Below are positions 1-44,407 of a DNA stretch of 44,407 nt, piece after piece. This stretch comes from Oceanobacter sp. Lineage in GTDB: Bacteria; Pseudomonadota; Gammaproteobacteria; Pseudomonadales; Oceanobacteraceae. A program made the position numbers and the translations under genes. Position 1 is the stretch's first letter. Each line of letters starts with the position of its first letter. The stretch lies in NCBI GenBank assembly GCA_002733645.1, contig NVWL01000022.1, positions 1 to 44,407 on the forward strand. Reading direction: 5' to 3'. The notes under the pieces were generated by a model. It had not been told where the DNA came from. It did not search any database and saw nothing but the letters and a program-made list of their open reading frames with translations.

Positions 1-45
1 GCCAAAGCTTAATAGTCTAAAGCGTTACAGGACTCACGCGCACGA

Positions 46-59
46 CTGCATGGATGCAG
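46..59. repeat. Short hairpin, REP-like candidate, downstream of hipA
   Basis: CTGCATGGATGCAG is an inverted repeat (CTGCAT, GG, ATGCAG) followed by a purine-rich stretch. It lies in the roughly 136 bases beyond the hipA stop, where I see no gene. The layout of a palindrome around CATGGATG followed by a GA-rich tail resembles dispersed intergenic repeats of marine gammaproteobacteria, but that is recollection. No second copy was found in the window. It could equally be the hipBA 3' hairpin, although no T-run follows. Confidence 0.3.
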
Positions 60-136
60 GAGGTAGGGCGACGCAGGAAGCCAAAGCCGAGCACTACTGC
101 ATAATAAGAGGTGCAAAATATAGTTTCACTTACTCA

Positions 137-1402
137 TTAAACGTTAAACGCCGATTCTTTCATGGCTTGCTCGGCCCGAGTGATCCCTAACCGCTTAGCA
201 ACTTCTTGCCATTGCTTCACCGCATTTAATACTTCATCGTATATTTGCGTGGCTTGAGTTTGAGAAAGTCGGAAGAAGTCTTTCACGTCAAAGGCTAATT
301 GGTAGTCTAAAGCGTTGTCTGCATCCGTAATATTCAAGTGTAGGCCATGCTTACCCACTATCGGGTTTAAGTCATAAGCCGGTGATAACTTCCAACCATT
401 CTTAGTGAGTAAAAAACCATGATTACGCAGGTGATCATCCGTATTGGACACCGCAATATTAAACACGATACGTCGCCATAACTGGGCTAAATCGGCTTCT
501 GTTTGTGCACCTTGTGTGGAAAGAAATTCGGCAATTTCTAAATAACTGGCACCCTGAGATTGCTCGCCATCATAATATTGAAGCTGCGTCATGGCTGATG
601 AAAAATGCAGCCGCTTTTCACCGTCGCGGTCAAACCGTTTGGTTAAAAAGGTATGATACCCAGAGGAAAACTGCCTAACCTCACTTGGAAACATGTCAAC
701 ACCCGCCGCCAAAGCCAACTCATAACAGACCATCTCCCACGCCCCCACGTCATGGGTGTCGTTTAAATTAGGAAACTTGGCAATCCACAAATGGCCTTGT
801 TCATCTGTCACACAAGCCTTAGGCCTTGCGCCGCCTAATGATGAGCCTGGAGAAATCAGCATTTTCAACCAGCGGTAATACTCTTCACTGTCGATGTTAT
901 CGTCTTTTTCAATCTGCATTGCAGCGTGCTCTAACTCTCGTAGAGACGCCATTGGCGGCGCAGCAAATTCAGTATTGTTGTCTAAAAAAGGGCTGTCCAA
1001 GAGGGCATCCGAGCCTGCTCGCTTAAATCGAATACCACCCATACGGTAAGAATCATGTACGCCCAGCAGGTAATCCAACTCGTTTAATCGACTGGTTGCG
1101 CGAATGCCTTTGCGTGCTTCTATAGCCGCACGGCGTTGCATTAAAATACGCCCCCATCTATCAGGGGATGAATCGAGAAATGCACGGAAGTTTTTATCGG
1201 CTTCATCGTTGTAGAGCTCACCTGGGTGAAGCGTCAGCATTGGATCTATTTGCAAGCGATAGTCTGAGGTTAGAAACGCTTTATCGTAGGCAAAACTAAA
1301 CACGCCACCCCGGCTTGAGTCGCTGTAAACAAGCTGTCCTATTAACAGTGGCGCTTCAATTGGCTGCCAGTCGGCAAAGACTTCGACGATTTCACGGTTC
1401 AT
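137..1402 (-). CDS. hipA: HipA-type serine/threonine kinase toxin
   Basis: This is the kinase toxin of a type II toxin-antitoxin pair. Relatives phosphorylate a cytosolic target (glutamyl-tRNA synthetase for E. coli HipA) and cause dormancy. The 421-residue length is normal for the family. Visible features are the N-terminal couple_hipA-like region (residues 1-130), the glycine-rich loop SSLGGARPKA (187-196), the catalytic-loop pattern SNTDDHLRNHG (319-329, with candidate catalytic Asp322/323) and the metal-binding SPAYDLNP (340-347). Its start ATG overlaps the hipB stop codon as ATGA, which indicates translational coupling. The substrate cannot be told from sequence. All kinase motifs appear intact, so the toxin is probably functional. 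Confidence 0.93.
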   Translation of the reverse strand: MNREIVEVFADWQPIEAPLLIGQLVYSDSSRGGVFSFAYDKAFLTSDYRLQIDPMLTLHPGELYNDEADKNFRAFLDSSPDRWGRILMQRRAAIEARKGIRATSRLNELDYLLGVHDSYRMGGIRFKRAGSDALLDSPFLDNNTEFAAPPMASLRELEHAAMQIEKDDNIDSEEYYRWLKMLISPGSSLGGARPKACVTDEQGHLWIAKFPNLNDTHDVGAWEMVCYELALAAGVDMFPSEVRQFSSGYHTFLTKRFDRDGEKRLHFSSAMTQLQYYDGEQSQGASYLEIAEFLSTQGAQTEADLAQLWRRIVFNIAVSNTDDHLRNHGFLLTKNGWKLSPAYDLNPIVGKHGLHLNITDADNALDYQLAFDVKDFFRLSQTQATQIYDEVLNAVKQWQEVAKRLGITRAEQAMKESAFNV

Positions 1403-1704
1403 CTTGAACCTTCCAGCAATTTTATGTTTTGCAGCTTGATACCCACTTCGTCGTGAGCAGCCATTTCTGCAAAATTACCCTCCATGCCAAGTACAGCCAT
1501 GATCTTTAAGTAAGTGCCTATGGCAACGCCCGGATCACCTGCAAAGACTTTGTTCACGGTTTTATGATCAAAGCCAGTTCGTTCGCACAGTATCTTTTTT
1601 GTAAAACCACGTCGTTTCATCGCCAACAACAAGTCCTCACCAAAATGAGTCAAGATTTTGCGCTGCTTTGGAAACAGTACATTGTGTAAATCACGCCTAG
1701 CCAT
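1399..1704 (-). CDS. hipB: HipB-type antitoxin, XRE-family HTH
   Basis: This is the antitoxin and autorepressor of the HipBA pair. It should bind HipA and the operon promoter. A helix-turn-helix occupies about residues 27-60 (TKKILCERTGFDHKTVNKVFAG). I chose the ATG at 1704, giving about 101 residues starting MARRDL. The frame extends to a GTG at 1734, but those extra codons run through a 14-bp palindrome that belongs to a repeated operator set upstream. No strong Shine-Dalgarno marks either start. It is the first gene of the operon, with hipA overlapping by 4 bases. The protein is longer than E. coli HipB (about 88 residues) but within the family range. Confidence 0.85.
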   Translation of the reverse strand: MARRDLHNVLFPKQRKILTHFGEDLLLAMKRRGFTKKILCERTGFDHKTVNKVFAGDPGVAIGTYLKIMAVLGMEGNFAEMAAHDEVGIKLQNIKLLEGSR

Positions 1705-1718
1705 AGCACCAACCCAAA

Positions 1719-1844
1719 GGGACTGTATTCCCACTATTTAATAATTAATGGGAATATAGTCCAACATAGGTATTTAAACAACTTCAAGGTAAATAAAGTA
1801 GGACTGAATTCCCTATTTTAGAGATAAAATAGGATTAATATCCC
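1719..1844. promoter_or_regulatory. hipBA operator array: four related near-palindromes
   Basis: Four copies of a GGACTRWATTCCC-like site are seen: 1720-1732 (GGACTGTATTCCC), 1750-1762 (reverse complement GGACTATATTCCC), 1801-1813 (GGACTGAATTCCC) and 1832-1844 (GGATTAATATCCC). Centre-to-centre distances are about 30, 51 and 31 bases, close to 3, 5 and 3 helical turns. A further inverted repeat with 9-bp arms CCTATTTTA/TAAAATAGG lies at 1812-1833 between the last two. HipB families repress through several operators per promoter, so this is most likely the autoregulatory region. Binding by this HipB is inferred. Confidence 0.65.
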
Positions 1845-1915
1845 ACTTTCAGGTTTTCTTGTGCGTTATCTAAGGCGATGACACGAAGCCCTGAATGCCA
1901 AAAACCACCAAATTA

Positions 1916-1971
1916 CACTTTTATGCGCATAAAAATGTAAAATTCTGCACTTTTCTGCGCGTAAAAAGTGA
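1916..1971. repeat. Tandem pair of TTTTNTGCGCNTAAAA palindromes
   Basis: TTTTATGCGCATAAAA (1919-1934) is a perfect 16-bp palindrome, and TTTTCTGCGCGTAAAA (1951-1966) is a second, nearly perfect copy. Both are preceded by CAC, and they begin 32 bases apart, about three helical turns. They lie between the end of the SEC-C gene and the hipBA operators. They could be a regulator or recombinase binding pair. No neighbouring gene explains them. Confidence 0.5.
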
Positions 1972-2100
1972 GATGCAAATTGAGTGCTCGCCCATGCGTT
2001 GTTGCTGGTCTGAGGAAGCCAGCGGCCAGAAGTCTACACAAAGCTACTTTATGTGTAACAACCTGTAGACCTGTTAAGCCTGAGTAACCATAGCTGCATG
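1972..2100. other. Gene-free spacer with a structured element
   Basis: This is non-coding space between the SEC-C gene and the hipBA control region. It holds an inverted repeat GTCTACA (2032-2038)/TGTAGAC (2064-2070) with an inner complementary pair ACACAAAG/CTTTATGTGT, so a hairpin of about 39 bases is possible. There is no T-run, so it is not a standard terminator. I compared it with integron attC sites and could not find a convincing R'/R'' pair. Confidence 0.35.
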
Positions 2101-3099
2101 TTAAACCGAAAATTGAAAGGTTTGTTTTAATAAAGGTTGTACCTGAACTATTCTGGCGACAGGTTCTCCGTTTAAATAACGTCTTGGATCTATCGTCAAA
2201 AACCCCCAAAACTGTAAAAATCGCTCAATAAACCGTGATTCAATTAACATGCTTAAATTTCTTTCTGGCGAGAAGTATTCGTCCGTAAAAAAGGCCTGTA
2301 GTAAATCAGGAAAAGCCTTCGTCACCTCGTCAATAAGTTGCTCAAAACTGTTATGGCTTTGTATTCGCCACAACATAAACAGCCAAAAGATGCGTAAATC
2401 GACATCTTCTTCAAAACGATCTAAGTAACCCCAGTGATATTTTTCTATTGTGGCTTTTAACATAGGTTTAAAAAATGCGTGTATACCTTGAGCCTGATAC
2501 AGTTTTTGAGCGGATTCTTTAACATGATAACGACCGCTGCGACGATAAATAATATCGGCAATCTCGGCCAGCACTCGGGTGTAGTGCAACGCATTGAATT
2601 TATCTTCATTACTGCCTGCAAACTCGCTGATACTGATATTTATTGGGAACTGAGAAACGGCAAACTCAGGCAATAATTCACTGGCCTGTTTCACCAATTT
2701 AGTTGGCAAATTGCCTTTACTAGTGGCTTTAAATGAGCCGTTATTCTCCATGGCTTCATCAAGAATGAGAGCTAAATAGCGCATTACAGGACTTGTAGAA
2801 AGATCCTCTGGCGTACAGATCTTCACCCACTCTAATTCATCAAACGGTGCATAGAGCCAGTTGGCCATTTGCGTCGGAGACACACCACAAAAATCTGAAT
2901 TCGGCTGGTTATTGCGATCCTGCACTTTGTATTGTAAAGCTGCATTGAGTTCATCGAGGGTCAAATCTGGGTTCATTGCCAGCATGGCTTCAACTTCATC
3001 AGATACTTGAGCATGTTGCTTAGATACGCTGTCCATACAACACCGCTTATATTTTTTTCCACTACCACAATGGCAAGGATCATTACGACCAAGTTTCAT
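2101..3099 (-). CDS. SEC-C metal-binding motif protein of unknown function
   Basis: A 332-residue protein starts with a textbook SEC-C motif, NDPCHCGSGKKYKRCC (residues 6-21; Cys9, Cys11, Cys20, Cys21). This is the zinc-binding module found at the C-terminus of SecA and in many uncharacterised proteins. The remaining 310 residues are mostly helical and rich in aromatic and acidic residues, and match no family I can name. The start is supported by GGGAAGT about 6 bases upstream of the ATG. The gene stands alone next to the HipBA pair, which suggests an accessory or defence-type setting, but that is only context. SEC-C proteins often pair with nucleic-acid or secretion partners; none is visible here. 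Confidence 0.8.
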   Translation of the reverse strand: MKLGRNDPCHCGSGKKYKRCCMDSVSKQHAQVSDEVEAMLAMNPDLTLDELNAALQYKVQDRNNQPNSDFCGVSPTQMANWLYAPFDELEWVKICTPEDLSTSPVMRYLALILDEAMENNGSFKATSKGNLPTKLVKQASELLPEFAVSQFPINISISEFAGSNEDKFNALHYTRVLAEIADIIYRRSGRYHVKESAQKLYQAQGIHAFFKPMLKATIEKYHWGYLDRFEEDVDLRIFWLFMLWRIQSHNSFEQLIDEVTKAFPDLLQAFFTDEYFSPERNLSMLIESRFIERFLQFWGFLTIDPRRYLNGEPVARIVQVQPLLKQTFQFSV

Positions 3100-3366
3100 T
3101 GTTTACTTCCCATATTTATTTTAGGAAAAGCGCTGCGTTTTCCTGCTTGCGAGCGTTTTCGCTTCTAAGCCCAAGGTCACTAAATCAATCCCGGCTCTCA
3201 GTTGATAACTCAGACGCAGGCTAAGAAGAGCACCCCATACCTTTAATGTCTATAAAAGCCAATCTATCTATGACAGTTAATTAAGTGGAAAAATGTCCGT
3301 CATGATTCAGTAAAAGCCAAGAGCAAGTGGTGTTGAGGTTATTAGCGTCTAGGGCAATGAGTCACT

Positions 3367-4986
3367 TCAGGTCAAACAAGGAAATTTCAGCAACACCATA
3401 GTGCCCTCACCCGGTTGGCTGGCAATCTTAAGTTCGCCGCCCAAGTGCATCATGATGTTGTACGCAACCGTTAAGCCTAAGCCGGTGCCATCGCCCACTT
3501 CTTTGCGGGTAAAGAAGGGATTAATTGCGCTCGCAACGTCTTCTGGTTCCATACCAACGCCAGTATCTTTAATCACAAGCTCTACGGCGCTGTCTGTTAA
3601 CTCGGCGGCGACTTCAATAACTCCGCCTTCAGGCATGGCTTCACGCGCATTTTGCAAAATTTTCTCGAGCACCATCTTTACCTGAGGGCGCACACTTCTG
3701 ACCATCGGCAGCTCGCCCATAACCGCAATCACATGAATGTTCTCTAAGCTATTTAAACCACTATCGGAGATCACTTCGTCCATAACTTCCGCAAGATTTA
3801 GATCTTCTTTTGGCAGCTTATCGGCATCGGAAAACGTACGTAACTCATTCACTATATTACGAACACGCTCAAGACTATGTTTGGATGCCGCTATCAGTTC
3901 TGGAGCGTCATCTCGGACAAACTGTAAATCCAATTCGTTGCGCATTCCCTCTAATGCATTACGCACCGCTACATCACTGATGCTCGCTTCGGCGTGTTGA
4001 TACTCTTCAGCTAATTGAATCAGCTCACTCATATACTCACCCAAGGTGGCAATATTGCTGTACACAACCGCCACGGGGTTATTTATTTCATGAGCAATGC
4101 CAGCGGCTAACTGGCCCATCGAGGCCATTCGTTGGGCTTGTAAAAGCAGGTCTTGCATCTGTTTTAGCTGATCTAAGCTGGTTTGAAGATCTTGGTTGGT
4201 TTGATTTAGCTCATGAGTACGCAACCGAACTTTTTCTTCAAGTTCTTCATTTAAGTTTTTGGCCTTCGATTCCGCTACGATGCGCTGTTCCATCTCTGAA
4301 CGCATGGCCACAAGCAAGGCGTTCATTTTACTGCAAAGATCATCCAGTTCAGTGCCTTCCAAGCTTTCTTCAACCTGTAAAGGAACATGGCCTGGCTGTT
4401 GAATGTCGACATCGAGCAAGTTGTTGGTCATGCGCTTGATTGGGCCTGTCAGGCGAGCCCGAAAGACTAAAACAAGCACAATCGCGAGGGCGATGTTTCG
4501 CGTAAGGTCGATAACTAAAGTGAATAATGCACGTCGTTCTTGCGCAACAGTAATTTCTCGTTTGTCGGCATAAACAGATAAACGCCCAATAACACGCGGT
4601 ATATCGGTGTAGCGATCAGGCTCTAGGAGGTCAATATCAAAAATTAGATACACCTCTGGTGACTGCTCAAGCTCGTTTATTCCAAGGCCTTTGTGAACAT
4701 GATAGTCGGTTGTATTTTCAGCAACATTCGCCGCAACAATCGCTCGATAAGGCAGTAGACTCGCTAACTCAGCCACCAAGGTTTCAGTGTCATAATTGTA
4801 AAGTGCTAAGGCGGTCGTGGCCTGACGACCTACGAGTAAGTCTTCGACATCTTGAACAAACTCGGCGGTTTCAGAACGGTAATCGGTAATCACTTGGGCA
4901 CCGCTGAACAACAGTCCGATTAATAGACTCCAGACGATGACTTGTAACGTCAGTTTTTTATCAATCGACGATGAATACTGCGTCAC
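3367..4986 (-). CDS. Membrane-bound sensor histidine kinase (orphan)
   Basis: This is a class I two-component sensor kinase of about 539 residues. Using the GTG start, TM1 is about 12-32, a periplasmic domain of about 120 residues follows, then TM2 about 155-176, HAMP about 177-230, a coiled coil to about 285, and HisKA with GQLAAGIAHEINNP (phospho-acceptor His299). The ATP-binding domain shows an N box (NAREAMPEGG), G1 (DTGVGME) and G2 (GDGTGLGL). I chose the GTG at 4986 because GGAG lies 6 bases upstream; the longer TTG start would include that Shine-Dalgarno. No response regulator gene is adjacent. It may be co-transcribed with the Lrp-type gene 56 bases upstream. The signal is unknown. 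Confidence 0.9.
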   Translation of the reverse strand: MTQYSSSIDKKLTLQVIVWSLLIGLLFSGAQVITDYRSETAEFVQDVEDLLVGRQATTALALYNYDTETLVAELASLLPYRAIVAANVAENTTDYHVHKGLGINELEQSPEVYLIFDIDLLEPDRYTDIPRVIGRLSVYADKREITVAQERRALFTLVIDLTRNIALAIVLVLVFRARLTGPIKRMTNNLLDVDIQQPGHVPLQVEESLEGTELDDLCSKMNALLVAMRSEMEQRIVAESKAKNLNEELEEKVRLRTHELNQTNQDLQTSLDQLKQMQDLLLQAQRMASMGQLAAGIAHEINNPVAVVYSNIATLGEYMSELIQLAEEYQHAEASISDVAVRNALEGMRNELDLQFVRDDAPELIAASKHSLERVRNIVNELRTFSDADKLPKEDLNLAEVMDEVISDSGLNSLENIHVIAVMGELPMVRSVRPQVKMVLEKILQNAREAMPEGGVIEVAAELTDSAVELVIKDTGVGMEPEDVASAINPFFTRKEVGDGTGLGLTVAYNIMMHLGGELKIASQPGEGTMVLLKFPCLT

Positions 4987-5042
4987 TCGCGACTCCAACC
5001 AATAAGCGTTCCATTAGTATAGTCGGCTTAGTGTAAACAGCA

Positions 5043-5525
5043 TCAGGGGATAGCAATGGCGGTTCGATCCACCACTTTGCGCATAACAAAGGACGAGGTC
5101 ACACCGCTCACACCTTCTATGCGCGTCAATCGACCTAAAAGGAACTGCTGATAGGCATCCATATCTTCCACCAAGACTTTCAGTACGTAATCTGCAGACT
5201 GACCAGTAATCAAGTAGCACTCCAAAACTTCGGGGCAGGCTTCAACCTGTGCCTCAAAATTGTTAAACCGCTCTGGCGTGTGGCGATCCATACTGATGTT
5301 AATTAAAGCCAATAGGTCTAAGCCCAAACGCTTAGAATCAAGCAAGGCCCGGTAGCCTGTTATCAAGCCACTGTCTTCCAGTGCTTTTACACGGCGTGAG
5401 CACGGCGAAGGAGATAAGCCGACCTTATCGGCAAGCTCCAAGTTACTTAAACTGCCGTCTTTTTGGAGTAGCTCTAATATATGACGATCAGTGCGATCTA
5501 ACTGTACCGGAGTGATTTTTGCCAC
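5043..5525 (-). CDS. Lrp/AsnC-family transcriptional regulator
   Basis: The 160-residue length is typical of Lrp/AsnC regulators. The N-terminal winged helix-turn-helix is at about residues 8-60 (LDRTDRHILELLQKDG, then LADKVGLSPSPCSRRVKAL), followed by a RAM ligand-binding/oligomerisation domain (about 70-155). It is divergent from leuA across a 291-base AT-rich region with inverted repeats. Control of leucine synthesis in response to an amino acid, and autoregulation, are therefore the natural inference. It is closer to the one-activity Lrp-like group with the SPCSRRVKAL recognition helix than to AsnC. I do not assign it as Lrp itself, since these genomes usually carry many paralogues. Confidence 0.92.
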   Translation of the reverse strand: MAKITPVQLDRTDRHILELLQKDGSLSNLELADKVGLSPSPCSRRVKALEDSGLITGYRALLDSKRLGLDLLALINISMDRHTPERFNNFEAQVEACPEVLECYLITGQSADYVLKVLVEDMDAYQQFLLGRLTRIEGVSGVTSSFVMRKVVDRTAIAIP

Positions 5526-5576
5526 CAGAAATACCCACCTAGCAATTTTAATTCAATAATCGTCATAATATAGACT

Positions 5577-5645
5577 AATTATTGCCAATTAAATCAATAA
5601 TTGTGGCATATTTGCAATCTTTATTGGCAAAACTCTCTCTATAAT
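5577..5645 (+). promoter_or_regulatory. leuA promoter region with Lrp-like inverted repeats
   Basis: A -10 box TATAAT is at 5640-5645. No good -35 sits 16-18 bases upstream, which suggests dependence on an activator. Just upstream is AATTATTG (5577-5584)/CAATAATT (5595-5602), an exact 8-bp inverted repeat with a 10-base spacer. The complementary pair TTGCCAAT (5582-5589)/ATTGGCAA (5623-5630) is also present. Lrp-family sites are AT-rich interrupted palindromes of this sort. Binding by the adjacent Lrp-type protein is inferred. Confidence 0.45.
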
Positions 5646-5816
5646 AATCACATACTGTTGAGGCAGCCGGGGAGTTATCCACACTCCGGTGGCAGAAAGC
5701 TCATAAGGCAGACTGGATAAACTCCTACTGAAGGAGAGACTCACAAGGTCGACACACCCGCCAGACACTAAACAGTTTTTTATCCATATTTAACTTACTG
5801 GAACACGAGAGCCACC
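5646..5816 (+). promoter_or_regulatory. Long structured 5' leader of leuA
   Basis: About 170 bases separate the -10 box from the leuA ATG. Local hairpins are GGAGT (5671-5675)/ACTCC (5683-5687), extended by GCC/GGC, and CTCCT (5722-5726)/AGGAG (5732-5736). A competing long-range helix pairs GGAGTTATCC (5671-5680) with GGATAAACTCC (5716-5726) with one bulged A, so the states exclude each other. A T6 run follows at about 5775-5780 without an obvious stem. I found no leader peptide with leucine codons; the only tiny frame is a GTG with five codons. A metabolite- or protein-responsive leader is possible but unproven. Confidence 0.4.
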
Positions 5817-7502
5817 ATGACACAGCCTGTAAACCCAGAATTCAATCACAGCAAATACCGCGCTTTTCCCAAGGTGCAACTGACTGATCGCACTTGGCCA
5901 GACCAAGCGCTAACAGCCGCGCCACTGTGGTGCTCTGTGGATTTACGTGATGGTAATCAGGCGCTCATCGATCCAATGACGGTTGAGCAAAAAAAGCAGA
6001 TGTGGGCCTTGTTGGTACGCATGGGCTTCAAAGAGATTGAAATTGGTTTTCCATCAGCATCACAGCCCGATTTCGATTTTGCCCGTTGGTTGATTGAAGC
6101 GCGTCAAATACCCAGTGATGTCACCGTACAGGTATTGGTTCAGGCTCGTGACGAGTTGATTGAGCGAACCTATGAGGCGCTTCGTGGTGCTCGCCGTGCT
6201 GTGGTTCATGTCTACAACTCAACCTCACCAGTACAACGTGAAAAAGTATTCGGCGTTGATAAACAAGGCATCATTAATATTGCCCGTCATGGCGCGGGAA
6301 AAGTCATGACAGAAGCAAAAAAATACCCGGATACCGAGTGGGTATTTCAGTATTCACCTGAAAGTTTCTCAAGTACGGAAGTCGAATTTGCTACTGAGGT
6401 GTGCAGCGCGGTCATTGATGTGTGGCAGCCGACACCAGACAACAAAGCGATCATTAATTTACCCGCAACGGTAGAGTCGGCTATGCCGAATATTTTTGCC
6501 GATCAAATTGAGTGGTTTTGTCGCCATGTGAATCGCCGCGACAGTATTACCGTTAGTATTCATACTCATAATGATCGTGGTTGCGGGGTGGCCGCCGCAG
6601 AGCTGGCCTTGCTTGCTGGGGCTGACCGAATTGAAGGCACCCTGTTAGGTAATGGCGAACGCACTGGTAATATGGATATCGTCACCATGGCCATGAATTT
6701 GTATAGCCAAGGTATCGACCCTGAGTTAGACATCAGTATCGCTGACGATATTATTGCCACAGTAGAGTCATGTACCAACATTAAGACTCACCCGCGTCAT
6801 CCGTGGTTAGGCGAATTGGTTTACACCGCGTTTTCAGGTAGCCATCAAGATGCTATCCGTAAATGTTTGGCGGTACAAAAGGACGAAGATTTCTGGGATG
6901 TAGCGTATCTGCCGATTGATCCACAAGACATAGGCCGCACCTATCAATCTGTGATTCGTGTGAATAGCCAATCGGGTAAAGGAGGCGCGAGTTATATCGT
7001 CGAACAGGCGTTAGGTGTGACACTGCCCCGCTGGATGCAAATTGAGCTAGCACAGCACATTCAAAATGCCGCCGAATCTCAGGCGCGCGAACTGAATAGC
7101 GATGAAATTGTTGAAATTTTCACGCAAAGCTTTATGCCGCGTACCGGGCATTACGCATTGGATAGCTACCAAACTGAGCACGATAGTCAGCACCATAGCA
7201 TTCAGGCATCTCTGCTTAGCGCGACCTCAACGATCAGCTTGCATGGTCAAGGCACTGGTAGTTTGAGTGCATTCACCGATGCTTTACATAAAGCGACAGG
7301 GATTGATATTCAGGTGGTCCAGTTTGAAGAGCAAGCTCTGTCTGAAGGCTCAGATGCACAGGCAATTTCGTTTGTGCAGATCAGCATGCAAGGACAACGT
7401 TTTACCGCCGCAGGGCGAGATAACGACACGTTAGCTGCAAGTCTTCAGTCCATTATTAACGCGGTTAATATTGCAATTAATAATGGCGTTAAAGCCGCTT
7501 AA
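5817..7502 (+). CDS. leuA: 2-isopropylmalate synthase, long form
   Basis: This enzyme condenses acetyl-CoA with 2-ketoisovalerate, the first committed step of leucine synthesis, in the cytosol. The 561 residues match the long LeuA class seen in Pseudomonas and actinobacteria. The N-terminal TIM barrel carries LRDGNQALIDPM (metal and substrate site, about residue 43) and SIHTHNDRGCGVAAAELALL (HxH metal ligands, about 247-249). The C-terminal LeuA dimer/allosteric domain spans about 440-555 and should bind leucine for feedback inhibition. The ATG follows ACGAGAG. No leuBCD neighbours are present, so it is a lone leu gene, as is usual in this group. The divergent Lrp-type regulator and structured leader suggest transcriptional control in addition to feedback. 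Confidence 0.97.
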   Translation: MTQPVNPEFNHSKYRAFPKVQLTDRTWPDQALTAAPLWCSVDLRDGNQALIDPMTVEQKKQMWALLVRMGFKEIEIGFPSASQPDFDFARWLIEARQIPSDVTVQVLVQARDELIERTYEALRGARRAVVHVYNSTSPVQREKVFGVDKQGIINIARHGAGKVMTEAKKYPDTEWVFQYSPESFSSTEVEFATEVCSAVIDVWQPTPDNKAIINLPATVESAMPNIFADQIEWFCRHVNRRDSITVSIHTHNDRGCGVAAAELALLAGADRIEGTLLGNGERTGNMDIVTMAMNLYSQGIDPELDISIADDIIATVESCTNIKTHPRHPWLGELVYTAFSGSHQDAIRKCLAVQKDEDFWDVAYLPIDPQDIGRTYQSVIRVNSQSGKGGASYIVEQALGVTLPRWMQIELAQHIQNAAESQARELNSDEIVEIFTQSFMPRTGHYALDSYQTEHDSQHHSIQASLLSATSTISLHGQGTGSLSAFTDALHKATGIDIQVVQFEEQALSEGSDAQAISFVQISMQGQRFTAAGRDNDTLAASLQSIINAVNIAINNGVKAA

Positions 7503-7562
7503 AAGCTACGTAGTTAAAAGGCAGGAGGATGACAGCCTGCCCACTGCTGTCCCATAGCTTTT
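7501..7562 (+). terminator. Probable leuA terminator (two nested stems)
   Basis: Immediately at the leuA stop, AAAAGCTA (7501-7508) pairs with TAGCTTTT (7555-7562), enclosing a second stem GGCAGG (7520-7525)/CCTGCC (7536-7541). The distal arm ends in TTTT. It is a plausible but not classic intrinsic terminator. Confidence 0.45.
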
Positions 7563-7596
7563 AAGCAGTACTGCATCTGATAGCAAACAGTGTTTG

Positions 7597-7823
7597 TTAA
7601 TATCTAGGGCACCTCTGAATAGGAACTTATCTCCTTACTGGCGGGTATTATCAGTTTCTGCGGCAGCCCCAGAGGCGCTAAATCATGGTCGCTGCTATAA
7701 CGCTTTTCATATCAAAGATCTGATTTTTTATTTTATGTCCCTAGAACCCTTTTGCTTTAAAATCAGCACCGTTTGATTTGAAATACGGCTTCTCGGCTTT
7801 TCCTTTAATCGGCATGCGTGCGG
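7597..7823. repeat. Dispersed repeat, copy A
   Basis: This intergenic segment is clearly related to 19038-19275. The best-matching core is 7669-7823 versus 19122-19275, with shared blocks such as CCAGAGGC, TTGCTTTAAAAT, AGCACCGTTTG, TTTGAAAT and GCGTGCGG. By eye, identity in the core is about 75-80 percent. The left end begins TTAATATCTAG in both copies, and in copy A continues GGGCACCTCTGA, which recurs at 44283-44294. No open frame in it looks real. It may be a decayed non-autonomous mobile element or a family of intergenic repeats. The rest of 7563-8011 shows no gene. Confidence 0.6.
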
Positions 7824-8011
7824 CGCCAGCCAACGGCAGTGACAGCCTGCTCTTTCATTACTCTGCTAAGCCGTACTGCTCTCTTGTTTGATACGACGAA
7901 GCAACTCGGTCATTCGAGACTGCACTCAGGTTATCAATATTAGGGACTCGGACAAGGCGCGTAAAAGAGGCTCAAGTTTGTAACAATTCAATCACTGAAC
8001 CAAACCACATT

Positions 8012-8257
8012 TTACGCTAATGGTTTTTCCAACTCTTGCAGTGAGTAATACACCTCATCTGTCTTTTCCGAAAATATCGTTTGTGCATCGGATAGGCCCT
8101 GATTATAAAAACTAGGGCCAATCTCTTTGGCAAAGAATTCAATCAAAAATTCAGCTTCAAAGCCGCCGATCTCTTGATCGAGTTCAGTATTAAAGTACGT
8201 TTTGATTTTTGCCACTAAACGATCCGTGTCTTCTCGTGATAGCGATGTTTTACTCAT
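8012..8257 (-). CDS. DUF2164 family protein
   Basis: A small cytosolic protein of 81 residues, the family's usual length. The diagnostic central block GGFEAEFLIEFFAKEIGP followed by SFYNQGLSDA (about residues 31-60) is intact. The function of DUF2164 is not known. The start is well supported by AAGGGGAAGC directly before the ATG. It lies 28 bases downstream of the marC-like gene on the same strand, so the two are probably co-transcribed. No terminator with a T-run could be found after the stop. Confidence 0.85.
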   Translation of the reverse strand: MSKTSLSREDTDRLVAKIKTYFNTELDQEIGGFEAEFLIEFFAKEIGPSFYNQGLSDAQTIFSEKTDEVYYSLQELEKPLA

Positions 8258-8285
8258 GCTTCCCCTTAATCTTTAACAAACAATG

Positions 8286-8906
8286 TTAGCCCGCCTGCTG
8301 TATCCAATTTGCTACGCCTAGCGCTTCCATAACAAACTCAACCGAGAGCGCAGCTAACACCATGCCCATAAGACGCACCAATATCGAAGCACCGCCCGTC
8401 CCGATAACTCTCAATATATGCCCAGACAGCAGCATCATCACTAGAGTAATGGCCAGCACAACCAACATGATGAGTGCCGTTGTCACCTGCTCAACAACCG
8501 GATGTGTGTAGTTATCGGTGAGTAGTATCACTGCCAATATCGCGCCCGGAGTCGCGGTGGAAGGTATGGCCAGAGGAAAAACCGCGATGTCATGCTTACT
8601 ACCCTCGCTGCCTTCATCGTGATCATTGCCGGTAGAAAATATCATCTGCAAACCAAACAAAAATAAGATAATCCCGCCTGCCAACTGGAAAGAAAGCAAA
8701 CTAATCCCCATTGCGCTTAACAGCACTTGCCCAATCACAATAGAGCCTAAAAGAACTGCCGATGCATAAGCGATGGTTTTGAATGCTGTTTTTCTGCGAG
8801 CTTCAGCGGACAACTTAGCGGTCAGACCCGCAAACAATGCCATTGTGCCAATTGGATCTATTGTTGCCCAAATTATTAAAAAATCATGAAGCAGCTTCTC
8901 AATCAT
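8286..8906 (-). CDS. MarC-family integral membrane protein
   Basis: A 206-residue inner-membrane protein of the MarC/UPF0056 (YchE/YhgN-like) family with about six hydrophobic segments. Visible family signatures are the N-terminal IIWATIDPIGTMALF, the central FQLAGGIILFLFGLQMI and the conserved FPLAIPSTATPGAI. An acidic, His-containing loop (NDHDEGSEGSKHD, about residues 93-105) separates the two three-helix halves. The family was once linked to multiple antibiotic resistance but this was withdrawn, and the transport substrate is unknown. GGAC 5-6 bases upstream supports the start. It is likely the first gene of a two-gene unit with DUF2164. Confidence 0.93.
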   Translation of the reverse strand: MIEKLLHDFLIIWATIDPIGTMALFAGLTAKLSAEARRKTAFKTIAYASAVLLGSIVIGQVLLSAMGISLLSFQLAGGIILFLFGLQMIFSTGNDHDEGSEGSKHDIAVFPLAIPSTATPGAILAVILLTDNYTHPVVEQVTTALIMLVVLAITLVMMLLSGHILRVIGTGGASILVRLMGMVLAALSVEFVMEALGVANWIQQAG

Positions 8907-9531
8907 TAGCGTCCATTTGCCTTAACTTAGTTTGTCTTAATTAGTGAGTGCTCACACGAGAAACTCAAAATTGAGCTGCCCGCACGGGAGTATCGTCGAG
9001 AGGTGACATTAAGAGCAATCGAGATTACTCCAGCCAAACAAATTCTGACAATTTTGTTGGCGGATGAGCATATTCGACCTAGGGAGTAAATTCAGCCTAA
9101 TCTTTTAGATGAATACCAAAAATCTTCCTCTCTACCCACATCATACTGGCCATTATTAACCGATGATAAGTTCAGCAAGATCAAGGGTGCTCAAGTAAAT
9201 CCGCTCTAAAAAGTGGCCTAAGCGCATCCTTAGCTTGGCTCAAATAGACCTAATAATTACCTTTCCCCACGCATTGCAGCGTCTCCTTTAGATACACACC
9301 TGTCTATTTAATCCGTTGACGATAACGATGAATGCACGATAGGATGGGAAAATATGGCCCATAAAGCTACATAAAATTTAAATAAAGCTTTCAATATTAT
9401 GCAATTAAACTGGCTCAATTCGTACATTTTGAAACAAACACATTACGAATCTCACACATAGGCTAGGCGAGAATTGAGCTAACTTAAATTACAACCATTG
9501 GCCTTTATTGAAAGCTAATTCTGAGGTTAAC
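8907..9531. other. 625-base gene-free region with 5' leader structure
   Basis: No convincing gene is seen on either strand. It must carry the promoters of marC (leftward) and of the exported-protein operon (rightward). Near its right end, GCTCAATTC (9413-9421) can pair with GAATTGAGC (9471-9479), and ATTCGTA (9418-9424) can pair with TACGAAT (9444-9450). The two helices overlap at ATTC and so are mutually exclusive. The remainder is AT-rich and featureless to my reading. Confidence 0.4.
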
Positions 9532-10695
9532 GTGCGATACAAACTGCTCCCAGTTATTACAGCAGGCTTATTAAGTTATGTCACATTGTGTGTACATAGC
9601 CTTGAGGCCATTAGTGACCGCGAAATGGCTGAAGTATCAGGCCAAGCATTTATCACTATTGATGACAGCTCTTATAATTCTGGCTCAGGCGACTGGGCCG
9701 GTAACTATGAGTTCACTAAAGTAAATCTTGGACTCAAAGCCGAGACACTGGTCAATATTGCAGAAGTTAAGCTGGGTAAATTCGATCGTACTGCCTATGA
9801 AGATGGCACTGTCCCTATGACCGATGAAAATCGGAATATTGTTTACGAGAACGGCCAACCTGCGGTCTACGATTCAGACCTTCACCTCAACAACTTTGCT
9901 CTTGGCCGTGTGGATAACTACATGGACGGTGCACTCGCTGAATTTGTTCCTTTTGTTGTCAGCAACCCATACCTAGAGCTTGCCTACAAAATTGAAGGCA
10001 GTGAACGCCGTGTGGCAGGTTTCCGTCTGGGTTTTGAAAATGCCCAAGGTGATTTATCCGCCGATATTATTTCTTACACAGGCTTCTTAGAGGGTGAAGT
10101 ACGAGGCAGTGCTAGGACCGCTTATGACAAAACCTACCCTAACGGGTGTGGCTTCCTCGACGTCAACTGCTATGCACTGGCAGCAGCAACAGACACTGAA
10201 ATCTACTCAAACATTGAGCCTCTCGATGGTAACACCGGTAATGGCGCACCCAATCTAGGCGTTCAATACCTGAAACGAGCCTCATGGTTTGGTGTCCGTA
10301 ACGGGAACAACTTCCAGTCTGACGAGTCGGGGCTTATTGCTGCGTTAATTCCCGCACTGACCAGTTCTGACGACTGTATAATTCTTGGAAATGTAGATTC
10401 ATGTTTCCCATCAACGATTTATCAGTCTATTTATATCGGTGATAAAGATACTGATTTTGAAACGGGTTCAGCCTCAGGCCTGTTTGTGTCTATACAAACA
10501 GAATCCGTACCATGGGAAGACTTATCTGGCGTACCAGGGTCAGACCGTGTCCTGACTGAGCGTGGTGCTTTTTTGAATATTGCACGTTACCAAAGCGGTA
10601 ACGAGACTAAATTCCCTCTCTATTTAGACCTAGATGAAGCTGTTTACGGTACTCCGCGCGTTGCCACTTGTGTTGGCCGAATTAAGGGATGCTAA
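9532..10695 (+). CDS. Exported protein of unknown function (first of a pair)
   Basis: About 387 residues from the GTG at 9532, which has GAGG 5 bases upstream; the TTG at 9508 lacks a ribosome site. A signal peptide covers about the first 28 residues (MRYKLLPVITAGLLSYVTLC). The mature N-terminus LEAISDREMAEVSGQAFITID resembles the short start motif of a family of large acidic exported proteins in marine gammaproteobacteria (DUF6160-like, low certainty). The rest is acidic, beta-rich, rich in Gly, Asp and Asn, with scattered cysteines (CGFLDVNC, CIILGNVDSC) that could form disulfides. The stop is 2 bases before the next gene's start. Function is unknown; surface or outer-membrane attachment is an inference from composition only. 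Confidence 0.7.
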   Translation: MRYKLLPVITAGLLSYVTLCVHSLEAISDREMAEVSGQAFITIDDSSYNSGSGDWAGNYEFTKVNLGLKAETLVNIAEVKLGKFDRTAYEDGTVPMTDENRNIVYENGQPAVYDSDLHLNNFALGRVDNYMDGALAEFVPFVVSNPYLELAYKIEGSERRVAGFRLGFENAQGDLSADIISYTGFLEGEVRGSARTAYDKTYPNGCGFLDVNCYALAAATDTEIYSNIEPLDGNTGNGAPNLGVQYLKRASWFGVRNGNNFQSDESGLIAALIPALTSSDDCIILGNVDSCFPSTIYQSIYIGDKDTDFETGSASGLFVSIQTESVPWEDLSGVPGSDRVLTERGAFLNIARYQSGNETKFPLYLDLDEAVYGTPRVATCVGRIKGC

Positions 10696-10697
10696 TC

Positions 10698-11741
10698 ATG
10701 AGAATAATAGATTTTACAGGCATCACAGCATTACTCGTTTTTAGCGCTATTTCATACGCTGATTTAGCCCGTATGGATGACAAGCAGCTTGGCGACTCTA
10801 CAGCGGCTGGTCTTGGATTTGCACTCGATGACTTTATGTTAAACAGCGACAGCGCTGTTTTAAAAGTCACAGGGATTAATGACTCTACCGGCACAGAAAT
10901 CGAGGTTGACTGGTCTGAGCTATACATAATGGGTGAAGGCAGTGAGAGCGGAACAAACCCAACAACGGTCGATATTGGCAGTTATTTACACCCTTGGACA
11001 ATCAATACTGTCCGAGGCGGTGCCGATTGGGATGGCGACCCGAGCACACACCACTCTGGTGAATATGCTGCAATTGGCGATGACATTGCTCTCATTGAAA
11101 TTAATATGGAGCGCTACACTTCGGCCGCGCAAAATACTAAAAATTATGTCGATACCTGTTTGCTATCGAGTGATCCTTCTTGCGCATCCATGGCGGCCAT
11201 TCGTCGCGGCGGTATAGACATAGGTTCAAAATTTGAATTTGTTTTGCCCAATGGCTCTGATTTCCTCGATATAGATATTCGTGGTGCCTACATGGATGGC
11301 ACCTCCATGCGTCTTTGGTCTCGAGATAATGTTGACGGCGATAGCGTGTTGTATGCTGACCTTGATATTCTCTTTTACGCCAAAGAGATTGATATAGGCG
11401 TGTGTGACTCGGGCTGTAATCCAGCGACGTCATCATTAAACATCGATAATTTTTATTTAGATATTAACTTTGGTTATGGCGAGATTCAGCCATTTATCAT
11501 TGATGTAACATCTGATGGTCATTTTGAGTTTGAATTGGCTAAGCCAGACCCTGGACCGCAAGGGGTCAATCCAAATGACTCTGATGCCATGATTGCCTTT
11601 TACGATGACTTCTACGCTAATACTCCTAAAAGCAACGTTTATATAGGTAATATCCAAGTAGGAAACAATACTGCTGGAGAGGCCATTTTTCGCGATATGA
11701 GTATCCAGTATCTGAAAGTGACGAGCCAAGATCTGAATTAG
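10698..11741 (+). CDS. Exported protein of unknown function (second of a pair)
   Basis: About 347 residues. I chose the ATG at 10698, 9 bases after AAGGG and 2 bases after the previous stop; the ATG at 10689 sits on top of that Shine-Dalgarno. A signal peptide is visible (MRIIDFTGITALLVFSAISYA). The mature start LARMDDKQLGDSTAAGLGFALDDF echoes the first protein's LEAISDREMAEVSGQAFITID, so the two are probably distant paralogues. It is Asp-rich, predicted beta, with two short cysteine loops (CLLSSDPSC, CDSGC). It is translated together with its partner, and a hairpin follows the stop. No named function can be given. Confidence 0.68.
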   Translation: MRIIDFTGITALLVFSAISYADLARMDDKQLGDSTAAGLGFALDDFMLNSDSAVLKVTGINDSTGTEIEVDWSELYIMGEGSESGTNPTTVDIGSYLHPWTINTVRGGADWDGDPSTHHSGEYAAIGDDIALIEINMERYTSAAQNTKNYVDTCLLSSDPSCASMAAIRRGGIDIGSKFEFVLPNGSDFLDIDIRGAYMDGTSMRLWSRDNVDGDSVLYADLDILFYAKEIDIGVCDSGCNPATSSLNIDNFYLDINFGYGEIQPFIIDVTSDGHFEFELAKPDPGPQGVNPNDSDAMIAFYDDFYANTPKSNVYIGNIQVGNNTAGEAIFRDMSIQYLKVTSQDLN

Positions 11742-11763
11742 AGCACTATCCATTAATAGTGCT
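11742..11763 (+). terminator. Hairpin after the exported-protein operon
   Basis: AGCACTAT (11742-11749) and ATAGTGCT (11756-11763) form a perfect 8-bp stem with a 6-base loop, starting right at the stop codon. No T-run follows (GATTAAAAA), so it may be a weak terminator or an mRNA 3' stabiliser. Confidence 0.4.
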
Positions 11764-11906
11764 GATTAAAAATAATAAACCGTACGCTTAAAGTATATCC
11801 CTCAAGAACTCAAGCGAGTACCCGAGAGATATGGAGCGTCGGCCAAAAACTGGCCAGCATACTGGGGCTAATGATCGCGTCTTATTAGTAAGCTGGCACT
11901 CAATGA

Positions 11907-12128
11907 TTAGTCTTTCGAATCATGCGGGTGATGATGGTGATGATGTACCGGAAAGGTTCGCCCATAAGCGATCATCTCACCCAGTAATAATCCGCCAAAG
12001 AAACCCGTTAACGCAGCTTCGAGAGACACTCCGCCCAAGCTTCCAATAACGACACCAAACGCTGCACCGATAACACCACCATAAATCATTGATTTACGAC
12101 GATACGTTGCGATTTTACCTTTTCTCAT
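11907..12128 (-). CDS. Small glycine-zipper membrane protein with His-rich tail
   Basis: About 73 residues starting MRKGKIATYRRK. The ATG at 12128 has a perfect GGAGG 8 bases upstream. The longer frame would begin with a TTG inside the Shine-Dalgarno. A basic N-terminus precedes two hydrophobic stretches with Gly-x3-Gly spacing (GGVIGAAFGVVIGSLGG and GFFGGLLLGEMIAYG). The C-terminus is HHHHHHPHDSKD, a natural hexahistidine tract that could bind nickel, zinc or copper. Glycine-zipper proteins of this size occur in membranes as small oligomers. I do not recognise the family and assign no function. It sits alone between the exported-protein pair and slyD. Confidence 0.65.
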   Translation of the reverse strand: MRKGKIATYRRKSMIYGGVIGAAFGVVIGSLGGVSLEAALTGFFGGLLLGEMIAYGRTFPVHHHHHHPHDSKD

Positions 12129-12474
12129 GTGCATATCCTCCAATTGTTCATATGAACTAGGCCATGCGGAATATTCAGCAATCTGCCGGTCTGCTATGTA
12201 GATGGTGGCGAGTCACTACATAAACAATACTGGTATAAAAATATCACAGAATGCATACCGGTCAATCTGACGCATGAGTAGATAACTAGTTCCGTATGCA
12301 TAGCAGACATTTTCTGACATTTTTTTGGAGCTAATTGCTGAATTCTGGTGCGAAAAAATGGCGTTTAATTAAGCACGCACCGGCTAAGCGCATTTAAGAA
12401 TATAACAATAACGGTGGCATGGGCCTTACAGCGAATTTCGATCACTTTGTCACCTTTGGAATGTGATCACCCAC
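12129..12474. other. Gene-free region with a spaced inverted repeat
   Basis: No gene is seen. ATGCATAC (12251-12258) and GTATGCAT (12294-12301) form an exact 8-bp inverted repeat 35 bases apart, extendable by GG/CC with one mismatch. It could be an operator pair or the ends of a tiny palindromic element. The part next to 12128 should hold the promoter of the small His-tailed protein. Confidence 0.35.
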
Positions 12475-12509
12475 AAAAAAGCCGATGTCTCAGGAGAGGC
12501 ATCGGCTTT
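12475..12509 (-). terminator. slyD intrinsic terminator
   Basis: Read on the minus strand, AAAGCCGATG pairs with CATCGGCTTT (10-bp stem, 12-base loop) and is followed by a T6 run (12475-12480 on the plus strand is A6). It lies 55 bases beyond the slyD stop. Confidence 0.85.
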
Positions 12510-12564
12510 ATCTTACATCAGCGATTTTGAGTTCAATGATGCATCACTGAACTCAGAAAAAAGA

Positions 12565-13050
12565 TCAGTGCTGGTGACCGCCTTCGCCATGTACGTGACC
12601 ATGAGCCAGTTCTTCTTCGCTCGCATCACGGATGCTGTCTACCTTTACAGAGAAAGCCAGAGACTTACCTGACAGCGGGTGGTTGGCATCCACAGTCACT
12701 TCGGCTTCATCTACTTCAGTCACAATTAAGTTAACTGGACCATGTTCAGTTTGCGCGGTAAATGCCATGCCCGGCTCAACGCTTTCAACGCCTTCAAATG
12801 CAGCGTGAGGTACTTTTTGAATACGCTCATCGCTGTATTCGCCGTATGCGTCTTCAGGTGCCACAGTCACTTCGAATTCGTCGCCAGTCTGCTTGCCTTC
12901 CAGAGCTGCTTCTAGGCCTGGAATGATGTTCTGTGCGCCGTGCAGATACGTCATTGGTGCGCCGCCTTCAGAAGAGTCGATAACCTCACCGCTTGCCACG
13001 TCTGTGACTTTATAGTGAATAGTTACAACTTTTTGCTGTGCAATGGTCAT
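12565..13050 (-). CDS. slyD: FKBP-type peptidyl-prolyl isomerase SlyD
   Basis: A cytosolic peptidyl-prolyl cis-trans isomerase, chaperone and metal-binding protein; in relatives it supplies nickel for hydrogenase or urease maturation. From the ATG at 13050 it is 161 residues, starting MTIAQQKVVTIHYKVTD. The longer upstream frame is out of line with family starts. FKBP residues TYLHGAQNIIPGLEAALEGK and the inserted IF chaperone flap (about 70-130, including VAPEDAYGEYSDE) are intact. The C-terminus is a short His-rich metal tail, GHVHGEGGHQH, much shorter than in E. coli SlyD. It has its own strong terminator, so it is probably monocistronic. Confidence 0.93.
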   Translation of the reverse strand: MTIAQQKVVTIHYKVTDVASGEVIDSSEGGAPMTYLHGAQNIIPGLEAALEGKQTGDEFEVTVAPEDAYGEYSDERIQKVPHAAFEGVESVEPGMAFTAQTEHGPVNLIVTEVDEAEVTVDANHPLSGKSLAFSVKVDSIRDASEEELAHGHVHGEGGHQH

Positions 13051-13250
13051 AGTATGTCCCGTTAAGTGTGATGCCCTGCCGGGCAGAATTTGCATAACGC
13101 AAAGGCGACGTGCAGAAAGGAGATACTTCCCAGACAGGTGCCGATCTCTACGAAAGGCACCAGTATAACAAGCCAGACGCTGAGTAAAACCCCTGAGGCT
13201 GGGCATTGCTCATTAATTGATACCCGCCGGCAACAATGAACTAAGGGGGC

Positions 13251-15545
13251 TTACAAGAAGCGAATCATATCTATTGCTACCTTACGAGCGAGTTTTCTTA
13301 CCTTACGCTCACCATCAAAGCGGACTTTTAAATATTCCTCATCTTCCGCAATCAAAGTGCCCGAGCCTAACGTCTCGTGATGCAGGCGCTGCTCTTGTTC
13401 AAACTTACGATCAATGATTCCACCCGGCTCTGCCACCGTTTGAACATTCAAGCTGGGCGCTTGTGCAGCCATGGTGAGCTTTAGGTTTTCGGCGCCTAAG
13501 TGTCTTAGATACTGAGGGAGCCATGTGCCAATAGCGCCTTCTTTCATCGACATTTCCACACTGCTAGCTCCGCCTTCAACGGCTTTAACAATCGCCTCCG
13601 CACGCTCCACCGCCAGCTCACGTTCAAAGCTGCTTGGAAGCTCTCGGTCGGTGCAATCACGTAGCGGCTTGTCCGGTGTTTTAGGCGTCATAATATGCAG
13701 CTGTTTACGTGCACGAGTCATACTGACGTACAACAAGCGACGTTCACTTTCGATACTGGCTGGCGTAATAAATTCGCCTTCTGGACTGTACGGGAAGTAC
13801 TGCGCATTTACTCCAGGGATAAGTACAATCTCCCACTCACGACCTTTGCTTTTATGCGCACTCGTTAATACAACCCCTTTAGGCGGCTGACGACGCAGTT
13901 CTTTCACTTGGCGTAATAACTGTCGCCAATGATCCAACATCTCGATGGCCGTTAAATCGGTTTCTTTTACATAACGTAAAAATGCCCGAATGGTCTGCAA
14001 GCGATCATCGATTTGCTGAGCTGAGAATGCATTATCACGAACGCCCTCTTCCAAATCCGTTAGGTCGACATAGTCTTTTAATAATCGCCATGCTTTTGGA
14101 TTTTTTAATTCGGCGTCTGAAATAATCTGCGCTCGAACTTCCAGCTGTTGTTTTTGCCATTGGCTTAAACTGCTTGGAATCACTTTAATCAAAGCATCCG
14201 CCAGATTATCGTTGACGAGTGCCAACGATTTAGCCATTTGTTCTAATTCAGCACGACGCACCTTAGGAAACGGCGTGGTTAAAATATGCAGCCAGCTTTC
14301 TTCACGCGAGCGCTGGTCACGCTCGGCAAACTTACCCGCCGATATCTCAAGCAACAACCAAAAAATTCGTAACTGCCACGCTTCAAGTACAGACTGGCTA
14401 TGATCTAACTGATACGGAATAGCCGCTTGTAATAAGGCTAACTCCAACGGCGCTGAGAGTGACCACAGTCGATGAATCACGGCTATTTGCTCAGGTGGAT
14501 GATTAGCCATTTCATCCTTGATGATACGAACACATAACGCCGCTTCGTTGCCCGCTTTATGTAAGCGCACCTGAGTTGCTGGTGTGCTTTGGTGAGATAA
14601 ACCCACTACATTTTCGCGCTCGCTATTGTGATGAATCAACTGGTTTGCCACCAAACTCAAGCGATGCCCATAACGAAACGTATGCGGTAACTGGTAGGTC
14701 GTGGTGTCACCAAACTCTTTGGCAAACCGCTCAACAATAAACTCAGGGCGTGAACCGCGAAACTCATAGATCGTTTGATCCGAATCACCAATCACCATCA
14801 CAGAGCCACGACCACCCCAGAGTGTATAAAGGAGCGACTGCTGCACTTCGTTGATGTCTTGGTACTCATCCACCAGCAACCATTGCATATGCCCACCAAA
14901 GCGGTCTGCTAGTTCAGGGTGTGCACGAAAGCACATCACCGGATCGTAAAGCATATCAGCGTAGCTGATACGTTGCTGCTGCTTGCGCCAGTCTTCGTAT
15001 TGATAAAATAGCTCAGTAAAAATTCGACATTCGGGCGGGTAATCTAGTTCTTCAAGCACATCTGCGGCAGGCGCTAAACCGGATTTCACTAAATCAATAA
15101 AACTCAGCGCAGGCTCTACCCATTTACGCCGCTGGGACAAAATATCTTGGCGTGTATCGTCGTCGGCGATCTGTTGCAGTAAGCGCCAAATCACGCCCTC
15201 GATTTCACCATCGCTAAGAATTTTTCCCTGCCACGCAGGTAAAGCCCCTTGCTCCACTAAGGATTGATAAATTTTAAGTCCGAGGGAATGGAACGTTCGT
15301 ATTTGCGGTAAATCACCGGCGCGACCTTGTGCCAATGTGCTTAAACGTTGTTCAAAGTCTTGCTGTGCGGCTTTGTTGTACATAAGCACCAGCATGCGTT
15401 TTGCTGGTAGGCCTTCCTGTAAACGTGCGAGCAAAAAATGCGTTAGGGTCGATGTTTTTCCAGCCCCCGCAACCGCAATCACACGCGCATGGCCACGCTG
15501 ATGTTGAACAACGGCTTGTTGTTCAGGTGTGAGTTGGGTCGTCAC
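13251..15545 (-). CDS. UvrD/Rep-family DNA helicase
   Basis: A superfamily 1A 3'-5' DNA helicase of about 764 residues. Motifs in order are the Q motif (LTPEQQAVV), Walker A (AVAGAGKTSTL, about 25-35), Ia, Walker B (LLVDEYQDINEVQ), motif III (GDSDQTIYEFRGSRPEF), motif V (TSAHKSKGREWEIVLIPG) and motif VI (YVSMTRARKQLHI). The C-terminus (GSGTLIAEDEEYLKVRFDG) looks like the Tudor-like fold that ends UvrD/PcrA proteins. A GTG at 15545 gives the family-like start MTTQLTPEQQ; the TTG at 15569 is the alternative, and neither has a strong ribosome site. The motif pattern and low-level sequence differ from canonical UvrD and Rep, so it is a third paralogue type. A repair role is inferred. Confidence 0.88.
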   Translation of the reverse strand: MTTQLTPEQQAVVQHQRGHARVIAVAGAGKTSTLTHFLLARLQEGLPAKRMLVLMYNKAAQQDFEQRLSTLAQGRAGDLPQIRTFHSLGLKIYQSLVEQGALPAWQGKILSDGEIEGVIWRLLQQIADDDTRQDILSQRRKWVEPALSFIDLVKSGLAPAADVLEELDYPPECRIFTELFYQYEDWRKQQQRISYADMLYDPVMCFRAHPELADRFGGHMQWLLVDEYQDINEVQQSLLYTLWGGRGSVMVIGDSDQTIYEFRGSRPEFIVERFAKEFGDTTTYQLPHTFRYGHRLSLVANQLIHHNSERENVVGLSHQSTPATQVRLHKAGNEAALCVRIIKDEMANHPPEQIAVIHRLWSLSAPLELALLQAAIPYQLDHSQSVLEAWQLRIFWLLLEISAGKFAERDQRSREESWLHILTTPFPKVRRAELEQMAKSLALVNDNLADALIKVIPSSLSQWQKQQLEVRAQIISDAELKNPKAWRLLKDYVDLTDLEEGVRDNAFSAQQIDDRLQTIRAFLRYVKETDLTAIEMLDHWRQLLRQVKELRRQPPKGVVLTSAHKSKGREWEIVLIPGVNAQYFPYSPEGEFITPASIESERRLLYVSMTRARKQLHIMTPKTPDKPLRDCTDRELPSSFERELAVERAEAIVKAVEGGASSVEMSMKEGAIGTWLPQYLRHLGAENLKLTMAAQAPSLNVQTVAEPGGIIDRKFEQEQRLHHETLGSGTLIAEDEEYLKVRFDGERKVRKLARKVAIDMIRFL

Positions 15546-15606
15546 TAGGCGTGCTCGCTGATAAAACAAACTTGAATGCTAAGGGCCAGCACGATGGGAT
15601 GCAATT

Positions 15607-15638
15607 AAAAAAAGCCGGTAGGTTTCCCATACCGGCTT
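15607..15638 (-). terminator. Terminator of the monooxygenase operon
   Basis: On the minus strand AAGCCGGTA pairs with TACCGGCTT (9-bp stem), then T7 (A7 at 15607-15613 on the plus strand). It is 25 bases beyond the hydroxylase stop. Confidence 0.85.
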
Positions 15639-15662
15639 ATGATACAACTCAAAACTAAAACA

Positions 15663-16823
15663 TTAAACGTGCTTCATTAGAGCTGGTATTCCACTTTTTT
15701 GATTAGCTTCAGCCGCGAGTTTTTTCTCTTCTTCACTGGCATATTTTTCATCCCACTCTAATACTTTTGGCGTCATCAGCTTGTGCCAAAGCGGCGGAAT
15801 CAGTGTGACAATCATAGTAGTTAGATAACCATTAATCATCATCGGTGCTTCCGGATACGGGCGCAAATCTTGATAAGGCACATCGCCATGGGCGTGGTGG
15901 TGCGAATGACGAGTAAGATTAAACATTGTCCACGAGCTAAAGCGCTTATTTGTATTCCAAGAGTGGCGAGGCTGTACTGGAGTAGTATCAGGGTTACGTA
16001 CCATTCCGTAGTGCTCCATGTAGTTTACGATTTCGAGTAATGACTTACCGAATATACCCGCTACGATAAACAGGAGCATGGTCTCTAGACCTCCAGCTAA
16101 AAATGCTAATGCAACAATAAATGCACTCATTAAATAGCCACGAAGTACTGAATTATAAATTGAAATAACGCTATGTCCTGTTTTACGTAAACGTTCAGCT
16201 TCAAGTTCTAATGCACTGATATTGCCCATCAAAGTAGAGCTAAGAACATGAAAGTACACATTACGACCGCGCGGTGCTGTTGCAGGATCATTAGTAGTAC
16301 TAACGTAACGGTGGTGTCCATATACATGTTCAACGGCAAAGGCTACATCAAAACTAAAAGAAAGTAACCAACGGCCAATAATCATAGACACAGGGTCCCA
16401 TGTACGGTGTGTTAATTCATGCCCTGTAATAGTGCCTATTAAGCCGATCATCAGACCAGTCATTAACACAGCACATAGTGTCGACCAAATACTACTTTCT
16501 GCTTTAGCTGCAAGTACGTCATAGCCAGTCAATGACGTTAAAAATTCACCAATGCCCATTATATCACCTGGGCTTACTTGCCATAAGAACGAAAACACGA
16601 TCAAAGAAAGCAGAGGCAGAGCCATCCACAGTTGTACCGTCAAGATCGCTGGATGCTTGAATTCCGGGATGGTGGTGTCGTCACCCAAAATCGCATCTAG
16701 CACGACATAAGTGCTTAAAATACCGACCAAACCATAGATAAGCCAATCGCTGCCAAGGTACATAGCCACAACGGCTAATAACCCCATAATGTGGAACAAG
16801 AAGTACTTCAGATAATGAAACAT
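15663..16823 (-). CDS. XylM/AlkB-family membrane di-iron monooxygenase, hydroxylase component
   Basis: An integral-membrane non-haem di-iron hydroxylase of 386 residues that oxidises terminal methyl groups of hydrocarbons. Three histidine boxes are complete: HELTH (135-139), EHVYGHH (165-171) and HSHHHAH (306-312), plus the HYG signature (271-273). About six hydrophobic helices are visible. Automated annotation could label it AlkB. However, the N-terminus (VVLDAILGDD), the middle (ELEAERLRKTGHS) and above all the C-terminus (IPPLWHKLMTPKVLEWDEKY) agree better with XylM, the xylene monooxygenase hydroxylase, as I remember it. The adjacent gene encodes a XylA-like reductase rather than rubredoxin. 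The substrate (alkane, alkyl-aromatic or other) is not decided. It is co-transcribed with the reductase upstream and ends at a strong terminator. Confidence 0.9.
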   Translation of the reverse strand: MFHYLKYFLFHIMGLLAVVAMYLGSDWLIYGLVGILSTYVVLDAILGDDTTIPEFKHPAILTVQLWMALPLLSLIVFSFLWQVSPGDIMGIGEFLTSLTGYDVLAAKAESSIWSTLCAVLMTGLMIGLIGTITGHELTHRTWDPVSMIIGRWLLSFSFDVAFAVEHVYGHHRYVSTTNDPATAPRGRNVYFHVLSSTLMGNISALELEAERLRKTGHSVISIYNSVLRGYLMSAFIVALAFLAGGLETMLLFIVAGIFGKSLLEIVNYMEHYGMVRNPDTTPVQPRHSWNTNKRFSSWTMFNLTRHSHHHAHGDVPYQDLRPYPEAPMMINGYLTTMIVTLIPPLWHKLMTPKVLEWDEKYASEEEKKLAAEANQKSGIPALMKHV

Positions 16824-16884
16824 AATGAAATCCTATACTTTTATATTTTATGCTTTTCAGCTTTAGTGTGTTATCTAGCGAGAT

Positions 16885-17913
16885 TTAAATAATTGAAGAT
16901 CGATCCAAAAATCGATCACAAAAAATCCCATCTGGACTTAAATTAAGTTCGTTCAAAACTGCTTCAGCCGCATCCAACATAGGCGGTGGCCCACACATGT
17001 AGGTTTGCGTCGAGTTTGCGGCCATCTCCGGAATTAACTCAGTAACAAAACCTCGCTGCCCCTGCCACTCGCTGCCATCTGGTTCTTCAGACAACACAGG
17101 AATAAAACGGAAAGTACCAGACCAGTTTTGCTCAATTTGTTTAATCTGATCCAAGGCGCATAAATCAGCCTGGGTACGTGCGCCAAATAAGAAGATCACG
17201 TTGCGGCTAGTTTTAAACTGCAAGGCATCTTCTAGCATGGCGAGAATTGGTGCGATGCCACTACCACCAGCAATCATTAGAATATCTCCCTCGCCCTGAC
17301 GCAAATAAAAATCGCCATGCGGGCCATCGATCGTGACGGCATCACCAATAGTTGCACTCTCGTTAGCCCAGCCCGACATTTCGCCACCCGGCACATGACG
17401 AATAAAGAAGCTCACTTTATTGTCCTTCATAGGAGTCGCGTATGAATAACTGCGAGGGCCTGAGGTAATCGCAGGGGTCGCGACTAATGCGTATTGTCCC
17501 GGCAGATAATCCGTGGGGGCGCTGAGTTCGATCGTGAGTTTAGTGATGTCGTGGGTCATGCTTTCTTTAGCGACAATCTTGCCATCCAGCAATTTAGCAG
17601 CGCGTTCACTGTCGGACAGTGAATCAACACGAATAACAGCATCAGATTTCAATTGTGACTGACAGCCTAAGACATACCCTTGTTGCAGATCTTCGGCACT
17701 CAGAATAAATGCCGCGGCGGTAAGTTCTTTCACCTTGCCGTCTTTCAGCTGGCATTTACAGGTCGCACATCCACCCACTTTGCAACTGTGTGGGAAACGA
17801 ACCCCTTGGCGCAATGCCGCAGTAAGAATCGTTTCTTTTGGATTTACGACAAATTCGCCAACGCCTTCAATAGTCAACATATGCGGTTTGGCAGGTTTAA
17901 AGAGACCGAACAT
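16885..17913 (-). CDS. XylA-like monooxygenase reductase (2Fe-2S ferredoxin, FAD, NAD)
   Basis: This is the electron-transfer component for the downstream hydroxylase, passing electrons from NADH through FAD to a 2Fe-2S centre. It has about 342 residues from the ATG at 17913; a GTG at 17925 is possible. The N-terminal plant-type ferredoxin domain has cysteines in CKVGGCATCKC (Cys44, Cys49, Cys52) and Cys84. The FAD-binding domain shows RSYSYATP. The NAD-binding domain shows GGSGIAPILAML and YMCGPPPMLDAAE. Domain order and the closing CDRF agree with XylA of toluene/xylene monooxygenase. It is the first gene of a two-gene operon; 61 bases separate it from the hydroxylase. Confidence 0.92.
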   Translation of the reverse strand: MFGLFKPAKPHMLTIEGVGEFVVNPKETILTAALRQGVRFPHSCKVGGCATCKCQLKDGKVKELTAAAFILSAEDLQQGYVLGCQSQLKSDAVIRVDSLSDSERAAKLLDGKIVAKESMTHDITKLTIELSAPTDYLPGQYALVATPAITSGPRSYSYATPMKDNKVSFFIRHVPGGEMSGWANESATIGDAVTIDGPHGDFYLRQGEGDILMIAGGSGIAPILAMLEDALQFKTSRNVIFLFGARTQADLCALDQIKQIEQNWSGTFRFIPVLSEEPDGSEWQGQRGFVTELIPEMAANSTQTYMCGPPPMLDAAEAVLNELNLSPDGIFCDRFLDRSSII

Positions 17914-17938
17914 TCTTCTTCTCACGTCAAAGTGTTTG

Positions 17939-17959
17939 ATTGTAGGGCAATCCTACAAT
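17939..17959. promoter_or_regulatory. Palindromic operator candidate at the monooxygenase promoter
   Basis: ATTGTAGG and CCTACAAT are exact 8-bp arms around a 5-base spacer, 26 bases upstream of the reductase ATG. A TATCAT-like -10 (minus strand) touches it. A second inverted repeat GATGCCC/GGGCATC lies further upstream at about 18005-18028. The position fits repressor control. The protein is unknown; the TetR-type regulator at 20382 is one candidate. Confidence 0.5.
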
Positions 17960-18170
17960 GATAAAATGGCATGAGAAGGTTATATTCGGACATAAGTCGT
18001 CCGGATGCCCAAAACGAATAGGGCATCTTGGTGTATAAACTGCTTTTTCGAGAGACCTGTCGTCAATCGCAAAGTGACGACAGCGGGTGAAGATTCAAAA
18101 AATCGCTGAAAACATTGAGTTAGCGATACTTCGCAAGGGGAGGAGTGATAGAAGTATAAGAAATGTGCTG

Positions 18171-18201
18171 AAACGCCACGCTAAATATTAGCGTGGCGTT
18201 T
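18171..18201. terminator. Perfect 14-bp hairpin, probable bidirectional terminator
   Basis: AAACGCCACGCTAA (18171-18184) and TTAGCGTGGCGTTT (18188-18201) pair perfectly around a 3-base loop. The stem itself ends in AAA/TTT, so it can work on both strands. It lies 57 bases beyond the stop of the FMN-reductase gene and insulates it from the monooxygenase operon promoter. Confidence 0.75.
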
Positions 18202-18257
18202 AATGCAGGGGACCTTGATTCAAGGCAAGTTACAACTTATTAGCCGTCGAGAGTCAC

Positions 18258-18839
18258 TCACGACATCCCGTTAGGATACTCTTTTAAACCGGCGGTTAAC
18301 GCCGCTCGCTTAGGTGCCAGCACCTCAGTATAGATCTTTAAATGGTCAACCGCGTAAGCAGCACGTTGATCTAAATACTGATCCGATTCCGAATTATTGC
18401 CCTGCCAAAGATTGCTCGCATCACGCAAAATCAAATGCTCAGGCAACCACAATAAACGCGAATTTTTGTAGCTACTGCTTCGTAGCTCCGCTACTACAAA
18501 AGCGCCACCAACAGAACCAGACACTGCCACCATCAAAGCTGGCTTGTGCGCGAACAGTGGGAAGTTACACCACAAAAATAGATTTTTCACACCCGCTGGT
18601 GCCATGCCGTGCCACTCAGGAACAACAAAAACAAATCCATCCGCCGCAGCCAACGTGTCTTGCATGGCTTTGATCTCATCTGTTACGGGGTGTTCACCAT
18701 TCCATACGGGTAAATCCAACGCATACAAATCTACGATCTCAGCCTTTGAGTCAAAGTAGCGTGCATTCAATTCATCTGACAGGCGACGACTTTGTGAATC
18801 CGCGCGGTGACTGGCGCTTACAATTACAAACTTACTCAT
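18258..18839 (-). CDS. NADPH-dependent FMN reductase family flavoprotein
   Basis: A flavodoxin-like reductase of about 193 residues that reduces FMN or quinone-type acceptors with NAD(P)H in the cytosol. The phosphate-binding loop is SASHRADSQSRRL (about 8-20). The family signature PEWHGMAPAGVKNLFLW (about 97-113) stands where most members have PEYHGS-PGxLKNxxDW. The ATG at 18839 has GGAG 8 bases upstream; an in-frame GTG two codons earlier is less likely. Close family members include quinone and azo reductases. Being next to a monooxygenase suggests redox detoxification, but a terminator separates them, so no operon is implied. Confidence 0.85.
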   Translation of the reverse strand: MSKFVIVSASHRADSQSRRLSDELNARYFDSKAEIVDLYALDLPVWNGEHPVTDEIKAMQDTLAAADGFVFVVPEWHGMAPAGVKNLFLWCNFPLFAHKPALMVAVSGSVGGAFVVAELRSSSYKNSRLLWLPEHLILRDASNLWQGNNSESDQYLDQRAAYAVDHLKIYTEVLAPKRAALTAGLKEYPNGMS

Positions 18840-19633
18840 ATCCACTACTCCGAAGATTGATACTTGATTACTTTACTCAGGTTTAAACACAGTGTGCACT
18901 TAAAAATATCGTTAAAAAACTAGGGGAATCGCAACGAACTATTGCAGTAAAGACTACCAATCCATATTGATTAATGATGATTAAACGCAAAAACCACCAA
19001 TAATGAGCACTATTGGCGCAACCAACAAGCAGCGTTTTTAATATCTAGACCCAATTTATCCCAAGGGGAGTTATCCCCTTACAGACTAGGACCAAACATA
19101 TTATCGGTTACTTAGGCGACTCCAGAGGCACTAAACCCTGATCGCGGCTATACCGCTTTTCAGATCAAATCCCTGATTTGAGATTTCATGCCCTTAAATC
19201 CTATTGCTTTAAAATTAGCACCGTTTGCTTTGAAATGCGGATGTTCGGGTTTTCCTTTCATCAGCGTGCGTGCGGAACTAAGCAATTAAGTGATTCCGAG
19301 GCCTTTAGAGCAAAGCCACTCCTTACATGGGGCCGGAGGTAGAGCCCCTACAGGGACTTGAGTTTGAGAACTGAATTTAAGAGCTGAGCTTTAAATAAAT
19401 TAAGCAGCTAGGAATCACGCATTGTCACTTTAAACTATGGGCAGCCGTGTTTGTAAAAGTCCTTTGTTATCGGTGTTGTTTATGGCTTATAACGACTTAG
19501 CCAAGCTTGTGGGCAGGCTCCAACTTTATCCTCATTACTGCTGCCCTCTTTGGTGCCCGGGCGGACGGCCCCCCCCCTGCTTCGCGCTTTTCTGGGCCGA
19601 ACGTCCGATATTTACTGGTATCAGTTCATAACC
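18840..19633. other. 790-base gene-free region
   Basis: No convincing gene is seen. It holds repeat copy B (19038-19275) and an unusually GC-rich patch (about 19545-19605) with a run of nine C at 19569-19577, unlike the AT-rich surroundings. The short frames across it have no ribosome sites, no recognisable protein, and run into the antisense of the GST gene. It looks like degenerate spacer. Confidence 0.5.
19038..19275. repeat. Dispersed repeat, copy B
   Basis: Related to 7597-7823 over its whole length; the core is 19122-19275. Differences are scattered substitutions and a longer left part, including a GGGGAGTTATCCCC hairpin at about 19075. Both copies lie in the same orientation in spacers that follow minus-strand genes or lie between units. 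No coding potential is shared. Confidence 0.6.
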
Positions 19634-20242
19634 TTATGCAGCGTAAGAAGGACGCTGTTTCATGGCCGCATGCCAACGTTGAATATTCGGATACTCATCC
19701 CCAACTCGCACTTTAAGAACACGAGCAAAATCAATGGCACATACCGCAGTGATATCGGCGATGGTAAACTCGTCACCGGCTATCCATTCATTGTTGCTAA
19801 GTTGAGCTTCAAGTACTGGCAATGTCGCATGGAAGTTCTTGATGCATTCAAGCCCCCACGCTTCAACCGGTGTCATACGATCTTTAAAGAAGCCACTGGT
19901 ATGCTGAAACCCCATCGCCGCGTAAATCATCAGTCCCAATTCCATGCGGTGATCCCACATATCAATTTTGGCACGCTCTTTCACACCGGAACCGTACAAC
20001 AACGGCTGCGGGTAAGATTCATCAAGAAAGCGACAAATCGCCCCGGTTTCAGCAAGGCACAAACCATCGTCCAGCTCCAAAACAGGTACTTTGGCGGTTG
20101 GGTTTTTACTGCAAAAATCCGTTGTTAGGTTATCACCTGCGCCTAAGTCTAGAATTTCACGCTCATATTCAATCGCTTTTTCTGCAAGTACCATACGAAC
20201 ACGGCGAGGGTTTGGAGCGTGAGCATTATCATAGAGTTTCAT
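19634..20242 (-). CDS. Glutathione S-transferase family protein
   Basis: A cytosolic GST-fold protein of about 202 residues beginning MKLYDNAHAPNPRRVRMVLAE. The N-terminal thioredoxin-like domain has the cis-proline region AKVPVLELDDG and the ETGAI motif (glutathione gamma-glutamyl site, about residues 60-66). The C-terminal helical domain ends with FTIADITAVCAIDFA, the usual N-capping box region. The ATG at 20242 is preferred to an upstream GTG because AGGT lies 8 bases before it. It is divergent from a TetR-family gene with an inverted repeat between, so ligand-induced detoxification is likely. The substrate is unknown. Confidence 0.92.
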   Translation of the reverse strand: MKLYDNAHAPNPRRVRMVLAEKAIEYEREILDLGAGDNLTTDFCSKNPTAKVPVLELDDGLCLAETGAICRFLDESYPQPLLYGSGVKERAKIDMWDHRMELGLMIYAAMGFQHTSGFFKDRMTPVEAWGLECIKNFHATLPVLEAQLSNNEWIAGDEFTIADITAVCAIDFARVLKVRVGDEYPNIQRWHAAMKQRPSYAA

Positions 20243-20290
20243 AAAGCGACCTATCACTGTATTGGAGGAAGTATTTTAGTTGCTCAGCCG

Positions 20291-20312
20291 TTTCAGAACG
20301 GCTATTCTGAAA
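20291..20312. promoter_or_regulatory. Operator candidate between gst and tetR
   Basis: TTTCAGAA and TTCTGAAA are exact 8-bp arms with a 6-base spacer. An overlapping alternative, AGCCGTT/AACGGCT, forms a 7-bp hairpin. It lies 49 bases from the GST start and 70 from the TetR start, right where a shared TetR operator is expected. Binding is inferred. Confidence 0.5.
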
Positions 20313-20381
20313 TAACTTATCCGAGGTAAGCCAACGGGGCAAGCTTTTTTAATCGTGGCATTTACTGAAAGGAATACAGAG

Positions 20382-20963
20382 ATGGTTCGCACCAGACAAT
20401 TTGATCCTGATAAAACACTGCATAAAGCCATGATGTTATTCTGGGCTAATGGCTTTATTAATTTATCGATGGAGCAAGTAGTAAAAGGCACTGGAGTTAA
20501 TCGTTACAGTTTGTATGAAGAATTTGGCAACAAAGAAGCCATCTTCAATCAAACATTAGAACGTTACACTGAGTTGGTATTCCGCCATATGCTAGAGCCG
20601 CTCAGAGTGGGGAATGGTAAGCCTGCGCTCATTGCTTACTTCGCGCAGTTTAAAGACAAGCTGAAAGATCCAAGGGCGAAAAACGGCTGCCTAATTTTTA
20701 ATAGCTTAGAATCAGACTCCCCAATTCGCCCAGAAACAATGCAAATAATTAAAGAGGCGCTTGAAGAACAAAAATTATTGATAGCTAACCGCTTAAACGA
20801 AGGCATTAACAGTGGCGACATTACAGCGCACGATAACCCGGATACCTTAAGTTATTTTGTAGCTGCGCAGTTGCGACTAATATTGGCAATTCGTAAAAAT
20901 CAAGGCCCTGAAAAAATGGCAACATTCTGTGATGTGTTATTGCAAGATATTAAGGCATGGTAA
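20382..20963 (+). CDS. TetR/AcrR-family transcriptional regulator
   Basis: A repressor of about 193 residues. The N-terminal helix-turn-helix is at about 10-55 (MMLFWANGFINLSMEQVVKG, then GVNRYSLYEEFGNKEAIF), followed by a helical ligand-binding domain. The SLYEEFGNKEAIF pattern is typical of the TetR subgroup near NemR/AcuR. I chose the ATG at 20382, with AAGGA upstream, over 20355. It is divergent from the GST gene, which it probably represses together with itself. Its stop is only 5 bases from the convergent response-regulator stop, with no terminator between them. Confidence 0.92.
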   Translation: MVRTRQFDPDKTLHKAMMLFWANGFINLSMEQVVKGTGVNRYSLYEEFGNKEAIFNQTLERYTELVFRHMLEPLRVGNGKPALIAYFAQFKDKLKDPRAKNGCLIFNSLESDSPIRPETMQIIKEALEEQKLLIANRLNEGINSGDITAHDNPDTLSYFVAAQLRLILAIRKNQGPEKMATFCDVLLQDIKAW

Positions 20964-20968
20964 CAACA

Positions 20969-21889
20969 TTATATCGTCGACAAATACCCTAAACTCACAG
21001 CGGCAGCCGCGGTTCTATTCTCAACACTCAGCTTACGAAACACTTGCTCTAAATGTTTATTCACCGTACGTGGGCTCATTGACAAGATTTGCCCTATTTC
21101 TTGGTTGGTTTTTCCTCGCGACAACCACAACAAGACTTCTGCTTCCCTTTCGGTTAACAAAAATTGCTGGCGCAGCGCATGTCTTAATGACAGTTCATCA
21201 TCATCCACTAAGCGTAATAAAAATTCGTCCGGGGCTGGTCGCCCTAAAAAACGTACCTGCATGAGTCGTTGACCTAGACTCAAGCGTGTTTGCGCATGGC
21301 GTTCTGGGCTCCGTGCCAACCAATCATTTAATTGCGTTGGTAATGCCATTTGCAATTGCTCTTCACTGCTGCCCGCTTGAAGCAATAAAGAGCGCGCGCA
21401 TTCGGTCGTCCAAAGCAGTACACCATTAATATTGCACGCAAACGCAGGTTGCCCCATTTCATTCAATGCACTGCGAGCACTTTGTGCTTTTCGAGCATTA
21501 TTCAAATGCACATGTACTCGCGCCAACAACTCATATAAGTTCACGGGTTTGGTTAAGTAATCCACCCCACCACACTCTAGACCACGAACCACGTCATCAC
21601 TCTCGCTTAGCCCTGTCATGAAAATCACTGGGATATCTTCAAGTTCTGGATCTTTCTTTAATGCTTTACACGTTTCAAATCCGTCTAAATTCGGCATGAT
21701 GGCATCCAGTAGAATTAAATCTGGTGTCATTCGTGAAGCGATGTTTAGTGCTTGCTGACCATCCATCGCCACCAGTACCGTATAGCCCGCCCCTGCCAAG
21801 GCTTCATTCAACATACTTAGACTTTCAGCCGTATCGTCTGCAATTAAAATCACACCACCGCTGGATGGTTTGTGCTCAGGATTGTTCAT
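20969..21889 (-). CDS. Response regulator, REC plus LuxR-type HTH
   Basis: A 306-residue regulator. The receiver domain is at about 12-130 with acidic pair Asp18/Asp19, phospho-acceptor Asp62 (LILLDAIMP) and Lys114. A PAS-like middle segment (about 145-220) precedes a LuxR/GerE helix-turn-helix (245-300: LLTEREAEVLLWLSRGKTNQEIG, MSPRTVNKHLEQVFRKL). The gene overlaps the end of the hybrid kinase gene by 14 bases, so the two are co-translated and almost certainly cognate. The likely target is the divergent amide-transport and formamidase operon, judged from position. The extra middle domain is unusual among NarL/FixJ-type regulators and may sense or dimerise. Confidence 0.92.
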   Translation of the reverse strand: MNNPEHKPSSGGVILIADDTAESLSMLNEALAGAGYTVLVAMDGQQALNIASRMTPDLILLDAIMPNLDGFETCKALKKDPELEDIPVIFMTGLSESDDVVRGLECGGVDYLTKPVNLYELLARVHVHLNNARKAQSARSALNEMGQPAFACNINGVLLWTTECARSLLLQAGSSEEQLQMALPTQLNDWLARSPERHAQTRLSLGQRLMQVRFLGRPAPDEFLLRLVDDDELSLRHALRQQFLLTEREAEVLLWLSRGKTNQEIGQILSMSPRTVNKHLEQVFRKLSVENRTAAAAVSLGYLSTI

Positions 21890-24800
21890 AACTGAGTACC
21901 TTTTTACTGATGGCTATTATGTGATTGAACTGATAATTTTTGAGGTGCTGATTTAATAAACTAACCATTGACGAATCTGCTCCACGCTGTGTCATACGCT
22001 GTAAGACGTGCTCAACCCCGGCAACATACCCAAGTTCTGACAAGGAAATCATCTCTCGCGCTTCACTCGCTTTAATGTCGGGATTTTTTTGTCCATGACT
22101 ATGCTCAACAGAAAAACCAGAAACGTGATTAACGGCATATAGCCAAGTTAACCCCAATGCTTTTCCAAGCTTGTCGAGTAAGGCAGTATCACGAATTGGC
22201 TTAATTAAATAATCATCATTTAAGCGCTCTTCTGCTTCTTTTATTCCTCCTTGAGTCGCCGCCGATTGTCGGTCTTCTGCATCCGCTGACACCATAATTA
22301 CTGGGGCAATAATGCCCTGATTACGCAAGCGCTTTAATAGTTCCCAGCCGGTCATCTCTGGCATGGAAATATCGAGTAAAAAAGCATCCACCTGTGTATC
22401 TGCTAATGATTCTAAACAGTCAAACCCATCTGTCGCTTCTAACACAATAAAGCCTAACGGCACCAGAATTTCACTCACTAACCCTCGATGGGAGGGGTTA
22501 TCATCAACCACCATCACAGTACAGGGGTCACCTTGATAAGCGACCGGCTGGCGCACTGGAGCTGGCACATACTGCTTTCCAGTCACGCTAGATAACATTA
22601 AAGCTAATCGAAATTGGCTACCTTTCTGAGGTTGGCTTTTGAGCGTAATGTCGCCGCCCATGATGTCCGCCAGTAGTTGACTGATGGTTAGACCAAGCCC
22701 AGTACCGGGCATTTGCGGAATCCCGGGTTTACGAATACGTTCAAACGGCTGGAAAATTCGAGTTTTTTCATTCTCAGTTATACCAGGTCCAGTATCATCA
22801 ATATAAAATTCAGCCACTTGGCTACGATATCGAACCGACAATGACACGCTGCCGTCACTCGTGAACTTCACCGCGTTAGAAAGTAGGTTGATTAAAATTT
22901 GGCGCAAGTGCTTTTCATCCGTCGCAACCACTTCAGGCATGTATGAGCAAGGATGATAGTGAAATTGAATGCCTTTGCTTTCTGCTTGCAGCCGGAACAT
23001 TTCCACTAACTCTTGCAACAAAACGCTTATCAACACTTGGTCACGTCGAATCTCTAAGCGCCCGGCTTCGATGCGAGATATATCCAGTAGGCCTTCAATT
23101 AAGTCCGCGAGGTGATCACCACTGCGGCGAACTAATCCCACTTTATTCAACTGAGTAGCACTTAAGTCTTTATCTTTTTCCAGCAGTTGCGCATACCCCA
23201 AAATCGAATTTAATGGGCTTCTAAGTTCATGGCTGATGCCTCCAAGATAGCGACTTTTGGCTTGGTTAGCGGCCTCTGCTAATTCCTTGGCTTGCTGTAA
23301 TTCGTTATCAGTTTTTTCATGAGCGGCAATTTCTTGAATTAGCAAATCAGTCTGACGAGTCGCTTCATCAAGCGCAATTTGGCGGCTTTCATTGGCGAGT
23401 ACAAACAGCCAAATTAACACTCCCACAATGATTAATAACAGTACGTACACTTGAACAAGAGTAGCCCCTAAAAGAACACGGCCTGCATCTGCCTCTGGGA
23501 CTTGTAAATACACCAGCCAAAATACAACCCCGACTAAGGCTCCCATCATGGCGAGCAGCCCAGAAAACTGCATAAATCTAGGGTTCATTTGCTCGGTTAA
23601 CCACGAGGGCAATACCGCTTCAAGTAGGGTTTGCATTTGCTCACTAAGGCGCGATTTTTCTTTGCACTTATCATGGCAGCGGGATTCAAGGGTGCAACAC
23701 AAAGAGCAAATATGACCGCCATACGCCGGGCAAGAAGCAATGTCTTCCCGATCAAAGGTGTTTTCACACACCACACATGTCAGTTCAGCGCTGGCTGGAA
23801 CAAGTGGAATTACCTCTCGAGCAAGGTAATATTTTCCGCGTGTAATTAAGGCAATGATAGGCGCTGCCACAAACGCGGTCATTAATGCAATATACGGCGA
23901 CAGCGCTTTAAATAGTTCTCCCCACATGCCGACATAAGCCAAAATTCCAATCAGTGAGGCCAGCAGCATAGAGCCAAAACCTACCGGGTTTATATCGTAT
24001 AAATAAGCGCGTTTAAATTCGATATGACGTGGGCTTAACCCTAACGGTTTATTCACGACCAAGTCGGCAACAAGTGCTCCAACCCATGCCACGGCCACGT
24101 TCGAATAAATACCCAATATATGTTCTAACGATTCATAGACACCTAAGGCCATCAGCAGCAAAGCAATACCGACATTGAAAAATAACCACACCACCCTACC
24201 CGGGTGGCTATGGGTTAAGCGGGAGAAGAAGTTCGACCACGCAATAGAGCCGGCATAAGCATTCGTGACGTTAATTTTGGTTTGGCACAGCACCACAAAA
24301 AGCCCCGTGAGGGCCAACACAGCCAGCGGCGAGTCGGTTAAATACCCAAAAGCAACAATGTACATTTGTGTCGGATCGCTGGCTTCCATAGCACTCAAGC
24401 CATGATTTAACGCCAAGACAGCTAAAAATGAACCTGCTAGAATTTTTAAAGCACCAACAATAATCCACCCTGGCCCTGCCCCGAGCAATGCCAGCCACCA
24501 GCGTAATTTTTGGTTCTTTTTTGGCTCCGGTAAAAATCGCAAAAAATCGACCTGCTCGCCAATTTGTGCAATTAATGAGAAAACAACGGCAGAGGCCGCA
24601 CCAAAAAAGATCAAGTTGAAACTTTCTGCCTCACCCATGCCACCTTCTAGGTCAGTCGTCGGTACGCCCTCAGTCGGGTAGTAAGCAAGCCACTCCTGTA
24701 ACGACGACCACTCATGCCAGAGTATAAAAATAAAGGGGAGTACCTGAAGGAGTAACCAAAATGGCTGAGTCCACAATTGAAATCGACTAATCGCAGTGAT

Positions 24801-25295
24801 TCCATGTGTCACTAGAGGGATAACCATGAGTGCGCTAATGAGATAGCCAAGCCACACCGGGATATCAAACAGGATCTTCATCGCTGATGCCATAATCGCG
24901 GCTTCTAAGGCGAAAAAGATGAACGTGAAGGACGCATAAATAAGTGAAGTTATGGTCGAGCCGATATAACCAAACCCTGCCCCACGGCTGAGTAGATCAA
25001 TGTCTAAACCGTACCGAGCGGCGTAATAGCTGATTGGTATGGCCGTCAGGAAAATAATCGCTGACACCACCATCACAGCAGCTATTGCAGCATCAAAACC
25101 ATACATGAGCGTGATGGCTGCACCAATCGCTTCCAACGCTAAAAAGGAAATTGCCCCCAGCGCGGTATTGGACACTTTCGCCGCTGACCAACGTCTTGCG
25201 CTTTTTGCGGTAAAGCGCAGCGCAAAATCTTCCAGCGTTTGGTTTGCCACCCACCGATTGTAACTTCGGCGACTGGTCATTTCAGGTTCGGACAT
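21876..25295 (-). CDS. NCS1 permease-like hybrid histidine kinase
   Basis: An 1139-residue fusion. Residues about 25-490 form an NCS1-type purine/cytosine/hydantoin permease with about 12 membrane segments (opening RWSAAKVSNTALGA; later INVTNAYAGSIAWSNFFSRL). A cytosolic eight-cysteine module spans 507-544 (CVVC, C522, CSLCC, C540, C544). Two more membrane helices lie at about 575-597 and 607-634, then a coiled coil. HisKA has ISHELRSP (His689), and HATPase has NLLSNAVKF, DTGPG (834-838) and GTGLGL (864-869). A receiver domain follows (DD931-932, Asp975, Lys1032), with a C-terminal tail to 1139. The design recalls CbrA, a kinase with a solute-symporter half. It is paired with the overlapping regulator gene and divergent from the amide operon. 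Whether the permease still transports is unknown. Confidence 0.93.
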   Translation of the reverse strand: MSEPEMTSRRSYNRWVANQTLEDFALRFTAKSARRWSAAKVSNTALGAISFLALEAIGAAITLMYGFDAAIAAVMVVSAIIFLTAIPISYYAARYGLDIDLLSRGAGFGYIGSTITSLIYASFTFIFFALEAAIMASAMKILFDIPVWLGYLISALMVIPLVTHGITAISRFQLWTQPFWLLLQVLPFIFILWHEWSSLQEWLAYYPTEGVPTTDLEGGMGEAESFNLIFFGAASAVVFSLIAQIGEQVDFLRFLPEPKKNQKLRWWLALLGAGPGWIIVGALKILAGSFLAVLALNHGLSAMEASDPTQMYIVAFGYLTDSPLAVLALTGLFVVLCQTKINVTNAYAGSIAWSNFFSRLTHSHPGRVVWLFFNVGIALLLMALGVYESLEHILGIYSNVAVAWVGALVADLVVNKPLGLSPRHIEFKRAYLYDINPVGFGSMLLASLIGILAYVGMWGELFKALSPYIALMTAFVAAPIIALITRGKYYLAREVIPLVPASAELTCVVCENTFDREDIASCPAYGGHICSLCCTLESRCHDKCKEKSRLSEQMQTLLEAVLPSWLTEQMNPRFMQFSGLLAMMGALVGVVFWLVYLQVPEADAGRVLLGATLVQVYVLLLIIVGVLIWLFVLANESRQIALDEATRQTDLLIQEIAAHEKTDNELQQAKELAEAANQAKSRYLGGISHELRSPLNSILGYAQLLEKDKDLSATQLNKVGLVRRSGDHLADLIEGLLDISRIEAGRLEIRRDQVLISVLLQELVEMFRLQAESKGIQFHYHPCSYMPEVVATDEKHLRQILINLLSNAVKFTSDGSVSLSVRYRSQVAEFYIDDTGPGITENEKTRIFQPFERIRKPGIPQMPGTGLGLTISQLLADIMGGDITLKSQPQKGSQFRLALMLSSVTGKQYVPAPVRQPVAYQGDPCTVMVVDDNPSHRGLVSEILVPLGFIVLEATDGFDCLESLADTQVDAFLLDISMPEMTGWELLKRLRNQGIIAPVIMVSADAEDRQSAATQGGIKEAEERLNDDYLIKPIRDTALLDKLGKALGLTWLYAVNHVSGFSVEHSHGQKNPDIKASEAREMISLSELGYVAGVEHVLQRMTQRGADSSMVSLLNQHLKNYQFNHIIAISKKVLSYEQS

Positions 25296-25542
25296 GTTTT
25301 AACATTCCCTAAGGCCAGTACCTTGCAGGGATACTTAGCAGAATATTCATTAGGGCTTCCAGCCTGCAAGCGCAGACTGATCCATGTCCAGCATTTATAA
25401 GATCAAAAGACACTAATCACATCTCATGCCAAATCATATGCGTCAAATGACGTAGTCAGGTATGGCATACGACGAATGTTCGTCAGTCTTCCAATGACGC
25501 AATCTAGCCAAGGTAAGAATTAACCACTCAAGAGGCTCGATT
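25296..25542. promoter_or_regulatory. Divergent control region: hybrid kinase / amide operon
   Basis: Several palindromes cluster here. GACGAATGTTCGTC (25471-25484) is near-perfect with 6-bp arms and abuts GTATGGCATAC (25460-25470). GCGTCA/TGACGT lies just to the left (about 25441-25452). ATGCCA (25426-25431) can pair with TGGCAT (25463-25468). These are good candidates for the LuxR-type regulator or a nitrogen regulator. A weak sigma-54-like element GGC-N7-TTGCA is at 25313-25327, lacking the full -24 box and 216 bases from urtA. Confidence 0.5.
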
Positions 25543-26817
25543 ATGCGTTCAACTCCAACTTCAAACCGTAAGGCGGAAGGACTGCTGAGAAGCAATCGCC
25601 GCTCTTTACTCAAAGGCTTACTCGCTATTCCGGCGGCTATTGCCCTCGCACACACTAGCTTGCCTGCATATGCAGCAGATGGCGTGAATACTACCGGCTT
25701 AGCGGTAACCGACGATACTGTCACCGTCGGGATTCTGCATTCCGTTACCGGCACAATGGCCATCAGTGAAACAGGCTCGGTTCAGGCAGAAAAGCTGGCT
25801 ATTGAGCAAATCAACGCCATGGGCGGTGTCTTGGGTCGTCAGATCGAATACATTCAGGAAGATGGTGCCAGTGACTGGCCAACGTTTGCGGAAAAAGCAA
25901 AAAAACTGCTCGTCAGTGACAATGTCGCCGCCATTATGGGCTGCTGGACATCAGCATCTCGTAAAGCGGTATTGCCTGTTATGGAACAATACAATGGCAT
26001 GTTGTTCTACCCAACATTTTATGAAGGCTTAGAGCAGTCTCCAAACGTTGTGTATACCGGCCAAGAAGCCACTCAGCAAATCCTCGAAGGTATTGACTGG
26101 GCCTCGAAAACCAAAGGGGCTAAATCTTTCTTTTTACTTGGTTCAGATTACATTTGGCCACGTACCTCAAACAAAATTGCGCGCAAGCACATTGAGAAGC
26201 TAGGTCTTAAAACCGTGGGCGAAGAGTACTACCCACTGGGTCACACTCAATTCAACTCTGTAATCAATAAAATCAAACTGAAAAAACCGGATGTGGTCTT
26301 TATCTCGGTAGTGGGTGGCTCCAACGTTGCTTTCTACAAACAGCTGAAAGCCGCCGGGATTGATATGGGGAAAGAAAAGCCTTTATTCCTAACCATCTCA
26401 GTAACAGAAGATGAAATCTTAGGTATTGGTGGTGAAAACATTGAAGGCATTTACGCATCAATGAAGTACTTCCAAAGCCTGCCTAACGAAAACAACCAAG
26501 CTTTTGTTAAAGCATTTAAAGAGCGCTGGGGTGATGACATTGTTATCGGTGATGTTACTCAGGCCGCTTACTTGGGCCCTTGGATCTGGAAAGCCGCCGT
26601 TGAGAAAGCAGGTTCCTTCGATATCGACAAACTGAAAGAAACCTTACCCGGTATTGAAATCACAGCCGCACCAGAAGGTTATGTGAAAGTGCATGAGAAT
26701 CATCACTTGTGGTCTAAGACACGTGTTGGTCATGCGCAGCTAGATGGTCAATACAAGGTTGTTTACGAAAGTCCTGAACTGATCGAACCTAACCCATTCC
26801 CAGCCGGTTACCAGTAA
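25543..26817 (+). CDS. urtA: Urea/short-chain amide ABC transporter, substrate-binding protein
   Basis: A periplasmic type I binding protein of 424 residues in the UrtA/FmdD/AmiC group. The signal sequence SNRRSLLKGLLAIPAAIALAHTSLPAYA has twin arginines followed by S-L-L-K, close to a Tat motif. Family blocks VGILHSVTGTMAISET, IMGCWTSASRKAVLPV and LFYPTFYEGLEQSPNVVYTG (ligand-contact region of UrtA/AmiC) are conserved. It heads a seven-gene operon with fmdAB at its end. That makes formamide or acetamide-type amides more likely than urea, although homologues bind both. A 97-base gap containing a hairpin separates it from the permease gene, which fits the need for excess binding protein. Confidence 0.92.
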   Translation: MRSTPTSNRKAEGLLRSNRRSLLKGLLAIPAAIALAHTSLPAYAADGVNTTGLAVTDDTVTVGILHSVTGTMAISETGSVQAEKLAIEQINAMGGVLGRQIEYIQEDGASDWPTFAEKAKKLLVSDNVAAIMGCWTSASRKAVLPVMEQYNGMLFYPTFYEGLEQSPNVVYTGQEATQQILEGIDWASKTKGAKSFFLLGSDYIWPRTSNKIARKHIEKLGLKTVGEEYYPLGHTQFNSVINKIKLKKPDVVFISVVGGSNVAFYKQLKAAGIDMGKEKPLFLTISVTEDEILGIGGENIEGIYASMKYFQSLPNENNQAFVKAFKERWGDDIVIGDVTQAAYLGPWIWKAAVEKAGSFDIDKLKETLPGIEITAAPEGYVKVHENHHLWSKTRVGHAQLDGQYKVVYESPELIEPNPFPAGYQ

Positions 26818-26828
26818 GACCGGACGCG

Positions 26829-26897
26829 GCTCTGGCACTCAAGGCAAATCATTAGCCAACGAGCAAATGCCAGAGCTGCAACCTCTTTTATTTTTTT
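26829..26897 (+). terminator. Intra-operon hairpin with T-rich tail (partial terminator)
   Basis: GCTCTGGCA (26829-26837) and TGCCAGAGC (26868-26876) form a perfect 9-bp stem with a 30-base loop, followed by a T-rich stretch (26884-26897). It lies between the binding protein and the permease genes. Partial termination or 3'-end protection here would raise binding-protein levels relative to the membrane subunits. Confidence 0.5.
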
Positions 26898-26913
26898 CAC
26901 TGGGAGAACAATC

Positions 26914-27843
26914 ATGTTCGCTGAATATACCGCCTCCGAGCTGACCTCTATTTTTGCAATGCAAGGGTTTGCTGGTCTCATTTTATTTTCTGTTTTCGTT
27001 CTTATGGCACTAGGCCTCGCCATTATTTTTGGCCAGATGGGCGTGATTAATATGGCCCACGGCGAATTTATGATTCTTGGTGCCTACGTTACTTATCTGG
27101 TTTCGCATTTGTTTGCGGATTACATGCCCGAAAGCCTCTATAACAGTTACTTTTTAATTGCGATGGTGCTCGCCTTCTTTGTCGCAGGGGCCTTAGGGGC
27201 TTTTGTCGAATGGGCGATGATTCGCCACCTTTATAAACGCCCTCTGGATACTTTATTAGCCACGTGGGGCTTAAGCTTAATTATGCAGCAAACCTACCGT
27301 ACCGTATTTGGTGCGCGTGAAGTGGGTGTTGTATTACCTGACTGGTTAATGGGATCAGTGCAATTAACTGACATGATTGAAATTCCGATTAACGGTATTT
27401 TTGTGATGATTTTGACCGTCGTCATTACCATCGGTGTCGCGATAATGATGCAACGCTCTCGCTTAGGTAAACAAACCCGCGCTGTTGTACAAAATCGACC
27501 GATGGCCGCCGCCGTAGGCATTAACACTGAAAAAGTCGACCGGCTCACCTTTGCTCTAGGCTGTGGTATCGCCGGTATCGCAGGATCAGCCTTCACTATG
27601 ATTGGCTCGACCGGCCCAACATCAGGCCAGCTTTATATCGTTGATACCTTCCTTGTTGTTGTATTTGGTGGTGCAGCCAGCCTACTCGGCACCGTGGCAT
27701 CCGCATTTACCATTTCTCAAGCGCAATCGACCATGGAATTTTTCTTAAGTGGCTCGATGGCAAAAGTACTTACCTTGCTCACGGTAGTTGGCATTCTAAT
27801 GCTACGTCCTGAGGGCCTCTTCACTCTGAAAATTCGTCGCTAG
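26914..27843 (+). CDS. urtB: Urea/amide ABC transporter permease (UrtB/LivH type)
   Basis: An inner-membrane subunit of 309 residues with about eight hydrophobic helices, in the LivH/UrtB family. Recognisable blocks are IIFGQMGVINMAHGEFMILGAY and the transducer-loop region RSRLGKQTRAVVQNRPMAAAVGI. The C-terminal YIVDTFLVVVFGGAASLLGT is typical of UrtB. It lacks the long N-terminal extension that many proteobacterial UrtB proteins carry (about 520 residues), so it resembles the compact FmdE form. GGGAG lies 8 bases before the ATG. It is followed 12 bases later by the second permease gene. Confidence 0.92.
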   Translation: MFAEYTASELTSIFAMQGFAGLILFSVFVLMALGLAIIFGQMGVINMAHGEFMILGAYVTYLVSHLFADYMPESLYNSYFLIAMVLAFFVAGALGAFVEWAMIRHLYKRPLDTLLATWGLSLIMQQTYRTVFGAREVGVVLPDWLMGSVQLTDMIEIPINGIFVMILTVVITIGVAIMMQRSRLGKQTRAVVQNRPMAAAVGINTEKVDRLTFALGCGIAGIAGSAFTMIGSTGPTSGQLYIVDTFLVVVFGGAASLLGTVASAFTISQAQSTMEFFLSGSMAKVLTLLTVVGILMLRPEGLFTLKIRR

Positions 27844-27855
27844 GAGGCTATTTAA

Positions 27856-29016
27856 ATGAATAATATTACTGAATTTATCGCACGTAACCGATACAGCCAT
27901 ATGATTATTTTGGCTCTATTGTTAGCAGTAGTCTTGCCACTATCAATGGATATTTTTCGACTCAACTTAGTAGGAAAATACCTTACCTACGCATTTGTTG
28001 CGTTGGGTTTAGTACTTTGCTGGGGCTATGGTGGCATCTTAAGTTTGGGCCAAGGTGTGTTTTTTGGTTTAGGTGGTTACTGCATGGCGATGTTCCTAAA
28101 ATTAGAAGCATCGTCACCTGAAAATACTCAAATTCAATCGACGCCCGGTATTCCAGACTTTATGGATTGGAACCAAATCACCGAACTGCCATGGTTTTGG
28201 GAACCTTTCCACAGCTTTGGTTTTACCTTGGTTGCCGTTCTTGTTGTACCTGCACTCTTCGCCTTTATCATTGCCGTTGCTATGTTTAAACGCCGTGTGG
28301 GTGGTGTTTACTTCGCCATTATTACTCAAGCCATCGCCGCAATTCTGACCATCTTAATTATTGGCCAGCAAGGGTATACCGGTGGTGTGAATGGTATTAC
28401 CGATTTACGGACATTAAATGGCTGGGACATTCGTACGGACAGTGCCAAATATGTACTGTATTACGTTAATGTCGTTCTGCTGTTTGCTTGTATTTTCATT
28501 GCTGGGTTTGTGGTGAAAAGTAAGCTTGGACGTTTACTGGTGGCGATGCGAGAACGTGAAGATCGTGTTCGCTTCTCGGGTTACGACGTATCCAACTTCA
28601 AGATTTTTGTCTTTTGTTTAGCTGCGATGATTTCGGCTATTGGTGGCGCCATGTTCACCTTACAAGTCGGTTTCATGTCGCCTTCCTTTGTTGGCATCGT
28701 GCCATCCATCGAAATGGTGATCTTCTGCGCTTTAGGTGGCCGCCTTTCTATTCTGGGCGCGGTGTACGGCACCTTATTAGTTAATTTCGCGAAAACCAGT
28801 TTCTCTGAATCCTTCCCTGAACTGTGGTTATTTGCCATGGGCGCCTTATTTATTGGTGTGGTTATGGCCTTCCCGAATGGCTTAGCAGGTATTTACCAAA
28901 CCTATATAGAGCCGCGTCTGATCTCTAAAAAGAAAGGCTACGAAAAAGAAGACCCAAAGAAAAAAGACGACAACCCCGCGCTCGCTAATCCTGAAGAGGA
29001 AAAGACTCATGCTTGA
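27856..29016 (+). CDS. urtC: Urea/amide ABC transporter permease (UrtC/LivM type)
   Basis: The second membrane subunit, 386 residues, LivM/UrtC family. Landmarks are GLVLCWGYGGILSLGQGVFFGLGGYCMAM, the coupling loop SKLGRLLVAMREREDRVRFSGYD and the conserved GFMSPSFVGIVPSIEMVI. The final 35 residues are a highly charged tail (SKKKGYEKEDPKKKDD onward), which should face the cytosol. The start has AGGAGG 9 bases upstream. The gene overlaps the ATPase gene by 8 bases, indicating coupled translation. It pairs with the LivH-type subunit to form the transmembrane channel. Confidence 0.93.
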   Translation: MNNITEFIARNRYSHMIILALLLAVVLPLSMDIFRLNLVGKYLTYAFVALGLVLCWGYGGILSLGQGVFFGLGGYCMAMFLKLEASSPENTQIQSTPGIPDFMDWNQITELPWFWEPFHSFGFTLVAVLVVPALFAFIIAVAMFKRRVGGVYFAIITQAIAAILTILIIGQQGYTGGVNGITDLRTLNGWDIRTDSAKYVLYYVNVVLLFACIFIAGFVVKSKLGRLLVAMREREDRVRFSGYDVSNFKIFVFCLAAMISAIGGAMFTLQVGFMSPSFVGIVPSIEMVIFCALGGRLSILGAVYGTLLVNFAKTSFSESFPELWLFAMGALFIGVVMAFPNGLAGIYQTYIEPRLISKKKGYEKEDPKKKDDNPALANPEEEKTHA

Positions 29017-29770
29017 GACGACTAAAAATATAGGCAAAGACTTCGTATTAAGTGTTGAAGGTTTGACCGTATCTTTTGATGGTTTTAAAGCGGTCAACGA
29101 TCTTTCTTTCTATGTCGAAGAAAATGAAATCCGCGTGATTATCGGGCCTAACGGTGCAGGAAAAACAACGGTTCTAGACTTGATTTGCGGTCGCACGGCA
29201 GCGACCGAAGGTTCGATTAAGTTTAAAGGCAAAGAACTCACAAAAATGAAAGAACACCAAATCGTTCATACCGGTGTCGGGCGTAAATTTCAAAACCCTT
29301 CTATCTATGAAGATTTAACGGTGTTTGAAAATTTGGAGCTGTCTTTCCCGCGTGGCCACAGTGTGTTTGGCGCCCTTTTCTTCAAGCGAGACAAAGAAGT
29401 CATCGAAAAAATCAGTGAAATTGCCGCCATGATTTTCCTTGGCGACAAGTTAGGTATGTCCGCTGATCTCCTATCTCACGGGCAAAAACAGTGGTTAGAA
29501 ATTGGCATGTTGCTGATTCAAGACCCAGAACTTCTGATGCTTGATGAACCCGTCGCTGGTATGTCGGTGTCAGAGCGTAAACAAACCGCCGACCTGCTGC
29601 ATCGCATCACCAAAGATCGCTCCGTATTGGTGATTGAGCACGATATGCAATTTGTGGCTGAAATCGCTGACCGCGTGACGGTCTTACATCAAGGCAAGGT
29701 ACTTTCAGAGGGGTCAATGGAGCGTGTGCAATCTGACCCGAAAGTTATTGAAGTTTACCTTGGTCACTAA
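29009..29770 (+). CDS. urtD: Urea/amide ABC transporter ATPase (UrtD/LivG type)
   Basis: A cytosolic ATPase of 253 residues. Walker A is GPNGAGKTT (about 47-55), the Q-loop region is GRKFQNPSIYEDLTV, the signature is LSHGQKQWLEI (C in the canonical LSGGQ replaced by SHGQ, normal for UrtD), Walker B is LLMLDEPVAGM, and the switch His lies in VIEHDMQFV. The C-terminus DPKVIEVYLGH is the LivG/UrtD hallmark. It should dimerise with the next gene's product. It overlaps urtC by 8 bases. Confidence 0.95.
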   Translation: MLETTKNIGKDFVLSVEGLTVSFDGFKAVNDLSFYVEENEIRVIIGPNGAGKTTVLDLICGRTAATEGSIKFKGKELTKMKEHQIVHTGVGRKFQNPSIYEDLTVFENLELSFPRGHSVFGALFFKRDKEVIEKISEIAAMIFLGDKLGMSADLLSHGQKQWLEIGMLLIQDPELLMLDEPVAGMSVSERKQTADLLHRITKDRSVLVIEHDMQFVAEIADRVTVLHQGKVLSEGSMERVQSDPKVIEVYLGH

Positions 29771-29796
29771 TTGCCAATTACACAGGTGAAAACACG

Positions 29797-30486
29797 ATGT
29801 TGCAGATATCTGATTATTCCGTTGCCTATGGCCAAAGCACCATTATTGGCGACATGAATTTAACATTAAACCCGAATGAGATCATTGCGGTACTGGGTCG
29901 TAATGGTATGGGAAAAACAACATTAATGAAGTCTCTCATCGGCATGATTCCCAGCCAAGGCGGCAGCGTTACGTTAAAAAATAAAGAGCTAACGCCGCTG
30001 AAAAGCTTTGAGCGTGTTGCCGCTGGCGTGGGTTTTGTTCCTCAAGGACGCATGATTTTTTCAACCATGACGGTCAAAGAAAATATTGAAACTGGCTTAA
30101 CCAGTACCGGAAAAAAAGTTATCCCGAGCGACTTGTATGAATTATTTCCTGTATTGGATGAAATGAAAGACCGCCGAGGTGGCAACTTATCCGGTGGTCA
30201 ACAACAGCAGCTTGCTATTGCACGAGCACTGGCGAGTGAGCCAAGTGTTCTATTACTGGATGAACCGACGGAAGGTATTCAACCAAGCATTATTAAAGAA
30301 ATGGCGAGAACACTGAAAAAAATTCGAGACAAGCGTGGATTATCCATCATGGTATCAGAGCAAGTACTGAGCTTTGCGCTGGATGTCGCCGACCGAATTT
30401 TAGTGATTGAAAAAGGAAAAATAGTATTGGATGTGCCTGTGGCAGAAGCCGATCAGGAAACTATTTCAAAATATCTTTCTGTATAA
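29797..30486 (+). CDS. urtE: Urea/amide ABC transporter ATPase (UrtE/LivF type)
   Basis: The partner ATPase, 229 residues. Walker A is GRNGMGKTT (about 34-42), as usual in UrtE and LivF. The Q-loop region is FVPQGRMIFSTMTVKENIETGL, with signature LSGGQQQQLAIARAL and Walker B LLLDEPTEGIQPSI. The GRMIF block is a UrtE feature. It starts 26 bases after urtD with AGGTGA upstream of the ATG. Together with the four preceding genes it completes a five-part importer. Confidence 0.95.
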   Translation: MLQISDYSVAYGQSTIIGDMNLTLNPNEIIAVLGRNGMGKTTLMKSLIGMIPSQGGSVTLKNKELTPLKSFERVAAGVGFVPQGRMIFSTMTVKENIETGLTSTGKKVIPSDLYELFPVLDEMKDRRGGNLSGGQQQQLAIARALASEPSVLLLDEPTEGIQPSIIKEMARTLKKIRDKRGLSIMVSEQVLSFALDVADRILVIEKGKIVLDVPVAEADQETISKYLSV

Positions 30487-30528
30487 ATTTTAAACCTGCA
30501 TAAATAACGACGATCTAGGAGAAATACA

Positions 30529-31761
30529 ATGGCTGATACCATTATTAAAATTGACCTCAGTAAATCCGCTTATGATCACGACAACGTGCACAATCGTTGG
30601 CACCCTGATATTCCCATGGTTGCCAAAGTTAAGCCCGGTGATGACTTTATTGTTGAGTGTTTTGATTGGACCGGCGGTCAGATTAAAAACGATGACGACG
30701 CATCCGACGTCCGTGATGTTGATTTGTCACAGGTGCATTTTTTATCTGGCCCTATCGCTGTTGAAGGCGCACAACCAGGCGATCTGCTTGAAGTAGATAT
30801 TCTCGATATTGGTGCCTTCACTGAACAACAATGGGGCTTTAACGGCTTTTTCTCGAAAAAGAATGGCGGCGGCTTTTTAGATAATCGTTTCCCTGAAGCA
30901 CAAAAATCAATCTGGGATTTTAATGGTATGTATACCAAATCCCGACACGTTCCCGGCGTTGAATTTGCGGGTATTTTGCACCCAGGATTGATTGGGTGTT
31001 TACCCTCAAAAGACATGCTTGATATGTGGAACAAACGTGAAACTGAGTTATTTGATACCGATCCAGATCGTGTTCCTACATTAGCATGTTTGCCTTATGC
31101 TCCGACCGCTCACATGGGTCGCATGAAAGGTGATGAGAAAGACCAAGCCGCGGCCACTGGCGCACGTACCGTGCCACCGCGAGAACATGGTGGTAACTGT
31201 GACATTAAAGATTTAACCCGTGGTGCGAAGGTGTACTTCCCGGTCTACGTTGACGAGGCTGGCTTATCAGTGGGCGATTTACACTTCAGCCAAGGGGATG
31301 GTGAAATTACCTTCTGTGGCGCCATCGAAATGGCTGGTTGGATTCATATGCGCGTGAATCTAATTAAAGACGGCATGGCTAAATATCAGATTAAAAATCC
31401 TATTTTCAAACCAAGCCCTATGGTGCCTAAGTACGACGATTACCTTATTTTTGAAGGTATTTCAGTCGATGAAGACGGTAAACAACACTTCTTAGATACC
31501 AGTATTGCCTATCGTCAGGCCTGTCATAACGCCATTAACTATATGACTCAGTTTGGCTTCAGTGAGGCACAAGGCTACGCCATTATTGGTTGTGCGCCAG
31601 TGCAGGGCCACATCAGTGGTGTCGTGGATGTACCCAACTCCTGTGCAACCTTGTGGCTACCTACGGATATCTTCGACTTCGATATCAAGCCAAATGCCGA
31701 TGGGCCAATCAAACACTTGGATGGCAGTATCGATATTCCTAAAGCGCCCGATTTAGAGTAA
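30529..31761 (+). CDS. fmdA: Formamidase (FmdA/AmdA family)
   Basis: A cytosolic formamide amidohydrolase, giving formate and ammonia; relatives also act on acetamide and other short amides. The 410 residues equal the length of Methylophilus FmdA. Strongly conserved blocks are HNRWHPDIP, ECFDWTGGQIKNDDDASDVRDVDL, FAGILHPGLIGCLPS, REHGGNCDIKDL (metal/active-site region) and VGDLHFSQGDGE. FmdA has no nitrilase-type Cys triad, so it is unrelated to AmiE/AmiF amidases. AGGAG lies 8 bases before the ATG. Its position after the transporter genes argues that the imported substrate is an amide it cleaves to supply nitrogen. Confidence 0.96.
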   Translation: MADTIIKIDLSKSAYDHDNVHNRWHPDIPMVAKVKPGDDFIVECFDWTGGQIKNDDDASDVRDVDLSQVHFLSGPIAVEGAQPGDLLEVDILDIGAFTEQQWGFNGFFSKKNGGGFLDNRFPEAQKSIWDFNGMYTKSRHVPGVEFAGILHPGLIGCLPSKDMLDMWNKRETELFDTDPDRVPTLACLPYAPTAHMGRMKGDEKDQAAATGARTVPPREHGGNCDIKDLTRGAKVYFPVYVDEAGLSVGDLHFSQGDGEITFCGAIEMAGWIHMRVNLIKDGMAKYQIKNPIFKPSPMVPKYDDYLIFEGISVDEDGKQHFLDTSIAYRQACHNAINYMTQFGFSEAQGYAIIGCAPVQGHISGVVDVPNSCATLWLPTDIFDFDIKPNADGPIKHLDGSIDIPKAPDLE

Positions 31762-31771
31762 GGAGCAGCCT

Positions 31772-32149
31772 ATGCCTTTGTACGATTATAAGTGCCCTGA
31801 GCACGGTGTTTTTCAAGAGCTAGCCGCTATGGCCGATCACGAAAAACCGAGTTTCTGCCCGCAGTGTCAAACGATGTCTTCGCGCATTGTGCTTATTCCG
31901 CCCGCCATTGCGCAAATGATTAAAGAGAAAAAGGAAGCAATGGAGCGTAATGAAAAATCACAACACGCGCCGGAGTTTATGACCAGTGGCCAATTTCATG
32001 AACGGGAGAAAGAAAAGGAAGCGCGACATCAACACGACAATCGTAATAAGTGCGGTTGTGCACCTAAAAAGCGTGTCAGTAATCTGATGTATACGGCAGA
32101 AGGAAATAAGATGTTTCCATCAATGCGACCGTGGATGATCAGTCACTGA
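31772..32149 (+). CDS. fmdB: FmdB-type zinc-ribbon protein
   Basis: A 125-residue FmdB-family protein. The N-terminal putative zinc ribbon has Cys8, His11, Cys29 and Cys32 (PLYDYKCPEHG, then FCPQC). A charged helical middle and a second Cys pair (CGCAPKK, about 94-100) follow. In Methylophilus, FmdB is proposed to regulate formamidase expression, but the family's biochemical role is unsettled. The gene starts 10 bases after fmdA with AAGGAG before the ATG and is the last gene before a strong terminator. The tail is longer than in the short ribosome-linked FmdB-like proteins. Confidence 0.9.
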   Translation: MPLYDYKCPEHGVFQELAAMADHEKPSFCPQCQTMSSRIVLIPPAIAQMIKEKKEAMERNEKSQHAPEFMTSGQFHEREKEKEARHQHDNRNKCGCAPKKRVSNLMYTAEGNKMFPSMRPWMISH

Positions 32150-32192
32150 TGTTCAGTAAAGTATTAAGTAAAGATTGAAGCAGTTCAGGCTT

Positions 32193-32239
32193 GCCTCGGT
32201 AATGTTGGTTAATCACCAACACTACCGGGGCCTTTTTTT
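32193..32239 (+). terminator. Strong intrinsic terminator of the amide operon
   Basis: GCCTCGGTAATGTTGGT (32193-32209) pairs with ACCAACACTACCGGGGC (32215-32231) around a 5-base loop, with 15 of 17 pairs matched or wobbled, followed by T7 (32233-32239). It lies 44 bases after fmdB. The opposite strand has A-rich sequence only after the stem, so it mainly serves the plus strand. Confidence 0.92.
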
Positions 32240-32259
32240 GCCTTTAATTCTAGTAAGAA

Positions 32260-34116
32260 TTAACCGTCTTTACGTGGACGATTCGGCGCAGACGCATCAC
32301 GCTTACCGCGGAATGGCTTTTTAGCACCGTCTCTGCGCGCGTTGTCAGAATTGCGACGAGGTGGGCGACTGTCCCCTTTTGATTCAGGGATGGCGCTTGG
32401 GTTGAACTCTTTAATATCCAGAGTACGACCGCACACACGTGCTTTTTTCAAGGTCTTCATGACTTCGCTTGGCATACCTGACGGTAAATCCACAATGGCG
32501 TAGCTATCAAGAATTTCGATGTGACCAATAAAGCGACTTTCGAGGTCGGCTTCGTTTGCAACTGCGCCCACTAAGTTACCCGGACGTAAGCCATCTTCAT
32601 ACCCAACCGCAACCATGTAACGCGCCATTTGCACATCAGGCTGCCCCTTTAGTGGAAGCGGAGCTGTATCGGGAATGGCTTTACGGCCACGGCTACGATC
32701 ACGTGGCTCGCGCTTTTCACGGCCTCCGCGTTGCTCACGCTCATTATCGCGTTCGTTGTCACGCTTCTGACGTTGCTGCGCACGCTCATCGGCTTTTTCA
32801 TCGATGAATAATGACTTGTCGCCTTGAACCATACGCGCACATGCAGCAGCCACATCAAGGGCATCCACTGGATGCTCTGTCAGAATACTTTCAATGATTT
32901 CACGGTACAGTGCATTTTTCTCAGTATGTAGGGTGTCTACGATACGAGCACGGAAACGATCACGACGCTTGTCATTCAGCATTTTGGCTGACGGCAACTG
33001 CATCTCTTCGATGGTTTGACGTGTGGCTTTTTCAATATCACGCAACATACGCTTTTCACGACCACGAACAAACACAATCGCGTCACCTGTACGGCCCGCA
33101 CGACCAGTACGGCCAATACGGTGTACGTAAGATTCGGTATCTTGTGGAATGTCGTAGTTAATAACGTGGCTGATACGTTCAACATCAAGACCACGTGCCG
33201 CGACATCCGTTGCCACAATAATATCTAGCTGGCCTTTCTTTAAACGATCCACTGCGCGTTCACGTTGTGCTTGTGGAATATCACCATTCAAAGGCGCACA
33301 GCGGAAACCATTGCTCGACATATACTCAGCGACTTCTTCAGTCGCTTGTTTAGTACGAACAAACACCATCATGGCATCGAAATCTTCAGTTTCGGCCATA
33401 CGCAGTAAGGCGTCATTTTTGTGTACGCCGCCAACAAACCAGTAACGCTGACGAATTTTATCGTTGGTGGTGGTTTTGGTTTCGATTTTTACTTGTATTG
33501 GATCGTGCAGGTGAGTTTCAGCAACACGCTGAATTTCACGCGGCATGGTCGCAGAGAAGAGTGCCACCTGACGTTTAGAAGGTGCTTGCTCAAGAATCCA
33601 GTTAACGTCGTCGATGAAACCCATACGGAGCATTTCATCGGCTTCATCAAGCACCACGGCTTTGATGTCGTCTAACTTTAATGTGCCACGACGAAGGTGA
33701 TCCATAACACGACCCGGCGTACCCACCACCCACTGTGGCCCACGTTTCAGCTCACGTAACTGGCCAGTAAAGTCAGTACCACCGTACACGGACAATACGT
33801 TAATGCCCGGCAAGTGACGGCTGTACGTTTTAGCTGCTTCAGCCACCTGTTGTGCTAACTCACGCGTGGGTGCTAACACTAATACTTGTGGGCTACGAAG
33901 CTCTGGATTAGTACGAACAAGCAGTGGCAATGCAAACGCAGCGGTTTTACCCGTACCGGTTTGGGCCATACCCAACACGTCGTTGCCTTCTAATAAAGGC
34001 GGGATGCTTTGTGCTTGAATCGCGGATGGTGTTTCGTAGCCAAGTTCTTCAAGAACACGAAGAACAGGGAAAGGTAGGCCCAAGCTCGCAAAGCCTGTGC
34101 TGGTCGTATCGCTCAT
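32260..34116 (-). CDS. deaD: DEAD-box RNA helicase DeaD/CsdA
   Basis: An ATP-dependent RNA helicase of 618 residues for ribosome assembly and mRNA turnover, usually cold-induced. Motifs are Q (FASLGLPFPVLRVLEELGY), I (AQTGTGKT, 51-58), Ia (PTRELAQQ), Ib (TPGR), II (DEAD, 157-160), III (SAT, 188-190) and VI (HRIGRTGRAGRTG). A dimerisation segment follows, then the RRM-like DbpA/CsdA RNA-binding domain (MVAVGYEDGLRPGNLVGAV through VCGRTLDIKEF), and a basic Arg/Gly/Asp-rich tail. A repetitive arginine and glutamate linker (RDNERDNEREQRGGREKREP) joins the domains. It is monocistronic with a 5' untranslated region of up to about 250 bases, as expected for cold control. Confidence 0.95.
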   Translation of the reverse strand: MSDTTSTGFASLGLPFPVLRVLEELGYETPSAIQAQSIPPLLEGNDVLGMAQTGTGKTAAFALPLLVRTNPELRSPQVLVLAPTRELAQQVAEAAKTYSRHLPGINVLSVYGGTDFTGQLRELKRGPQWVVGTPGRVMDHLRRGTLKLDDIKAVVLDEADEMLRMGFIDDVNWILEQAPSKRQVALFSATMPREIQRVAETHLHDPIQVKIETKTTTNDKIRQRYWFVGGVHKNDALLRMAETEDFDAMMVFVRTKQATEEVAEYMSSNGFRCAPLNGDIPQAQRERAVDRLKKGQLDIIVATDVAARGLDVERISHVINYDIPQDTESYVHRIGRTGRAGRTGDAIVFVRGREKRMLRDIEKATRQTIEEMQLPSAKMLNDKRRDRFRARIVDTLHTEKNALYREIIESILTEHPVDALDVAAACARMVQGDKSLFIDEKADERAQQRQKRDNERDNEREQRGGREKREPRDRSRGRKAIPDTAPLPLKGQPDVQMARYMVAVGYEDGLRPGNLVGAVANEADLESRFIGHIEILDSYAIVDLPSGMPSEVMKTLKKARVCGRTLDIKEFNPSAIPESKGDSRPPRRNSDNARRDGAKKPFRGKRDASAPNRPRKDG

Positions 34117-34384
34117 ATTTTATACCTGTGTGCAGACGTTGAGGGGCTTACCGTTAGGGTTAGAACTCCGCTAACCACGCTCACGTTACAACGCTGCTGA
34201 CACGGTTGAGCCCGACGTATCTATTTAAGAGGGCGCGAAGTATACAGGAAATGATGTTAGAACGCTCGTTTAAATTTCATTTAATGACGAGAACACTAAG
34301 ACACAGGACTGATCCGGTACCACTACGCAAAAGCACTGTTAGATGGTTATAATCGCGCTCCACACATTAATCAGGTCTGTAATC

Positions 34385-34666
34385 ATGTTGACTGTAAATG
34401 AATATTTCGACGGCAAAGTAAAATCCATTGCCCTACAAACTGACACTCTGCCAGCAACTATTGGCGTGATGGAGCCGGGTGATTACGAATTTGGCACAAG
34501 CCATAAAGAAGTAATGACGATTGTTTCTGGCAGCATGGATGCCCTTCTTCCTGACAAGAGCGAATGGCAGACATTCGCGAAAGGTGATTCATTTGAAATT
34601 GAAGCGAACGTGAAATTTCAGGTGCGCCTGGCAGGCCAAACCGCTTACTTCTGTACTTACGAGTAA
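34385..34666 (+). CDS. ppnP: Pyrimidine/purine nucleoside phosphorylase PpnP
   Basis: A small cupin of 93 residues that phosphorolyses several nucleosides (uridine, adenosine, inosine and others) to base and ribose-1-phosphate. The whole length matches YaiE/PpnP: NEYFDGKVKSIA, the conserved TIGVMEPGDYEFGTSHKEVMTIVSG, KGDSFEIEANVKFQVR and the YFCTYE end. The ATG at 34385 is the family start; the upstream frame extension has no counterpart in the family. It stands alone and is followed by a perfect hairpin shared with the convergent GGDEF/EAL gene. Confidence 0.95.
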   Translation: MLTVNEYFDGKVKSIALQTDTLPATIGVMEPGDYEFGTSHKEVMTIVSGSMDALLPDKSEWQTFAKGDSFEIEANVKFQVRLAGQTAYFCTYE

Positions 34667-34690
34667 TTTAAGTAAGCCGTAGCGCTCAGC

Positions 34691-34728
34691 CCTCTCTTAA
34701 CCCTTTGCACTTGCAGCGTTAAGAGAGG
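34691..34728. terminator. 11-bp perfect hairpin between convergent genes
   Basis: CCTCTCTTAAC (34691-34701) and GTTAAGAGAGG (34718-34728) pair perfectly with a 16-base loop. It separates ppnP (plus, ends 34666) from the GGDEF/EAL gene (minus, ends 34740). No long T-run follows on either strand, but the position suits a bidirectional terminator. Confidence 0.6.
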
Positions 34729-34739
34729 TCGATTTACGA

Positions 34740-37397
34740 CTAAGCGGATAATTGAGGTAACACCAGTTCTTCAACGGGTATCGGTCGACTGAAATAAAAA
34801 CCTTGATAAGTTTCACAACCATTATCTTTCAAAAACGCTAATTGCGTTTCCGTTTCTACCCCTTCAGCCAGTACTTGCAGCCCTAGGCCTTTCGCCATTT
34901 GAATAATGGTGCGCGTAATGACTTTACCTTCATCTTCTACGTCCGTACTTTGCACAAACCCACGATCGATTTTGAGCTTATCAACACGATAACGATGCAA
35001 ATAGGCCAGTGAAGAATAACCGGTACCAAAATCATCGACGGCCAATGCAACCCCTAGATTTTTCAATCCAGCTAAGGTGTCCAATACTTGGCTGCTTGGT
35101 TCCAACAATGCGCCTTCCGTAATTTCTAGCTCCAGCCAGGTAGGATCAATACCCGTTTCCTTTAGTAAGCGCGTCAGTCGCTCAACTAAACCTCCTGCCA
35201 TAAATGTCGGCTGGGTAATATTGACGGCCAACATCATCGGCTTCACACCTGAACTCTGCCATTGTTCTAGCTGGCGGCAAGCCTTACCAAGTACGTAGCT
35301 GTCTAGGTCCGGCATCAAGCCGTTGTCTTCTGCAACAGGCAAAAAGCGACCAGGTTGAATGACTTCACCGTCGTCTCTGTACCAGCGAATCAGCGCTTCA
35401 ACGCCAACAACGTCGCCTGTTTCAATAGACACTTGAGGTTGATAATGCAGGCGCAGCTCATTATCGGCCTGTAACGCAACTCTGAGCTGGTTCCCCAGTT
35501 CGAGTCTATCCGACACGACCTGCGTCATTTCATTGTTATACACCGCGACACTATTTCGTCCACTGTGCTTCGCTTGATACATAGCGACATCCGCATTACT
35601 TAACAATTGCGTAACGTCAGAGCCATGCTCGGGGAATATGGTAATACCTAGGCTAGCGGTAATATGAAGCTCTTGCCCAACCCCGACATCAAACGGGGTT
35701 TTCAATAGTTGTATGATAATTTCGGCAACATTTTCAACTTGCTGATCACTAGCAATGTTCTCCAAAATCACAACAAAATCATCACCACCTTGACGAGCAA
35801 CGGTATCCGAGTCACGTAGCCGTTGACGCATTCGCTGTGCAAACTCTTGCAATAAACGATCACCAGCAGGATGCCCAAGGCTGTCATTAATATGCTTAAA
35901 GTGATCAAGGTCTATCGCAATAACGCCTACTTTGCGTTTGTTTACCGTGGCGTCATTAATCGCACCTTCGAGTCGACTGAGTAATAAAGTTCGATTAGGA
36001 AGATTGGTGAGCGAGTCGTAATTAGAAAGGTGCTTAAGCTGTTGCTCATGCTCTTTCATCCGTGACATATCGGAAAACACCACCACATAATGAGTGAGCC
36101 TTTGCTGATCATCACGCACTTCAGTAATCGTTTGCCACTGCGGATAAACTTGGCCATTTTTGCGTTTATTCCACACTTCCCCGCGCCAGTAACCACGGTC
36201 TTGAAGTTGCTGGCTCATACGATCAAAAAAGCTGTCGTTATGACGCTCTGACCGTAACATCCCCATCAACTGAGCCGTGGCCTCACGCTCAGAATATCCC
36301 GTAATAGTGCTGAATGCTGGATTAACCGCTTCGATACGAAAATCAGAATCGGTAATGACCACCCCTTCCATGGTGAATTCAAATACCGTCATGGCTAAGC
36401 GCAAACGGTTCTCTTTTGCTTGCTGCTCGGTGATATCTTGAATAGAACCGACCCGTGCGATGACTTTATTCTCGCCATCCACAATCACTTCTGCACGGCC
36501 ATGAATCACCTTCTCTGCACCAGAAGGTAAGCTCACACGATAAATCATGTCAGATGGTTTTCTTTCCGCCATGCTTTCAGTCAGGGTTTGTGCAACTTTC
36601 TCAATATCACCCGGATGAATATATTCAAAGTATTGTGACAAACTCACAATACCAAGAGATTCATCTTGTTCAAAAATAGCTGCGGTTTGCGGAGTAATTG
36701 TAATCTTGTCTTTTACAACATCGTCATACCAAGACCCAATTTTGGCTAAGCGCTCCGTTTGTTGTAATAACTTTTCTCTATCTTCTAGCGCTGCCATCAC
36801 ATTTAGGCGCTCTTGCATCAAACAACACAGCTGAGCAAATGTACCCAGCTGAGCGAGTTTACGACTAGAGGTTTCAGGGATTCCTGATGGTAGCGTAATC
36901 AGTAAATAACCAATACATCCAACATTATCAAGTACCGGAACTTGAAGCATACGGACACCGCCCAGCAACTTCCTAAGTTCACCTTCAGCATTGGTCTCTT
37001 TATATTCTTCTGAGAAAGTTGATGTAATATCGCGGTTTGATTCTTGCCAAAAATTTTCTGCAAGATTGTTGAGTCCGTCTGTATCGCTAAACGACACGCT
37101 CACCAGCATCTCAGGACGCTTTGTTGACGGATCTGGCGCAATAAACATGGTTGCGCTACACGCTTTCATTAAACGTGCTATTTGCAGTAATGCACCTTCA
37201 ATATCACTGGCTAAAGTCTCAGAACGTGTTGTAAGAAATACACGCATAGTTCGCTCTAGAATGGTTTCTAGGCGTAAATCAGACGCGCCAAAGCGCCCCC
37301 CTTTATGAGTGCCAGCTCGTTGTGCTTCTTCTTGTACTCTTCTCCAGCCATCACTTGGCTGATACTTACCTTCTGCCGCGGACGACAACGCCTTCAT
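34740..37397 (-). CDS. GAF-PAS-PAS-GGDEF-EAL cyclic-di-GMP enzyme
   Basis: An 885-residue signalling protein. A GAF-like domain is at about 60-195, PAS (PAS_3 type) at about 215-328, PAS at about 333-450, GGDEF at 455-620 and EAL at 635-880. The diguanylate cyclase signature is GGDDF (537-541) rather than GGDEF, with an RxxD inhibitory site (528-531) five residues before it. The phosphodiesterase half keeps EAL (667-669), the VNIT site (725-728), ELEITE (756-761), DDFGTGYSSL (788-797), KIDRGFV and EGVET, so PDE activity is expected. No membrane helix is apparent, so it is probably cytosolic. The net activity cannot be told. It is monocistronic. Confidence 0.94.
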   Translation of the reverse strand: MKALSSAAEGKYQPSDGWRRVQEEAQRAGTHKGGRFGASDLRLETILERTMRVFLTTRSETLASDIEGALLQIARLMKACSATMFIAPDPSTKRPEMLVSVSFSDTDGLNNLAENFWQESNRDITSTFSEEYKETNAEGELRKLLGGVRMLQVPVLDNVGCIGYLLITLPSGIPETSSRKLAQLGTFAQLCCLMQERLNVMAALEDREKLLQQTERLAKIGSWYDDVVKDKITITPQTAAIFEQDESLGIVSLSQYFEYIHPGDIEKVAQTLTESMAERKPSDMIYRVSLPSGAEKVIHGRAEVIVDGENKVIARVGSIQDITEQQAKENRLRLAMTVFEFTMEGVVITDSDFRIEAVNPAFSTITGYSEREATAQLMGMLRSERHNDSFFDRMSQQLQDRGYWRGEVWNKRKNGQVYPQWQTITEVRDDQQRLTHYVVVFSDMSRMKEHEQQLKHLSNYDSLTNLPNRTLLLSRLEGAINDATVNKRKVGVIAIDLDHFKHINDSLGHPAGDRLLQEFAQRMRQRLRDSDTVARQGGDDFVVILENIASDQQVENVAEIIIQLLKTPFDVGVGQELHITASLGITIFPEHGSDVTQLLSNADVAMYQAKHSGRNSVAVYNNEMTQVVSDRLELGNQLRVALQADNELRLHYQPQVSIETGDVVGVEALIRWYRDDGEVIQPGRFLPVAEDNGLMPDLDSYVLGKACRQLEQWQSSGVKPMMLAVNITQPTFMAGGLVERLTRLLKETGIDPTWLELEITEGALLEPSSQVLDTLAGLKNLGVALAVDDFGTGYSSLAYLHRYRVDKLKIDRGFVQSTDVEDEGKVITRTIIQMAKGLGLQVLAEGVETETQLAFLKDNGCETYQGFYFSRPIPVEELVLPQLSA

Positions 37398-37618
37398 GCA
37401 ACTACTCCACCTACCGTCATGTTCAACGGACTACACCGGTCTGAACGCATATGTGTGTCACCGCACTGATCTAAGCCACAGCGTCATTCCTATCAGTGTA
37501 GACTATATCCAGAAGCTCTCATGGTCTGAAAGCACGTTCACGAACGAGACTGTCAAATTGCGACAATAGTTATTTTAACAGGCCAAAATACATTATTTGT
37601 AAAATTGGAACACCGAAA

Positions 37619-37876
37619 ATGTTTGTAAAAGAAGACCTCATCGCGTTAGTTCAAATGACCATGCCCTTCGGTAAATATCAAGGACGCCGATTGTGCGATA
37701 TTCCTGAAGAGTACTTACTTTGGATGCAAAAGAAAGAATTTCCGAGCGGGCGTCTTGGGCAATTACTGGCCCTTATGCTTGAGATTCGAATACATGGTGT
37801 GGAAGATGTTTTGACCCCTTTAAAAAAAACTTATGATGCTAAACTAACTCAACCACCTGCCAATGGAGTTCATTGA
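37619..37876 (+). CDS. DUF3820 family protein
   Basis: An 85-residue protein with the family block MPFGKYQGRRLCDIPEEYLLWMQKKEFPSGRLGQLL. This is the usual length for DUF3820, sometimes listed as a putative quorum-sensing-regulated virulence factor; a molecular role is not established. It is followed after 3 bases by the glutamine amidotransferase gene, so the two are co-transcribed. The ribosome site is weak. The same FGKYxG fold element occurs in exonuclease-linked proteins, which hints at nucleic-acid contact. Confidence 0.88.
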   Translation: MFVKEDLIALVQMTMPFGKYQGRRLCDIPEEYLLWMQKKEFPSGRLGQLLALMLEIRIHGVEDVLTPLKKTYDAKLTQPPANGVH

Positions 37877-37879
37877 GCT

Positions 37880-38584
37880 ATGCCAATACTTGGGTTACTG
37901 GAAAGTGACGTTCTATATCCTGATTTAATTGATGATTACGCTTCCTATGGCAGCATGGTTCGTAAAAACCTCGCGGCCCTAGATAAACATTTGGAGTTTC
38001 GTCACTACCGCATCCAGGAAGGTGAATTTCCAAGCAATCTTGATGAATGTGATGCCTATTTAATTACCGGTTCAAAAACCGGCGTGTATGACAACGAACC
38101 TTGGCTTGAGCCGTTAGCACAATGGATTAAACACGCGTATACCCACAAAGCGAAATTACTCGGCATCTGTTTTGGCCATCAAATGTTAGCGCATTGCCTT
38201 GGCGGCCATGCAAGCCAAAGCCACAAAGGTTGGGGAGTGGGCAATCATATGACTAACATAAAGCATCTACCGATTTGGCTTAACGATGATAGTAATGCTT
38301 ACCAGCTGATTTATAGTCATAAAGATCAGGTGGAGAGCTTACCTCCCAAAGGAAAAGTCTTAGCCAGTAGTGACTTTTGTGAATACGCCGCTTGGTATAT
38401 TGGCGACCAAGTATTGAGCTTTCAGGGACACCCTGAATTTACCCCAGAGTATTTTTGTCGATTACTAGAAAGACGCCGTGATGACGTAGGATCAGACCTG
38501 CTAGACCAAGCACTCGCTAGCATTGATCAACCCAACGACAGCGACAAAATTTTACGCTGGATGATTGAGTTTATTCATATTTAG
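37880..38584 (+). CDS. Class I glutamine amidotransferase-like protein
   Basis: A stand-alone GATase1 domain of 234 residues (GuaA-N-like, YfeJ-type). The nucleophile is Cys97 in LLGICFGHQMLAHCLGG, and the catalytic His184 and Glu186 are in FQGHPEFTPEYF. The oxyanion region DAYLITGSKTGVYD is present. No synthetase domain is attached. Family members hydrolyse glutamine or gamma-glutamyl compounds; the substrate here is unknown. It is translated right after DUF3820 (3-base gap) and converges with the GNAT gene, whose stop is 12 bases away. Confidence 0.92.
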   Translation: MPILGLLESDVLYPDLIDDYASYGSMVRKNLAALDKHLEFRHYRIQEGEFPSNLDECDAYLITGSKTGVYDNEPWLEPLAQWIKHAYTHKAKLLGICFGHQMLAHCLGGHASQSHKGWGVGNHMTNIKHLPIWLNDDSNAYQLIYSHKDQVESLPPKGKVLASSDFCEYAAWYIGDQVLSFQGHPEFTPEYFCRLLERRRDDVGSDLLDQALASIDQPNDSDKILRWMIEFIHI

Positions 38585-38596
38585 TGTGATCAAACG

Positions 38597-38830
38597 TCAC
38601 AGAGATTTTTTTACATACCAGCAGCTGGCTTCTTTTTTTAAGCCTTCTTTGTCAGCCCAAGCCAATGCGGCTTTCACTAGCGCTTCGGCCAAGCCTTTCC
38701 CGCGTAAACGGAAAGGAACATACGTGTGCGTAAAGTTCACTGACGTTCCGTGAAGCTCATAATCTAACACGCATTCATTACCGTCTTGCTCAAGCACAAA
38801 ACGACTATGTTGAGATTGATGTTCTACCAT
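38597..38830 (-). CDS. Small GNAT-like N-acetyltransferase (YjdJ/NATD1 type)
   Basis: A minimal acetyltransferase fold of 77 residues. The acetyl-CoA pyrophosphate loop is seen as VPFRLRGKGLAEALVKAALAWA (consensus P-x-x-RGKGI-A), and the C-terminus CWYVKKSL corresponds to the family's C-x-Y-x-x-x-F/Y end. Family members are short and their substrates are unknown. GAGG lies 6 bases before the ATG. It is 27 bases downstream of the DUF3301 gene on the same strand and probably shares its transcript. Confidence 0.9.
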   Translation of the reverse strand: MVEHQSQHSRFVLEQDGNECVLDYELHGTSVNFTHTYVPFRLRGKGLAEALVKAALAWADKEGLKKEASCWYVKKSL

Positions 38831-38857
38831 GAAAAACCTCTATTGGGTTCGTGTATT

Positions 38858-39172
38858 TCATTGAAAACGGTGAGTGTCCAGTTGCAGCGATAGCGTTCGA
38901 TACCCAGCCAGCTGCAATGAACCTTGATAACGATCACCGCCGTCGACGCTAAATTCAAAAACATAGGTACGCACGGCCAAAGGTCGGCCTTTGTTCCAGC
39001 GTATCTTTGTTGAACTGAGCTCCACGGTCTGATCCAGTAACTGCAAACCATCTTGTTCACACTGACGACGTAAGTAACTCATAGCCCACTCTCGTGCCTT
39101 CTGCTGCTTCTGCAGCAAGGGCCAGACCATCAAGCCCACACCAAACAAGACCACAACAATCAGTAAATCCAC
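38858..39172 (-). CDS. DUF3301 family membrane-anchored protein
   Basis: A 104-residue protein with a single N-terminal membrane helix (LLIVVVLFGVGLMVWPLL, about 3-20) and a soluble domain containing the family block QDGLQLLDQTVELSSTKIRWN and YVFEFSVDGGDRYQGSLQLAG. The start is GTG with AAGG 9 bases upstream. The function of DUF3301 is unknown; it is common in gammaproteobacteria. It forms a two-gene unit with the small GNAT. Confidence 0.88.
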   Translation of the reverse strand: MDLLIVVVLFGVGLMVWPLLQKQQKAREWAMSYLRRQCEQDGLQLLDQTVELSSTKIRWNKGRPLAVRTYVFEFSVDGGDRYQGSLQLAGYRTLSLQLDTHRFQ

Positions 39173-39299
39173 AGTTCACAACCTTCTGACTTATTTATGT
39201 ACGACGATTAGAGGGGGGATTCTCAAGACAATTCCCTCAACGATCAGGATAAACGATATACTACCGCAAATTGACACCGACGCCTCGGAGACCCTAACA

Positions 39300-39584
39300 A
39301 TGGCCGCTAAAAGAGCATGTGCTTGCCACATTCTGGTGAACACCCAAAAAGAAGCTGAAAACCTGCTTGAGCAACTGAACAAAGGGACAGAGTTCGATAA
39401 GCTCGCGCGCAAACACTCGACATGTCCATCAGGCAAAAGTGGCGGCTCACTTGGCGAATTCGACAAAGGCGATATGGTCAAAGCGTTCGACGAAGCCGTG
39501 TTCAAAGGTCCTCTACTGAAAGTTCAAGGCCCAATCAAAACTCAGTTTGGCTGGCACCTGATTAAAACGCTTTACCGTCACTGA
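39300..39584 (+). CDS. ppiC: Peptidyl-prolyl cis-trans isomerase C (parvulin)
   Basis: A cytosolic single-domain parvulin of 94 residues. Conserved elements are ACHILVNTQKEAENLLEQL, FDKLARKHSTCPSGKSGGSLGEF and QFGWHLIKTLYRH, including the two active-site His (in CHIL and GWHLI) and the Asp/Cys position (STCPS). The length equals E. coli PpiC. GGAGA stands 8 bases before the ATG. The CvfB-like gene follows 54 bases later on the same strand. Confidence 0.95.
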   Translation: MAAKRACACHILVNTQKEAENLLEQLNKGTEFDKLARKHSTCPSGKSGGSLGEFDKGDMVKAFDEAVFKGPLLKVQGPIKTQFGWHLIKTLYRH

Positions 39585-39638
39585 TCAATCATCAGTGACA
39601 GCAAACACTATTTTCCAACCCATTCATCAGAGGTTCCC

Positions 39639-40871
39639 ATGGCTGACATCGGACTATTTCATACGCTAACGGTTAGCGACGTTCAAAATCAGGGCCTGTA
39701 TCTGAATGATGGCGAAGGCGGAAGAATACTTCTACCTAAACGGTATGTTCCAGACAATACGAATGTCGGTGATGAGATCAAAGTGTTTGTTTACCTTGAT
39801 TCGGACGACCGCCCCATTGCGACCACACAACGCCCCCGCGTAACCTTGCATCAAGCCGCCAACCTTCAAGTGGTGGATGTGAATACCACGGGAGCCTTCC
39901 TTGACTGGGGGTTACCGAAAGATTTGTTTGTACCGTTTGCCGAGCAAAACCAACGCATGGAACCGGGCAATAATTACGTCGTGTATGTAACCCTCGACAA
40001 TACCGGGCGATTAATCGGCAGCAATAAACTCAATCGATTTATACAAGACGAGGCCAAAGCAATCTGGCCGGGCGAGCCTTCGCCGTTTGAACAAGGCGAT
40101 AAAGTGAAAATGCTGATCGCTCAGCGTACCGACATTGGCTACAAAGCCATTGTAAACGACAAATACTGGGGCGTACTGCACGAAAGTCAGATTCATACGG
40201 CCATTCGCGTTGGTCAGCGTTTTGAAGGCTATGTACGCCGTGTGCGTGAAGAAGATCACCGTCTTGATCTTTCTCTAGAGCCGTTAGGCCACACCCGCGC
40301 AGATCCTGTCGCCAAAAAGATTCTCGCTAAATTACATGAATCTGGTGGCTCATTGGGTCTTGGTGACCACAGCCCTGCTGACCTTATCGAGCTGCACTTT
40401 GGCGTCAGCAAACGAGCTTTCAAGATGGCCATGGGCAAGTTGTTCAAACAACGTGAGATAGTGATTATTCCTGAAGGCATCTGTTTGCCTGATCACCCCG
40501 CTGCCGCTTCTGGCACCAGCGAGCGCAAGGCGCACCGCTCAAGCACCATTCCGCGCAGTCAAAAAACAGAAAAGAAAACACCAGCAGCCAAGACCGATCA
40601 AAAAACACCCAGAGATACCGACACCATGACCACAGATTCACCGAAAGCCGACGCCACCGATACCGATACCGCGACGGTGCAACCGTGGGGCAACCACACG
40701 AAAAAAGCATCGCACAGCGACGCGAACAATCGTTCGCCAGAGAACGATTCAAAACGTTCCACAAAGCATTCCAAGCCTGCCAACACTCAGGATAAGTCGA
40801 CAAAAAGCAAAAAGACGGTGTACCGCAATCCTAAAAACAAAACTGCCTCAACACTGTCACTGAAAAAGTAA
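39639..40871 (+). CDS. cvfB: CvfB-like S1 RNA-binding protein with disordered tail
   Basis: A 410-residue protein. The first about 280 residues match the CvfB/YitL family: S1-type beta-barrels (start GLFHTLTVSDVQNQGLYLND; GAFLDWGLPKDLFVPFAEQ; YKAIVNDKYWGVLHESQI) and a C-terminal winged helix (LGDHSPADLIELHFGVSKRAFKMAMGKLFKQREI). The family binds RNA and affects virulence and translation in Staphylococcus. About 120 further residues form a low-complexity Lys/Ser/Thr/Asp/Asn tail not found in the typical family, presumably disordered and nucleic-acid binding. It probably shares a transcript with ppiC. The GC content of the tail is slightly higher than nearby genes. Confidence 0.9.
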   Translation: MADIGLFHTLTVSDVQNQGLYLNDGEGGRILLPKRYVPDNTNVGDEIKVFVYLDSDDRPIATTQRPRVTLHQAANLQVVDVNTTGAFLDWGLPKDLFVPFAEQNQRMEPGNNYVVYVTLDNTGRLIGSNKLNRFIQDEAKAIWPGEPSPFEQGDKVKMLIAQRTDIGYKAIVNDKYWGVLHESQIHTAIRVGQRFEGYVRRVREEDHRLDLSLEPLGHTRADPVAKKILAKLHESGGSLGLGDHSPADLIELHFGVSKRAFKMAMGKLFKQREIVIIPEGICLPDHPAAASGTSERKAHRSSTIPRSQKTEKKTPAAKTDQKTPRDTDTMTTDSPKADATDTDTATVQPWGNHTKKASHSDANNRSPENDSKRSTKHSKPANTQDKSTKSKKTVYRNPKNKTASTLSLKK

Positions 40872-40903
40872 CGCAAATCACGGTAATAAATAACGCTGGG
40901 CCT

Positions 40904-41446
40904 TCAGAACGAAGAGCCCGGTTGTGTTAAAAACTCAATTTCTTCCGCAGTACTCTCTCGACCTAACAACTCGTTTCGATGCGGGTAGCGACCAAAACGG
41001 TCGATGATGTCTTTGTGCCGTATTTCAAAATCCAAATTATTTTCAAGTCCCGGCTGGGAGAATAAGCCCAACGCCTCCGAATGTATCTTTGCGGATTCGC
41101 TGTGCATGTACGGCATGTATAAAAAACTGCGCTGGGGTCCTTCCAACTGCTGATCCCAACCCAGCGACACTGCTTCCTGGGCAAGCACTAACGCCAAAGG
41201 GTCGGCAGTAAATGCCTTAGGGTCATCTCGATAGATATTTCGTGAGAACTGATCAAGTACCAGTATTTCAGCTAAGCGCCCTTGTATATCACCGCGCCAG
41301 TCAAACAATTCACCGACCGCTGCAGCGTGATAAGTCGTTTCAAAGCGACGCCGAATCTCAGCATCCGTTTTCTCCGATTTTTCAAACCATTGCTTTGGAG
41401 ATAGCTCGTCAAACCAAAACCGAAGAATGTCATTAGGATTATGCAT
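40904..41446 (-). CDS. DUF924 family protein
   Basis: A 180-residue helical protein of DUF924, a TPR-like family of unknown function. Conserved blocks are [61 protein letters not shown] and [22 protein letters not shown] chose the ATG at 41446, preceded by a perfect GGAGGTGAAC; the longer frame begins inside that ribosome site. It is divergent from ybiT across 110 bases and convergent with the CvfB-like gene. Confidence 0.93.
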
Positions 41447-41556
41447 GTTCACCTCCAACAATTGCCCATTATCTAGGCTTGCGTCGCTCGTTTTTCACTC
41501 AAAAAACGCGTATAGTGCCGCCCTTTCGTCCAACCCGTCAGAATCAGGATACGCCC

Positions 41557-43152
41557 GTGATTTCTACCGCAAATATCACCATGCAGTTTGGTGCCAAGCC
41601 ACTTTTTGAAAACATCTCCGTTAAATTCGGTGATGGCAATCGTTACGGCCTTATTGGTGCCAACGGCTGTGGCAAATCCACCTTTATGAAGATTCTCGAC
41701 GGCTCGTTAGAGCCAAGCGGCGGTAACGTTAGCATCACTCCTAACGAACGTCTTGGCAAACTAAGCCAGGATCAGTTTGCCTTTGAAGAGTTTACTGTGA
41801 TCGACACGGTGATGATGGGCAACAAAGAACTGTGGGACATTAAAGAAGAGCGTGATGGTATCTACGCTAATCTTGAAGCCACCGAAGACGATTACATGCG
41901 AGCCGCCGAACTCGAAGGCGAGTTTGCTGAGCTGGATGGTTACACGGCAGAAAGTCGTGCAGGCGAGCTTTTACTTGGCGCAGGTATTCCAACAGAACAA
42001 CACCAAGGCATGATGTCGGAAGTTGCTCCGGGCTGGAAACTTCGAGTATTGCTGGCTCAGGCCTTGTTCTCAAACCCGGATATTTTGTTACTCGATGAAC
42101 CTACCAACAACTTGGATATCAATACCATTCGTTGGTTGGAAAGCATTCTCAATGACATGAAGTGCACCATCGTCATCATCTCGCACGACCGTCACTTTTT
42201 GAACTCTATCTGTACTCACATGGCTGACATCGACTACGGCGACATAAAAATCTATCCGGGCAATTACGATGACTTTATGATTGCATCGACCCAAGCTCGT
42301 GAGCGCCTGCAATCAGAAAACGCGAAGAAAAAAGCGCAAATTGCTGAGCTTCAGCAGTTCGTTTCGCGCTTCTCGGCCAATGCCTCAAAAGCCAAACAGG
42401 CGACCAGCCGTGCTAAGCAAATGGATAAGATCAAGCTGGATCACATTAAACCGTCTAGCCGTCAAAACCCATACATTCGTTTCAACCAAGAGAAAAAGCT
42501 ACATCGCCTAGCGCTTGAGATTGAAGGCCTAGCACACAGCTACGATGGCGAAGCGCCGCTGTTTAAAAACACCAATTTGTTGGTAGAAGCGGGTGAAAAA
42601 ATTGCCATCATCGGTGCCAACGGCGCTGGTAAAACCACCTTCTTAAAATGCCTAGTAAACGATGTCACACCAACCTCTGGCATGATTAAGTGGGCTGAAA
42701 ACGCAGATATTGGTTACTACGCTCAGGATCACGAATACGAATTCGACAGCGGCGAAAATCTTTTCGACTGGATGGAACGTTGGAAAACTGAGAATCATGA
42801 CGATCAGGCGGTACGTGGCACATTGGGTCGCTTACTGTTCAACCAAGACGACATCAAAAAGTCCGTCAAAGTCTGTTCTGGTGGTGAAAAAGGCCGCTTG
42901 CTGTTTGGTAAGTTGATGATGAATGATCACAACGTACTGCTAATGGATGAACCGACGAACCACATGGATATGGAATCCATTGAGTCACTCAACATGGCGT
43001 TAGAAATGTACGAAGGCACGCTGCTGTTCGTCTCTCACGACCGTGAGTTTGTCTCCTCGTTGGCAACACGTATCATCGAAATCCGCGACAACGAAATTGT
43101 CGATTTCCACGGTACTTACGACGAATACTTGAAGTCTCAAGGCATTAGTTAA
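41557..43152 (+). CDS. ybiT: ABC-F family ATPase YbiT
   Basis: A soluble tandem ATPase of the ABC-F type that acts on the ribosome. From the GTG at 41557 it has 531 residues, almost the same as E. coli YbiT (530), starting [24 protein letters not shown] lies 8 bases upstream. The frame upstream (41479) has no counterpart in the family. Site 1 is GANGCGKST with [11 protein letters not shown]. The P-site-tRNA-interaction linker follows ([40 protein letters not shown]). Site 2 is GANGAGKTT, with [16 protein letters not shown] and [11 protein letters not shown]. Both ATPase sites look active. Confidence 0.95.
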
Positions 43153-43200
43153 TTAGCCATAAACCTCTGGCGACAGCACTATAAACATGCCTCGCTTACT

Positions 43201-43227
43201 TGGTATGCCCCAACTCGGGGCGTACCA
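43201..43227 (+). terminator. GC-rich hairpin downstream of ybiT
   Basis: TGGTATGCCCC (43201-43211) and GGGGCGTACCA (43217-43227) form an 11-bp stem with one T-G pair and a 5-base loop, 48 bases after the ybiT stop. There is no T-run (GACCTTCC), so it may stabilise the transcript rather than terminate it. Confidence 0.5.
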
Positions 43228-43446
43228 GACCTTCCTAACCGCCAAACTGTCATATTACCGCCGCATTTCACTGTACTTTGTCTGACGCTCATGTTCTGGC
43301 CTGCTAGTTGCTTTATTTCAGAAAAATCTAAATAAACAATTCAACGCCTTGGCTGATTTTCAATTTAGTACCGCTGTGATCGGTGATGAACCACCCGCAA
43401 TCAATGCCTGCCCAAGACGTATTCTCAGTTGTATTAGGAGACCCTA

Positions 43447-44247
43447 ATGAGAAGTTTGATCCTCACTCTTATGTTAGTGCTAGTGCCTGCCTTTGCCCCA
43501 GCACAAAGCTTCGGCATGACTGATGCCGAGGCGATTAATGTGTCAGGACGTCAACGTATGCTTTCCCAACGTATGATGAAAAGCTATCTCATGGTCGGTG
43601 CACAAATTAAAGCCGATATTGCACAACGCCAACTAGACGAGTCCGTCGCCCTCTTCGAGTCTCAATTTATTGAACTACGAGATTACGCTCCCAGCGATGA
43701 AGTGAATGCCAAGCTTGATCAAGTTGAGGTCATTTGGCTAACACACCGAGAGAAAATTCTTGCCCGACCCCGCAAAGGCGATGCGCCACCGCTGATGCAA
43801 GAAAACCTCATATTATTAAACGCCTGTAACGAAGTAGTAAAAGAAATTGAAGCGTACTCAGGCATTGAAAGTGGCAAGCTGGTCAATATGTCAGGGCGGC
43901 AACGTATGCTGTCGCAAAAAATTGCCAAAGCCTACGTCGCTATTGCTTGGAATGTCAGCGCGCCAAATTTAGAAGAAGAATTTGCAGCAGCCATTCAGTT
44001 ATTCGACGAGTCACTCTCAGACCTTGAAGCCAGTGATATGAATACCGAAGAGTTAAAGTTAGCGTTAATTAAAGTACGTAACCAATGGCGCTTTTCGCAA
44101 TCCGGCTTCCGCTTAGGCGATGATGATCGCTATGTACCGACCGTGATTACAGTCACTACCGACTCTATACTGCGCAAAATGAACGACATCACCGGACAGT
44201 ACGCTAAGGTGATGGAGTCTGCTCAGATGATGGCCAGTGACGAGTAA
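43447..44247 (+). CDS. Exported protein with two PilJ-type (NIT-like) motifs
   Basis: A 266-residue protein with a cleavable signal peptide (MRSLILTLMLVLVPAFAPAQ). It carries two copies of the PilJ/NarX-type sensor helix motif, NVSGRQRMLSQ (31-41) and NMSGRQRMLSQ (147-157), about 116 residues apart. These motifs are normally in the periplasmic domain of chemoreceptors (PilJ) or nitrate sensors. Here there is no membrane helix after them and no signalling domain, so it would be a free periplasmic four-helix protein. AGGAG lies 6 bases before the ATG. It may pass a signal to a membrane partner elsewhere; nothing nearby identifies one. Confidence 0.85.
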   Translation: MRSLILTLMLVLVPAFAPAQSFGMTDAEAINVSGRQRMLSQRMMKSYLMVGAQIKADIAQRQLDESVALFESQFIELRDYAPSDEVNAKLDQVEVIWLTHREKILARPRKGDAPPLMQENLILLNACNEVVKEIEAYSGIESGKLVNMSGRQRMLSQKIAKAYVAIAWNVSAPNLEEEFAAAIQLFDESLSDLEASDMNTEELKLALIKVRNQWRFSQSGFRLGDDDRYVPTVITVTTDSILRKMNDITGQYAKVMESAQMMASDE

Positions 44248-44278
44248 CGATTTACTGGCAGCTAAACCGAAAACTGTC

Positions 44279-44407
44279 ATCTAGGGCACCTCTGATTAAT
44301 GCAGTTATGGCTGCGGCTTTCAGAAAAGTAACAGTTCAAGGCGCTACTTAGATGGCATGACGGGTCACGTCGAAAAGTAGCAACACCGAAATGGTATTTT
44401 TCTGAAA
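44279..44407. repeat. Repeat-like end, cut by the window edge
   Basis: ATCTAGGGCACCTCTGA (44279-44295) is identical to the left part of repeat copy A (7602-7618). After that the two diverge. The sequence to the window end contains no frame that looks real. It could be the end of a mobile element or of an intergenic repeat that continues outside. Only a longer sequence would tell. Confidence 0.4.

Follow-up and report, generated by a model that had tools for sequence, protein, structure and literature searches.

Receptor kinases built from a transporter have been described for a handful of ligands, and most have the SLC5 fold. CrbS/CrbR (MxtR/ErdR) is described as an SLC5-STAC hybrid kinase and a LuxR regulator for acetate (PMC5715377), and CbrA/CbrB as a system with an SLC5-STAC-PAS kinase for histidine (PMC13022988, PMC7918813). 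In an anammox bacterium, the histidine kinase Ks-Amt5 is fused to an Amt transporter (PMC5764959; mentioned in PMC12918730). For amides, the described system is AmiC/AmiR, in which the ligand-binding AmiC acts on an antiterminator and controls aliphatic amidase (PMC13209695). AmiC is the protein in PDB entry 1pea. In the accessible part of PMC13209695, amiC and amiR are absent from the urtABCDE-amiE-fmdAB locus of P. veronii, and no sensing mechanism for the urtABCDE-fmdAB operon is proposed in the accessible parts of PMC13209695 and PMC13296017. Among the matches listed from the open-access literature, none dealt with an NCS1-fused kinase or with a sensor for the urt-fmd operon.

Organization of the locus

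The window is the 44,407-nucleotide contig NVWL01000022.1 of Oceanobacter sp. A signalling pair and urtABCDE-fmdA-fmdB, divergent from each other, occupy positions 20969-32149:

20969-21889, minus strand: response regulator, 306 aa, with REC at aa 14-125 and GerE/LuxR HTH at aa 245-297 (Pfam)
21876-25295, minus strand: NCS1-fused hybrid histidine kinase, 1139 aa (Pfam, profile comparison, fold search)
25543-26817, plus strand: urtA, substrate-binding protein (curated NCBIfam model, above cut-off)
26914-27843, plus strand: urtB, ABC permease (curated NCBIfam model, above cut-off)
27856-29016, plus strand: urtC, ABC permease (curated NCBIfam model, above cut-off)
29009-29770, plus strand: urtD, ABC ATPase (curated NCBIfam model, above cut-off)
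29797-30486, plus strand: urtE, ABC ATPase (curated NCBIfam model, above cut-off)
30529-31761, plus strand: fmdA, formamidase (NF045496 equivalog, PDB 2wkn)
31772-32149, plus strand: fmdB, zinc-ribbon protein (FmdB-type zinc ribbon and RPWMISH domain, both above cut-off)

The initial annotation described a two-gene signalling unit with a 14-base overlap, divergent from the urt-fmd operon, and the gene calls bear out all of its coordinates; the kinase and regulator genes overlap at 21876-21889. FmdA scores 759 bits on the NCBIfam equivalog NF045496 (cut-off 500) and matches the PDB formamidase 2wkn with an E-value of 1.7e-216. An Rfam scan of the window gave nothing at the gathering score, and a sigma-70 promoter scan gave a single weak match, with a mean of 0.5 in shuffles.

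No urease was matched in the Oceanobacter sp. genome in a search whose controls were positive, and a separate urea carboxylase-urt cluster is present. Thus, the idea that UrtABCDE of the window simply serves urease was rejected. There was also no match to an aliphatic amidase in the genome, in a search run without a positive control. Based on these three observations, the urt copy of the window most simply serves formamide. Urea as its cargo is doubtful, because its UrtA shares 38% identity with the genome's second UrtA, which is of the urease type.

We put the probability at roughly 0.74 that an NCS1 transceptor kinase senses formamide-like amides here, and urea in sister lineages, and, via the regulator, induces uptake and hydrolysis. 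In this best reading, the unit would operate as CbrA and CrbS do, using a different transporter family and a linker with eight cysteines.

Domains of the kinase and the regulator

The kinase contains the following parts, all on the minus strand:

23826-25295, minus strand: sensor half with the NCS1 fold, about aa 1-490 (hhalign, Foldseek)
23658-23783, minus strand: eight-cysteine module CxxC..C..CxxCC..C..C, about aa 505-546 (conservation across sensors)
23391-23573, minus strand: two extra predicted membrane helices, about aa 575-635 (hydropathy and structure model)
23061-23261, minus strand: HisKA, aa 679-745 (Pfam), phospho-acceptor H689 by homology
22596-22922, minus strand: HATPase_c, aa 792-900 (Pfam)
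22170-22517, minus strand: C-terminal receiver (REC), aa 927-1042 (Pfam), phospho-acceptor D975 by homology

HisKA, HATPase, and REC in the kinase, together with REC and GerE HTH in its partner, constitute a hybrid two-component system with a LuxR/NarL-type regulator. In the regulator, the two domains are separated by a linker of about 110 aa. The possibility that the kinase tail holds an HPt domain was rejected: Pfam detects no such domain, and the His that might serve there is not conserved. Pfam finds no PAS or other cytoplasmic sensor domain in the window kinase.

The linker consists of the cysteine module and the two helices, which continue into the signalling helix by hydropathy and in the structure model. 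It shows no match to the models of the Pfam copy used, whether or not these include one for STAC. The cysteine module noted in the initial annotation is real: C507, C510, C522, C530, C533, C534, C540, and C544 are at least 97% conserved in 83 dereplicated sensors. The module probably binds metal. The stand-alone homologue L111 retains only the cysteines equivalent to 507, 510, 530, and 533, so these may form one site and 522, 534, 540, and 544 a second, separable one.

The NCS1 fold of the sensor half

The assignment of the permease half to NCS1 holds by profile-profile comparison, predicted fold, and a stand-alone homologue that matches PF02133, but the half is not recognisable by Pfam or PDB sequence search. 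In one single hhalign comparison with six PF02133 proteins, the probability was 98.7 and the E-value 3.5e-16. The profile similarity spans 402-433 columns at 17-18% identity in the profile alignments. The AlphaFold2 model has a pTM of 0.84 and a mean pLDDT of 82.8, and the top Foldseek matches are CodB (7qoa, E-value 2.8e-9) and Mhp1 (2jln). The TM-score to the CodB target is 0.77-0.78, and 0.48-0.50 when normalised to the longer query. Folds of the SSS family score below both in Foldseek.

The window protein does not reach the gathering cut-off of PF02133, and the sensor half alone gave nothing relevant against Pfam at E-values up to 10 or against PDB sequences. No SSF (SLC5) domain was matched by Pfam in the kinase. 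The stand-alone homologue L111 matches PF02133 above the cut-off (8.6e-8). When compared with PDB by phmmer, L111 and the NCS1 protein L211 both gave weak irrelevant matches only.

Comparison with the described systems

The unit resembles CrbS/CrbR in having a transporter half on a hybrid kinase and a LuxR-family regulator, with the use of a small nutrient likely to be switched on. It differs in the transporter family, which is NCS1 and not SLC5, and apparently in the linker, with a cysteine module where CrbS has STAC and PAS; the CrbS regulon is for acetate. CbrA is likewise a transporter-kinase "transceptor", but it has an SLC5 half, no C-terminal REC, a different regulator, and a regulon for carbon/nitrogen balance. 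CbrB is an NtrC-type regulator. Ks-Amt5 shares the fusion of a kinase to a transporter of a nitrogen compound, but its fold is Amt, its ligand is ammonium, and its host belongs to a different phylum. CodB and Mhp1 (PF02133) have the same fold as the sensor half and profile similarity over the columns given above; unlike them, the sensor half lies below Pfam detection, is fused to a kinase and a cysteine module, and probably has another ligand class. With AmiC/AmiR, the likeness would be the amide-responsive control of amidase genes, although AmiC/AmiR works without a kinase.

The palindrome between the divergent genes

25439-25454, unstranded: operator-like 7-2-7 palindrome TGCGTCAAATGACGTA, consensus TACGTCA-AA-TGACGTA (conservation across classes)

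Palindromes had been read between the divergent genes. The one above lies upstream of both, at about 88 bp from urtA and 143 bp from the kinase start, and its conservation across classes far exceeds chance. Another, read by eye at 25471-25484, is not conserved in the six relatives aligned. The core TRCG-N8-CGYA is present in 68 of the 83 dereplicated amide-type regions (shuffles: mean 3.5, maximum 8), and in 62/77 when the discovery relatives and one duplicated divergent region are removed. The strict TACG-N8-CGTA occurs in 55/119 dereplicated upstream regions; other spacings from 0 to 20 reach at most 3. An imperfect inverted repeat upstream of the targets is also described for CrbS/CrbR (PMC5715377).

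Across the 3.88-Mb genome, the degenerate pattern matches exactly only once, at this palindrome. Five one-mismatch matches are observed elsewhere, against two for the reversed-pattern control. All five fall within ORFs of 90 aa or more, none nitrogen-like by inspection; a wider regulon is not proposed.

Linkage to amide and urea genes in other genomes

The sensor is carried by 53 of the 398 genomes in the phylum draw (55 loci) and by 18 of the 369 genomes in the class draw (19 places). Neighbours were sought in the fetched stretch, about 11 kb upstream and 7 kb downstream of the sensor. In the phylum draw, fmdA is near the sensor at 37 of the 55 loci, urease genes at 12, and urease-type urt genes only at four; the remaining two loci are on short contigs. 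Among the best 80 loci of the sensor scan, 69 have fmdA and/or amiE. Five plasmid loci were picked from 15 listed, and four have FmdA and one (Klebsiella) has AmiF, a formamidase unrelated to FmdA. By record titles, the linked loci come from alpha-, beta-, and gammaproteobacteria. Conserved linkage, the check named in advance by the initial annotation, was thus found across these three classes. The sensor probably detects small amides or urea and switches their use on, because its relatives mostly adjoin genes degrading amides or urea.

Two stand-alone homologues occupy the place of a transporter. L108 (559 aa) is directly upstream of fmdA, followed by amiE, and divergent from kinase and regulator genes; no urt genes were matched around it within the fetched stretch. 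L111 (540 aa) is inside a ureD-ureB-ureC-ureG cluster with a NicO nickel permease. Their positions point to small amides and urea as the ligands of the sensor half. Fusions of the sensor half to at least four kinds of output were observed: a hybrid kinase, a plain kinase, PAS-PAS-kinase-REC, and the c-di-GMP enzyme PAS-GGDEF-EAL.

Several observations weaken the reading as a transceptor system. At 8 of the 19 class-draw places, fmdA, urease, and urt are all absent in the fetched stretch. One of these (L110) shares its genome with a linked copy, from which its start is about 9.5 kb away, and at two (L118 and L124) the contig ends within less than 2 kb; five (L112, L113, L119, L123, and L125) have no explanation. 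The sensor is absent in 14 of the 20 class-draw genomes having FmdA. No clean column separates amide- from urea-linked sensors; TM6 positions 238, 240, and 245 vary in the urea-linked set, which at 10 rows is too small for interpretation. The palindrome core is present in only 9/20 urea-type upstream regions.

Among the ligands initially listed, amide and urea are supported, and nothing in the annotated part of the neighbourhoods points to hydantoin or nucleobases. The mismatch between the NCS1 ligand class and the amide operon is largely resolved by the linkage to fmdA, urease, and urt, with the class-draw exceptions above. The proposal that the NCS1 half is a receptor controlling the amide operon is partly supported, by the linkage, the stand-alone homologues, and the conserved operator-like palindrome.

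Possible mechanism and alternatives

The mechanism that we infer is as follows. The NCS1-fold half would bind a small carboxamide in the transporter pocket, formamide first in this organism and urea in sister lineages. A conformational change would reach the kinase core by way of the eight-cysteine module and the two additional membrane helices. The phosphate would reach the LuxR-type regulator; as no HPt domain was found, direct transfer from H689, with the kinase REC as a modulator, is proposed. The regulator would bind the palindrome at 25439-25454 and activate urtABCDE-fmdA-fmdB, whose products would perform uptake and then hydrolysis to formate and ammonia. It may also activate the kinase and regulator genes.

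It is unlikely that general nitrogen status or ammonia serves as the signal, with the NCS1 half as a membrane anchor or a flux detector. Amide and urea hydrolysis both release ammonia, an Amt-fused ammonium-sensing kinase exists (PMC5764959), and the CbrA signal is likely intracellular according to a review. However, the stand-alone relatives are in a transporter's place in one amide and one urease cluster, and identity to the window is higher over the sensor half (59-64% for aa 1-560) than over the whole protein (52-55%; four comparisons each).

Slightly less probable again is that the NCS1 half mainly works as a transporter, joined to the kinase for the sake of co-regulation, and that the cytoplasmic part senses. 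According to a review, the SLC5 half of CbrA transports histidine, the kinase without this half can still signal, and the signal is likely intracellular, so sensing need not reside in the transporter half; this also weakens the transceptor reading. The variety of fused outputs is, in contrast, as expected of a sensor, and the window kinase lacks a cytoplasmic sensor domain by Pfam.

A nucleobase, hydantoin, or allantoin-like ligand, with the amide genes as a downstream or incidental target, is very improbable. In its favour, CodB (cytosine) and Mhp1 (hydantoins) are the nearest solved folds, and neither amide nor urea genes adjoin five of the class-draw sensors, but the neighbours that recur are those for formamidase, aliphatic amidase, AmiF, urease, and urt, in a search where neighbour ORFs were compared with amide/urea queries and otherwise annotated in part, so that a rare purine link could escape.

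Returning to the sensing of amide or urea by the NCS1 half, we lean slightly toward the view that this half is an unrecognised NCS1 branch for urea and short amides, comprising stand-alone transporters able to replace UrtABCDE and a plug-in receptor coupled by the conserved eight-cysteine module to several outputs (hybrid kinase, plain kinase, PAS-kinase-REC, and a c-di-GMP enzyme).

Implications

Due to the defined candidate operator and the stand-alone transporter relatives, ligand, transport, and signalling are separately testable. "Urea" ABC transporters adjoining an NCS1-fused kinase are worth re-examining as amide importers. If the preferred reading is true, NCS1 would be a second LeuT-fold family, with a new linker module, among transporter-built receptor kinases, and the use of formamide, acetamide, and urea would have a likely dedicated regulator. 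On the view of an unrecognised NCS1 branch, an NCS1 "transceptor" family, present in 53/398 phylum-draw and 18/369 class-draw genomes, would control amide and urea nitrogen use.

Gene Organization of the Kinase and Operon Region

Domain and family searches of the open reading frames (ORFs) in the window agree with the gene list of the initial annotation. The kinase, its regulator and the transport and formamidase operon are arranged as follows:

20969-21889, minus strand: REC-LuxR regulator, 306 aa
21876-25295, minus strand: hybrid kinase, 1139 aa, overlapping the regulator gene by 14 bases
25543-32149, plus strand: urtABCDE, fmdA and fmdB, divergent from the kinase and regulator genes

UrtA to UrtE and FmdA pass the NCBIfam curated cut-offs, and FmdA matches the solved formamidase 2wkn (E = 1.7e-216). 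A HipA-like kinase with a HipA_C match is encoded at 137-1402 (minus strand). Two adjoining ORFs of 395 and 350 aa with a 7-base overlap (9508-11741, plus strand) show no match in Pfam. A PpnP-type nucleoside phosphorylase is encoded at 34343-34666 (plus strand), 2.2 kb off the fmd operon; a link between the two is unsupported.

NCS1 Fold of the Sensor Half and the Cysteine Module

The N-terminal sensor half of the kinase had been annotated as an NCS1 permease. Pfam alone is insufficient for this assignment: PF02133 has no match in the kinase or anywhere in the whole genome, and a sequence search of PDB with the sensor half returned no NCS1 match. In a single profile-profile comparison, 42 sensors matched six separately gathered PF02133 proteins with a probability of 98.7 (E = 3.5e-16); another single comparison, with a seventh, nearer NCS1 protein from stretch L211 added, gave 99.7 (E = 1.4e-25). 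Among Foldseek matches to the AlphaFold2 model of residues 1-672 (pTM 0.84, mean pLDDT 82.8), the NCS1 proteins CodB and Mhp1 rank first, with TM-scores of 0.66-0.78 to the target and 0.47-0.50 to the longer query. Other LeuT-type folds, including the plant urea transporter DUR3, rank below them. A stand-alone homologue in stretch L111, 43% identical to the sensor half, matches PF02133 above the cut-off. As these three lines agree, the assignment to NCS1 is settled.

Eight cysteines, each at least 97% conserved among 83 dereplicated sensors, lie between the sensor half and the kinase core. Hydropathy and the model place two further helices between this module and the core. All eight cysteines are kept in the stand-alone homologue of stretch L108, and four (C507, C510, C530 and C533) in that of L111, which suggests that the module may comprise two separable metal sites.

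Linkage to Amide and Urea Genes

The proposed adjacency of such fusions to fmdA or urt genes recurs in other genomes. Neighbours were analysed for the best 80 of at least 577 sensor relatives in a genome collection, and 69 of the 80 fetched stretches contain fmdA and/or amiE. Six have urtA alone, each with less than 4 kb upstream of the kinase, and one (L065) has a urease-type urtA. Four are without these neighbours: L029, L066 and L067 are at contig ends, and L073 has ~4 kb upstream.

In at least 501 plasmid records, among at least 5000 matched, a single place spans 80% or more of the kinase. A formamidase is present in all five plasmid loci picked from 15 among the matches listed; it is FmdA in four and the unrelated AmiF (NF009803, 602 bits) in a Klebsiella plasmid. 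This conjugative plasmid (NZ_CP094480.1; stretch L001) carries the sensor, urtABCDE and AmiF.

The phylum draw is a sample not selected by similarity. The sensor was matched in 53 of its 398 genomes, the window's own included. Fifty-six stretches were fetched, each reaching, as far as the contig extended, ~11 kb to the upstream side of the match and ~7 kb to the downstream side; the window's locus, one class-draw locus, second fragments of counted matches and one 94-aa fragment were excluded. One stretch (L211) has no sensor match but encodes an NCS1 transporter, leaving 55 sensor loci, which are not independent events because the draw includes related genomes. fmdA is found in 37 of them (22 also with amiE), ureC and/or ureG in 12, and urease-type urtA alone in four. 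The remaining two, without such neighbours, are on stretches of just 9.2 and 4.8 kb.

Linkage is less clean in the class draw than in the phylum draw. Matches in 18 of 369 genomes gave 19 sensor places in the stretches fetched, two of them in L108 and two of the 19 stand-alone. Six places have fmdA, four urease genes, one urtA only (49% identical), and eight none of these. Among the eight, the genome of L110 has a second copy, which is linked and lies ~9.5 kb from the L110 start, and the contigs of L118 and L124 end 1.6 and 1.2 kb upstream. L112, L113, L119, L123 and L125 have no amide or urea neighbour, although their stretches extend 5 to 10 kb upstream, and are unexplained exceptions. Of 369 genomes drawn like the class draw, 20 have FmdA. 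Six of these also have the sensor, always on the same contig as FmdA and within ~10 kb of it (Fisher p = 1.4e-4, with the window's genome included). The other 14 are without such a sensor, indicating that FmdA is often under other control.

A Conserved Palindrome Upstream of the Operon

Alignment of the window's intergenic region with those of six near relatives revealed one conserved block, TACGTCA-AA-TGACGTA, a 7-2-7 palindrome. NarL-type regulators bind palindromes of this form. Of 159 upstream regions, three were too short; the other 156 were searched for the palindrome, and 119 remained after dereplication.

Occurrence of TRCG-N8-CGYA in upstream regions, compared with 100 first-order Markov shuffles
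Amide-type: 68 of 83 regions; shuffles mean 3.5, maximum 8
Urea-type: 9 of 20 regions; shuffles mean 0.75, maximum 4
urt-only: 6 of 6 regions; shuffles mean 0.44, maximum 3
Other: 3 of 10 regions; shuffles mean 0.25, maximum 2

Removal of five surviving discovery relatives and one twice-counted divergent region leaves 62 of 77 amide-type regions, a count without new shuffles. The strict form TACG-N-CGTA occurs with a spacing of 8 in 55 of the 119 regions; the other spacings between 0 and 20 each give at most three. The Bradyrhizobium variant is TACGCAAGATCGCGTA. Across the window's genome, one site (25439-25454 of the window) matches the degenerate pattern exactly, and five match it with one mismatch, all five within ORFs. 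A second palindrome, GACGAA-TG-TTCGTC (25471-25484), adjoins the conserved one and is not conserved in the six relatives.

Stand-Alone Homologues and the Ligand Class

In L108, a stand-alone homologue of the sensor half (559 aa) is followed by fmdA, a short ORF and amiE, all divergent from the kinase and regulator genes. The urt queries found no match in this stretch; thus, the homologue occupies the place that urtABCDE has elsewhere. In L111, the homologue (540 aa) has ureD-ureB-ureC-ureG on its upstream side and a NicO nickel permease on its downstream side. The initial annotation had left open the mismatch between the NCS1 ligand class and the amide operon. The placement of these two copies bears on that question and, more than any other evidence, points to urea and short amides as the ligand class.

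The tree was built from 159 sensor places and the window. Stops or length excluded L003, L066 and L210, so that 157 were usable, and 83 were left by dereplication at 80%. The tree is quick and midpoint-rooted, and it leaves 22 of its 80 inner branches unresolved. On it, five changes between the amide and the urea label are needed among labelled rows. Apparently, then, the sensor has been recruited on several occasions from amide to urea clusters or the reverse. Clustering of the urea label is only weak, with eight changes against all other rows (mean 10.4 in shuffles; as low in 6 of 500). No clean column separating amide- from urea-linked sensors was found among the aligned dereplicated sensors, which fits a single ligand class, the preferred member for each sensor not being told apart.

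The L211 permease (10950-12440, plus strand; PF02133) is followed by a nitrilase-like ORF, named by inspection. It distantly resembles the sensor half (28% identical to the L111 homologue), and is perhaps another amide or nitrile transporter.

Urea and Amide Physiology of the Genome

Urease alpha has no match in the window's genome, while control genomes were positive in the same search. Two urea carboxylase genes are present. One clusters with its own urease-type urtABCDE on contig C74 (G000:C74:56000-73000; stretch L226), together with allophanate-hydrolase-like and GntR-like ORFs, both named by inspection. The UrtA of this cluster is 77% identical to that of stretch L121 and 38% to that of the window. 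Urea therefore seems to have a separate importer. A search of the genome for aliphatic amidase, run without a positive control, gave no match. With this importer and neither a urease nor an aliphatic amidase match, the simplest reading of the window operon is a formamide system.

Relation to Known Systems

A urtABCDE-amiE-fmdAB cluster lacking amiC and amiR is described in P. veronii, which grows on acetamide and formamide; its transporter is suggested to import formamide, and fmdB is named a positive regulator of formamidase (PMC13209695). The term "two-component" is absent from that text. In Ectopseudomonas, genes for a hybrid kinase and a regulator of the LuxR type lie next to a second urtABCDE, and fmdA is found in adjoining locus tags (PMC13296017); this source does not use the term "NCS1". 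Among the matches listed in the literature searched, mostly outside subscription journals, there was no study of an NCS1-fused kinase.

Precedents are CrbS/CrbR (PMC5715377), RpuS/R (PMC9100948) and CbrA (PMC13022988, PMC7918813). The window system would operate like CrbS and CbrA, but its kinase, unlike them, does not belong to the SLC5 family. GrtK/GrtR, described as sensing external ammonia and as lacking an Amt module, differs in not being a transporter fusion (PMC12918730).

The sensor half is also fused to other output domains: to a plain kinase in L203 and L207, both stretches containing fmdA, and to PAS-PAS-kinase-REC in L113. The ORF next downstream of the L203 fusion (5010-8820, minus strand) encodes REC and HATPase domains in the place of a LuxR regulator. 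In L112 (5852-9520, minus strand), the fusion is to PAS-GGDEF-EAL, which would tie amide- or urea-type sensing to c-di-GMP. The genome shared by L112 and L113 has no match to urease or urtB.

Linkage, fold and operator fit together as one coherent system with a clear likely role, and the candidates for its ligand class have been narrowed down to small amides and urea. The plan of a transporter fused to a kinase is already known; what is new is the receptor branch of NCS1 and the module of cysteines.
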